Below are positions 1-64,000 of a stretch of 64,000 bases of DNA, piece by piece. The DNA comes from Lytechinus variegatus (taxonomy: Eukaryota > Echinodermata > Echinoidea > Temnopleuroida > Toxopneustidae), in the NCBI RefSeq assembly GCF_018143015.1, contig NC_054741.1, forward strand, positions 53,831,048 to 53,895,047, in the 5' to 3' direction. The first letter of the stretch is position 1. Every line of letters begins with the position of its first letter. The notes beneath the pieces were generated by a model. The model ran no database searches, was not told the origin of the DNA, and worked only from the letters and a program-made list of their open reading frames with translations. The translations under genes and the position numbers were made by a program.

Positions 1-1380
1 ATGAGAATGATAATAACGTCATGTTAGCCGCTGGTGAAAGGGCAATATCTGTGCTTCCTGGTCACATTTGTTCTTTTAAAAAAGTGGTATTACATCGTAT
101 TCATGGACAGTTTGCTTTTTATTAAGTCATCATTAAAAAGATGGACTGCAGTTGCCCTTTTCATGTGATTATGAAATAAGATAATTCAACATGCATTTAA
201 GGCACCTGTTTGCCTGACGAGGAAAGGTCGTTTTTTTTTTGAAAAGTACACATGCATATGGGCCAAAATCATAGGTCGGGTCCCCGAGGTGCAAAATTCT
301 AAATACGCGCCTGGTGGCTCCCGAGCAGATAGCACAATAAGGAGAAGGGGAAAGGAGGGAAGAAGAACACGAGGGCATGCAGCCGCACGGCCACCGTACG
401 CTCGACGTACGGTCGCTGTAGACCGTTCTACGCCATGCCTACGGCTAGTCTAATTTCTACGGCGAGTGTAGAAAAGAAAAAATGTTATAACTCCGAGTTA
501 AAATTCTACGGCCACCCCTACGGCCTGTGAAAAGTAGGATCCGCCGTACGTCGACCCTGCGGCCACCGCAGATTTTCTGCGGCCGCCGCAAAGTTTTATG
601 GAAGTCGCACTTTGAATATAAAAATACATTTTTATCATTATATAAGAAATGACATATTTTGCCAATATAATGATTGTTTTCAGGCAGAGGTCATAGAGAT
701 GTATATACATCTCTATGGCAGAGGTCCACTCATAGATCACAATTAATCACATGCACTCAAGTTAGTGCTCTTATCATTATCATTATTACCCCCCCCCCCC
801 TTCACATTATTAATATAGGCCTATGGAATATACAGGGTCTATGGCGGCCATTTTGCTTATCAAGAACATAAATATTTTGTCAAAAATCTTGCTTACAGAC
901 AGTATTTTACTCCTGCAACATAGGCCTACGTAATTACACTCATTTCATCGTCAAATGATCAGTTCTTTTATGACTTCAATGAGCAATTTGCATATTTTTG
1001 ACGGCCATATTCGATTTTTGCCAATCTGCGCCTTAAAATTCCGAAGGTTACGCGAGTGGCATCATTCCATAGAGATATCTCTATGCACCATTCAGATTCG
1101 GAATCGGCAACCCTCGAATTGACAATAAACCATTTAAAAAAAGATGTATACATAAAAAAAAACAAGGTTTAGTCCATTTTCTATGGGGCCTCGCCTTAGC
1201 TACAGTGTGATGTATTGTGTGGCACGGCTTGAACCGGGTCACAGATAAGAACAACGACTCTTATTCATTGAGCTGCTGGTAACGCATTCGTAACACAAAC
1301 GCGGCATTGCAGCTAGCTCTCATTTAGTTAGCTGCTTCCAACCCTGTCTAGAGGTTCGTTCTGAAGTATACCTTGCAAGG
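1..1380. other. Upstream flank of the SLC22-like gene
   Basis: No coding exon recognised. Holds a GC-rich tract of CTACGGC-type words (about 375-610), a poly-C run near 790 and AT-rich sequence. The stretch before the ATG at 1381 should contain the promoter and 5' UTR, but no TATA box or initiator is convincing. Confidence 0.4.
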
Positions 1381-1529
1381 ATGAAGTTTGACGACATTCT
1401 CCATGTCCTCGGGAGTTCGGCCCTTACCAGCGAAGAACCTACGCCCTAGTCTGTCTGTTCGCCATACCTTCCTCATGGGCTACCCTCATCCAAATTTTCG
1501 CGATGGGTCGGTCTGACCATTGGTGTCAG
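1381..1529 (+). CDS. SLC22-like exon 1 (N-terminus and TM1), apparent -1 frameshift
   Basis: The ATG at 1381 opens [11 protein letters not shown], a typical SLC22 start. The continuation [15 protein letters not shown]...SDHWCQ lies in another frame from 1413. A run of three G at 1411-1413 is one short of what the family sequence requires. The EFGPY frame has a stop at 1389-1391 and no ATG after it, so no alternative start rescues it. The donor CAG|GTAATT gives phase 0 and joins HWCQ to VPWWND of exon 2, as in relatives. Confidence 0.8.
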
Positions 1530-4500
1530 GTAATTATTATTTTTTGTCTTAAATCATTTCATCTTTATCCCCATTCAGGGACAGAAATCTCTCCCTAAAG
1601 TTAGGGGGACAAGGGGCTGGAAAATTTGACAAGCAAAAAAAAAGGTTATCATCCCAAAATAGTATTTTCATCTTATCCTAAAATGCACGTTTTATGTCGA
1701 TTTTGAATGAAGTATTTCTTACCATCATAAAAGACCACATAGGGGTACATTTGATATTGTGCCCCCCTCCTACTATTTGGAGTAGGGGGACATGTCCCCC
1801 TGTGATTTCTGCCCATGTCCCCTTTATTAAAATACACATAAAAATCACTGACATGAAAAACATGGTGTGTGTATATAGTTAATGAAGGCCTCGCATAATT
1901 ATTTTCTCATCCTTTATGGTGAATTAATTCTGTATTGAATTCATGTAGGGAAGCGTCTATTCTTCTTGAATCATATAAATACATGCTTTAAATTTAATAA
2001 CAGACGTAGATCATTCATTACTATATTTTTCTCATGTTGCTAACACAAGTTTGTTATCTACATGATGATGGCAGTTTTGACGCTCAAATTGTCCAATAGT
2101 TTTGGTAGTGGGGCTCGATTTGAAAATTTATCAAGTATCTTTAAGAATTCACAAATCTCCACAACATATAGCTATTTCGGGAATCTGATGGGAAAATGCT
2201 TGCATTTTGGTCCTTTTGGGTAATGCTACACTTCTAACATGTTCAAGATGCTTTTTTTTAAGTCATCACATTTTAGTTTTCTGATGGAATAATCTACAAA
2301 TTGGAGGATTTGATATTGTACATGACAATGTAATCCCACGGCGTTGAGTATGACCTATACGGCTTACTGTGTCAAGCTATGCTATAAAGAGAGCATATAC
2401 ATCAAGCTTTTCACAGCCATAACCAGAACAGTAAGAGACCGGTTTAACCATGGACCTATGGTTTAAAGAACCATTCAAGCAAAGACCCATTGCAAACCAG
2501 ATGAATAAGCTTTTCAAAATCAATTGTATTCCTTTCATGTTGAAATGATTGATAAAAAACACCTCAATATATTGAATATACAAACTCATAGGATGAATTA
2601 TTTTCATACAAGAGACTGAATGGCATCCTTTGTTATTTTATCAAGGATAAATTCCTCTGTATATTCAGATCATGTGGGACAATGGAGTGCAAAAGAGAAG
2701 AACTATTTACGTCGCTATGGACATCTTTGCAGAGGTTTTGTGAAACTTAAGATTTTAAACCAAATGCTTGAGGGGAAACAGAGCTGGCGGGGAGTAGAAA
2801 AGATATAAAGGATGGGATCGAGGGAGGAGGAGAGAGGGAGTAGAAGAGAGATGTGGAAGGCGGGTAGAGGGCAGGGGGCGGGGTGTTCAGGCGTTCGTTG
2901 CAGAAAGAGTTGCAATCAAACGCAACTCAAAAAAATCTTTCGCAACTTAATCTTCAGCCAATGAAGCACCCGTATTTGGGACTTGCGCTTGAATTTCCGC
3001 ATAAGTTCGTAATTCCGAAGCTTCGTTATTCCGAAGGTTGGTTTTTCCGAAGGTTCGTTAATCCGAAAACGAAATGAGGATAGTACTTCCGAAGGTTCTT
3101 CATCCGAAAACAAAATGAGGTTCGTAATTCCGAAGGTTCGTTAATCCGAAAACAAAATGAGGTTCGTAATTTCGAAGGTTCGTTAATCCGAAAACGAAAT
3201 GAGGTTCGTAATTTCGAAGGTTCGTTAATCCGAAAAGGAAATGAGGTTCGTAATTCCGAAGGTTCGTTAGTCCAAAAATGAAATAAGGTTCGTTAATCCG
3301 AAAATCAAATAAGGTTCGTTTTTTTCCGAAAATGAAATTAATTCATTTTGGTAAAATAACTGCATGTTGTCCTTACAAGATAACATGATATTATGCAATA
3401 ATAAAATAACGGACGATAATACATGCATGTGTTGTGGCCAAACATGTGTTGCATTAAGAATAGGCGGCTGGATCAAGCATACGCTTGATTTCGATAAAAA
3501 TGGTGATAACGGATATAAATGTTAACAACATTTTATTGATCGTTACGCCTATTTAGTGTTAACAATGTTAATCCTTTTTTCAAGATTCCAAAAAATGCTC
3601 GGATTGTTTACTTTTTATTTGGGGCGTTGTAAACAAGTGGATTAGTCTTCTGACTATGAAACAGAGGGTCGTAGGTACGAATCCCAGCAATGGCGTGATT
3701 TCCTTCAAGAAATTTATCCACACTGTGCTGCTCTCAACCCGGGTGAGGTGAATGGGTACCCAGTAGGAAGAAATTAATCAAATGCCTTCCTTTGGGCGCC
3801 TATAGGCAGTCCAGCTAAAGCCGGGGTAATAGCAGGGCCCACTGGGAGAACAGTCTTCAGAACTGAAGTGGTACTGTGGCTTCCCTTGGTAGATAATACC
3901 AACATTAGTGTTATTATTATTATCATTATTACTATTATTGCCATTATTATTATGTCTTATTAGGCCTACAAGAAATTTCCAAAGTTTGAGCACGAGATTT
4001 GCCCGCAATATCTCACAAGGATGCCCTTTAAACAGTAATTAGGTCCATAATTATTTACCAAAAAGCGAGTTTTACAACTTCAGATTTGATTTTTTTCCAA
4101 ACCTTATCAACCAAAAATCAATTAAAAAAAAACTTTGCTCAACTTAATTACGACAAAGCAACTTTACGTAGATGATAATCTCATGGTGAAAATATCTGTT
4201 TACACCAAAATGCAAATAAGTTCACCTTTTTGGCTTTGCCCCCCCCCCTCCGCCGGGGGCAGGGGGCACTTGCACCCCAGTAATAAATAACAGGGAGGCG
4301 CTATTGGTTTTTTTTCAAAATGGGAAATTCCCTATTTTCAAAATACTGTTTTTAAAGTATACATTTTAGATGAATTTTCAGGCTGGAATATTACAATTTT
4401 TCAGCTCGCGCTTTGCGCTAGCATTATTCGATTGGTAAAATAATAATGTATCCTAAAGAGGTCACTAAATGCAGTCCTTAACAGGTTCGTTTTCTGGGGT

Positions 4501-7500
4501 CTGTTGCATAAAACTTTTTACCTCAGAAAACTCCGGTAAAAACTGAAAACTAAGGTTAGTCTGATTTCTGCCATTGACTTTAACACAGGGCAAAAACTCC
4601 GGTAAAAACAACCTGAGTTTTCTCAGGTAAAAAGTTTTATGCAACGGGCCCTTGGTCAGTATGCTTAAGCTTGCGCTTTGCGCTCGTGTTGATTCTTTAG
4701 TTAATTCATGGACCTTAATGGTTTAATGATAGCAGAAACCTGCTCGGAATTTTTTGTTTTCATGACATTTTAACAGTAATTGACCGCCCCCCCCCCAAAA
4801 AAAAAAAAAAAAAAAAAAAAACACGAGAATTCAATCGGTCGCCCATGCCTTCCCATCCTCCTCCAGGTCACGGTCCGCCACTGATAAGGCAGTTGTGAGC
4901 ACACTCGATCGCAATTTGGGTTTTAAAAAAGTATTTAGGGAGATCTAAGTGCTTTCTCCTCCTACTCTTCTATTGTATTTTTAGAGGAAAATTATCATGT
5001 TTTCTTTACAAATTATAATTACGATGACGTCTTTTGAATAACGACGAAGCCTGAAAGGTATATCAGTCACATCGGGGAATCTAGCTGGACTGACTTGGGA
5101 CTTCTGCCAATGCCAAGCGCCCAATCGCTGAATATTCATTCATTTTGAATCCCAATTACAGTAATTGCCTTAATTTTTACAAACAAGCACTGTGTATTTC
5201 ATTAGGCCCATAAATGATTTTTTTTTCATTTTTATTGGTAAATCTGCTCATTATAGGAAATGATACAATATTAATACGCGCAGGACTTATCCTTCTTAAG
5301 GAGTAAATGCAAGTAAATAGATTCGGAAGCTTGGTTAACCATGTATTTGCATAATATTTTTTGGTAGTAAACATGGTAAATTACAAAGGACGGTACACTA
5401 TAGCCACTTTTGATTGATTCTTTCGGAATTGTTTGAGATGGACAGGCCTCCTAGTTTCCTAAATAGCCTTTTCAGCCTATTTGCATTGTCCGGTGAGATG
5501 TATGGCCTTTTGACAAGGCCTCGTGACATGCACTATGTATGAAAGGTACACTGTTAGAAAATTTATCCTTAAAATAAAAGAAATTCCTGCAGCAGAGTCT
5601 CGAGAACACCTGTAATCTTACCAGATTGCGCAATCTTACAGGAAATTTGTATTAGGTGTATGGAACCTTACAAATTTCCTTTAATAAAACACCATTTTCC
5701 CCTTTTAAAACAGAACTGTTCTGTTAAATTGCAGAAAAAATCCTGTTTTATAAATTTACAGAATGATTCTGTTATTGCTTTTTGCAAAATCTTTCTTTAT
5801 TCTGTAAAATCAGGTTTTTTTAAAAACAGTGTATGGTATGCCGAGTGTGCTAGATGTGCATGGAGTGGATTGCTCCGATGACCGTAATTGCTATCGTACT
5901 AAGATGTGGAAGTACTACTACAGGTAGAATCTACTGTCCCGGGTCCCGGCCACTCGTACTCTCGACCGCGACTAATATAGACAATTTTCGAGGTTTTTCC
6001 GAGCGCTCCTCCTGGGGATTCTTATATTTGCTTTTATAAAGGATTATTCAGTTGAAAAAATAGGACCAATGGCGAAGATCCCGAGTGAGCGCGACGGCGA
6101 GCGACATCAGTCGCTCTCATCATGATGCTCGCACCCATCCGGCTTTTTGCAACTCTTTAGTCTTTGTTTTCAGTCGGTAGGCGTTTAATATAAACGTCAT
6201 GGCCTTGTATAATACAGGCTAGGTGCTATGTGACCTCTAGAGATGATTTCCAAAGGAAGAAATACTACTGAAATGAATATCTATTGGTTTCATATCTGTC
6301 ACTAAGGGGTGTAATTGTTCGATTTCAACAATCTGCATTGGACATAATTATGAATTCATTTCAAAAGGTACTAATAATTCAAGTATGAGAAATTCCTTAG
6401 TTCTTCCAAAAAACGCAGGTCATCTAGTTTGAGATTGGTTTGTGTAGGCCTACATTCTAGAATCACATTCCTTCCTTTGTCCATGGGTGTCGATCGGTGT
6501 TCTTGGTTGGGGATGGTTGATACAAATGTTCTTGTGGATGGGGATCTTTCAACATTATATACCCCCACTAAAATCACAAGTTAGGACATTTGGGAGTGGT
6601 TGATATGCATGGTATTCTTGGAAATTCCTTTATTGTTGCAGTGTACTGTACTTGATGATTTTTACCCTGGATTTTAATATTTTTTAAATGCTTTATAATC
6701 AAAACTCAACTGTCATGTTATGATATTTCTCCAACATTTTCTTGAACCATCAGTGTGTAATATCAGCTAATATATATGTAAATATGAAATTAACGTACCA
6801 CATGAGTGTGCTCATATAGAATGCAAAACTGTCATCCCTTTCCAACTCAAAAGAGATTTCTTTTTGCCAAAATAAGAAAAAAATCAATCAAGTTTAGTTA
6901 TTCAAGTCCATAACAATAACAAGAATAACATGGGAAAAAAAACATTCGATATTCATATCCGAAGATACGCTTTAGAGAGAAATGAATGATTATTCTTTCT
7001 GAAACAATTAATTGATTTCACTTATTAAAAGATTGTAAAAATATGATCATATCATATTGAGCTCACTGAATCTCAATATTTTCATGAGAGGTATCTGATG
7101 GGGTCACATGATAAAATGATTATTATTAATTACCCCGGGTTAATTACATCCAACCGCATACAACAAAAGCACCATACATATGAGCTACTGATCACCAAAC
7201 GACCATTATGACTTTTTATATAGAAGTGAAATTTTTGCATTTGATATAGGCTCACTCTTTCATGAATTTATGCACCTCATTTCCACATAGTTAATGAGGA
7301 TATCAATGCTCTCCTGCAAAATATTATTGACCAAAACTTATCGTTCAAGTCAAGGTATTTGGATATACAAGAAGGGGTGACTTTCGTTTTGTGCACATCT
7401 TCCTTTTGGTATATTTTCTTGTTCAAAGGTTTACTGAATGCCAAACTTAATATATAACAATACTACCATGACATACATCGGTAAAGTGTGTATAACCAGG

Positions 7501-10500
7501 CAAATAAATGAAGTGATTAGCCTATACACTAGAGAAACGCAAAGGCATTTTTCTTTTTCTTTAAATTTTCTGGGATTGAATAACAAAAAGGGTGAAATAG
7601 AACAACATCTATTTCAGGTAGTCTCATTTTTGTCCGAAAATATTTCGCCTCATGTCAGACCTCATTGCAATTCCTCGCAGAGTTCCTGTATGTTCAGACT
7701 GTCTAGGATTGTTCGATGGGTGTGGCACATTGCAACGCAGTTGAGGCGTGTTTGAGTCATCGAGCTCCGAAGCCATGACTTCAGTCGTCGAAGAGCAGAA
7801 AAGCTCCTTTCACACGTGCTTGATCTGACAAACCAACAATAGTCTCAGAAGAGCCTCGACCTGTGGGAAAAGGGCTTGCACCTCTGAATGCATCTTCAGG
7901 GGAGTGTTTCATCAACATTTTCAGCCGACAAGTTGTCAGATCTGACTTCTTTCTCTGACGTTGATTGGCTGAGAGGTACTGTTACTATGGTAACTGTCGG
8001 ATAAAATGGGACTTGTCGGATAAAATGTCCGACAAGTCCTTTCATGAAACGCCCCCTTGGCATCATAGACATAGTACTACCTATCGTGTTTTAGTTGAAC
8101 ACCGGGGTTGAACATCTGCAACTGTAACGAGAGGGGGCCTTTTGTCAATTCTGGATACTGTTCGATGATTGCCTCTTGGTGCTCCTCAATTTTGCCAGTC
8201 ACAAGAACGCGTTTTTATTTAATGATCATATACACAAATTGCGAGGGAAACGAACATGTTGAACAGGATGACGCAAAATGGAATACGTTGTCATGATGTC
8301 AAGCCATGTAGCATCCCCCATCGAATAGGGCATGCATTTAACCCACATGAAATTATGTTTCAACATTTTTACATCTTTCACCTTTTCCTCACTCAGTGAG
8401 AAATTAATGCATTTATATTGAGAGTGTCGGAAAGGGAAATCCTGAGAAACATTATCAGACTTTTCCATTCTACAGTATTATTAAATATTAATCTGAAAAG
8501 GATATCCTCAGCACTTTTTTGGATACGACACGTATCTCATGATAGCTGAATGGCTGGTTTTTATTTGTTGGCTATATTGTACCGACCTAAAAAAAACAGG
8601 TCGTGAAATATATATTTTTGTGATAGAAATGTCATCAAAATGCAATATGAAATAAGTATTTCCACATCTTAGTACGATGACTATTTCCAGCTGTTTACTT
8701 TTGATACAAAATATGGTTGTTTGTTTTAGAAAAGAATAAAAGAGAAAATCAATATTTGTCATACTTTTAATTTTATTAAGTCTGCTATTAAGTATTTGAA
8801 ATAGAAGCACAAAACTCGCTTCTCTCGCATGCAACTTTTAATAAATTTTGCCTTATGTATGCCATATCTGGCCCTTCATTTTTTTTGGCTCATTACGCCA
8901 GACGAGTATAAAAAGAAGATTTGTTTCAAATACATGAAAATGTAATGCAATAGAGGGTGCTTTATCCTATATTTCATATTAATGTTTTTTGTGTGTTATT
9001 TACATGTTAACCTAATCATTTGTCCCTCCCTCCCAATGCACCCCCTATCACTCTTTATCTCTCTCTCTCCTTCCCTCCCTCTCTCCCCCCCCTCCCCCCC
9101 CCCCACCTTTCACGCAATACACTTTCTTTATTTTCCATACTACCCCTTTCTTTCTGACATTGTTTATTATTAGGTGCCATGGTGGAATGACACACTTTGC
9201 GAGGAGGAGTATGGAGCACCGTGTGATCTCGACACAAAGAAGATGTTTAACATTCCATTGACAGATGCAAATAAAAGTAGCACAGAGTTCCAAAAATGTG
9301 CAAGGTTAGTGGAAAAATTCTTCCCAATAGGGGGATTCATGCACGGTGTCAATTTATACTTATTGCCTCGAATTAACATGCCGACCAGATTTTCATCCGC
9401 GAAGGATGCGTGTGTGAGAGTGGCTCTTGTAGGAGAAGATTCTAATCATGTCAATAAGTTCCAAAAGAAAAGAGAGAGAAATACGCGATTTTATGCGTAG
9501 GCATGTAGTTGCAGAAGTCTTCACCTTTGGGGCGAAAAGATGTGTGTATTGATGATTTGGATAAGTCGTGTAACTGGATATTGTCTCAATAAGACATATA
9601 ATAAAAAGGTCAGATATAATTAGGTTTGAAGAAATGAACGAAAATGAAATGAAAATCAATATTTTATTTTTCAAAATAGAAATCCTCCAAAAATTCAGTT
9701 TGTCCAATTGATCGAGGGCCCGGGGGCCACTGAGCGGCGCCAGATCGAAGTTGCTTAATTCTGTCCCTTTAAAAAAATCGTTGAACACCAAACATATTAG
9801 CATGTCTGATTCGGCTGGGTCTTGAACTCCCCGGTTATATGTCATGTAAAACTTTTTACGAGCTTTCCATTTTCCGATATCTCCTTATCTAATACTCGTA
9901 TATACATGTAGCTATTACTATTTCAAGAATCTTGAGAAAGGTTATAGCGACTGGAGCAAAGTCTGACGTTACACTGTCCACAGTGGCGGACCGTGACTCG
10001 GAGGAGACAAAGCATTGGGGGGCACAGCATTGTTCACAAACAAAGCAGTGCCCCCCCCCTGCTTTGTCTCCTCCGGGTCACGGTCCGCTACTGACTGTCC
10101 ATGTCCATATCTTTCCTGGTGGGTGTTTCATAAAGCTGTTCGTAAGATACGAATGACTTTACAAACGACTGGTGATCCTTTCTTTTGCTCTGCGATATCC
10201 CTATGTAATTGAGTTATGACCTAAGAACATGTTCCAGTCGTGCGTAAAGTCGTTCGTAACTTTACGAGCAGCTGTATGAAACACCCACCTGTTATGTCTT
10301 TTGAATAAATCAGATTCAGTTCAAGGGGCAGTTTGCTTTTCGAGGCGTGTCCTTCATCGAGAAATGGTACTTTGTCATATTTTGTGAAAGCTGACAATAC
10401 ATAATTTTGACGCTAAAGAAAGTTTAATTTAAAATTTTGAAATAATCGAAAAAGAAAGATTTTTTATTCCATTATATAGTTGTTTTTGAAGATTTGAGGT

Positions 10501-13500
10501 TGATACATCGTGAAATTTATCAGGTGTGATCAAGCTCATATAAACGTTTAATTTTCTAGACATTCTTTCTCTCCATTACTTAAAAAATCCTTCTCTTCTA
10601 TCCGATCAAGATCGGTAATTTGTTATTGCTTCATTTTTTATGCGTATTTTTTTTTGTGTGTGTGTGTTTTGTTCTTGGGTTTGCGTATTTGAGAGCGTGT
10701 GTGAGAGTCTCATCGTCTGCTGCAAGGTCGTGGCCGTGCGGTCGGACTTTCGTTCATAGGCTGTTAGTCTATAATAGTGTTTCGACCTGTATAGGAACAT
10801 GAAATCATATTAATTTATTTTCCATGGGTGGTACCTAAAAGCAGTGGTTTAGATAAAGCAGTTAACTTAATTAGCCCACGCTTTAACGGAATGCAAGTTG
10901 TCAGCTCATTCACTATTAATAGAAAACTATTCTTATTCTGCTGCCAAAAGTTGTCAAAAAATCAAATGAATCACAAAATGGGAAGAATATTATATAAGGA
11001 AATACAAAAAAATGTGAATATGGAAGAAATGTTATGAAACCAAGCATTCCATAGAAGTATCGCTTATAGGTATTATACTTCCTAGACAAATATGAATGAT
11101 CTGAAAGCCAAATGAGCTGAAATATGATATCTCTACCGTTATTGATTCATGTAACAATTAGCTATCCATACTTAAACCACAACTTTAAACCTGAGTTTAA
11201 GTGAAACCTATTATCAGAATACGGGTTTACGTGTTTATGATCATTATTTCCATTTTGTTGAACAGGTATAACATATCCGATTACCCTGGTGTTTCGGTGG
11301 CTTCTTCTAGAGCCACACCTGGATACAACCCATTGACCCAGGGGTTTGGAAGAGATACTGATCAACCGGATGTGATACCTTGTGATGCAGGCTGGGAGTA
11401 TGACCGAAGCCAATATACAAGGACCTTCGTCCAAGAGGTAAAGACAAGTTACTTCGGAATTGCAAACATAATTGAAAGCGTTAGAGTCGTATTTGACCGG
11501 CTTAAAGACAACATCGGTGAAAAAATAACAACTGTATACATCAGTATATGTTATTTAAGTGAAACAAAACACTACTTTATTGATTTTAACATAATTTATG
11601 CACCCTTAACAGGCAACAGTGTATTTTGGTAAGGAAATTAAATAATTCGTATGCAAAAAAGGTTTTGTGTTCCTTAACATGTTTTCGGCCATAAAAGGGG
11701 AATGCGTGCCCTGTAGTCGGTCTGGTGTCCGTCTAGTAACCCAGGTGGGTGTTTCATAAAGCTGTTCGTAAGTTAAGAGCAATTTTAAGAACGACTGGTG
11801 ATCCTTTCTTGCGGTAAATGGTATATGATTTGATTTGCATTTGCATTGGCGATTTGGTTAAGCGCGTAAGAAAGGTTTACCAGTCGTTCTTAAAGTCGCT
11901 CTTAACTTACGAACAGTTTTATGAAACACCCACCTGGGGTCCGTTGCATCAAGGGTTGCGTTTAAACGCAATTCAAAAAATCAATCGTAAGTCCCAAATG
12001 CGCGCTGTTGATTTGTTGAAAATCAAGTTACGCATGATTTTTAGAGTTGCGACTGATTGCAACTCTTTCCGCAACAGGCCCCATTCGATTCCCCGCAGTT
12101 CCATTGGAGATGACCTTCATGGGTTTATTCCATGGCTAAAATTATGTAGACAAAAAAAAATCGTAGACTAATCTCTTATGCAATGATCGTGGCAAAAAAA
12201 TATTAATGTAAACGAAGCGTTAATCATAATCATTCCGAAGTAAAGAAAAAAAAGGCGAAAAACTTCTTGATAATGTTTTTATTTTATCCTTTGTTTATCA
12301 TAGATGGATTTGGTGTGTGCTGACGCGAAGTATGTCCAGTTTCCACAGTCTTTCTATTACGGAGGTTACTTGGTTGGAAGCGTCTTATATGGTTCGCTAG
12401 GAGACAGGTATATGAGGGGAGGGGTCAGTGGGTGGGAGGGAGAGGGGTTTAATAGAAATAGAGAGAATGGGAGATGGGTAAGGATAGTTAGAAAGGGGGA
12501 TGATCGTGTGTGTGTGTGGGGGGGGGACTTGGACGCAGGCATAACACGGCCATTTTATCGATCCTCATTTCAAGAACATTTTGTTTAATCTTAGGAAAAA
12601 TGACACAAATTAAGCTTATAAGATTAATGTTACCCTTTCTTCCAAAAAAAAATGGAAGGCTTCGAATTTCAATGAATTTATTCGCCGCAGTGGCGTAATG
12701 AGCCCCCCCCCCCCCCCATTGATAAGCCATTTCTTCTGGTACAAATTTCTAAAAAGATGCTAGCAAAGGAAGCGAGCTGCAAAAAAACATGTTGGAATTT
12801 TGAAAATCGAAGTTTGTGACAGATCATTACATATTTTTGGGGTCCTTTTTCTTGTTCGTAAAAATTATTTTTTGGGGTGTCCCCCCCCCCTCTCTCTCTC
12901 ATCTGTGCGCCATGGAATTGCCTTAAATCAAAGGTAGGTTTGGTACCTTTACTTCAAATTTTCATAGGTTGTCATTTTTTATTTGAATGAAGTTTTAGAA
13001 CTACTGATAGTCTTCCCGCCCCATTTTTTTTCATGCCTATTGGCATGATCGACAGTCGTGATTGTTAAATGTTTGTTGCTATGTTTATTTATGATTTTTT
13101 TTTATAGGTTTGGGAGACACCGAATGCTCATATTTACTCTCGTCTTTCGGATCGTCTCTGGCTATGGTCTTGTATTGGCTCACAACTATTGGGTTTTCGC
13201 CTTGATGAGATTCTGCGAAGGCATGAACCAAATGGGAATGTATCTCCTCGCTTTTGTTCTAGGTAAGATCCCGGGTAAGATACTAAAATAAATACGCTAT
13301 TACACCAAAGAAAATCTGGAAGGGTGAGAACATGATTTATTGGACTTGCAACGGAAGGTAAAATACAATTTAAACTGAATTTAACAAACATTGCTCTCTG
13401 TATATCGTGCGAATATCTTCACGATCATTCAGCTCAGCGAACTTATTATCGTGTAGCTTGTTTTCATACCTTCACTGTTAGAAAATTTATCTTTAAAATA

Positions 13501-16500
13501 AAATAAGTTCCTGCAGCAGAGTCTCGAGAGCACCTGTAATCTTACCAGATTGCGTAATCTTACAGGAAATTGGTATTTGGTGTATGGAATCTTACAAATT
13601 TCCTTTAATAAAACACTCTTTTCCCCTTTTTCTAACAGACCTGTTCTGTTAAATTGCAGAAAAATTCCTGTTTCATGAATTTAAAGAATGATTCTGGTAT
13701 TGCTTTCTGCAAAATCTTCTTTTATTTTTCTGTAAAATCAGGGTTTTTTAACAGTGTTGATTGAAAGGATTGAAAAAGGGCGAATGTAAAAATCGGTAAC
13801 AAAATATGATCCAAACTATATAACGAAACCGAAGAACCGCGAGTATACATATAAGACTGTAAATGCTCACATGAGACCGACATCGGTTAATAATGGCCCA
13901 ATATTTCGATATTACGAGTAAACAGCCCACGAGACAGGCAGGCAGTATATGAATATCATGAGTCCGTCATTTTATTCATTCATTCATTTTTTAACGAAGT
14001 AAGAATGTTCATCTGCATATTAAAGTTGTATCTGATTTATATTACTTTGTATAAGGTTTTGAATGGAAATGGAATAAAGAATTGAATTGAATTAAATTAC
14101 GAGTAAACGGCAAATGAGACTCAAGTAAGGCTTACATTTTCGATATATTCTCCATCATGTAATTATCTAATTTAAAAAGAATGATGATACTTTAACCTTA
14201 CAGGGACCGAGTTTGTGGGCATTTCGAAACGCAATATTTCAGGCTTGTTCATCAATTTTCCATATGCAATTGCATACGTCCTGTTCGCTGGAATAGCTTT
14301 CTTTATTCGAGACTGGCGGATACTTCATATCACCATGGTTACACCTCTATTCGTTTGGTTTATCTTCTTATAGTGAGTTACTTTAAATAATGTTCACCTG
14401 TCTCATACCTTTCCCGGGCTGTCATCGATACCAAATAGATGAACACCTAACTCAAAACTCGAAATACCAGTTTAACCGAAATCAATTTGTAAAAAAAAAT
14501 AAGAGTTGACCACTAAATAATCATGAACGAGATGTTCTTTCATTGATATATGCTAAAAATGAAATTTCTTAGATCAAAACGAAAAAGAATTTTTCATGCT
14601 AGAACGCATGCACAAATAATTTGCAGGGTTGCGGGGTATCAACTGTGGCTCACGCCAAAATGTAACGATGTTTGGACATTATTGGAAGACATACGTAAAT
14701 ATTCAATCAAGTGGAGTGTCGACCAAACCACATTGATGGAAGACCAACCGTTTGTATTCCAAGTGAATCTGATAAACCCTTAGTGCGTATAACATATTCA
14801 TTTCATCTCTTGCAAGCCATTTGGAGATATGGTTCCATGACCATCAGCACTAGCGTACCTAACCGGGGGGGGGGCATACTGACAACTCACGCAGGGGACG
14901 TATCCCTGCCCCCATCCCCGACGAGTCAAAACTGATCCAGGACATCCCCCCCCCCTTTGAGAATTGAGAAACCAAATTAATAATTTGTAATGTAAAAATG
15001 CAATAAAAACAGACGTCTACCCTCTCTTTTGAACCTGAAGACCTTTAATTTATTATTTTTTTGCTTGTCAATTTTTTCGCGGACGAAATAAAAAATTCCC
15101 CCCCCCCCTTCGAAAATCCTAGGTACGCCAATGACCACCAGGATATCAGCCACACCCACCAACCATAATGTCCTCATCAACTACCTTAATTCTAACCACG
15201 CCCCCAAAATCAATCCTTGATCAGTTTCCTCCCAGAGTCACCTCGCTGGTTATTAAGCCAAGGGGAGAATGAGAAAGCGAAGAAGATCATCGAACACGCT
15301 GCCAGGGTTAACAAGGTCCAGCTTCCAGAAGATTTCCTCGACGAACTTGAAGATGCCAATCAAAACGTAAGATGAATACAGTGCACTCTCCATGGCATGC
15401 AACTTGAGAAATATCATTGCGCGCGCGTATGGCTTCAAGAACAATTTGAATACTAGAGTGCTACATATTCTAAAAACTGAAATATTAAATCAAAGGTTGG
15501 AGGAGTGACAACCCTTTTCAAAATGGTATATCCAACCTTGCAGAAAGCTGAATCCAACAATCTAAACGTTATCGAACCAATTAACAATATATACAAACTC
15601 CTCCAACTTTTAATGAGGACTAAACATTTTCATATTTTAGAATGTTAGTTTCTTGATTCTAATCACGTTATATACCCTTACCAAATCCGCTTAAGCTTAA
15701 CTTGAATGTACATGTAGGCCTACATAACGTTGATGATTAATTCTGTTAGATGTTTCTTTTCGCGCAAAAAAGAGAAATAATATCGGTATAAGATTAACGT
15801 GAATGTACATAACATTGACGATTACTATTACCGGTAATTCTTCTTTTTTGCGCAGAAAATGAATTCGTGATATGTGAATAAGATCAAAGTAAAGCAGACA
15901 TGGACAGGAGGGAAGATGAGGAGAAGAGGGGGAAATAGGGAGAGAAGAAGGGTGGGAAGCCACAAGGAAGAAATCCAGAAAAAACTCTATATCTTCAGAT
16001 TGGAATGCCGGTTCAGTACGATGTAGAAGTCATTAAATTACTAAATCTAAGTTTGCATTGTTTATAGCTCTACAATATAGAATGATTTCCCTGCAATCAG
16101 AGGAAGAGAGAGAAGGAAAATTTTGAATGAAATCATAAAGAGGGAAAGGACGATAATGAAGGAAGGAGAGAAAGAAATTGACAGGAAGAAAGATATAAGA
16201 CGGCACACAAACGGGTTGCAATGGGCTATTTATTGCAAAGAAGCTGGGCGCGTCATGGCGAGATTTAGTGCATGATGACAATAGGATGTTCAGGTCGACT
16301 TGATCTAATTCCCTTTTCCTTTCTTTTGAATGACTTCAATAACTTTTCTGGGTAATTTTGTCGTGATATACAGTTAAAGGCCGAGACAGATAGCAAAGAA
16401 CGGAAGCCGAATTTCACAGAGATATTCCGCCATCCTAGTCTGCGCCGACGCACATTCATCATGATGTATGCATGGTAATGAGTTTGAATGTATATATTTA

Positions 16501-19500
16501 TATAGATATTATCATTTTGTACTTAAAAATCATTATATTGTAATGCCGAACAACATCTTCAGTCTCGTTAATAACGAAACTGTGAACTTCATACTATTCC
16601 GTGAGAATGATAAAGAAAAATTCTATACGAATAGGCCCAACTTGACATGTTAGAACTTTCGTGTTATGAATTTTTTGTAGAGATATTGAGAATTACGAGA
16701 ACAGAATTTCCTCCTATTCTGTTACCTTCCTTTTATGAAGTAGATATAATTGTCCCGGCCCTGACAAAGGGCTATTCACAAACTTTGCCCTTTCTGACAT
16801 GAGCGCTATAGAATGTGCCCTTTAGAAAAAATATTAAATTCGCCACAAATTAATAGCCTGGTTTTTTGGTGGGAGCTTACCTTGTCATTGAATGGAAGGG
16901 TAATGATCCTGATTAGCAGTGAGTTGGCAATAGGAAGAAAATAAGTAGAGAACTTCGACGATAACCTTCCATTATTATTCAGTGATAATGGGAAAAGGGA
17001 CAAAATCTGTCGGGTATATCTCCCTCGCCTCGTACATTGGATGGCTTGTTATACAGCTACCCTGACACCATGTCGTGTTAATCACTTATAGTGCTTCGAC
17101 AATTCAGTATTAGAGTAATCTCTTATTATTTAAGATTGCCCTTATTCAGCTTCAAGTCTCAACCATCATTAACTTAACCTCTTCAACAAAAATCCCCCAT
17201 TTCTTTAGCTAAAGGAAAGAAGATTGTAAAATACAATGAATTTTATCTTCCTATAATAATACTTTTGTTCCTTCAAGAAGTCTTTAACAGTAAACCGTGA
17301 ACAAAAAGTTGCAATCATGTAGGGGCGTCTAGTGTTATGACTCTCATCTTTCAGTCTGTGCATGTGGGGGTGGGGTAAGATTCCTTCATCAAAAAAACTT
17401 ACCCACATTTTGCTACACTCAACCCAGGTGATGGATGAGGTGACTGGCAAGGTACAAGGTAGGACGAAAATCCTAGAATGCTTTAAAGCGCCTTGGCATC
17501 CCAGATAAAGCAGGGTTATACTGATATTTATCATGTTAAACAAGGCCCACTTGGAAAACAGTCTCCCTAGGGAAATATGACGGTTATTATTAATATTGTT
17601 ATTATTAGAATTGTTATTATTATATTATGATTATTATCCCTATATGAACATTCCTTTATGTACACCGCTAGGTCAGTGTGTGCCGTCGTCTATCACGGTT
17701 TAAACTTGAGTACATCCAACCTTGGTATCAATGTGTACCTTTCGTTCTTCGTGTCTGCCGCCATTGAGATCCCTGCATACGCCTTATCCATCTTCATCGC
17801 GGAGCACCATTGGTTTGGCAGGAAGAAAAGCACGGTCATCACACTGTTGACTGGAGGGCTAGCATGCCTTCTGACTATCTTCATACGTAAGCTAATACAA
17901 TAGATAAACATAATAGGGGTCTCCTTGTAAGCTCGTTTATTCATTATAGGTTCGTTATACTCCGAAACTTGCACCGATATTCAGTGATGTTTGTTACTCT
18001 GAAAATAGTTCTTTAATCTGGAGGTTGGATGGTCTGAAAATGATGTTTTTAAACGAAAACAATTGAATGTACAAACCTTACTTCGATTTCGAACTTTCGG
18101 AGTAGTACATTGTTATTTTTAAAGTTTCGTAATAATGAACCGTTCTCACAAACGGTCTTGATGGTAGGAACTATTAGAGAAGTAGGGGACTAATTCGCCC
18201 TGGTGGAATGAAGGTCTTTTTTTTAAAGGTATATATGATTAACTTAAAGATTTCGAAAAATATATAGGAACACGGAGCATCTACTTCCGTGCTGGTTTAT
18301 TAATTCATTATATAAAATATCCCATAAATTTCATTTATGCAGTGGGAATTCTTCGGCCTCGCTAGCCAGTTTTCGGCAAAAGATTCGATTGAACGATATT
18401 ATCATGCATGTATTAGATGGCTTCTCTACAAATTCATATTTTGGGGTTGTGTTATTTATTATCGCTTTATCAATGCTTATCTAGTTTTGTTCGTCATTTC
18501 TCATTTTAAAAAGCGAGTGGTCCTTCCAGAGCTGGAGTCGCTTTTATTGGGAAATTTGGAATCTCTGCTGCATTCGCTCTTATCTATCTCTTCACCATAG
18601 AACTATACCCAACCACATTGAGGTGAATAGACAATATAATATGCAAGTTACCAAGTTATTTAATAAATTCAATTTTTATATTGGAAACCTATAGTATTTC
18701 CCCGGGATAAAGGTCTTATCAATAATTATGTCCGTCCAAGAAAGAAACGGAACCCAACATTGTTGTCTACCCCCGTAACCTAATCACAAATATGATTGGT
18801 ATTTATTGATATTTCCTTCTCCAAGTTCAGCAGCAAATATAGAATTATATACAAAGTATTAGGTGTAGATTTAACAAAAGTAACGCATAATACAAAAAGC
18901 GGAAATTGGTCTGAATATATGTCAACTATAACGATTTTGTTGATCGTATTTACAATTTGTTACACAGCAAAACTCTGGTGTTGATTTAACACCAGCCCGG
19001 AATCTATATAGGCCTATGTCCACACCAGAAAAGTGTAAAACAACACCTTTTTTCTTTTTGGAACACCAGATAGGTGACACCAATAGTATCAAAACAACAT
19101 CGGTTCAATATTTCGCTGGTGTAACACCGAAATTTTTGCAGTGTTGGAGGGAAATAAATGAAAATTAGTTTGGAGATAAGGTATCCTAAGTATTAAATGA
19201 CCGAGTGAATAAGCACGCTATATCAAAGAAATCTTCGAAATTACTGGGATTACTTTGGGATTCTAAATTACGTTTCTTCAACCATTTAAAAATCTTCGAA
19301 ATTGTTATTTTCTCTCTCCATGCAGGGCCGTTGGTTTGGGAATGTGTTCAATGACAGGGCGCATTGCTAACATCTTATCCCCTATGGTGCTCTTAACAGC
19401 CGACTACTGGATCCATGCTCCACTTCTCATATTCGGTACCTGCACAGTCCTATCCGGCTTATTGTGTATCTTTCTACCCGAGACTAGGGGCAAAAAACTA

Positions 19501-20653
19501 CCGGAGACCGTCCAAGATAGCGAGAACTTTGGAAAGTAAGTGAAGGTTTTAAGAATTGCACTTTGGAAAGTAAGTGAAGGTTTTAAGAATTGCATTTTGA
19601 GATTTTTTGTTGTAATCTTTGGGGCTTTTGTTTCTTTAATCACCATTATCCTCATTCTGAACCCATCTGGGCCGTCTCCAAAGTCATGGGCGGAAATCTG
19701 TCCCCAAAGGTAGGGGGACAAGGGCCTAGAAAATTTGAAAAGCAGGAAAAAAAAAGGGTTTTTCACCCAAAATGTAAGGTTATTTAGTCCAAAACACATG
19801 TATCATTTCGATTGTGAAGTGATGTAGTTTTCTCCATCATAAAAGACCAAAAATAGTAGGCGGGACATTTGATATTGTGTCCCCCCTACTATTTTTGATA
19901 GGGGGACGCGTCCCCCTGGGCCACCCATGCCCAAAGTCCACCCGAAGTGCTAACGTGTGCGTCTGAAATAATTTTATCGGGTCAGAGCAGAAAGTTTGAG
20001 GGAGCACAGCAAGGCGTGTTTGTGCAACATTTTGAAAAAGTTGTAAATGAGCGAAAATTTTCGCCTAGTTACAACAAAGATCTTATTTCGTGATATGATA
20101 TTTAACAAATGATTATATTTCTCTGTTTCCTATAATTTTCTTTCATTTTATATTTCTTTTCCTTTTTCCCTTCGGGCATGTTGAGCGTGGAACTTTTTGA
20201 GGCCAGAACTCCTAAACACCCCCTTTCTGTAAGCCAGTGCATTTGTTGTTATCGCGCTTTCAGCGTATTAACTTCTAATTATTATCATCATTGCCTTGAA
20301 GCAAACTGTCTCTTCCTCCCATCACCCATTTGAATACTTTAATCTGTTTATTTCATTTCACATTTTTGCATCACTTCATTTATTCCTTATTTTTCATTGT
20401 AATGTTTTTTTAACTTTTATCTTTATTTATTTTCATTCCTTATTTCTATTACATATATATTTCTTCTTTTTTTGCTGGGGGGGGGGGGGTGGGGCAGGGT
20501 TGTTGAATCATCGTATTTCTAACGTACCCCTTATCGTTTTGACTTTTCAGGATACCGTCATCAGCTGATTTACCTCACGCGGTTAACGGTGTTGATAAAT
20601 CGGATACAGATGTTGCGAGTGGGATTGGCGACAAAAGTGAAGTTGCAGTCTGA
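1381..20653 (+). CDS. SLC22-family (organic cation/carnitine-like) transporter, 12 exons
   Basis: Exons: 1381-1529, 9174-9304, 11266-11437, 12304-12407, 13108-13262, 14204-14372, 15225-15366, 16374-16474, 17672-17886, 18532-18622, 19326-19535, 20551-20653. All junctions are GT-AG and all phases agree, giving about 580 residues, close to the usual 550 for SLC22. Seen: N-terminal [11 protein letters not shown] and EFGPYQRR; a large Cys-rich extracellular loop with N-glycosylation sequons; MDLVC; the MFS signature GDRFGRHR between TM2 and TM3; LPESPRWLL; a second-half loop with [26 protein letters not shown] at the end of TM12. The family moves organic cations, anions or zwitterions across the plasma membrane; the substrate cannot be read here. 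Exon 1 carries an apparent one-base deletion, either an assembly error or a damaged allele. The other exons are open. Confidence 0.9.
1567..1816. mobile_element. MITE, CATGGGCGGAAAT family, copy 1
   Basis: Right end TGATTTCTGCCCATG and a degenerate left end; internal AGGGGGACA near each end. Shares sequence throughout with 19685-19929 and 22323-22594. Non-coding, within intron 1. Confidence 0.6.
2889..3003. mobile_element. MITE fragment, GTTGCAGAAAGAGTTG family
   Basis: The left end GTTGCAGAAAGAGTTGC and the internal ATTTGGGACTTGC are shared with copies at 11936-12082 and 52781-52933. The right end is lost into the adjoining minisatellite. Confidence 0.55.
3005..3335. repeat. Minisatellite, 42-bp unit
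   Basis: About six units of 42 bp, each made of two related halves containing TTCGTAATTCCGAAGG and TTCGTTAATCCGAAAA. Units decay at both ends. There are no unique spacers between repeats, so this is not a CRISPR-like array. Confidence 0.85.
3625..3965 (+). mobile_element. tRNA-derived SINE
   Basis: A B-box-like GGTACGAATCC at 3674-3684, a body shared with 40085-40360 (CCAGCAATGGCGTGATTTCC and a GGTGAGGTGAATGGGTACC-like stretch), and an ATT-repeat tail near 3910-3955. Within intron 1. Confidence 0.65.
4202..4883. mobile_element. hAT-like element remnant with GCTCGCGC repeats
   Basis: Right terminus GGTCACGGTCCGCCACTG at 4866-4883 matches the end of the complete small element at 9981-10093. 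Holds two GCTCGCGCTTTGCGCT-type units (about 4404 and 4669). Left terminus not found. A separate palindromic MITE (4496-4652) is inserted between the units. Confidence 0.5.
4496..4652. mobile_element. Foldback MITE
   Basis: Inverted ends GGTCTGTTGCATAAAACTTT and AAAGTTTTATGCAACGGGCC, with arms continuing through CTCAG and AACTCCGGTAAAAAC. Non-coding, about 157 bp, inserted in an older hAT-like remnant. Confidence 0.6.
5549..5831. mobile_element. MITE with TA target duplication, copy 1
   Basis: Starts CACTGTTAGAAAA and ends TTTAAAAACAGTG, flanked by TA on both sides (5547-5548, 5832-5833), which suggests Tc1/mariner-type mobilisation. Closely similar along its length to 13473-13756. Confidence 0.65.
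5834..7661. other. Intron 1, unassigned
   Basis: AT-rich intron sequence. No exon, RNA gene or clear repeat boundary recognised; short open frames here look like chance. Confidence 0.4.
7662..8214 (-). pseudogene. Broken hAT transposase, C-terminal dimerisation region
   Basis: Read on the minus strand, 8214 to about 8075 gives a stretch with [17 protein letters not shown]. Then 7890-7820 gives [18 protein letters not shown], and 7850-7662 gives [20 protein letters not shown]...[17 protein letters not shown] and a stop. This order and the [12 protein letters not shown] motif are characteristic of the hATC dimerisation domain of hAT transposases. The copy is dead: a MITE (7899-8056) splits it, with an in-frame stop just before the insertion and a frameshift near LLLVC. 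Within intron 1 of the transporter, opposite strand. Confidence 0.75.
7899..8056. mobile_element. Foldback MITE, GACTTGTCGGATAAAAT family
   Basis: Inverted ends GGGGAGTGTTTCATCAACA and a right end that reads GGGGGCGTTTCATGAAAGGA in reverse complement; internal GTTACTATGGTAAC. Related to 47815-47960 and, partly, 31090-31170. Inserted into the hAT transposase remnant. Confidence 0.65.
8883..8899. mobile_element. hAT-like terminus (solo end)
   Basis: GGCTCATTACGCCAG matches in reverse complement the CAGTGGCGTAATGAGCC terminus at 12688 and the end at about 50068-50084. No partner end found close by. Confidence 0.35.
9174..9304 (+). CDS. SLC22-like exon 2 (extracellular loop, first part)
   Basis: Begins with [13 protein letters not shown] after a long polypyrimidine tract (about 9000-9170) and TTAG. 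Encodes the large loop between TM1 and TM2, with cysteines and the sequons NDT and NKS. Donor AAG|GTTAGT, ending two bases into an Arg codon. Confidence 0.85.
9981..10093. mobile_element. 113-bp hAT-type MITE with perfect 8-bp target duplication
   Basis: Starts CAGTGGCGGACCGTGACTC and ends GGTCACGGTCCGCTACTG; the 8-bp duplication ACTGTCCA lies at 9973-9980 and 10094-10101. An 8-bp duplication with CAGTGG-type ends is the hAT hallmark. It is little more than two terminal repeats around an AACAAAGCA-type core. Confidence 0.85.
10118..10289. mobile_element. Foldback MITE, GGTGGGTGTTTCATA family, copy 1
   Basis: Inverted ends GGTGGGTGTTTCATAAAGCT and GCTGTATGAAACACCCACC; arms repeat GTTCGTAA. 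Second copy at 11744-11934. Within intron 2. Confidence 0.7.
11266..11437 (+). CDS. SLC22-like exon 3 (extracellular loop, second part)
   Basis: Acceptor AACAG, donor GAG|GTAAAG. Encodes [10 protein letters not shown] through [20 protein letters not shown], matching the family pattern before TM2 (C-x-x-GW-x-YD...). The sequon NIS is present. Confidence 0.87.
11744..11934. mobile_element. Foldback MITE, GGTGGGTGTTTCATA family, copy 2
   Basis: Same termini as 10118-10289 with longer, cleaner arms (GTTCGTAAGTTAAGAGC and its complement). The right end abuts the next MITE at 11936 with almost no spacer. Within intron 3. Confidence 0.7.
11936..12082. mobile_element. Foldback MITE, GTTGCAGAAAGAGTTG family
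   Basis: Ends GGGGTCCGTTGCATCAAGG and CTTTCCGCAACAGGCCCC, internal GTCCCAAATGCGCGCTGTTG. Same family as 52781-52933 and 2889-3003. Sits head to tail with the preceding MITE. Confidence 0.65.
12304..12407 (+). CDS. SLC22-like exon 4 (TM2)
   Basis: Acceptor ATAG, donor CAG|GTATAT. Encodes [15 protein letters not shown] followed by TM2 ([18 protein letters not shown]). MDLVC corresponds to the conserved WDLVC of the family, with Met in place of Trp. Confidence 0.9.
12688..12917. mobile_element. hAT-like element, degenerate
   Basis: Starts CAGTGGCGTAATGAGCC followed by a long C run. The probable right end TGTGCGCCATG is weakly complementary. No clean 8-bp duplication seen. Within intron 4, between exons 4 and 5. 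Confidence 0.4.
13108..13262 (+). CDS. SLC22-like exon 5 (TM3-TM4)
   Basis: Acceptor TATAG, donor CTAG|GTAAGA. Completes the MFS loop signature GDRFGRHR and continues through TM3 and TM4 ([16 protein letters not shown]). In MFS carriers this loop is a conformational hinge. Confidence 0.9.
13473..13756. mobile_element. MITE (TA-type family), copy 2
   Basis: Starts CACTGTTAGAAAATTTATC and ends TTTTAACAGTG; close match to 5549-5831 along its whole length. The flanks read TT/TT rather than TA/TA. Within intron 5. Confidence 0.65.
14000..14098 (+). mobile_element. LINE 3' end fragment
   Basis: A short 3' tail with GGAATAAAGAATTGAATTGA, like the 3' ends of CR1/L2-type LINEs and like the tail at 56130-56165. 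No coding part. Within intron 5. Confidence 0.4.
14204..14372 (+). CDS. SLC22-like exon 6 (TM4-TM6)
   Basis: Acceptor TTACAG, donor TA|GTGAGT. Encodes [14 protein letters not shown], then TM5 ([19 protein letters not shown]) and TM6. The Tyr codon split over the junction is completed by exon 7. Confidence 0.88.
15225..15366 (+). CDS. SLC22-like exon 7 (PESPRWL and start of central loop)
   Basis: Acceptor GATCAG, donor AAC|GTAAGA. Encodes [20 protein letters not shown], the family signature after TM6, then charged residues of the large cytoplasmic loop. Ends in phase 0. Confidence 0.9.
16374..16474 (+). CDS. SLC22-like exon 8 (end of central loop, start of TM7)
   Basis: Acceptor ATACAG, donor ATG|GTAATG. 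Encodes a Lys/Arg-rich stretch, then [22 protein letters not shown], which matches the family's entry into TM7. The Trp codon is split with exon 9. Confidence 0.85.
17382..17640 (+). mobile_element. SINE fragment, 5' truncated
   Basis: Shares the CTCAACCCAGGTGATG-like body and the ACTTGGAAAACAGTCT stretch with the SINE at 3625-3965; ends in an ATT-rich tail that runs up to exon 9. Confidence 0.5.
17672..17886 (+). CDS. SLC22-like exon 9 (TM7-TM8)
   Basis: Acceptor GCTAG, donor TAC|GTAAGC. Encodes [16 protein letters not shown]7-TM8 with [16 protein letters not shown], the second-half MFS loop FGRKKS, and the next helix ending CLLTIFI. Sits directly after a SINE fragment with a TTA-rich tail. 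Confidence 0.9.
18532..18622 (+). CDS. SLC22-like exon 10 (TM10)
   Basis: Encodes [14 protein letters not shown] and ELYPTTLR; donor GAG|GTGAAT. The acceptor is a doublet AGAG (18528-18531). Only the second AG keeps frame, giving TIFI-P-GVAF. The extracellular link between helices is several residues shorter than usual, so a very small missed exon cannot be excluded. Confidence 0.82.
18957..19146. mobile_element. MITE with ACACTGCAAAA-type ends
   Basis: Left end TACACAGCAAAACTCTGGTG, right end GGTGTAACACCGAAATTTTT followed by GCAGTGTTG; several internal AACACCAG words in both orientations. Within intron 10. Confidence 0.5.
19326..19535 (+). CDS. SLC22-like exon 11 (TM11-TM12)
   Basis: Acceptor TGCAG. 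Encodes [19 protein letters not shown] through [12 protein letters not shown]. The donor AAA|GTAAGT lies inside a perfect 34-bp tandem duplication, so an identical second donor sits 34 bases downstream at 19570. Confidence 0.9.
19527..19594. repeat. Perfect 34-bp tandem duplication carrying a splice donor
   Basis: Two identical 34-bp copies, 19527-19560 and 19561-19594, starting CTTTGGAAAGTAAGTGAAGG. Each holds AAAGTAAGT, so the exon 11 donor is present twice. Confidence 0.95.
19685..19929. mobile_element. MITE, CATGGGCGGAAAT family, copy 2
   Basis: Starts CATGGGCGGAAATCTGTCCC and ends CCACCCATG; subterminal TAGGGGGACA words. Within intron 11, 90 bp after the donor duplication. Confidence 0.65.
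20551..20653 (+). CDS. SLC22-like exon 12 (C-terminal tail)
   Basis: Acceptor TTTTCAG. Encodes a 33-residue polar, acidic cytoplasmic tail ending SEVAV and stop TGA at 20651-20653. The last residues Val-Ala-Val fit a class II PDZ ligand (hydrophobic-x-hydrophobic), a weak pattern on its own. Confidence 0.8.
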
Positions 20654-20884
20654 GTCAGTTATATAGCCGACTAGTGGCGAAGATGGTGTAGATCTGTTCC
20701 AATTATCTGAATAAGTAGGAGATTGCTAGTAGACCCGGAATCACTATCGAATCGAGTTTACCGATGTGATGGAATGAGAATCTTATAAATCAATCTTTTT
20801 TTTTTGGATAGAATCTTTTTGATATTTTAGTTTTAACGATAGGCCTATATTCAAAATATAGATCGAATAATTTCAAATCTATGA

Positions 20885-20890
20885 AATAAA
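20885..20890 (+). terminator. Polyadenylation signal candidate for the SLC22-like gene
   Basis: AATAAA 232 bases after the stop codon. A second AATAAA-containing stretch lies near 21230. Not tested against transcripts. Confidence 0.4.
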
Positions 20891-20969
20891 GATTGCATGA
20901 TTATAAAATCAAATTTATTGCATTAATTAATGCTTTACGGTATCCTCCCGACATGAAAGAAATGAAAAA

Positions 20970-22985
20970 GTGTTTAAAGACGTACTGATTTCAATTTTAA
21001 TCAGATTTCTAATGTTGAAAGATACGAACTTGTTGACTGCAGTAATATTTGATAGCTAAATGAGTGCGTTTGACTCTGATCTTAAGTACAAGGGGAGAAA
21101 ACCTAACCCCCCCCCCAAAAAAAAAGGAAAATTAAAAAAATGTCCAAGTCACAGAAAAACATATGTTCTTTTCATTCATTTAATTTACTAATGAAGTAAG
21201 GGCCAACCTCCTTTTCTGCTCTATAAAATAAATGTGACAAGCTGTTCATTTATCTTTGATTCATCAATAATTTCAATTGTTCTATGTCATGTCTGTTGGA
21301 CACTTAGAAAATGTTATAAGTCGTCTAAAGGGACGGAAATATGGATCAATCAAAAATTAATCAATAAAGTGCATCAAAAGCATGGGCATTATAGTAATTT
21401 GTAATAAAGTCTTAAATTCATTTCGTGATATCTTCCAAGAAATTACTCTTCTTTGTAAAGACAATATAGCATTGCTTGCTATAATTTTAAGATATTTGTA
21501 ATCTTATATTTTTATATGGATCTGATGGTGGTTAATTGTATATTTCTGTGTATGCTTGTTTTGCCTTAGAATTAATCCATTGCCGTTTTTTTCATTGACA
21601 TGCATTAATTTTGAAAAAAAATTACAGCCATCATGATGAGGAATGTGTAAAGACCCATCAAGTTTGCTTTTACATGTACATAGAGCTTTCTTCAAACATC
21701 GTCCTCACACAACATATTCAATACATGCCACAAGCAACTTCAGTGTCGCCAACTTTGCTCTGTATCGTATCTGTATTGAAAGGTTGAACAGCATCGGGGA
21801 CACGGTGCATTATTGCAGTACCCCAATTAGTTTTGTTGGCAGCTGTTTGCTTCCAGGAAGATTTTGAAATGAAACGAGTATTTCAATGCGGTGCTTTTAA
21901 TCCACATTTCCCTGTCGTGTTTTAACATTTCTCAATTAACTTTGTAACGGAAGATGTCTATAATGCACAGGGGAGATGGAGGGCAACACAATACAAATGA
22001 AAAGTTGAGTAATTATCATATCATGATCTTCATGAATTCAAAAGGTGGTTAAAATGTCCCCGTTATCATGATTTGAAGGCAGCAAATTTTGATTTGTTTT
22101 CAATATTTTGAAAGATACGGGCTTGCAGAAGACAGTTCAGTTATATTTGAGTGCTGAGTGTGCATGTACCTCTCATTTCACGGAGTATGACCTATATAAA
22201 AAGAGGTAGATCATACCACTAAAAATACAATCAATTTCATTTCCAATTAAGTTGGGAGATAACTCCATTTTATCTTCGATTATTTTTAATGCTACATTGC
22301 TTCTGAAGACTTATATGCCAGCCATGGGCGGAAATCCCCGGGGGAAGCGCCCCCTACCAGTAATAATAGGGGGACAGTATCAAATACCCCCCTACTATTT
22401 TTGATCTGTTATTATGAAGGAGTAAAATACATCATTCACAATTGAAATGATACATTTTTTCATACTAAATGACTACATTTTGGTTGAAAACCCTGGGGGG
22501 GGGGGCAAAATGACTTTACATTTTGGATGCTTTTTTTTGCTTGTCAAATTTTCCAGCCCCTGCCCCCCCCCCCCACCTTTCGATTTCCGCCCACTTTCTT
22601 CCAATGTGACAATCTGATCATGTGTCTTTTGATTTGTAAATATTTTGATGTCAAAATGGTGGACGCTTAGCCAATGATATCAGTAGATTGTTTGATAAAA
22701 AGAATGATCAATCAATCAGTAAAGCAAACAATGATCAAAATCAGATCCATCAAAAGAATGGGCATTATGTTAATTCGTAAAAAAAATCTTATATTCATTT
22801 CGTGAAAGCTTTCCAAGGAATGACAATCTTGATATTGTTTATTTGTATCATATAACCTTGCTGATTTTGAAAGAAAGTTATGTTTTAATTTGTATTGTAA
22901 AAAGCAGCTCTTTTGCTTTTCTACATGGATTTGATGGTGCTTGCTTTGTAGTTGTGTTTTTTATGTCGGAATTAATCCGTTTTAG
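20970..22985. repeat. Diverged tandem duplication of the transporter 3' flank
   Basis: Segments about 20970-21600 and 22095-22985 share colinear words: TTGAAAGATACG; CATCAAAAG-ATGGGCATTAT; ATTCATTTCGTGA; ATGGATTTGATGGTG-like; AATTAATCC. The second copy is interrupted by a MITE at 22323-22594. Identity looks around 70%, so the event is old. Confidence 0.55.
22323..22594. mobile_element. MITE, CATGGGCGGAAAT family, copy 3 (inverted)
   Basis: Ends CATGGGCGGAAATCC and GATTTCCGCCCAC; internal order is reversed relative to 19685-19929. Contains long G and C runs. Confidence 0.65.
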
Positions 22986-22994
22986 ATTTAGATG

Positions 22995-25394
22995 CATTCG
23001 AGAACAATCTTTGCGAATTAGGAAAAGTAACTCGCCACGTATATACATGTCATGTGACAATCGAAATGTGCGAATGTACTGGCGCGCGATGGTGTGTGTG
23101 GGGTGTGAGAGAGAGAGTGGAGAGGGTGTGCGTAGTTTTTGTGTGGTGGGTGTGTGTTGATTTCCTACCAGAACAGAAATGAAATAAGGGAAACTGACTC
23201 AATATTTCACAGTGACTAAATGTATCAGCTGAATGAAACTAACATTTAAGTCTTCTTACTGTATTTACAACACGGGTTTTTGTTTTATTATTTTGTGCGT
23301 ATACGGGTCTGCTTGATTGAAATCCCAAGTCTATTTGAAAGGTATGCTGCACGTAAGAATTTAGCTGGCTGCCTGAAAGAGCATCGTTGTGCACATCCTT
23401 CAATTTACATATTCTTTGAGAAATCTTATGAGCGAATTTAGTACATCATGTATTGCTGATGTATAGAGTCTAATTGTGTAGGCCTACTAGGCAAAATTTT
23501 AGTTTTATATTTGTTAACAGTAAAAGAGGGCTATGGAAAGCTAATAAAAATCTTATACATGTAACCAATAAATGCGGTTTCAGGTGACATGAACATTTCA
23601 AACTATATAGTGTCTGTCTTTGTGTTGGTATTTTTTTGTATTGGTTTATTGTTGTTCACCTTAATGACACAATACGTGATCAAAAACATATAAGCCCGCC
23701 CCGTGGAACATTATTAAAACTTACATGAAAATAATCCCAACAAAAATCGAATTTCTATTTTATGTTTGATTAACAAAATGATTCAAATCGATTCATCGAT
23801 AAATATAATCTGTAAATAAAATAACATTTGGCAAATAGCAGACCTTATCTTGTAAATCTATTGAATAATTTATAATCATTTACACAACCAACTGAATGCT
23901 TCCATTGACTGTTCCCAATTTTTTTTTATTGGAACGTCCATTTGATATTCATATTTTGTTTATTTTGATTAATACATAGGTAAATAAAAATAATTATCTC
24001 CAAGAACTAACCTGTTTTATGTATCCTCTTTTAATAAAACTACTCGTGAACTTCTTTTTTAATCCAAATACTCCTTTATGACAAAATATTATTTCATGAC
24101 AAAACATACCTACCTGGATAATTTCATACTTATTTCCTCCATAAACAGTACTTGAATGTCAAACAATGCTAAATGATGTTACTCAAGATGTCATTTTCCG
24201 TAATTGTTGAACTGTTCTGAATTCCTTTTGCACTGACTTAGAAACATGTATCCCAATATGATTTGTTTCTTCATTAGTTTTTCATCTGTTGCATTATAAT
24301 TACTATTTCCGATATTTTCTTCCATCTTTGTTAAATACCCAATCTCTTTAACTTTGTTCCTGTCTCCCTCTCTTCATCTTATTTCATTTTGTCTTGCTTT
24401 CTAACATGTTCTCACTATACATGTACTTTATTGTACCTCTCAGGCTTCCTTCTCATATGCTGGGTATTTCAATTACTTTTATATTTATGTACAATTATTT
24501 TGTAGAATAATTTCATTTTGATATTTGCCTATTTTATTCTAAGTTGTATATTTTTTTTATGTCTGTATATACCATTTGTAAACTGAATTTAATTCAGCCT
24601 TTGTTCTGCTATTTTTAGTGAATATTTGAAACAAACCATTCAATATTAATAATAATATATATAGAAATGACGCAGAAAATAACCTTTACAGTGTTTAGCT
24701 ACTTAATAAAATATTTTAATGTAACATGGCGGCTATTCGTAGACATTTAAGAATACAAGGTATCGATTGATCGTACGCTTGATCTTTTACGGTTGATTGT
24801 ACCCTGTAGCCAATTGAATCAATTCTAGAAAAATGTTCTACGATCATTGCTAAGCTTTGTGTTACGGGCCCCAGGTGTGATTGTAACAACTTTGTGCTAA
24901 AAATACAGGGGAAAACTAGAATCTGATCTTAGCAAGAAAAAGAAGCCCCCATAATTATATTAATTTTCATATGGTAATATCTCATCTTGGGAAGGGAATC
25001 TGACGAGGGCAGGTCATGGTATACGGGAAGGGGTTAGATTATCACCGAATGAAAAGTAGAATTGATATGCGATCTAACTAGAATAGACTATTTTCTGTAA
25101 ATATGTATGAATTTCGTCATATATTTCATGCCCTTCTATCCTCAACTACTGATTTTCACTCTTGTTTCTTCCAATTTATCATTGGAAAATCATTGGGGTG
25201 TCACCAGCCCCCTTTCTCACCCCATCCCTTCCCCTAACCCTATAGTGATGGGGGTTATTCGAAATGTCGCACACAGTAATAATTAACAAATTGAGAGAAA
25301 GCGAAAAATAAGCGTACACCACTATAAATAACATGAATAAAGGTCACGAAAGGTCTATTTCATCAAAGAAGTTTTGTTTACACTATTTTCTCTA
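22995..25394. other. AT-rich intergenic sequence
   Basis: No coding region recognised. A GT/GA-rich stretch lies at about 23080-23160, and a palindromic MITE-like copy at about 24745-24875 ends TTTGTGTTACGGGCCCC (relative at 54643-54785). The part at 24360-24600 resembles a LINE 3' UTR but has no diagnostic end. Confidence 0.35.
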
Positions 25395-25850
25395 TAGACC
25401 AGTTCGTAGTTACTTCATGGACAATTTTGGTCAAATGACCTTTCATTTCTTTCATCATGATAGGCAGATTATCAAAGCAAGATATTACGTAAGCTTGCCT
25501 TACATAGCAGGATGAAGAAATTGAATAGACCAGGTGACTAGAATAGCGCAAAAAATGAACACTTAATGAAGGCATTTGTTGCATTCCTACTTTAAATGCA
25601 TAATCTTTGCATATTGCACAATGTATTTGCAAACTGTGAAATACCAGTTGTTCGTGGAAGCATTGTTGTTTTTTGTGGATGTAAATGAAAACGACAATTC
25701 AAAAGAATATATGAATAATCGAGACATCAAAGTTGGTGCTTATCTCATTAGATTTTAAAGCACCATGTCACTTTAGTACAAATGACCTTCTTCTGATCAT
25801 GCGTAGAATCTTTTGATCATGCGCAGAAAGGAACTACGAACTGGCTTATT
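25395..25850. mobile_element. Foldback MITE with AGACCAGTTCGTAGTTACTTC ends
   Basis: Left end GACCAGTTCGTAGTTACTTC, right end AAGGAACTACGAACTGGCT, arms extending through GGTCAAATGACC and CAAATGACCTTC. Non-coding. Confidence 0.55.
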
Positions 25851-26026
25851 CTACAATAATATTAAGCTTACTCCACAATACGATAAGGTAGCAGATTGGT
25901 CGCCATTTTTCGGTGTAATAAAGCTAATAATGTTATCCCTGTTATGATTATTTCTATAGTTGGTTAAAAATGCGGAATAAAAAGAGTAGCTCTCCCTCTG
26001 TTCTCACTTTCTTTGTTTTCCCCCAG

Positions 26027-26699
26027 CAGGGGCGTTGATCCATTTTTCAGAATGGGGGGGGGGGCAAAACAAGAATCAACTTTCTAAAGGCGCTCGATCA
26101 CACAAAACAAACTCGCAACACACACACACACACAACCACAAATATATGTGTATATATATCATATATACACACATCTCACCAACAAATTAAATGCGAGCGC
26201 GAAGCGCGAGCTGAAATTTCTTTATATTCTGACCTGAAAGCTTGATATTCTAAACATTTTTGGTACCAATGATTAAGATGGGTATCTAAAAAAACTAAAT
26301 GCGACCGCGAAGCGCGAGCTGGAAATCTTGATATTTCGATCTGAAAAAAATTGAGTTTAATGGACGTTTTTAATAAAGAACAAGATATATATCCAACAAA
26401 AGATTATTGCAAATCGAAGTGGGAGTTCTTTTGGGGTTAAAAAACTGGAAAACGGGACATACTATTCACCTATTTAATCATGAAAGTTTGGGTTTTGCTA
26501 TGGAAAATGATGCGAGCGCGAAGCGCGAGCTAAAATTTTTTATATTCCAATCTGAAAAGCAGACATTTTGAGCACGATTTTAGATGAAGAACGAGTTGTG
26601 TATTTCAATCTCGCTTGCTGATAAAACGATATGTTTGCCCCCCCAATATTTTCATTGGTGGGGCGATCGCCCCCTGCCCCCCCGGGATCGACGCCTCTG
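26027..26699. mobile_element. 673-bp hAT-type element with perfect 8-bp target duplication
   Basis: Ends CAGGGGCGTTGATCC and GGGATCGACGCCTCTG (inverted); TCCCCCAG duplicated at 26019-26026 and 26700-26707. Inside are three copies of GCGAGCGCGAAGCGCGAGC-like units (about 26191, 26301, 26512), each followed by an AT-rich block with TATTC and TCTGAAA. No transposase, so non-autonomous. Confidence 0.85.
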
Positions 26700-27197
26700 T
26701 CCCCCAGTACACCCCCACTCTAAAATATTGGGTAAAAAATTATCCATGAGGATATTTATGTGACACTGTCCAACTGCATATAGGGCATTTCTTTTGGGCA
26801 TTTTTATTTATCCGTGTGATGAAAATATCGCCCATTCTAATGTAATTGCTGCTTAATTTTTTAACCTAATTACTGGACAATATGCTTCCCGATAGTTAAA
26901 ATACTGCCCAAACTATAACATATCCCCAATCCCCCCCCCCCCCCTTTTTTTGGACACATGATTACTCTCATTTTTATCCACTATTTTTACAGTGCCCTCT
27001 CTTCAAACACACGCACACAATCGCTTGAAAAGCTATGCGATGTATTTTTTAAAGAAAGAAAAAGTGACGACCTTTGTGTCAGTATAGGAATCTCGTCAAC
27101 CGAGAACAATGTAATTTTATAGACAAACGCAGGACGTATCATTATTGTGAAGGTCTTTTGAATTGTACTATCGGAAAATCTGAGTTTGAAAGATAGG

Positions 27198-27782
27198 GGA
27201 ATGAAACCTTTGGAACAAGTAGGCTAGTGTCGAAACAGAAAAATCAAAGAATAAGAACAAAGAAAACTTGAGAAAAATCGGACAAATAATGACAAAGTTA
27301 TGAGCATTTGACTATTGTAATCACTAATGCTATGGAGATCCTCCTATTGGCAATGCGACAAGGATTCGTGATGTCACATGTGAACAACTTTCCCTTTGAT
27401 GGACTATAAAATACCCTCAAAAAGTCTCTTTCTACTTTTTTCTTATTGTGATACAAACTCTTTATCCATGGTGTATTCTTTACAAAATCTGCATTACATG
27501 TCCTCCTCTAGAAATTACACATGATCTACTCATATATGTGATAAAAGAGGGAATTTAAGTGAAATACATACTAAAGTAATGGGGAGAGTTGTTCACGTGA
27601 CATCACACATCTTTTTCGCATTGCCAATTTGAGGATCTCCATAGCATTAGTGATAGCAATATTCAAATGCCCATAACTTTCTCATTATTTGTCCGATTTT
27701 TTCTCAAACGTTCGTTGATCTGTTTCTTTGATTTTTCTGTTTTCTCACAAGCTATCTTGTTCCAGAGGTTTTATTCGATTAA
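27198..27782. mobile_element. Long foldback element
   Basis: Arms include CTTTGGAACAAG, CAGAAAAATCAAAG, TTGAGAAAAATCGGACAAAT and ATGCTATGGAGATCCTC, with complements on the right half in mirror order. A partial right-arm copy lies at 28646-28765. Confidence 0.6.
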
Positions 27783-27928
27783 TCTAATGGCCTTTAAAAA
27801 TCTCTACCGGTGAGAATATGTATATTCTCAAACTCACTCTGAATTTCATGCATTATTTGTCGTTTTCAATACGTGCATTTAATGTCAAGTCTGACTATAA
27901 ATACCTCATCTGACACTAGACATGCTAG

Positions 27929-28130
27929 AGCAGGCCTACCAACCTGTAAACATACAAAATAGGAGTGATTCATTTACAAAAATAGGAGTCACAGCATATT
28001 TCCCATAGATGACTGTACATAATATATGGACAAAAAAAGGAGGAATTTTCTTTCCCTATGATATAATGGATATTAAAATTTCAAAAAAGGAGTAACTCCT
28101 TTTTAAAAAGGAGTAGTTGGCAGGCCTGCT
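27929..28130. mobile_element. MITE with AGCAGGCCTACCAAC ends
   Basis: Left AGCAGGCCTACCAAC (27929-27943), right GTTGGCAGGCCTGCT (28116-28130), internal AAAATAGGAGT and AAAAAGGAGTA words. About 200 bp. Confidence 0.6.
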
Positions 28131-28765
28131 AGAGGTAAACGACACCACCATCAATGAGGAGGGGGGGGGGGGTATTCTGAGGTACATCAGTCGCAGATAA
28201 TTGTTTTCAAAATGGTACAAGTCTTTAGAAGTACATTTCTTTTTTCTATTCCAGCTTCATTCCATATAATTGAAGAAAGAAATAGACGGGTTTGATAGTT
28301 TCACTTAGAACATAAAATGGTTCACTGTGAAAAGAAATAGCATATAAATTCGCAAGACAGGTACACACGCCTGCATGGGTTAGCATATAATTTTTGATTG
28401 AAATAGCAATGAAAGTCAAAATGTTTACATATCCAGTGAGGTGAGAAAATGTGACACTTCTCTTTTCCGCGCTTCAAAAAATAATGCGAGGTTCCTATAA
28501 AAAGGGGTTTCATCAAAGGGCGATTCCATGCTAGAAAAATCAGCAGTTTTCACAACACTTTTCAACTCACTGTCCAAACAAAATAGGAACTTCAATTTGT
28601 TTTGTGGTAGTATTAAAGTACTACTGGATAGACACGGAAAAAGGACTACCAACTTTCTCATTATTTGTCCGATTTTTCTCAAACGTTCGTTGATCTGTTT
28701 CTTTGATTTTTTCTATTTTCACACAAGCTATCTTGTTCCAAAGGTTTAATTCTCCTTTAACTCCA

Positions 28766-29714
28766 ATCATTTTCAGCGTGGATAATCCCTTTTGAAGCAA
28801 TCACAGTCATGTACACCAAACCCGACGCGAACAAAGTCAACTACGCACAAATCATTTTCAAGTTCACAACATACACTTTTTCGGCATGGAACCTTCTGAA
28901 CTGAGAACTGACACAATATTGTTGATAATCTCTATATAGGCATATATCTTTTCAAAATAATATTAACCGTTACAGATTTAATCATCATATCTTTATAAAA
29001 GCAAATTACCGCTTTACAAATAAACATTTTATGAATGAATTACATCAATCATTTACGCTTAAATTTGCATAAGTACTGAATATATAAAATCCTAAAATCA
29101 CAGACACCCCTTGTTTCTTTGATGAAATAAAATGGTCTATACGACTGTATTACAAAGTTTAGCACATACATATCTCGATATCATAATGTATAATTTGAAA
29201 TATCTCGCTGTTAAGTAGAGTGTACAAAATTTCACGATATTGTTGAACCAATAGTGACCATTCATTCATTAAAACTGGAAATTGAATGAGAATTTTTATT
29301 CAATTCAAATTACATTTACCGAGCTCTCCCATATAATGAGCTTACTTTCCATAAAGAATAATTTCAGCACTTTTTTGAAATATAAAAGTGGGATCGTTTC
29401 ATTGTCATCTTGGAATGATTCATTGCATCGTATGGCATAAGCAAACATCCATAGCAATTTATATAATTTCAAAATTGATTGTGGCACCTAGACTTTGCCT
29501 CCGGTGTTAATAAGAATTTATTTGTTTGTCATTCAATATATCATACTGGATAACAAACAATTTTTTTGCGTCAAAAGGAAAACGGGTGAAACTAAGTACA
29601 TAATGCACTGAATTCTTATCGACCAAATTGGAGATTCAAGTTATCCACCCCCCCCAAAAAAAAATAGCTTGGTGTCATGCAGAGGAGAGATTGCAAACAT
29701 AAACTATACTTATA
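28766..29714. other. Intergenic, unassigned
   Basis: AT-rich; no exon, RNA gene or repeat boundary recognised. Confidence 0.35.
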
Positions 29715-30022
29715 GGCCCGTATTCTGAAGTTGGGTTTAAGTTAAACTCAGGTTTAAAGTTGTGGTTTAAGTATGGGAAGCCAAAAGTATTATATTTGTT
29801 GTATGTTTCTTATGTTTACTGTGCTCTTTCCTGATTCATCGATGGTGAAGCCAATAATCTTTTTATACTTCCGAGACAATTATGGATGATTTGAGAGCCA
29901 AATGAGCTGAAGTATGATATCTCTACTGTTAGTGATTTATGTAACAATATTATTGGCTCGCCATACTTAAACCACTACTTTAAACCTGAGTTTAAGTTAA
30001 ACCCGACTTCAGAATACGGGCC
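29715..30022. mobile_element. MITE with long terminal inverted repeats, GGCCCGTATTCTGAAG family
   Basis: Inverted arms of about 60 bp beginning GGCCCGTATTCTGAAGTTGG and ending CAGAATACGGGCC; arms contain GTTTAAACT-type words. ATA flanks both sides, which fits a 3-bp target duplication of PIF/Harbinger type (tentative). A partial relative lies at about 11085-11225. Confidence 0.7.
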
Positions 30023-30470
30023 ATAGTGTTTCATTCGTATTCATAAGAGCGATACTAAACAACATAAGAAATGGTGGGAGAAGACATTGTGGCTCAAAAA
30101 ATAACAGATCTGAAATTAGAATGTTACGTCTTAATCACATGTAATACAAACGACCAAAGGAGATACAAGTCCAGCAAAATAGTAGATATGAATAATAAAT
30201 CAAACAATGTTCAGTTTTCATAATTCATTTCGCCTGAAAACTTTTTAATCAACCGTTTTCTAATTAAGTTACCATAGCAGGAAATATTTTGATGTATCAA
30301 ACGAAACATCTCCAGTAAGGCGATCAATTGTCAGTATGATTTAAGAATCCAAAGATCATATTAACAAAATTTTATGGACATTTCAACTGTTGAAATTTGC
30401 TTATAGAATTTAGATTCACTCTTCATAAAGAACCTACACAGTATTTTTATACGCTGTTTACTCCAATTAT

Positions 30471-30868
30471 AGGCGATCGCACACTTTACGATTGGTCAGC
30501 GACCCAATTTCATGATAAAATGTAGTAGAATTTGATGCTAACATTGAGACTTGGAATATCTTACTGTACATGTAATGTTCTAAATCATCGTACGAATACT
30601 TATGTTCAAATCTGTGACTATGCTATCGTCTTTCTTAGAATAAAAGCGAATTTTAATACCTAGTCGTAATGACGACATAGCAGTCGTACGATTGGCTACG
30701 ATTTAGAAAACTAATTTGGCCTTTACTCCAAAATAAAGGCTTGCAATCTTTCAATTAATTTTATCCTCATATAAAATGATATGTTCCATTTACATTTTCA
30801 GAAAATGGGCAAAATGCGATTTGTTCCAAAATCGGATCGCGAACAGTCGTAAGGTGTGCTGTGGCCTT
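30471..30868. mobile_element. Candidate foldback element
   Basis: Left GGCGATCGCACACTTTACGA and right TCGTAAGGTGTGCTGTGGCC are complementary with mismatches; internal GTACGATTGGCTACGA and ACGATTGGTC. Boundaries approximate. Confidence 0.4.
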
Positions 30869-32057
30869 AAAACTTAGTCATCAAGTTTTAAACAAGTGTT
30901 TTAGATCTAAACAACGTAGTATATCTAATTCTCAATAAATCAAGCGTGGTTGTCGAAACTCTTAATGTCCCCTTTCTTGTCAATTTTTTTTATTTTTAAT
31001 TTTTGCCAATGCCCTACCTACCAGCGAAGGTTTCCAGGGGAAGGGGAGGGGGGGGGGGCTACATGTCGATGTTTATCTGGCAGTTGCCACAGGAACAATG
31101 CTTCTCAGCAATCCAATTAGAGCAAAGTTGTCAGATCTGACAACCTGTCAGATGACAAATGTTGATGAAATGCTTCAAGGTATATTAAGGGGATGGAAAT
31201 TTATCAAAGTAAATCATAAAGAAACATATTTTGCATTTATCTATAAAAGATTTTGCGGGAGTAACATAATTTTGTGCCCTAACCAGTACACACACATACT
31301 TTGTTATAGGCACCATTTGCAACGAAAAATGGAAGCACAGTATAATTCAGGTGGAAGAAATCATATTTACATTTCAGTCAAAATAAAGTTTTAAAAATCA
31401 TGTTCTGACCCTTTATTACAAAGATTATGGAGTCTGTTCTTGGTTGTAATAGTTCTACCAATAATACCACACGCAGATTACAAAATACAATCCCAGACTA
31501 AGATGGTCAAAATACATGTAAGACCAGTCCGTATTGATTAATCCTCAACAACCAAAGGAGTGATAATGTTGTGCAGAGAAATGACAGGTCAAATCCAATC
31601 TATCAAAAGGTTGTACTTAAAAAAAACTGCGATACATAATGAATACTTTCAAAACATTCATCAACATGGATTCCCCTTCATTTATACGTATATAGTAGAG
31701 GCGGTGGAAGAAACTTGCAATCCATTTCAATTCGAGGTTCCCAAATAAAAAAAATATATATCAATAATCTTTCAACTGAGAACAAATAAGTACACTGCTA
31801 TGTGCTAGGATTGCACGAATAATACATACATGTGAAGGATCATATTTCCTTTGAGATATCAACATGACTCTGAAAAAGTGAGAGATAAAACTTACTACAT
31901 GCTAGCATTTACAGGGAAATCCAAACCAAATGAAAACTTGCTTTAAGAGGAAAAGAAAAAATCAGACAAGTTGATGGGTGAAAGTTTGAACAATATCGGA
32001 CAAACAATAAGTTATGAATTTCTAAAGTTGTAAATATCATTTTACCCATGGTGACTT
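30869..32057. other. Intergenic, unassigned except for a MITE fragment
   Basis: Contains a partial copy of the 7899-8056 MITE family near 31090-31170 (AAGTTGTCAGATCTGACAAC). Nothing else recognised. Confidence 0.35.
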
Positions 32058-32829
32058 ATAAAGGTCAAGTCCACCTCAGAAAAATGTTGATTTGAATCAA
32101 TAGAGAAAAATATAAGACATGCACAATGCTGAAAATTCATCAAAATCGGATGTAAAATAAGAAAGTTATGACATTTCAAAGTTTTGCTTATTTTTAACAA
32201 AATAGGTTAATGAACGAGCCAGTTACATCCAAATGAAAGAGTCGATGATGTCGCTCACTCACTATTTCTTTTGTTTTTCATTGTTTGAATTATACAATAT
32301 TTCAATTTTACAAAATTGACGATTAGGAACCTCCATGCCTGAAGCACAAAAATGGTAAAATAATGGAATTCCCACGTGTTCAGGGAGGAATGAAACTTCA
32401 ATTTCACATGAAAATTTCTTTTCTTTTTCATTGTTTGAATTACACAATATTTCAATTTTACAACATTGACGATTAGGACCTCCATGCCTGAAGCACAAAA
32501 TGGTAAAGTAGTGGAATTCCACGTGTTCAGGGAGGAATGAAACTTCAATTTCACATGACAATGACGAGAAAATATAATAATTTCATATTTTATATAATAA
32601 TATACAAAGGAAATACCGAGTGATGAGGAGTGGTGAGTGATGTCATCAGTTTCGTCATTTGCATACCAACCGAGATGTGCATTTAACTGTTTTGTGAAAT
32701 GAAGCGAAACTTAAAAATGCCATAACTTTCTTCTTTTACATCCGATTTTGATGAAATTTTCATGTTATGCTTGTTTAATTTTTCTCTTTTTATTCAAATC
32801 AAGTTTTTGTTGGGTAAACTTGTCCTTTA
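32058..32829. mobile_element. Foldback element, AAGGTCAAGTCCACC family, with internal duplication
   Basis: Ends AAAGGTCAAGTCCACC and AAACTTGTCCTTTA; arms hold GGATGTAAAATAAGAAAGTT and its complement. A roughly 150-bp tandem duplication (32264-32413, 32414-32560) fills the middle. Second copy at 59012-59576. Confidence 0.65.
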
Positions 32830-34677
32830 AAATGGCATTTATTTTATTTGAATTTTGAGTCTTAGTTATAAGGCAAGGACTACTCTTTCATGTACTCCAG
32901 TACATTAAATGGTTTAAAAGGTCTTTTATGAAGTTTTACTTTAAATGATATTTTTCTTTCATGAGGACAAAAGCAATATACTACCTGGGTTATATTTCGA
33001 TTACTGCCCCAGGGGAATGGGTACTTTAAGAGAAAACCACAGAGCCCTGATAATTACGTACATCACCTATATGGGAATATTGTCCTCGCCCCTTGTCATA
33101 AATTGAATCGCCCAGTTGCCAATTTTACATCTACATATTTAGGATCTCAATTTTAAAGCAGCCATAACTTAATTATTACTTGTCAGATTTCTTACAAACT
33201 TTTAACCATTCTGTTTTATTTAAGTTTTCTACTTTCCAACACACACATTTTAATGACCAAGGCAGGATACCCTTATAATAATGACAAATTAATACATTGG
33301 AAATTCAAAGACACTACTTTAAATGTAAATTATCTGAATATTCAATGTATGTTCAATCAATGAATCCCATCTTTTCACTTGCAAGTATGCTTAATTCAAG
33401 AACTACATGTACAAATAGGTTTGGGTATTTGCTGCCCTCATTGACATTCTTGACCACTCATGATGTGGGATTCATTTTTACTCATGAACAAATCTGCTTA
33501 CATACATGTACAATTATTTTTGAAACTCTATGTTCTTCTTTTTCTTTTTTTTTACATTGTTTTACAATGAGGAGTGAAGAATTGATTTATCTCATTTCCA
33601 AAGTTCAATAATTAGATTGCTGTTCATCACCTTAATGATCATATTCATTTCACATTTTTTCACAACTTGAACTTCCCATAACTGTGTTTTTCTCAAAAAA
33701 TTACTCTTGGATTAATAGTTGAGTTCAGACCCTCAACAATCAGCACTGTCAACAATCATCAACATATATTGATACAAATCAAATATTTGTATAATGACCT
33801 TTAATCCTTTCTATATTGTTTTCATAATGATTAATCTTTTTGACAACCACACCATTCATTTTAATTGATGTATGGATCTATAACTACATGGAGGCACATA
33901 TACAGACAAAATTTGTATTTTAATCTGAATCATTCTGTATATTTGTGTTTTTGTTTCCATCTCAATTCAAATCTTCATACAGTGGGACATAACATTATTC
34001 AAAGACAATTTGGCACAATTTTTCCATTGCCAAAAGAAGCTGACCTCACCTTCATTTAAGTTCATTACATGTATCTTTATATAATAAATTATTTATTGCA
34101 CTTCCCAATGAACAGTATCACATACAGATGTAGAATTACTCATAATCTATGAATTCATTATTTTTCTATCAATATATACATACAAGATAAATAAATAGAT
34201 TTGCACGCATATCCAATGCTGCATATAGCAAATAATATAAAACCTTCATTTATACCATCATTCCATATTCTTTTTACTCAAGAATAATTTGTGCTAATCG
34301 AATTCTTAGGAGCATTGAAAATAAGTTTTGAAGATCAAGTCCATTCAAGCAAAAAGTTTATTTTGAAAAATAGAAAAATTCATGTAAGCACATCACTGAA
34401 AACTTGATCAAAACTGGATGCAAAATATAAGGTTATTATAAGTGGACGATATAAGTAGAATTTAAGTAGATTAGTGGATACATTTCGCGATTCGACATGA
34501 AATATACATAGGTCGGGATCCCTGCCAAAAGTATATTTACTGCATAACTTTTTGGGGTATAAAACTATTCCGCACGCATGAAATCAGCTATTCTTTGTTA
34601 GTAGCTTTCTGATTAGCAATGATTGAATATATAAAAAATATTTTTTAAGGAATATAATCTTTTATGAATATTACAAA
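32830..34677. other. Intergenic, unassigned
   Basis: AT-rich; open frames up to about 100 codons lack any recognised motif. Confidence 0.35.
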
Positions 34678-35078
34678 AATAAACCTATAAATAAATAGGC
34701 GGAAATATCCTTGAATGTAAAATTCAAATTTTCACAAAGAATGAAAGGATTACAAAAGAATTTTACAATCACTGCTTTTTTTTTCAAAGGTTGGAATGTT
34801 AGATGACAATATAATTCATTATCACAATTTCTTGGATATACATGTAGAATTGTGTTGTCTTCAACTGGGTTTTAGCATCTCAAAAAATAAACCTAAACAG
34901 GCGGAAATATATATCCTCAAATGTAAAATACAAATTTTCACATGGAATGAAAGGATTAAAAAGAATTTGACAATCACTGCATCATTTTTCAAAGATGGGA
35001 ATGTTAGATAACAGTATAATTCATTATCACATTATCTTGGATATAGAACTGTGTTGTCTTCAACTGGGTTTTTGCAAC
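34678..35078. repeat. Tandem duplication, unit about 200 bp
   Basis: Copies about 34678-34880 and 34886-35078. Shared words include GGCGGAAATAT, ATTCATTATCACA, TTCTTGGATATA-like and TTGTGTTGTCTTCAACTGGG. High similarity suggests a fairly recent event. Confidence 0.75.
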
Positions 35079-35082
35079 AGTT

Positions 35083-35339
35083 AGGCAGATGCTTTCTTGG
35101 ATTTAGAGAATCTGTTGTCGAATGCCCTTAATGACAATGAAGTCTTTGTCGAAGGTCTGTAAATCAAAATAGAAGTTCTGCCCGTGACTCTGGACAAACG
35201 ACATTTGCGATTTTTTTTGTCAGCTCTGAAACGTCGGATGAAACTGCTGTTCCATATTCACCAACCCTCGACAAAGACTTCATTGTCATGAAGGACATTA
35301 GACAATAGACTCTCTACGTTCCAGAAAGCGTCTGCCTAG
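35083..35339. mobile_element. Foldback MITE with ATGACAATGAAGTCTTTGTC arms
   Basis: Left arm includes AGGCAGATGCTTTC and ATGACAATGAAGTCTTTGTC; the right arm holds the complements GACAAAGACTTCATTGTCAT and AAAGCGTCTGCCT. About 257 bp. Confidence 0.65.
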
Positions 35340-36478
35340 GTGTTCCAAAAACAAAGACTTCATTGTGGTTTGACTTGCGTTTTCATTCATTCTGCGTCGC
35401 TATGCAAAAAGTTGAAAGTCGAAAGCATTCAGAACAGGAACATCATAAAAAGAGTACATGTGAATTGCCAAGTTTGGCTATAGCGGTACTCATTGTCCTC
35501 TATCCTTCCGGTTCAGGAATAATAGCTGAACTAAATTTTTGTTACAATTAAAACACATGAATGAAAAATATACACCCAACATGCATTTAGAAGGTAGCAC
35601 TGAAGCAGCAATTAGCTAGGTGTTGCTGCCCTCTACATTCATAACCTTGGAGATGATGTCTCCATGTTATTTCAACCTATTAAGCATGAACATTATCTCA
35701 CTCTTTGATCATTGCAATATATGGCAAAATGAATTTAATGAAACACCATCTTGATATCAACACATTTTTTTTTCATTTACACACTAAATGATTATATGAG
35801 GGGATAATATCAAATCTATTTTTACTTCCTGTCTAACACATTGCATGTTGATAATGCATTGTTTACTGCCAAATAGATGATTAATACATGCATATGGCAA
35901 TTATTAGCATAACTCTTTTAGTACTACTCTATTTTCATCCAACTCCTATAATCCGTCTTCTATGAGGTTTATTCTATTCTTAAAGCCAGTCTACTCAATT
36001 GAAAACATTATGAAAATAAATTTCAATTTTCAGACTGTTTTTTGGGTCAGTATCTAAATTTGGGGTTGTTTACTAAGATACAGTACCCTCATTGTGATAT
36101 TTCTCTCTTACTGTTTATGTGATTCACTCTCTTTCTTTCCCTTTAAAGTTTTCTTTGAAAGGGTCCTGTGACCCAAATCAAGTTCATTTCTATTGATTGA
36201 GAGTTGAATAAAAGTTATATGTTGCTACATGTATTTGGATAGATATTAATATTTTCAAAGAATATTTTTCATCTTGCCAAGCTCCATCCCTTGACATCTG
36301 TCAATCAGAGTTACATGTAGTGTCACTAACATTTACTTTACTTAACATTGTAAATAAGAGTTGCATACAGCACTGTGCATTGATCAACATGAATCAACAT
36401 GAATTTGGGTTGGACGGGTCCCTGCACGACTGCCCGTCTTATATCAATACAAGTACATTCGTACGAGACCATCCTCAC
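35340..36478. other. Probable 3' UTR and downstream flank of the Rab-like gene
   Basis: No coding region recognised. A minus-strand AATAAA (TTTATT at 35968-35973) lies about 500 bases past the stop and is one possible polyadenylation signal. Confidence 0.3.
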
Positions 36479-36839
36479 TCATCCACCTCCACCGCCACTT
36501 CCCGAGTCCCTGTGTCTGGCTCCTATAGGGCAGCACTGTGAACAACTGAAATCAAGTTCCTTATGTTCATCAGAAGGTATCGGCAGGAACAGTGGCTGGC
36601 CCTCTCCTCTCAATTCAGGACGAGCACTCAATATCCTATCCACAAGCAGGTCAAATGTCTCTGTCACATTGATGTTTTCTTCCACGCTGATTTCCATCAC
36701 ATTGGCGCCGTGGTGCTCGGCTAATTTGGTGATTCTGTCGCCAGGTACTGTTCTTTGGTCTTTCATGTGGCACCGGGTTCCCACTAGTAATACCTGCACT
36801 CTGTCTGGATGATCGGTGTACTGCTTAAGATCTTCCAAC
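36479..36839 (-). CDS. Rab-like exon 3 (G4, G5 and tail)
   Basis: Acceptor CTCTAG. Encodes LEDLKQYTDH, LLVGTRCHMKDQRT, EISVEENINV, a hypervariable region, CSQCC, and a tail ending GSGGGGG before TGA. Confidence 0.88.
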
Positions 36840-39800
36840 CTAGAGTGTAACAAAATTGAAAAAGTACAAACAGTTCTAAAATGTTAATATGTTTTGGGCA
36901 TGGCCAGTTTTCTACAGGGCACAATTCACTTTTTCATTTTTCATTTTGTAATTTGGTGGAAACTGGAAAGTCTATTCATTGCTCACAGAGTCACAGTCCC
37001 CCTTATGAATTTCCGATATACATGTATTATAATCACACACACACATAAAAAATCCTCAGCTAAGCATAAGCAAATGAATCATAAACTTTCATTAATAAAA
37101 TGGGGATTTTGTTTATTTACAAAATCATAAATAAATGCAAATAGTTGCGCAATTCACTTTATTGGGGTTACTCAATACAGAGTACTGGTACTGATTTCAT
37201 TTTACCACATTCCTTATATTGGGGGTAAAGTCATTTAAATGATACTAATAAATCAGTGTTTGCTCAATCATAAATAATTTGTATTTTAGATGGCATCTGG
37301 GAGAAGAGACTTTGTATAAGATCTATGAAAATCTCTCCCTAATTTGTAAATTTTAATTCTGACAGATTTTTTCACAATAAGTAACCTTTCTATAAATACA
37401 CACACAATAGTGAACTGTCATTCAATCTTTAAATCTAACATAATTTGTTTATAACTTTTCTATGAAAATGACATCAGAGCCTTTGAATATTTCTAAGTTA
37501 ATCCTCTTGTTTATAGTGATTAACAATAGACTCAATTGTGGTTTTCATTAAAAAAAGTACAAGTCTATACAAATACAAATATCTAAATCAATTCAGCTCC
37601 AACCAGATAACACTGTTAAAGAGGGAGTGAACTGTGTTTGGTCTCTCATTGAATTGACTGTGTGTTGTATAGTCTTAAAATATACATTTTCAGATATCTA
37701 CTTATACTACAGAGAATAAATTTACCTATAATTGTATTTGTTTAGAGAAACTAAAATGTTTTGATAGGAAAAGTAATTGTTTTGCTACTTGGTAACATGA
37801 TTATTGTGATAAAAATGTATTGAGTAGTTGATTAGTACATGCTATCATTCAAATGGGTCTGTATTACTAGACTACACTAGCATTATGGGTCAGGAAACTG
37901 GCCAGGTATGAGTAGTTGAGGACTCGAGATGGTGCTATTGGTTCACATCTGCTTTAAAGGGTGATCACTCTTTGCTAAATATAACCACTATTAAAGTATG
38001 ACTTTAATCACTAGAGACGAGAATGCTTTGACATTATGTCAGGTTTTTCCCCCCACTCAAAATATGATCATTGCATTCTGTGATAAGAATAACTATGTAA
38101 TCTTCTCAAGAGTGCGTATTGTCATTTCTTTCCAGCTAAAGTAAACACATATGACTCCCTTATTTGCTGAAAGTACATAGCATTAATAGCAGACAGTCCA
38201 ATTTAGTGCTCAAAGGTATAGTTACAGTGTACGGAGTTTGCACATTGACTTAATTGTCATTACCTAACTCGACCTGACCAGACATGTATGTGTATTTGTA
38301 TGTACTCTATTGGCATGACAAGCACAAAACTGATCTCATAATTCTGAATAGTTCTCTGTGATATTACTGTTTTGACTAAATTCACATATAGGCCTATTAT
38401 ATATAAATTCAGAGAGCTCCCTGTAAGATCAAACATCAATTTTCATACTTGTAAGTTTTTTTCCTTCAATTCAACTGAAAGCAATGACCCCCAATTTCCC
38501 TGAAAATGCATTGACACAAAAACAGTTATTTAGTTTCCCACAAGGCAGATCAACATTCTTGCATGTACTTTAAATATACTATAAGGCCATGTGTTTTGAA
38601 CTCATTACACCAAAACAGTTGAGTTTCTTAAATAATTGTTCAAAATTTTAGAATTCATTCATCATGTTTAACATCATAAAATTGGATGCTGAATAATAAT
38701 GTAAACAAATGAGCATCACATGTAATCAAAACATTGAGAAACAATGAGTAAAGTGTGCATGATTGAATGAAGGCAGACGAAGGTGATTGATTGGGGAAGG
38801 TAGTGTAGTGAACACAAACTAAATGAAGCATGTGTTATGTCTAAGAAATTTGACTTTGGTTTTATTTCATTCAAGTAGGACAGGAGAATATACTGTCTAA
38901 ATTCCATTAGACATTATCCAACATTCTACTCGTAGCAATGTGGTGACTTTCAGCAAAATAATTCAAATTTTATACATCAATAATCTTGGTCATATCGAAT
39001 AATTCTATGGAGGAAGATTCCTGCATAGAATGAACACCCAGATCACACAAATATTCTCAGGACTGATTTGCTCCATCACACATATTTCTTTTATGAGATG
39101 ACAATTGTATTTTAAAGCTAAATTACAGTAGTTGCAGTAAAACACTGATTTCGTGAGAAAGTCCTTAAAACCAAGGTTAAGTATTAGTGTATCATCGTCG
39201 ATCCAGATCTGGTACAGTGACATAAACTGCACTTTGTGAAATCATAAAATCTAATCTGAAAAACAATCACACTTAAGATCGCCAACACAGATAGGCACAC
39301 ATGGGACAGTGTATATTATATTGCTGGAATAAAGACCCGACGGAAGTGCCCGAATCCGCGCTTATTTTGCTTATTTCTCAGCAATTACACAATTTCTTCC
39401 AGAATCCTTTGGCACATGTTTTTTCTTCATATAAACAGACACTTGGGTGGTCATTATATTGGATTCTGTAAAAAGTCATTTTGAGATCATTACCACAACT
39501 GGAATTTATCTTTTAACCATTTATCTTGTATTGTATAATGATCAGCATTCAACAAAATATAACGTATAGGCCTACATGTATACTATCAAAATCTATTCTA
39601 TTCATATTATCAGATCAATTTTGTGTAGTGTGGGTTTTTCCAGTGGGTCATAAACATTATCTGCAGAAGGCTATACTCATGAGCCATAATGGACTTTGTG
39701 ATTGATATGGTCCTACAGTAAATTTGTGAATGTACAAGCAAATATCTTTGTCGAATTCCTGTGAATAATCTTTTTTGGTAAGACATGAAATGGACCCTGA

Positions 39801-42800
39801 TCCTTTTTAGATTTGAAAAGCAATGATGTAGGGCGTCATTTTATTCCAGTGATAATAACTACAAAATATAGCCTATATTGTACAATTGCCAGATTTTGAC
39901 TTCAAGCAAGACAGCACAAACAAGGAGTTTCAATTTCTTTCATAATATTGTTTATATGCCCACCTTACAACTAAAAAAAATATTATAGGGTATTAGGATG
40001 ATGATCTTGTAACAGGTCAAAATAGAATTATCATAGAGGGCTACGGATGAAATAATGTAACAGCAGCCTCAACAACCAGTTTCACTCACTGCATGGCCCT
40101 GGCCTGGGAAGTTAAGGTGCTGAAGCACCCCCAAAAGGGTTGTGGGTTCGAATCCCAGCCATGGCGTAATTTCCTTCAGCAAGAAACTGATTCACAATGT
40201 GCTGCAATCAACCCAGGTGAGGTAAGTGGGTACCGGTAGGAAGTAATTCCTTAAGAAGCTGTGTGCGCTATGAACGCCTAGCTTAGCCGGGTAATATAGG
40301 AGCACCTTGAGCACCTAACAAGGTGGATATGTGTGCAATAATTATTATTATTATTATTAAGATCTTCCTATGGGGTGCTGCATGTGTTTTTCTTCATATG
40401 CAGCAAATCCCTGGAATTCTGGTAGGTATGGCTAAATGGAGAAATGTAACCAAACTGACCTATATTTTTTAGTGAAAAACTTTTTTTTGCTTGTCAAATT
40501 TACATAACTTGCATCCTCTCTTAAAAATCATTCCCAGTGCCCTGACTCACTGTCTCATTTCTTACACACAAAAAAATTGACTATGACACTAAAGTTTAAG
40601 TCAATAGATCATGATCTGTTCTCTAAGGATCTCTCTAAAAGGATGAACTCAATCATGGAATGTGAAAGTAGTGACATAGATGATCTTGTGCTACAGTACA
40701 ACAAAGCTTGTCGTGAGGTCCTGGACGCCCATGCCCCTGCATCAACAAGGCCAATGTCTGTTCGGGTGAAGCCTGGCTGGTACACCGACGAAGTGAATGA
40801 AGCCCGACGTATCAGACGACGTGCTGAGAGATGCTGGCGCAAAGCAAAGTCAGATGCTAACTACAGACTTTATATTGAGGCCCAGCGGAATGTAGTTGAT
40901 GTTGTTGTTTCCGCTAAGAAAGACTATTATCGTAACAAACTTTCTTCGTGTAATACTAAGGACATGTATAAGACGGTCAACGAATTGCTCAATGCCAGTA
41001 GTAATGTCCTTCCTGTGTCTCCCAACTCTACAGAACTTGCTGAAAGTTTCTCAGATCATTTTGCCAGTAATCAGGCGCGTAGCCAGGGGGGGCGGTGGGG
41101 GCGGTCGCCCCCCCCAAAACGTCCCCAAAAGAGAAAAAAATAGAAGGGAAAAAAGAGAGGAGAAAAGGAAAAGGGAAGGGAGGAAGGGAAGAAAGGTAGC
41201 TTTGTGTTTTTTCTTTTTATTCATTTTTTTCTCAAAAGAGAAACTCCTTCACTCTTCTTGCTCCAAATTATTATATGATTTTTGCTCCCGCGCTGCGCGC
41301 GGTTAAATGACAATATTGAAGTTCTCCATTGTTCCCCCACCTTAACCTGTTTTTCCACCTCAGCTATGTGCTTCTTGCCAGTTAAAGTAAAATTGTATAC
41401 ATATAGGGCATGAATTTGAGTAAAGTTAGGCCGAAGTAAATATATGAAGTTATTTTTTTTTTTAATTGATCGCGCAACTTCTGGTCTGGTCGGCTCCGAG
41501 CGGGAAAATCTTTATATCAGTTTCTGCCGTCACCTCCATAAAGTCAGCTTCTCCCGCTTTTCAGCTCATTACTATAAACAACCATATTTTGGGTTCAAAC
41601 AGGTTCCTAATTTAAAAGAGGAAGGTATGGAATTCGTGTCGTATTAAATTAAAAGTACAATATTTTTTTTTATCAAATTGTATTTAAACTTCATGTCATT
41701 TCCCTGTATACATTCATCTCCTGTCCTGTTTTGCGCCTTCAGTTTGAAATTTTGAATGACACCTAAGTTTCTTTATATTCAAAATGAAGCGCTTCAGGAT
41801 AAGTAAAAAAAAATAATCATCCTTTATTATATAGATAGATAATTTCAATAAATCACAGAAGTTTCAACTTTATGCGCACTATTTTCCTTGTAATGAAGTT
41901 CAATAATCTTAGAAAATCAATTGAATAAGAGACGATTGGGTATTAGAGATATTTACATTTGATGAAACGTCCGCCCTTTGAAATTTCAGAGTTTCATTGC
42001 TCTGCGCGGGGAGGAATATCTTCCTCTACCAATCTTCTCCTCTGTTTTGCGAGTTAAAAGTATGCACTGATGCTAAATTGTTTGTAATCAAATCTGATCT
42101 TTCCAAAGAAAGTTTCAATATATCTTTGAGAATACCCTTTTCTCTGGACCCTTTTTATGGCAAGAAAAATTGATAAAACACTTTAGCTTCCGCGCTTCGC
42201 GCGGAGTTATTATCATTTTAAGTTCCTCCATTGTATACCTCTTTTGTGTGTTCACAATCACTTTTGAAAACAAGGTTCAAAATCGCAATATAGTCAACCG
42301 AATTGGAGGTACTAGAGACAAGAGAAACGGCTCCTTTTCATTTTAATTTATGAAACACTAAAAGCTTCGCGCGGGAGGGGGAAACTCCCCCTCCCTGCAC
42401 CCACCCCCTAGGGAGCGCGCTTCGCGCGCTCTGTAAGTGTTGGCACGCTTCGCGTGCATTTACCGCCCCTCCAAAATGAAATCCTGGCTACGCGGTTGCC
42501 AGTAATGTTTCTAAAATTAGAGATGAAATAGAGGGCACTGTCCCAACTGAATGTAGTGTATCTAACATATCTTCAAATACATGTAAACTTGATTCAACTC
42601 TTGATAAATTTGATACTGTGAGTGAGAATGTATTCTGTTTTCTGATAGAATACATTATCGAATACTGTTCAACCTATAAGTCTCTGTCAACCACACTACC
42701 TTCTTACATTTCTTCATTATTTCAGCAACAAAGATCTACTTACTCTCTTCGTTCTACTGCTTCTCCTTCATATGTAATTCCAAAGTCCAGAAAACAGGCC

Positions 42801-45708
42801 GGTTTCAACTCCTTTCAATCTCTTGCCCCCGTCTTTGGAACAAACTCCCCCCATCTCTTCGAAACCTCTCTTCACTTAACCTCTTCAAAAAACATCTCAA
42901 AACACACTTATATAACCATAAACCTTAACTTGTCTTATGCAATTAACAGCGCTTTGTATCCTCTGGAAAAAAACGCTATATAAATCAATTATTATTAAAA
43001 CCAAAGACTAGAATTTAACAAACAAAGAAATTAATAAACACAGAAATGAATCAATATAATTGAAATGAATAAGCAAATAATCAAATAATAAACAAGTTAA
43101 TAATCAATCAATAAGTCGTGAATCCTACAAGAAAAGAAAAACAGAACTGTATGAATGATTTAACTTACCAATGAGTGACATTTGAAAAACTCTTTTCATC
43201 CGTTAACTCAAAGAGAACCAGAGCTCCTGATGCCCCGTTGTAATGAGACTTGGTCAAGCTACGGTATCTCTCCATTCCTATAAAATTGAATAAAATATCA
43301 GTAATGTTTTCACATGTATCTCAGGGCACTGTCTTACAAAGAGTTAAGATCGATCCAATCAATCGTAGCTATGGAAAGCCAGCAAAGTCAGCATATAAAT
43401 GCATGTTTCTTTAAAAAAATTCTAGATATGAATTCATATCCATAAATCCATTGATACCTTGACAATTGGGTGTGTTCTCTGTTTACAAAGGACATTTTAC
43501 AAATTTCCTGTAGAAAAAATTATGACACTGATGGATTTCCGTAGTTACGATTGATTGGATCAATCATAACTCTTTGTAAGACGGGGCCCAGAAGTATTTT
43601 GAGATCATACATGGAAGCAAGCTTTATCTGGGCTGTTCAACAGTTTCATAAACAATATAATGTCTACCGCATTTCAGACAGCTAGCCATCTCTCATGCAG
43701 TTTGGAGGAGCTTATATATGTATATCTCATTCACACAATGTACTACTACTGGGGTTCTGATTTTGCTCTATTGAATCTGACTTTGTAGACACTGATTATT
43801 TTCAAAACTTCAATCGCTTAGACTTGGAATGACTTCAGGGCATACATGTAGGAAATAGAGAAATGTGACAGGCGACTTTGCCCGAGAGGTCATGATGCAA
43901 AATCACCCCTAAAAATTTGTAAAATGGTTAATGGAATGCTTTAAGGCAGCTGTCTTTTCTAAGGTTGCCCCAATGTCTACCACAAACAATATTCACTAAA
44001 AATTAAAAGTCAGGTAATCAATATTCGACATACAGCAGAATAATAGTATGATTTGACAAAATAACTTGAGCAAAAAGAAGCTCTTGAAATGAAAGAAATA
44101 GCCCCAAAATTCAGCAATGACCCCAATGTGGCCAAAAAGCAGAAATTATTTTCTACCTTGCATCAGTCGATGTATAAGTAGTAAAGCAAGACATAGTCCA
44201 GTGATTCAACTGAAAAAATAGAGATTGATCACCCCTGTCTTCCCATTTTCCTTCATTATTCTTTTATTATATTTTTGTGGACATGCAAAGACAATTGTCT
44301 CACGATCATGCATATGAGTAAGGCATGAGACACTTACATTAGGCTTACGAACTATTAATAGTGCACGCAAACAAATCAATGAGTAATGGTTCCCGAAACC
44401 ATGATCAGTAAAGGTGCTGGTCAGAAAATTGGGATTGTCCCAGTTTACAAGGACTGTCTCATTTACAAAGATTTCTCCACACAAAAAACTGGGAAAGTTC
44501 ATTCACCTGTCAAGTACCAACACCAATCAAGTGCAATAGTTAATGTAAACATATCAGGTTTCAGAACAAGATTATCAGGAGATGGCAAGTGATGAATAAT
44601 AGATGGTGAACTTGGGGGGGGGGAAGTGAGGTTACTGAAATAAAGTGAAATTACGAGTGGACTGAGAGTGCTAAAAATAGCTTCAGTCTGAATCTATTTT
44701 TTGCACTCTAAATCCTCGTAATTGCCTTCTATGTATGTCCCGCAGGGTAAGTGAAAAAAACACTGTCCCCATAAACAAGGACAATCCCGCAGATTTGACG
44801 TGGTTTATGAGGATAGACACTGACCTATCCTTGTTTTTCTGGGACAATCCCAATTTTTGGAACTTCACTTCTGGCTCTACTCTACTGACAATTTGCATAT
44901 TATTTGGCCTGGCCCTTGCCAAAGCCCTTGGCTTGTTTCTTATTCTTAAGTTTGTTTGTTTTTGATAGGCCTACAAAGTTGACTGACATTTTGTCCACTC
45001 TTCATCTCCTCCCCCCTCCCTCATCCCTCTCCTCCTCCCCCCCCCCCTAGCCTGGAGGTGTCTGGAGTAAAAAGTCATATACTCTACGTATGGTCACTCC
45101 CCACTGACGCCTGAGATCCCAAGCTATATTCACCCACGTACGGGTACAAAACCTGAAACTTTCGCCCCCGAGAATTCTACTTTCCCTCTAAAAGATCTAG
45201 CCCTAAAACATGTACATGGGGTCCAACTTCATTTCCAACATTTCTGCGATATTGATTTTATTTTTAAAGAAGAATTCATTCTGCTTGCTGTCGCCAAGCG
45301 GGAATAAGACAAAGAAATCAAGTTGGCGATGTGATGTAAACACAGCCGTAAGCTCTTCCCATCTTTCCATAACAAATTTCTTGTTTTTTTAATGATTTCT
45401 TCTTCAAAAATAAAATCAATATCGCAGAAATGCTGGAAATGAAGTTGGACCCTATGACCACAAAAAAAGTACGAATGGGACTACAAACCAGCAGTGTCGC
45501 GAATATCCAGCTGGATCGTCATGTCATCTCGGTGAATTATTTTGCTTGATGTGTCCAGAGAATGTTCGTAACGACCAGCTTCATCTAAATCAGATTGTGT
45601 ATACTTGAGCATCAATGATGTCTTTCCGGTTCCAGCATCTCCTAAAAGGATGATCTTAAAAAACAAATCAGCTTGTCCGAGCCGTTCCCGGTTTGGAAAG
45701 GAGGCCAT
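36479..45708 (-). CDS. Divergent Rab-like small GTPase, 3 exons
   Basis: Exons 45489-45708, 43169-43277 and 36479-36839 splice in phase to 229 residues. Seen: P-loop GDAGTGKTS (23-31); DTAGMERYRSLT (71-82); GALVLFELTDEKSF; LLVGTRCHMKDQR; EISVEENINV. Layout and spacing match Rab proteins, which control vesicle traffic on membranes. Several nucleotide motifs deviate: the switch-II Gln (Ras 61) is Met75, NKxD is TRCH (131-134), SAK is SVE (161-163), and the switch-I STIG is HSLD. The CxxCC cluster (209-213) is followed by 16 residues ending in Gly repeats, so no C-terminal prenylation box remains. A diverged or pseudo-GTPase is likely; the reading frame itself is intact. Confidence 0.88.
36840..40084. 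other. Rab-like intron 2, left part, unassigned
   Basis: AT-rich intron. A CA-repeat lies near 37035; no exon or clear repeat boundary recognised. Confidence 0.35.
40085..40362 (+). mobile_element. tRNA-derived SINE, well preserved
   Basis: Perfect pol III B-box GGTTCGAATCC at 40145-40155, a body shared with 3625-3965 (CAGCCATGGCGTAATTTCC; AACCCAGGTGAGGTAAGTGG), and a TTA-repeat tail at 40340-40360. Within Rab-like intron 2. Confidence 0.75.
40565..43005 (+). mobile_element. CR1/L2-type LINE remnant, internally deleted, split by a hAT element
   Basis: From 40577 an open frame encodes the linker between endonuclease and reverse transcriptase: VKPGWYTDEVNEARRIRRRA, AKKDYYRNKL and ELAESFSDHFASN. 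After the hAT insertion (41072-42498) it continues VSKIRDEIEG to LDKFDTVSENV, then jumps at about 42640-42670 to the ORF C-terminus (LPSYISSLF, SLRSTASPS, WNKLPPSLRNLSSLNLFKKH), with a frame change before WNKLPP. The reverse transcriptase domain is missing. The 3' end has ACGCTATATAAATC and an ATT-rich tail. Confidence 0.8.
41072..42498. mobile_element. 1427-bp hAT-type element inserted in the LINE
   Basis: Starts CAGGCGCGTAGCCAGG and ends CCTGGCTACGCGGTTG (inverted, 12 bp perfect); CCAGTAAT is duplicated at 41064-41071 and 42499-42506. Inside are GC-rich near-palindromes such as GCGCTGCGCGC, CGCGCTTCGCGCG and GAGCGCGCTTCGCGCGCTC. No transposase frame seen. Confidence 0.88.
43169..43277 (-). 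CDS. Rab-like exon 2 (switch II)
   Basis: Acceptor TATAG, donor TTG|GTAAGT. Encodes GMERYRSLTKSHYNGASGAL through FSNVTHW, where most Rabs have GQERYRS. Confidence 0.88.
43321..43591. mobile_element. Foldback MITE, CTTACAAAGAGTTA family, copy 1
   Basis: Left CACTGTCTTACAAAGAGTTA, right TAACTCTTTGTAAGACGGGG; arms include GATCCAATCAATCGTA. Same family as 52642-53050. Within Rab-like intron 1, 44 bp from exon 2. Confidence 0.65.
44410..44890. repeat. Imperfect foldback repeat
   Basis: AAAATTGGGATTGTCCCAG at about 44426-44444 is mirrored by CTGGGACAATCCCAATTTTT at about 44839-44858. A further small inverted repeat at 44650-44730 pairs AGAGTGCTAAAAATAG with CTATTTTTTGCACTCT. Confidence 0.5.
45218..45452. 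mobile_element. Foldback element with nearly identical 57-bp arms
   Basis: Left arm starts GGGTCCAACTTCATTTCCA (45218) and right arm ends TGGAAATGAAGTTGGACCC (45452). Only about two mismatches in the arms, so it is young or conserved. Lies 37 bp from the exon 1 donor of the Rab-like gene. Confidence 0.75.
45489..45708 (-). CDS. Rab-like exon 1 (P-loop to DTAG)
   Basis: ATG at 45708 in a GAAAGATGG context. Encodes residues 1-73 with beta-1, P-loop, switch I and IRDTA. The donor is the weak CTG|GTTTGT. Confidence 0.85.
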
Positions 45709-45800
45709 CTTTCACGCTCTATCAATCAGCAAAGAATAATGACGTTATCGATCAAACAGCTGATATAAAGTGGGCGTGGACCAGTATGGCGTGGACGTCC
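45709..45800 (-). promoter_or_regulatory. Candidate promoter of the Rab-like gene
   Basis: Within 100 bp upstream of the ATG, on the minus strand: CCACGCCC, a TATA-like TTTATATC, E-box CAGCTG, and a CRE-like TAACGTCA. The grouping is suggestive; no transcription start is visible. Confidence 0.35.
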
Positions 45801-46975
45801 GTCACTGGTAGTTGATTGTCAAAAGTATGGAGAATGGCGCGAAATAAAGTAAACAATTTTACATCGTTTTAATCAAATAGAAATGTTTAATCGTTTAGAA
45901 CCAACAATATTTGTGTGAAATTTTAGGGAGAAAAAAATGCAATGTAAATCGCCATGCAACCACAAATTTGCCTAAACTTTTTGTAAAGTGATGGATCGAC
46001 GAATCTATTTGCCATTAACATCAGCTAGATATTATAGCTTGTTTCGCCTTTAAAAAGGTTTTCAGTGGTTCTAGAAGCATTATTTGACCATTATCTTAAA
46101 AAGGACCATCAACAATTATTCACATTTAGTCACATTAGATAATAGCTCAATGGCTGAACAACATAGGGCTTGCTCGCTTAATTGCTTCACTCCTCAAAAC
46201 ATTTCATCTTACAAATTATGCTCCAAGGTGACTATATAAAAAAAACATTACGTTTTAACATTAAGTTTGAAGTGAATATATACAAAACATATTTTCAGCT
46301 CAGACTTTGAGCTTTCATCGGTTTGTATGATTTACCAACTGATCTGTTTTAAGCACGTGCTCTGTAAAATGTCTGTTTCAAGGTGTGAATATCAACATTT
46401 TGCGGCTTGCGCTGTGCTCTCGCATTATTTGATTTGCCAAGTAGGCATACCTACAGGCGCGCCGGAACACTTTCAGTTTTGGGGGGGGCAAAATCCCGAA
46501 GGGGGCACAATATTTTTGACAGCGTGAGATACCGAAGCGATCGAGCGGGAGAAGGCGTGGGACCCCCCCCCCCCCCCCCACGGTAAGGACTTTGTGTAAA
46601 AATGGAGTTTAAAAATTAAGTTTCTAAGAGAATTCAAAAATCAATTTCTTGAGAATTAAACATAGAATTCACTATAAAAGACTATACTCAGAGTTTATGA
46701 GAACCTATGAAATCTACGCGCAAAACGATCGCTTAATTCGGAATGTGGTTTTCGTGTCTGATCAATTAAATTACGTAATACGCTTATATTTACTCAAAAT
46801 ACCAGAAATTACATTTTTCATGCAATATCCTTTCAGAAATATTTATTTATGTACATTTACATACACGGACGATGCGAGCTGGAGTACAATTATCATAAGT
46901 TTCAAGGATTGTATTAAGCAGAAGAAGCGTAACAACAGAAACAAAATACATTCTAATGAATGTCTTTTTAAATTC

Positions 46976-47019
46976 AAAATGTCATACTGTTCTGACGTGG
47001 CAGAACAGTATGACATTTT
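46976..47019. repeat. Perfect 19-bp hairpin with 6-base loop
   Basis: AAAATGTCATACTGTTCTG at 46976-46994 and its exact complement at 47001-47019 around ACGTGG. Lies inside the hAT-like element. Confidence 0.9.
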
Positions 47020-47814
47020 GCGATAAGCGCTTAAATCCCCATTCTATTTAAATCATTTCTGACCTCAGCATTGGAGAGAGTCCGTGATTATCCATGCATA
47101 GGCAAAACGTTTCATATTTTGTAACTGGAGGAAAAAAAGAAATATGACCTGCTTAATTATTGTCTAACAATTTAAAACTTTTCTGAAAATTTAAAACATT
47201 ACTCGATTTATGTGTTTCCTTTGGCATGTTTTGTATGGCTGGGAAGCACTTTTGGATGACCCCTTCAAAATCTTCTTTTTTCTTTACATATTTTCTGGGG
47301 AAAATGTGACCATAACTAGGAAATGAACAAATGATGAATATCAAATTCCAGGAAATATTCATTTTAAATAATCATGACCTAACAAAATAACTACGGCAGT
47401 TCATAATGTACATTATGTAACATATATTATTTAGAAGAAAACAATTACATTCCAACAGCGGATGTGGTTGACGGTACACCATGTGGAGTTTTCGAAAAAA
47501 AAGTGGATAGAGGATGAAGTGAAATTGATAGGAGGAAGTAATAGTCGAGTAATTTTTTGTTCAAATGGGCGTAGTCCTGATAAAGACAGTAAACCAGAAA
47601 AGGTTGAAGAAGAGGCTTGATTAGTTGATAGATGAGTACTCCTGCTCTGCACTCCATTCGCCGACTCAAGCTAGCATCTTCTCATTTATCCAATAAGCAA
47701 CTACTCAATCCTCTATAACTCTTTAAACTTTTCGGTTTTACAGCTATTTTCAGATTCCATATGTTGCTCGAGTAACTAGCGTTCACGCGCGTTGGTGATA
47801 TCGGGTCCGGGGAG

Positions 47815-47960
47815 CGTTTCATGAAAGGACTTGTAGGACGTTTTATCCGACAAGTCCTGTTTTATCCGACAGTTACTATGGTAACAATGCTTCTCAACCA
47901 ATCAGAATACAGGAAAGTTGTCAGATCTTTAGGTTCAGGTTTTTAGTCTGAAATGTATTT
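47815..47960. mobile_element. Foldback MITE, GACTTGTCGGATAAAAT family, second copy
   Basis: Starts GGGGAGCGTTTCATGAAAGG and contains TTTTATCCGACAAGTCCTG, GTTACTATGGTAAC and AAAGTTGTCAGATCT. The right end is truncated or diverged. Confidence 0.55.
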
Positions 47961-47969
47961 CTTAATAGG

Positions 47970-48580
47970 CCCCCATTCCACAGAACGGAGACCATTGAAA
48001 GACCACTGATAACTTAAAATTAGTGAGGTCTTACAGCGGTCTTCAAGATCAATGAAATTTGTCATCTCTCTCTGGAATGGCTCAGAAAGACCCCTCAAAG
48101 AACTCTGAAAGACTGATGGATATTTCTTGTCGTACTGTCTTAGACTAGTCCTCTCGAGATCTTTCAATGGTCTTTCAGAGATCTTTTATGCAATAAGTGG
48201 TCTTTCAGAATTCTTTCCATGGACTTTGCCTGGTCCTTCAATGGTCTTTCAATGATCTCTCATGAGTTTTTCAGTGATCTCCGCAAAAATCTTGAGAGAG
48301 ACTGCCGAAAGATCAATGAAAGACTATGAAGACCTTTGAAAGTTCATCGAAAGACCGCTGAAAGACTGCTGAAAGACCACTGAAAGACAATTTTCCTGAA
48401 AGACCGTTGTAAGACTGTTTTGAACCGTTTCAACAAGTTTTAGAGACCACGAAGACCACTGAAAGATTGGTCAGGACTCGTGTAAGACCTCAAAGACCAT
48501 TGAGAGACCTCTGAAAGATCAACCAAAATTCATGGTCTTTCAAAGGTCTACCAGCGGTCTTGTTCTCTGTGGATTGGGGG
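47970..48580. repeat. Foldback built of GAAAGACC-type tandem words
   Basis: Outer ends CCCCCATTCCACAGA and TCTCTGTGGATTGGGGG. The left half is rich in GGTCTTTCA, the right half in TGAAAGACC, so the halves can pair. Words recur about every 11 or 22 bases. Confidence 0.7.
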
Positions 48581-49749
48581 TTTAAAAGGTTATACGTTAT
48601 CACACTGTAATAAGATGGAAAAGGGGGCTTATCAAAGGTATGTTTCACAGAGGGACATGTTCGTCAAAAGACGCAAGGCTTACTAAGATGTGTAATTGCC
48701 CCGTCAGGGGCGAAATTTTTTCATTTTTGACAAAAGAAATAACAATTCTTAGGCAGAAAAGTGCCTTCATCGTTTACTTTTGTCCTTAAATAATATCATT
48801 TTTCTACTTTTAGGTGGGCACATTGGGGGGGCAAAATCTCGTTTTGCCCCCCCAAAATTTTCTTTGGGGGGGCAAGTGCCCCCCCCGCTTCCGGCGCCCT
48901 TTCATACCTATTATCTTTGTGTATTCCAGAGAGGAATGGGAAGACAGTCATTGTTTTCATATGACAAAATGTCCTTAGGCCTAGAATGTCCCGATTCTAG
49001 GTCAAAATGATAATAAAATATCAGCTCGCGCTTGCATCATTAATTGAGTGTTGTCCACATCCACCTCACAATTTCACTACACAGTGTTTTGAATAGTGTT
49101 TAAATTTACCATTTTCATATCGGAATATCAAATATTTTCAGTTCGCGCTACACTCGCATTATTGGTTTTCAAAAAATGAAATGTATTCAGATTCTGTCTA
49201 ACTTTTAAACACGCGCACTCATGTTTATTGAAATACGCAGCGTGATCTTTATTCAAAATGTGCAAAAATTATCCAGTTTCAGATCGGAATGTCAAATTTC
49301 TGCTCGCGCTTTGCGCTCGCATTATTAATGTAGGAAGTTATGTCCATCCTTTTTATGATTTACAAAACATGAATATAGTGTTTTTAGGTCTGAAATCTAT
49401 TTTTTTTCTTCTCGCGCTTTGCGCTCGCATCAATTGTTAGTTATATACCTATACTGCTCATGATTACAAAAAGTGCATAGAACGTCATTTTTAGGTAGGA
49501 ATATTAAAAATTTTCAGCTCGCGCTTTGCGCTCGCAATATTTATTCATTGATAAAATTTATCGTCTTAATGGCTAACTGCAAAACGTTGTTAACAGATCT
49601 CCCTTCGACAAGGCCAGAAAGTAAATTAGAAATTTCTGCTCGCGCTTCGCGCTTGCAGTAATTATCTTGTTACATACGCATCTTCTTCAGGTTCACAAAC
49701 ATTGCAAAGAATGGTCAATTTTCAGGACAAAATACATTGAATTTAAAAA

Positions 49750-50085
49750 AAAATTGCTCCCACATCTCGCTGACATTTAAATAGGACTTATTACACATTT
49801 ATGTTATAAGAATAAAGCTAAGAAAAGACCGTTAGGACATGGGCGTTTTGTCCTCCCCCAATAAAAAAAATAGATAAAAAAATGTTCATGACTAAGAAAA
49901 AAAAGAGAAAGCAAAGGGATAAGGGAGAAATATGATATTATTATCCATATTGTATGTAAAAATATAGCACTAACTTGGATTTTTGTAATAAAAGGGTCAA
50001 TTTTTTTGCTGGCAACTTTTTATTAATTGTATGCGATGCACCATATCGAGCCCTCTCAAAATTGTTGGCTCATTACGCCACTGCG
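49750..50085. mobile_element. hAT-like right end
   Basis: Ends GGCTCATTACGCCACTG at about 50069-50085, complementary to the CAGTGGCGTAATGAGCC terminus at 12688. May close the element that carries the GCTCGCGC array; a matching left end was not found. Confidence 0.35.
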
Positions 50086-51375
50086 ACAACCCCTTCAAAG
50101 AAAAAAAGTCAATTTTGAGCGGTTGATCAGGAAAAAAATGGGTGAAAAAAAAATTGCCCCCCTGCCTTGCTCCCTCCCCTTCTAGATGTTCTCTCTCTCT
50201 CTCTTCTATCCACCCATATCCATACCCCCCCCCCCCCCCTCTCTCTTTGGTTCCAGTCTAAGAATGGAACTCAGTAGTAATATTGACTGGGTGTAAAGGG
50301 CAATAAGTGTGTTAGATCAGATTTTTCAGAGGCCATGTCTAAAATTGAAAAACACCCCCATCTCAAAGTCGCCTCATTCACCTGGGCAATTTACTTCCCT
50401 ATTTAAACTCCAGTTGAGTGAATTAGACACCCCACCTGATATTTCCCAGATTTTCCTTTTATTATGATTCCAGCTGATTCTGCTTGATTCCTGTGACAGG
50501 GTTTTTAAATTGGTTGCAATGTATAAGTTACAAATCTTTCTGTTTTGATTAAACAAATGGAACAAACAACTTTCAATTTCATAGATATATGTATATAAAT
50601 ATCTTTATTTCACATCAGAGAATATAATAATAATTACACACTTGGTCTGAGGTCACCATGTATAATTAATAACATGTATTCATATTTCAAACTTCTATTT
50701 ATGCTAATTCCAAAGATACATATAAGGACAGCCCCACTGAAGGGGGCCAACCACTCCCTTTTGATTAAAAAAATTTTCAAAAATGATTAATCAGATCATC
50801 ACTCCCATATTCAATCATGATTCATTCAAGAATAAGTTTAATTACAATTCATTTACCTCTACAACCTTTGACATTGTTGTCCCTACATCAGAATGAGATC
50901 ATGATCACATGATATACAAGAGCTAACTCATCCAGTACAATCCCTAGCCTGGAATGCATATCGGATGTTAGTAGCCCTGGGTATGTTTCACAAAGATTTA
51001 AGTGTGACTTAGGGTCACGCTTAAATTCCCGGTTGCGTGTGGTATATATCACTGCATTGGTTAAATCGTGCTAAGAGGGCATGCACTACTGCATATTTCT
51101 GTGTATTAATCAATGAGATTGTGTGTTAGAAAATCATGTGCACGTCGGTATTTAAGCATGACTCTTAATCACACTATTTGTGAAACTCCCCTCAGGTTAA
51201 TATAAGATCTGTACAGCCAACGGCATTAGACTAATTGGAAATAAACTAACGGTAACTCTTAGGCTGCTGTCAGTTCTATTGACCATTGGAAAGTTACTTT
51301 CGCTTATAAGCAAAGTATACAGACTTCAGAAAGTCATTTGAATAACATAAAATTAAATAAGTTTAATTACTGAAA
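50086..51375. other. Intergenic, unassigned
   Basis: A C run near 50226 and AT-rich sequence. A palindromic stretch near 50985-51195 (CACAAAGATTTAAGTGTGAC; AATCACACTATTTGTGAAAC) is probably another MITE. Confidence 0.35.
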
Positions 51376-51863
51376 AAAAGGGGAAGTTCACCCTGACAAA
51401 AACTTTATGTAAAATAGCAGAAAAAAATAATATGAAATATTGAAGGTTTGAGGAAAATCCATTAAAGATCAAGAAAGTTATTACAATTTCAAATTATTGA
51501 TTTGTGACATCATAAATGAGCATTTATATTTGGTATACCGGTATACAATGTATTCATTTTTTTAATGGTTCATGACTTATTAGTTATTTTCCTTTTAGGA
51601 GCGGTGTGAAATGATTTATGTATTGATATACTGAAGGTACAATAAAAGAGAATTTTCATTTTTCCCCAAAAAATGACATTTTCCTAATTTTAATATTTCA
51701 AATTTAGGAAAGCAGCTCGCATATGACTTCATAAATAAAATAATTAAATCTTAACCTTTTTTATTCTTTGATGGATTTTCCTCAAATCTTTGCCAATATT
51801 TTTTTTATCATTTCTTCTGCTATTTTTACAATAAACATTCTGTCAAGGTGAACTTTCCCTTTA
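51376..51863. mobile_element. Foldback MITE with AAGTTCACCCTGACA ends
   Basis: Left GGGGAAGTTCACCCTGACA, right TGTCAAGGTGAACTTTCCC; arms pair around AAAGATTTGAGGAAAATCC-like words. About 488 bp. Confidence 0.65.
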
Positions 51864-52641
51864 ATCAGTAAAAAAAGTATAGAAGCTCATAAAACAGATG
51901 TAGGCAGCTTATAATTCAAATCTGAATAAAATCTCAATTTACATAAATATTATTTCAAAAATATTAGATTTAAAAGGATGAATGATTATTTCACCCAGTC
52001 TATATGCACATACTGTAACCTCTATCATTTAAAGAGTAAGAAATGTTGTAATACACTGCCAGCTAGAACCTGGGGGATCCTCAAATGTCAACAGGTACTT
52101 TAAATATTAACACCCCCATATATTGTGCAGCAAAATCCAAATCACAGGGAATTGAACTTAATATGTAAGTCAACTTTCCATAAGTTAAATAATCAGAATA
52201 CATTATGCAAAGCATGTATTATCTATTTATCTATCATCAGTTGAACAGAATTGTTTGAAAACAAAATTTCTGGATTGTGAAATATAATATTGCCTGAGTT
52301 TATTTTAGGATGTTAAAAGGCATGGACAGTAAAACTGGGATAAATGGACATTAATCAATGAACATTAACAGTATTATTTTCAAGATGAAATACTATATGA
52401 AATACTAAGTCTTTTTCAAGTGGTTATTTTTTTTCTTTGTATTTGCATGAAGTGTTTTAGTTTTATATACCCATTAAAAGATTTAACATCAATAATATTT
52501 ATATTCACTGTATTAAAACCATCACATCATTAAACCCTTGTAAACTCAGTACATACAGAATAACAGATATATAACTTTGTGCAAAATAAATGGTATATTG
52601 AAAATAAGCCATGAAAGACTAGTTGCACATACATATTTCAA

Positions 52642-53050
52642 AAGGACCCTGACTTACAAACAGTTTTGATTGATCCAATTGATCTCAACTATGGATAGCC
52701 TGTGACTAAACTGCATATGTCCATTCAAATTAATTTCTGAATATGATCTATGCTCATACAAATATCATTAACTGGACAATCAGGGGCCTGTTGCAGAAAG
52801 AGTTGTAATCAATCACAACTCTAAAAATCAAGCATAACTTGATTTTCAACAAATCAACAGCGCGCATTTGGGACTTGCAGTTGATTTTTTTTTACTTACG
52901 TTTAAACACAACTCTTTCTGCAATGGACCCCTGATCCTCCTCATTTCCAAATGGACTTAGTATTTCCTGTATGAAGAATTAAGACAAAGATGGATTACCA
53001 CAGTTATGATTGATTGGATCTATCGCAATTCCTTGTAAGACAGGGCCCTG
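52642..53050. mobile_element. Nested MITEs in the 3' region of the SDS-like gene
   Basis: The outer element (AAGGACCCTGACTTACAAAC ... TTGTAAGACAGGGCCCTG) is of the 43321-43591 family. The inner element 52781-52933 (CAGGGGCCTGTTGCAGAAAG ... TGCAATGGACCCCTG) is of the 11936-12082 family. The outer edge lies about 17 bp past the SDS stop codon, so the 3' UTR probably includes both. Confidence 0.7.
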
Positions 53051-53067
53051 ATCACCCACAAGTCAAA

Positions 53068-53258
53068 TCATAGATTACAGGCTTCCTTGAATTTGAGCAA
53101 CTGTTGAAGGTTGATGGCACCCCCACCACACACGACAACGACCACGCAGCCAAGTTTCTCAGGCAACTTGCCCTCGGCCTTCAGCTCGCCTAGGACATCG
53201 CTGTAAACTGCTGATGCGGCTGCCCCGCACGCTGGCTCAACCAAAATACGATGGTCAT
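53068..53258 (-). CDS. SDS: SDS-like exon 7 (C-terminus)
   Basis: Acceptor CACCAG. Encodes DHRILVEPACGAAASAVYSD through VVVVCGGGAINLQQLLKF and the end ACNL, then TGA. The Cys in VCGGG sits near the PLP ring nitrogen in SDS structures. Confidence 0.92.
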
Positions 53259-56200
53259 CTGGTGAGTTAAAAGAAGAAAACTTGATTATGCATATTCTTG
53301 CTTTTTCTTCTTTCACAACAAAATATATATTTGTGCTTGTATTTCTTTATAGGTCTTTTTGTGTTCCAACAAAATACAATAAGCATTCAGGTCGTCCATT
53401 TATTTTTTCTCATTTTTATCATCTACTGCCAATATATGGAACAATATGTTTTTTTTTTTCTTTTTTATCATATATACATGTAAGAGAACCAAAGTGATGA
53501 CATCACAAAAGATTTTTTTTTTGCATTTCAGCATTTTAATACATTTTGGTTGAGCATTAGGAAATACCTCTACAACCCAAATTTGATGGGAATAAGTCCA
53601 TGGGGGCCTTAGATATGGCCTCATGAATACATAATTAACCCTATTGAAGTCAATGTATTATTGGCCTGGTTTTTAAATGTTAGGAACCAAGCCAATAATA
53701 CTATACAATGACTTCAATGGGGGTAATTTATTTTCAAAATCTTAAAACATACAGTGTAAACTGTGCATCATGCATAATTGTAATGCTTGAAACAGAGAAA
53801 TTAATTAAATTGCAATTTCATGTCAAAATCACTATGAATTCTGGGAAGATTTCCTTTCAGCAAGAGGAGAAGCAAGCAAAAAAAAAGAAAGATAGCAAGG
53901 AGTTAACGTGCATGAATGCATAGGCATATAGCAGAAGGCACTAAAGCACACATTAAAAAATAATTTGGAAGGGGAAAAAGTTGTTTAAACTTGAAAATAA
54001 CAATATATGTTTAGTTTGGGATTTCAAAGGAGGCTAGGCCAATTTGAGGGATAAATAAAGTGAAGTAAAGAGGTCTGTTTCAACCTCCCCCCCCCCCCCC
54101 CCCCCCCGATCTCATAATTACCGTAAGCTTTACATCTGGATATATACCAACTTGATTATGAAGAAAAGTTTCTCAAAATTTCTCAGTGGAATAATAATGG
54201 TGTTGTGATCACAAAACTCAGTCTAATTATCCTTTTACCTTTTAATTTTAAATAAAATTTTGATAAAAATTTCATTCTTATGCTTTTTAGAATTATTGAA
54301 ATTACTTGGTGTTTAACTTAACAAATCAGAATCACACTAGAATACCAGGGTACCCACCAAGTAAATGCAGGCAAGCATCTATGGCTGTTTGATCAGTTAC
54401 CACACCTGAAAGAATATTGTGCTCTTTGTTAAGGGTTAAACAACGCTCAGTGACCCTCAGAGAACCAAGCGATTTAGCCACACTGATGAAGAGAATAATA
54501 GCAAGATAGAAAAAGAAGAGAAAATAATAAAGTGAACAATACTTGGATATCACTTATTAATGTTATGCATCGTGCATTTGTTTTTTGCAATACCAAGGGA
54601 AAATATGATTACAGTGGAAATTCAGCCGAACAACTGATCTCATGATGACTGGGTCCGGTAACACAACGATTAGCGATTAATTGTACGCTTGATTTTCATG
54701 ATTAATGGTACCTCGTAGTCGATGCAATCAATCGTTAAAAAAAATGCTTTACAATGATTGCTAAATTTTGTGTTACGGGCCTCAGGAAGTGTCATTCATC
54801 AATGCTTCTGACCAAGTGACAGTTGTTGAACCTTTTGAAAAGCTGTTTTCTTGTAGACAGAAGTTCAAAAGACCCAAACTAATTACAATTGGTTACAGCT
54901 ATATCACTTCATCCTCTTGATTAAACTGGGACTCCAACAACGATCTTGAAGGGTCATTGTCTGTCGTGCACAGGATAAGGTTTTTAGTAATTTCTACTTT
55001 CTTTTGATACTGTTTTGTTTTATCTTGTAAATCGATTATTTAGATTTGTATTTACCGACTGAGGGCGCATTGATTTTTGTAGTCATGGAAAGAATGTCGC
55101 CTATCAGTTTAGTTGTTAATTTCCCTAATTTTTGTGATACAAGCCCAATGATATTGAAACAGTCAGTCTCATCAACAGTATAGTCTAGACTCGGTCTGAT
55201 TCTTGGGTTTGTCTCGACGTATCACACGCCACATTGTCATTAATTGGAATGAAGTCAATGAACCTTTGATTTTTGAGAAACAGGTAGTATTTCATAATGA
55301 TGGTTGTATATGACATGAATAGGGATCCTTTCTGTGCAAGATCAGATTCTGAGTAATTCTGTATTCCTGTCAGCTTAAACATTTTGTTTTTCACAAGCAT
55401 TTTAATCAAAATTTTATAGTTGTGTCAAAATTTTTAACGAAAAAGGTGACTAAAAACATAAATTTGGGGGGTTTCTCATTTAGCACAACAAATGGTGACT
55501 AAATGGTGATCAAAATTCTTGACATTTATCAGTTGAATAGATATTTCTTCTTGATTTTATTTTCAAACATAAAATTGGGTTTTTACCTTGTTTACTTCAT
55601 AATATGCTTTCATTAAATATGTCAGTAGTACAAGGAATAAAAATAAATATCATTTATGGGCAGTCGAAAAATCCTATCTGCTATTTTCATTCAGTCACAA
55701 AGCACCAACAGTTTGGAATGACCTGCCAAGTAATATAACATCAATAAAGAATTACAATGCATTTGAAATAAGTATAAAAGAGCATTTAATCAATCTTCAA
55801 CTTGTGTAGATTTATTTTCCACCTTTTACCTTTGTGTAGGGTTTGTTTTTTCCCCCTTTATTGTTTGATCTTGTGTTTTATTGTGGGCGAATAAGTTTCT
55901 TATATCTTACTTTGTCAATTATATTTTTTCTAATTCTTTTAGGGGGGTTATCTAGACAAACTCTATTTTGGGGTTTTTATAATTTCCCTATTTCCTCTGT
56001 TGTTTAAAATGTTAACTTATTGTATACATATATATTTTATGTGGAAGACTTTTGTAATATATGTACATAAATATGGTTTACATTTGCTCAATTATGTATT
56101 TTTATGAATTTTTATATTGTGATTTTTAATTGGAAATAAATGAATTGAACTGAACTGAAATAAATGTATGTTATTGCTTTGTGTAACTAATATGAAGTGG

Positions 56201-59200
56201 CCAGAGGTCTCTCAGAGAGGACCTAAATCAATCAGTACTCTGGTTTAATACTTACAAGCATTCATATTTTTGAGCCGTGGTATATAATCATTACTAAACC
56301 ACTTGTGTACAAATCAGACATTATAATGCCACCTTGGTACTAAACATATCAGATCTGAATTTCCACTGTATAATCATAGCAGAAAATAAGAAGTGTGCTT
56401 ATTGCAAAAGTTATGGTGATATTCTCATGCAAAATAATAAATGAAGCAAATAAGTTTGTTAAGAAGCAAAAGTTGCCTTGATGCAAAATCACCAACATAC
56501 CAAGCAACTTCAGACAACCCTTTATGGCATCTTTGTCTGGAACGACACAAGGTATGATGGGATACTTGGAAGAATACTCCAAACTCTTTTCACACACGGT
56601 GAGGGCACCTAGACACTTGCACATACTGTAAATATGAGAAGTAACGTAATAATGCTATATGGCTTGATATCAATCATTGATTATTACAGGGCTCCCGGCT
56701 CCACACTAACCCTTTTTTTCAACTGGTCCGACCTGATCATGTCGGACCTATACATAGCTAGTTTATTTTTACTGGACCGAACCTAATATTTACTGTTCCC
56801 AAATAATAAAGAAAAAATTGAATTAATTTTGCCGTCTTTTATTGCTTATTGTTACCCCCCCCCCAAAAAAAAACAACAACAACAACAAATAGTAAACACA
56901 TACAACATAATTCATGAGAACTATTTTTTGAGACACCAGAGTCATTTTCATAATTTTCAAAAGAGAAGAAAATATATTTCATTTAGATATAATCTTACTG
57001 GTCATGTCAGACCAGTAAATCTGGCTACTTCTGAAAAGTTACTGGCCTGACAGTAAATTTTACCAGTCTGGGACTGTCGGATTAGTGCCAGTGTCACGTG
57101 CTGATTATTAACATTATCATTATTATTTGTTTGGCGTCACATATGCCTTGGAGGCCAAAAGCAAACTGAATGACTATGACCCGCAGGTCTCTTCTCCAGT
57201 AACTGATTGAGGGAATGCAGATGGACCAGTGCAGTGGGTTCTGTAAGTGCAAAGTTAGTGACTCTCCTCCTCTACATGGGGCCTCCATTTAACATCCTAT
57301 CCGAGGGATGTAGTGTTTTCCTCTGTAACATATAGCCTGCGTCTATGAAACGTGGGAGGGGCATGTTTACACAGAACGCAGGCTTCGGTCATCTTCAATT
57401 GGACGTTATACTTATTCATGGATCAGGCAATTTACATTCACTTTGTCTACAACTCAGAAAGTCTATTTCAGGACAGGGGTTAAACCCATTTGTCCTATTA
57501 TCAATGTGGTCTCATTGCCGTTTGGTTTAAAACCACATTTCTTACACAGTAATTTGTTTTTCTATGCCAAAGAAGGATTTACTACAATATACTTCATCAG
57601 AGCACTTAAGAATATATTTTCATATTCATGACGTGAGTTAGCAAAGTACTGTTATTAAATTCTCAAGCTATTATCTTGAACAATTTCTTTTTTGCTGGGG
57701 AGGGGAGGGAGGAGGTTATCTGAATCTATGTACTGTTTAAAAAAAAATCTAATGTAATTGCTGATTGTTTTCTAACCTGGTTATATCTGGTAATGTCACA
57801 AGCTTCCCAGCCTTCACTGCAGCATTGAAGCTTTCAGCACCAAATGTTTCCATGGCAACTACAGGAACATCACTCCATCCAACCCTCTGAAGACCCTGAA
57901 CGACACCGCAGAGCAGGCCTCCACCCCCGACGCATGTAACGACCACGTCAGGTTTTTTACCATGAAGCTGGTCCTGGATTTCCAAAATCATAGTCTCATG
58001 CCCTTCCCTGTAAAGTATTGAAAGGGGTTCAATAGCCTTAATTTAAGTGAGACATATCAAGAACAAAGAATATATGATAAATCATGTAGAATTTAAACCT
58101 ACTTGGACCAATCCCATAGGCCATAGCCTCTGTTGATTGATGTTTTTCAAAAGTTAAAGTAAATTCTATAAGAGAAAATGTCCAGAGGATGTAAGTCAGA
58201 ATATTCTAAACAAGATAGAAATTTCAATCAACTTTGAAAGCAATATTCAACAGATATTTGAGAGGTGATGTTGAATAGTATTACCACAAATAACAAATTA
58301 TCTGTGCTTTTTGATGCATAGATATTGTAATTTGACAAATAGAAATAAAATATCTGGACATCAATCCCCATTGTGCTATAACATACCAATAAATGATGTA
58401 CCATGTACAAATAATAATAACAATATCACTAGAAGTAGTAATAATTGAAATAATAATAATAATAATAATAAAAATACTACTACTAATAATAATGATAATG
58501 ATAATAATAACAATAATAATAATACTAATACTAATAATAATGATAATGATAATAATAACAATAATAATAATAATACTAATATAATGATGATAATAATAAC
58601 AATAATAATAATAATATTAACCACAATAATTATAACAATAATAATATAATCCTACTACTACTACTACTACTACTACTACAAATAATAATAATAATATAGT
58701 AAAAATAATAATGATAATAATATCATCATTGATATTCATATAGCGCTTTTGATAAACAATTCAAAGCAAATACCCATGATGAGAAGCACAAATGCCTTTA
58801 TAATCCCCCTTCCCTGCTTAGTGAGAGATAAGAATTGTATGTCCCATTAATCACATATTGCAAATAGTTTTGTATCATACCAAACATCGGGATGATCAAA
58901 CGGATGGATGACTACTGCTGACGGATCTTCCTCTGCCAATTGAAGAGCATGTTGGTTAGCATAGTCCCATACCTGTAAAGAATCATGTATGATATGCTGG
59001 GAAGTTAACCTTAAAGGGCAAGTCCACCCAAAAAAAAAGAGTTGATTTGAATAAAGAGAGAAAAATCCAACAAACATAACACTGAAAATTTCATCAAAAT
59101 TGGATGTAAAATAAGAAAGTTATGACATTTTAAAATTTCACTTAATTTCACAAAACAGTTATATGCCCATCTCGGTCAGTATGCAAATGAGGAGACTGAT

Positions 59201-62200
59201 GACATCATCCACTAACTAATTCTTTTGTATTTTATTATATGAAATATAAAATATTCTATTTTTCTCATCATTGTCAAGTGAAATCATACTATATGATTCA
59301 GTCAACGTGGTCCTTATTGTCAAATCTGTAAAAAAAATGAAATATTGTATAATTCAAACTAAAAAAAAAGAAATAGTGAGTGATGCCTGATGGACCTCAT
59401 CGACTGACTCATTTGCATGACACTGAGTTGTGTATATCCCTATTTTGTGAAAAATAAGTTAAAATGCCATCTTTTATTCTATATCCGATTTTAATGAAAT
59501 TTTAAGTGTTATGCTAGTTTAATTTTTTTCTCTATTTATTCAAATTAACATTTTCCTGGGGTGGACTTGACCTATAATACATAATTGGTTTTAATAAAAC
59601 AAACGCAAATAAAACATCTTTCCCACCCACATGTGAAACATCCAACCCGCTCCTCAAGAAAAGGGACAGAAAGAGAGATAGAGAGAGAGAAAAGAAATTG
59701 GTTTGCCTACTTTTCCATGGACAATGACATTGGCTCCAAGATCTCGTATTTTGTCTGCCATAAATTTGGGTGTACTCTCCGGAACCACAACTGTTGCTGG
59801 CATACCAAGTTGTCTTGCAGCATATGCAGCAGCATAACCAGCATTTCCTCCTACAAAACCAAAGACAAGACAACACTGTAAAATTAGTGCAAAAATGTCA
59901 AGGGGGTGCTGATGATGAAAGTTTGAAGTCATTCATATTTTGCTCTTAACTGCATGGATTTACATTTCCCAAAGTGAGGTTAATAATCAACAACTGAGAA
60001 ATTTGACACATTTAAAACTAAATCAACCATATTTACTAACAGGGGCTCAGGGACAACTACTCAAAGACCTTGGTAGCTTAACTGCTATATTGATATACAT
60101 TTCAACAAGAGACCAAATGATCATTTTCAATTAGTTATCAAAGCAATAGACATCTCATTATCTCAAATGACTTGATAGACATTTGTGGGCTTGCATGCTC
60201 TTACCAAATATCAACCCAATGATTAACTTATAAAGGTTGCCAGTTGAAAACACACTTCCAGGCATTTGCTCAAGGAGACAAGACTGTCTGAAATGACACA
60301 TCCCATACCTGATAGGATTGTGGGATATTACCTGATGAACTTATGATTCTTGTGTATCCAGCTTCAAGAGCCTGCAAATCACACACAAAAAAGTTAAATC
60401 AAAGCCCATGAATACAGAGATACTCATCAATTCGTTAAGTAGTCCATGATTCAACATTGATATTTTATTTGTATGCACAGATAATGATAAAAAAATCCTG
60501 GAAAGTCAATGGTTTTCTTCTTTGTGATGAGGCTTAGGATCATCCACTAATGATTATAAACTGTTCACTTTTTATTAAGTTAAGAATTAATCTCCTCTTT
60601 CAGTAGGGATATGCTACTGGTATCTTTTCAGAACTATTAAAGACCATTAGACCAACAAAAAATAGTTTAATATCCTGGTGCTTGAAATATCTTTCAATAA
60701 TAATTTATATTCTATTTTCAATTTTCATTATGGGTATAGGCCTATATACTGAGGTACATGTGGTTGGTCATGAGGAAGGGGGCAGTCTTGTTTTATAGAA
60801 TGAGTTTATGGCATTATGGGCATGCAATATAACATAATACATCTTGATTTTGTGTATGTGTGTAATTTGTTTTATATGTATAATAAGTAAGTACTATAAC
60901 TACATCCTTCCTTCAGATATTTTTCAGAGTGTAAAATTTTCAAGATCATGTTTTGTTATTTTAAATCATTAGCCATCATCAATCTTTGAATTGTGAAATG
61001 CAACTGTCAACTATCTTTTTATTTCTATATAAATTATCCAACCTTCAAAATATGCATTCTGGTTGAAATAAAGATTGGGAGATTGAATTAAACATAGTTA
61101 CATTTACAATATTACAAACAAAGTTTACATTATTACAATTTACAAAACAAAATATTTACATTTATTCTTTCTGGAAAGTTCATTAAATTCACACTTCATG
61201 ACATTGGGTCACTTTAAACAGGGGCATTATAAACACATGTATCGACTATATTCTGATCTCACTTCGTGGGAAGTTGAATTTCCCTTAAATATCCTCAACA
61301 ATCAACATTGGGTCAATGATTGACCAGGCAGAAAAGGGCTGATTTCCATTTTATCATGGACACGGCCATGAGCATCCCTCTGTGGCACAAAAGGCTCCAC
61401 AGCTTGGGGACAAGCTATGATTAATGAGTGTGCGAGGTGCTAGGGGTGACTGCTGGGTTGGTGGGTGCAGTTGTTTGATTTAACGTGCTTATGGTTGCTG
61501 GATGAACGAGGAGTGTGGTATGAATGTGAGTGTGTTTTGTTTTGTAAGAGATTGTTTGTCGGCCCTATTAATGCATAGCTCCAGTGAGGTTAGCTGACCC
61601 TAAGTTCCGCCTGAGCGATGAATTTGAATAACCAACTCCATTGCCCAGGTTGAATGGTGTTGTTGTGGGATTGGCAATCCCTGGCTGGAGCTGTGCATTG
61701 AACTTGACTGCTCGCTCGTCCCCAGACACCCTCCTGTCTTTATTTCTTGTTACCTGCTTAAACCTACGTTTTTATTGTTTGAATTTGAATTACGATGTTT
61801 ATCAATAAGCCTCCTTCCACCACCACCACCTCTCAGTCTTCTATTTGTTTTTACTTCATCTTTTCCTTTTAGTATACATAATATGTTAAGTTGCATTATA
61901 TTTTCGTAATCATTTCAAGTTTTGATGTTTTTAAATCTGTACACTCTATGTATATATACCTGTAAATTGTACGCAATTCAGCCTTTCGGCTGCAAAGTGC
62001 AATAATTTTGAATAAAACCTTTTCAATTTCAAATCATATAAGGCAGGACCCACTGGGAATGGGTCCCCTGGGAGAAAAGCTTTTGGTTTGCATTTAATAG
62101 GAACTGAACTGTCTACGTGACTCGTCTGAAGACCCAGGCCAGGAGGCAAGACAGGTAAAAATTATTGAAAGAATTTTTCATCAAATTCAAAAACGTCATC

Positions 62201-62430
62201 AAACATAAAATCTAATCCTCCTTATATTACCCATGTTAATCACGTTAAATTAAATGTTTAGCAACTTTTAGTACCTTCTTGCATCTGTTTCCAATACCCC
62301 TAATTTTGAAGGATGCCGTAGGTTGCATGTTGTCACATTTGATGTACACTGGACATCCTGCGATCTTCGTCATTGGAATGCTCTCCAAAAGAGGTGTTTT
62401 TATATGAAGCTCAGGTTCAGATCCTGCCAT
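53068..62430 (-). CDS. SDS: L-serine dehydratase / L-threonine deaminase (SDS-like), with a duplicated exon
   Basis: PLP enzyme converting Ser to pyruvate or Thr to 2-oxobutyrate plus ammonia in the cytosol. Exons on the minus strand: 62275-62430, 60332-60371, 59711-59850, 58881-58972, 57777-58007, then either 56501-56625 or 54358-54482, then 53068-53258. Either choice splices in phase to 324 residues; human SDS has 328. Seen: LHIKTPLLES; SFKIRGIG with Lys42 as the expected PLP Schiff base; SSGGNAGYAAAYAARQLG; HPFDHPDVWEGHETM; VGGGGLLCGVVQGLQ; METFGAESF; LVEPACGAAAS; VVVVCGGGAINL. SSGGNAG has Gly where human SDS has Ala, as in SDSL. Only a single set of the other exons is present. Confidence 0.92.
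53630..53735. repeat. Small foldback in SDS-like intron
   Basis: CCCTATTGAAGTCAATG and CATTGACTTCAATGGGG-type arms (read in opposite directions) around TATTATTGGC; about 100 bp. Confidence 0.6.
54358..54482 (-). CDS. SDS: SDS-like exon 6b (alternative)
   Basis: 125 nt, acceptor CATCAG, donor TTG|GTGGGT. Encodes SVAKSLGSLRVTERCLTL through DQTAIDACLHLL; 18 of 42 residues match exon 6a. SVAK-LG agrees with human SVAKALG. Open and free of damage, so not an obvious dead copy. Confidence 0.85.
54643..54785. mobile_element. MITE, GTGTTACGGGCC family
   Basis: Left GGGTCCGGTAACACAA, right TTTTGTGTTACGGGCCTC; internal GATTAATTGTACGCTTGATT. Relative at 24745-24875. Between exons 6b and 6a. Confidence 0.55.
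55640..56165 (+). mobile_element. CR1-like LINE 3' end, between the duplicated exons
   Basis: Plus-strand frame gives FSFSHKAPTVWNDLPSNITS, then FEISIKEHLINLQLV and a stop, the C-terminus of a LINE reverse transcriptase ORF. The 3' UTR ends AAATGAATTGAACTGAACTG. Antisense to the SDS-like gene, 5' truncated. Confidence 0.75.
56501..56625 (-). CDS. SDS: SDS-like exon 6a (alternative)
   Basis: 125 nt, acceptor TTACAG, donor TTG|GTATGT, entering in phase 2 and leaving in phase 1. Encodes SMCKCLGALTVCEKSLEY through DKDAIKGCLKLL, followed by D from the exon 7 junction. Five cysteines. Same length and phase as exon 6b. Confidence 0.88.
56690..57090. mobile_element. Candidate MITE in SDS-like intron
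   Basis: Repeated ACTGGTCCGAC, GTCGGAC and ACTGGCCTGACAGTAAATTT words in both orientations, with ends near GCTCCACACTAACCC and GGATTAGTGCCAGTGT. Boundaries approximate. Confidence 0.4.
57777..58007 (-). CDS. SDS: SDS-like exon 5 (Gly-rich PLP phosphate loop)
   Basis: Encodes EGHETMILEIQDQL, then CVGGGGLLCGVVQGLQRVGW, METFGAESFNAAVKAGKL and TLPDIT. GGGG holds the PLP phosphate in this family. Donor CAG|GTTAGA, phase 2. Confidence 0.93.
58433..58740. repeat. AAT-type microsatellite
   Basis: About 300 bp of AAT/ATG/ACT trinucleotides in SDS-like intron 4. Open frames here are low-complexity artefacts. Confidence 0.95.
58881..58972 (-). CDS. SDS: SDS-like exon 4
   Basis: Encodes VWDYANQHALQLAEEDPS and VVIHPFDHPDVW (Trp split). 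Acceptor TTACAG, donor TTG|GTATGA. Confidence 0.92.
59012..59576. mobile_element. Foldback element, AAGGTCAAGTCCACC family, copy 2
   Basis: Ends TTAAAGGGCAAGTCCACCC and GGGTGGACTTGACCTATAA; arms with GGATGTAAAATAAGAAAGTT. Fills most of SDS-like intron 3. Confidence 0.65.
59711..59850 (-). CDS. SDS: SDS-like exon 3 (substrate loop)
   Basis: Encodes GGNAGYAAAYAARQLG, then a stretch with VVVPESTPKFMADKIRDLGA ending at GK. Acceptor TTGTAG, donor AAA|GTAGGC. Confidence 0.92.
60332..60371 (-). CDS. SDS: SDS-like exon 2 (40 nt)
   Basis: Short exon encoding ALEAGYTRIISSS and the first base of Gly. Acceptor TTTGCAG, donor CAG|GTAATA. Confidence 0.88.
60372..61330. other. SDS-like intron 1, part, unassigned
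   Basis: AT-rich. A short tail GAAATAAAGATTGGGAGATT near 61068 may be a LINE 3' end; nothing else recognised. Confidence 0.35.
61330..62036 (+). mobile_element. LINE 3' UTR (CR1/L2-like)
   Basis: Ends with ATTCAGCCTTTCGGCTGC and AATAAAACCTTTTCAATTTC, typical of CR1-like 3' ends. More GC-rich than its surroundings and without a coding frame. Antisense within SDS-like intron 1. Confidence 0.55.
62275..62430 (-). CDS. SDS: SDS-like exon 1
   Basis: The ATG at 62430 is the only one in a frame open from about 62515. Encodes residues 1-52, including YIKCDNMQPTASFKIRGIG with the PLP lysine. Donor AAG|GTACTA, phase 0. Confidence 0.9.
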
Positions 62431-62517
62431 TACGCCTGTCAGTTCGTTTTCTTCTAAACCCAGGAGAAGGTTGCGAATGTCAAATGTCGCAATAATATAG
62501 TTTCGGGCTTTCAGATA

Positions 62518-62770
62518 TTAGCTATTAAAAAGCGATAACGGGAGCGATAAATGTTCGGAGTGCAGTGGATCAGCTTCATCCGGCAATCGTAAAAGGCTTG
62601 AACAGGCTACGGCATGCATGCGATGGAGCTCTCCGGCCCGAACCAGCCGGCCGGAGACGCACCGCTGGCCGGCGAGCAGAAGCAGGCGAAGTAGCATGCA
62701 GGCAACGGCTCTAGCTAGCTGGGGGTGCGTTTGGAGGCACGACCGAGCCAACCACTCACAAGCCGACGTG
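62518..62770. promoter_or_regulatory. GC-rich region upstream of the SDS-like gene
   Basis: A local GC- and CpG-rich patch (CCGGCCCGAACCAGCCGGCC) 90-340 bp upstream of the SDS ATG in otherwise AT-rich DNA. A promoter-proximal CpG patch is the simplest reading; no motif is decisive. Confidence 0.3.
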
Positions 62771-63545
62771 AGCTTAGGCTTTGATCCAGTTCCCTTACCA
62801 AGTTACCAAGTTTTTAAATTTATTTTACATGTAAATTTAACCCTATGTAGTCTATATTAAGATTCATTTGTCACATTAAAATGTATTTTGTTTACTTTTA
62901 TTCATATTTTTGCTTTAAAAATATTTTTATACAGAAATTTACAGAAAAAGTAATATACTAAAATGTAAAGGCCTGAAAACATGGTAAAAATAGACAACAC
63001 GTAATCTGTTCGGATTCACATCATCATTTGGATTTGGAATCTCCTTTTCGCTAACTTTCTGCTCTGTTGTTAAGTAGGCATACAGTGAATTGATTATTTT
63101 GAGGTAATGTATGCATTATTGTTGCATGAAAAATTGAAATATACATGACTAGCCTAGGCTGGGTAGTACAGGGACCAGGGGAGATTTAGGAAGTCGAGTG
63201 CTGCATGCACTGTGGAGTGTGGATCCATATCCCAGCAGTGGGGCTTACGGCTTACGAGTTACGCCACCATAGCCCAGGCTCCAGCCAGCCCCAGGCCAGG
63301 GAGCTCCCGCCAATTGGCTTATTTGCCATAGACATAGCCTGGGGCGTTTTGGGGAGTGAAAGTTATAACTAATGCTGTACATGGTAACCGATTTTTATTC
63401 CAATTCCCGATCCGATCCGATTTTCCCCTTTTTTCTACATTTTTCCGAACTCCGATTTTTGACCAGTGGGGAAAAAATCGGATCGGAAAAACCAAAACAT
63501 AACAAGACAAAAAAAAAACATGTGGCGACATGTTTGCCGTCAAAA
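62771..63545. other. Flank, unassigned
   Basis: AT-rich, then a short palindromic patch at about 63385-63490 (GATCCGATCCGATTTTCC; AAAAATCGGATCGGAAAA) that looks like another MITE. No gene recognised. Confidence 0.35.
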
Positions 63546-63549
63546 TGCG

Positions 63550-63805
63550 CTGGTGATTTGTTTAGATCTCAGACAAAAGCGGTGGAAGGAAAAGAAGATA
63601 AAGGGGAAGAAAATTATGATTTGTTTTTATCTCCGATATTAGCGGAAAGGCAGGTGGAGAAGAAGATTATGATTTGTTTTGATCTCCGACATAATCGGGG
63701 AAGAACAAAACGATGATAATGATAATTGGTGATAATTTGTTTTGATCTCCGACAAAAATGGAGGAAGAAAAACAACGAAAAGACGATATGTTTTGATCTT
63801 AAGCG
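63550..63805. repeat. Minisatellite with TTTGTTTTGATCTCCGAC units
   Basis: Five units at about 63557, 63622, 63673, 63736 and 63789, spaced 51-65 bp, each followed by GCGGAGGAAGAA-type purine tracts. Confidence 0.7.
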
Positions 63806-64000
63806 GAGGCAAGTAAGATTTAGTTGAACACGCTGACATGCGCGGTAATATTTACGACTATCTGACTATACGTCCTCTAAGAGTTTACGATTACCTCCGC
63901 TATCACTACGATGTTGTAGAGAAGGTAAATATCATGGTGAATAACTCCGGATAATAATGCGTCTTCAGTTTTTCGGGAGGTCATGCATGACCTTTATGAG

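Follow-up and report, generated by a model that had tools for sequence, protein, structure and literature searches.

The window, meaning the whole 64,000-nt stretch of Lytechinus variegatus DNA that was analysed, carries on its minus strand a seven-exon, animal-type L-serine dehydratase gene in which exon 6 is present in two copies, 6a and 6b (Table 1). The predicted product belongs to the SDS/SDSL family of PLP fold type II enzymes. Each isoform can be aligned over its whole length with human SDS (4h27; 349 bits for the 6b isoform and 345 for the 6a isoform), with human SDSL (2rkb; 342 and 340 bits) and with rat serine dehydratase, and the Pfam PALP model scores them at 248 and 241 bits, respectively. 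Alongside this full-length family match, the PLP lysine, the glycine loop and the ring cysteine are all present, and the alignment places them in constant exons, namely exons 1, 5 and 7. The roles of the corresponding human residues, including that of the cysteine at the PLP ring, are taken from human SDS (PMC6424897, excerpt). With exon 6 excluded, the constant exons resemble human SDS (154/275 identities) and SDSL (149/269) to about the same degree.

Table 1. Exons of the serine dehydratase gene and the intronic inverted repeat, in window coordinates
Feature	Coordinates	Strand	Length (nt)	Content or position	Basis
SDS exon 1	62275..62430	-	156	start codon; PLP-lysine motif SFKIRG	gene model, alignment to SDS/SDSL
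SDS exon 2	60332..60371	-	40		gene model
SDS exon 3	59711..59850	-	140		gene model
SDS exon 4	58881..58972	-	92		gene model
SDS exon 5	57777..58007	-	231	GGGGL phosphate loop; terminal AG, phase 2	gene model
SDS exon 6a, upstream alternative copy	56501..56625	-	125	MCKCLGALTVCEKSLEYSSKYPIIPCVVPDKDAIKGCLKLL; derived form, Cys at conserved Ala	
SDS exon 6b, downstream alternative copy	54358..54482	-	125	VAKSLGSLRVTERCLTLNKEHNILSGVVTDQTAIDACLHLL; canonical form	
SDS exon 7	53068..53258	-	191	stop codon; PLP-ring Cys motif VCGG	gene model
Inverted repeat, arm 1	56355..56370	-	16	perfect; 130 nt downstream of exon 6a	
Inverted repeat, arm 2	54610..54625	-	16	perfect; 127 nt upstream of exon 6b	

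Exons 6a and 6b are adjacent to each other, between exons 5 and 7. A preliminary description of this DNA had placed both copies here as exons of equal length with AG/GT borders, entered in phase 2 and left in phase 1, and had claimed that either one alone yields a 324-residue enzyme whereas both or neither would break the frame. All of this is borne out by the gene model: the 324-residue reading frame is uninterrupted with 6a or with 6b, and stops appear in the spliced models that contain both copies or none. The locus thus holds two intact, homologous exons of equal length and matching phase, each of which completes a family-typical enzyme. Within the 4518-nt intron region there are 15 AG-125-GT intervals, two of them open in the right phase. 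Homologous mutually exclusive exons are predicted from similar length, compatible splice sites and frame, and homology (PMC3228551, excerpt), and all three, with adjacency, are found in this pair. A length indivisible by three is also common among such exons, being reported for 377 of 629 human clusters (60%; PMC5740500, excerpt).

Homology and divergence of the two copies

The two copies share 17 of 41 exon-internal residues, or 18 of 42 when the split Ser is counted and 19 of 43 when the second split codon is added, in agreement with the 18 identities counted earlier over a 42-residue segment; at the nucleotide level 64 of 125 positions are identical. When each copy was scanned, ungapped and at full length, against all six frames of the window, 6b found 6a with a score of 74 (runner-up 18; 127,756 positions, mean -45, sd 14) and 6a found 6b with the same score (runner-up 24). 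Likewise, a profile of rat SDS, human SDS and human SDSL ranked the two copies first and second in the window, at 62 and 53, with the next match at 17. With one copy as the query, tblastn against the window (E up to 10) missed the other, and with the human peptide it found 6b and not 6a. The relation between 6a and 6b is therefore remote and visible over the full length only.

Bacterial homologues were gathered in an alignment-based scan of genome contigs, which gave 353 relatives among 402 matches; the best 80 of the 353, all with bacterial titles, were kept, and 78 passed the filter. No relative was found among 31 pattern matches of the plain 6b isoform in genome contigs, nor in viral contigs, where the 6a isoform gave one match and the alignment 66. 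Against a profile of the 78 bacterial homologues, the exon 6 segment of human SDSL scored 69.3, 6b 61.7, human SDS 61.3 and 6a 45.9. The last value lies below the lowest leave-one-out bacterial segment (48.95), and shuffles of each copy (n=2000) reached -44 at most. On these scores 6b is canonical, and 6a is recognisable but divergent. Of the segment columns in which human SDS and SDSL agree, 6a keeps 10/21 and 6b 13/21, and the bacterial family model NF006094 gives the whole 6a isoform 187 bits, as opposed to 200 for the 6b isoform. By these comparisons 6b resembles vertebrate SDS and 6a is the faster evolving, as would be the case if one copy, most likely 6a, were a decaying or unused relic of the duplication and 6b alone were spliced.

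A tree of the segment places 6a and 6b as sisters (support 0.89) and groups rat SDS, human SDS and SDSL in a separate clade (0.94). It gives moderate support to the view that 6a and 6b derive from one another rather than from the duplication behind vertebrate SDS and SDSL. As a guide to when the exon was duplicated it is weak, because it is built on 43 residues and does not unite the five animal sequences, the smallest clade containing them having 56 of the 80 tips and a support of 0.0.

Constraint on the pair

Identity between 6a and 6b is 20/41, 29/41 and 13/41 at codon positions 1, 2 and 3, respectively. Third positions are thus near-saturated and second positions are not, from which it follows that the pair is old and has been maintained as protein. 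We simulated neutral evolution to the observed third-position distance along one branch, with one copy drifting freely under a simple equal-rates model and 6b taken as the ancestor; under these settings none of 20,000 runs reached 29 second-position matches, none of 20,000 reached 17 identical residues, and 3125 of 20,000 were still open. The chance of zero indels over the same distance comes to about 1e-5 or 1e-10, at assumed rates of 0.05 or 0.1 indels per substitution.

These results speak against a decaying or unused copy. Despite near-saturated third positions, the frame and splice borders of 6a are intact and there is no indel; second positions are strongly constrained, to a resemblance that free drift did not reproduce; and the donor of 6a scores much like that of 6b (2.2 and 2.4, with an approximate matrix). 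Even allowing for the faster evolution of 6a, we consider it unlikely that this copy is a relic.

Residue differences within the segment

The two copies differ at 24 of 43 segment residues, and 6a has five cysteines where 6b has two. Three residues, Ala220, Leu223 and Asp248 (rat numbering), are each present in 78/78 of the bacteria examined; 6b keeps all three, and 6a keeps the Leu and the Asp but has Cys in place of the Ala, a residue also shared by human SDS and SDSL. As judged from the alignment, this is the most striking difference between the copies, and it lies away from the cation-ligand contrast. We take position 220 to be near the PLP and cation sites, and the exon 6 segment to lie beside both.

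The preliminary description had drawn attention to the cation site itself. Leu223 and Val225 are, we assume, the monovalent-cation ligand positions in SDS, presumably acting through their backbone carbonyls. The alignment confirms that the Leu is kept in both copies and that the next ligand position is Ala in 6a and Ser in 6b. The further suggestion, that this choice tunes cation dependence, is possible and weak, because the ligands there would be backbone atoms; moreover, 6a has the ordinary residue of the family and 6b the unusual Ser, position 225 being Ala in 72/78 of the bacteria examined and in human SDSL, and Val in human SDS.

The 6b isoform is predicted to be an ordinary serine/threonine dehydratase, and the 6a isoform would be a variant enzyme. 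The activity of 6a is uncertain, because it scores under the lowest bacterial segment and departs from the conserved Ala. By analogy with KHK-A/KHK-C and PKM1/PKM2, the 6a form would most likely differ in kinetics, stability or regulation and not in the reaction catalysed. Given Cys220 and the five cysteines, it could be redox-gated, could have a changed substrate preference, or could be an impaired partner in mixed dimers. It is tempting to speculate that splicing toggles the gene between a canonical serine/threonine dehydratase with 6b and a functionally different form with 6a, although this is a tentative suggestion that we regard as rather doubtful.

Probable mutually exclusive splicing and the choice of copy

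If 6a and 6b are both included, the first stop falls within 6b, 99 nt upstream of the exon 6b/7 junction; if both are skipped, a stop is formed by nucleotides 2-4 of exon 7. By the 50-55 nt rule, a stop more than 50-55 nt before the last junction marks a typical NMD target, and the 99-nt distance would therefore make the joint-inclusion mRNA such a target. This same property would allow the second copy to serve as a regulated poison exon, whose inclusion commits SDS mRNA to NMD. Yet a poison exon needs no homologous, constrained segment of SDS, and here each copy alone completes the enzyme, so that a productivity switch of this kind seems quite improbable. That 6a is part of another SDS gene, itself partly missing, through an assembly or paralogue artefact, is hardly credible even though the exon pair is known here from one assembly, for 6a stands alone, flanked by exons 5 and 6b in matching phase, and no second copy of the other SDS exons was found by tblastn of the window with the whole 6b isoform or, for exons 1, 3, 4, 5 and 7, by a scan of the minus strand over 52001-63000 (exon 2, at 13 residues, is too short to judge).

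The explanation that we hold to be the probable one is a tandem duplication of exon 6 in an animal serine dehydratase gene, probably after the split from the vertebrate lineage, which would have produced 6a and 6b, the copies now being mutually exclusive exons. This candidate status, which had been proposed from the first reading of the locus, is supported by the exon anatomy, by the homology, by the constraint seen across codon positions and by the frame rule, and from the DNA we infer that both copies are used in the animal, each transcript taking one of them. At a minimum, exclusivity would be imposed once splicing is done, because an mRNA with both copies is out of frame and one with neither runs into a stop as exon 7 begins. 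Among human clusters of incompatible length, however, joining reads are reported in only 83 of 377 (PMC5740500, excerpt), and for this reason the frame shift and NMD may be more of a backstop than the main control. Taken together, the exon pair is most likely a genuine, mutually exclusive one.

Exon arrangements of this kind are well known, and metabolic enzymes are among their hosts. KHK-A and KHK-C arise from the duplicated exons 3a and 3c. They are splice isozymes of ketohexokinase that occur in different tissues and differ in substrate affinity (PMC11332825, excerpt). The SDS pair is similar in giving a metabolic enzyme two splice isozymes; it differs in enzyme and fold, and in that the KHK isoforms and their kinetics have been measured, whereas the SDS pair is known from DNA alone. 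In pyruvate kinase, mutually exclusive exons give PKM1 and PKM2 (PMC7954323, excerpt), and there too an exon pair is swapped inside a folded metabolic enzyme; the PKM swap, however, changes allostery and tetramer formation, and no allosteric ligand is implied for SDS. A further comparison is with the human SDS/SDSL pair, two serine dehydratase forms of the same family in one animal. Vertebrates have SDS and SDSL as two genes, whereas here there is one gene with one exon twice, and the sister position of 6a and 6b in the segment tree means that they are not SDS-like and SDSL-like counterparts.

In the open-licence literature (titles and abstract openings) we found no serine dehydratase gene reported to have mutually exclusive exons, and within that literature SDS is apparently new as a host gene; PMC7275387 and PMC6937848 deal with subjects other than SDS splicing. 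If splicing does toggle the gene between two functionally different forms, exon choice in a single gene would do the work for which vertebrates have SDS and SDSL. Exon-swapped metabolic enzymes such as PKM and KHK have shown how flux can be under the control of splicing. Exon 6 lies beside the PLP and cation sites, and having it in two versions would amount to a swap experiment made by nature in a fold type II enzyme; the two predicted proteins, identical outside a single segment of about 42 residues, could be compared directly by expression.

The choice of copy, one per transcript, would probably be made by trans-acting splice regulators. A motif scan with an approximate donor matrix and known splicing motifs gave nothing specific to the pair, pyrimidine tetramers being as numerous before 6b (8) as before exon 4 (8). 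All splice sites are GT-AG, and no donor resembles the U12 consensus; on this reading the sites give no hint of mixed spliceosome types. Steric exclusion, in which less than 50 bp separate donor and branch point (PMC5740500, excerpt), is ruled out by the 2018-nt intron between 6a and 6b.

That intron contains a perfect 16-nt inverted repeat, matched in 0/300 shuffles of the 2018-nt intron, for which it is unusual, and in 3/300 shuffles of the 4518-nt region, for which it is less so. The repeat may be related to splicing, or perhaps it marks the ends of a transposon; TA adjoining both arms would, we presume, suit the ends of a Tc1/mariner-like element. We did not adopt it as an RNA clamp, since it would draw 6a and 6b together and loop out neither. 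Docker-selector and bidirectional pairing schemes have been described for exon exclusion (PMC6071210, excerpt), and the sole strong intronic pairing here lies wholly within the 6a-6b intron, with a geometry that departs from the schemes in that excerpt. As a separate observation, the 6b acceptor can pair with intron 5 over 22 nt (73% complementary, -18.7 kcal/mol) in a manner that would loop out 6a; it is one of 33 such pairs.

Inverted repeats and a dispersed element beside exons 6a and 6b

The intron between exons 6a and 6b, the candidate mutually exclusive copies of exon 6 of the serine dehydratase gene, carries a perfect inverted repeat in which pairing extends to 22 bp with a 2-nt bulge, and whose two arms lie at almost the same spacing to exons 6a and 6b. 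The hairpins upstream of exon 7, the last exon, consist of two inverted-repeat pairs (26 nt at 88% and 22 nt at 86%). In addition, two copies of a dispersed repeat align within the window at 77% identity over 117 columns, with termini that read like GGCCCGTAACAC / GTGTTACCGGACC; the copy housed in the 6a-6b intron is a small inverted-repeat element.

Features discussed in this section and the next
Feature	Position	Strand	Remark
Perfect inverted repeat, 16 nt	56355-56370, 54610-54625		6a-6b intron
Strong local hairpins	53633-53728		Intron separating exons 6b and 7
Dispersed repeat	54671-54786, 24761-24875		Two copies in window
Open stretch	55603-55806	+	Retrotransposon-like
Open stretch	40508-41140	+	211 aa
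Open stretches	17631-17900, 19267-19536	+	Transporter-like
Exon-like stretch	36482-36883	-	Ras family match (PF00071)

Other coding-like stretches in the window

By the pattern FSHKAPTVWNDLPSNI, the retrotransposon-like stretch, for which a Pfam search gave no match, resembles the C-terminal tail of proteins encoded by non-LTR retrotransposons. For the 211-aa stretch, the longest among the open stretches listed for the window, Pfam gives only a match to UBN_AB that, at 18.9 bits, falls short of the 25-bit cut-off; by its appearance the stretch may be a retrotransposon fragment. The transporter-like stretches, both without a match in the Pfam search, look like fragments of an organic-cation type transporter. 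The exon-like stretch matches the Ras family at E 1.4e-9 and is probably one part of a small GTPase gene.
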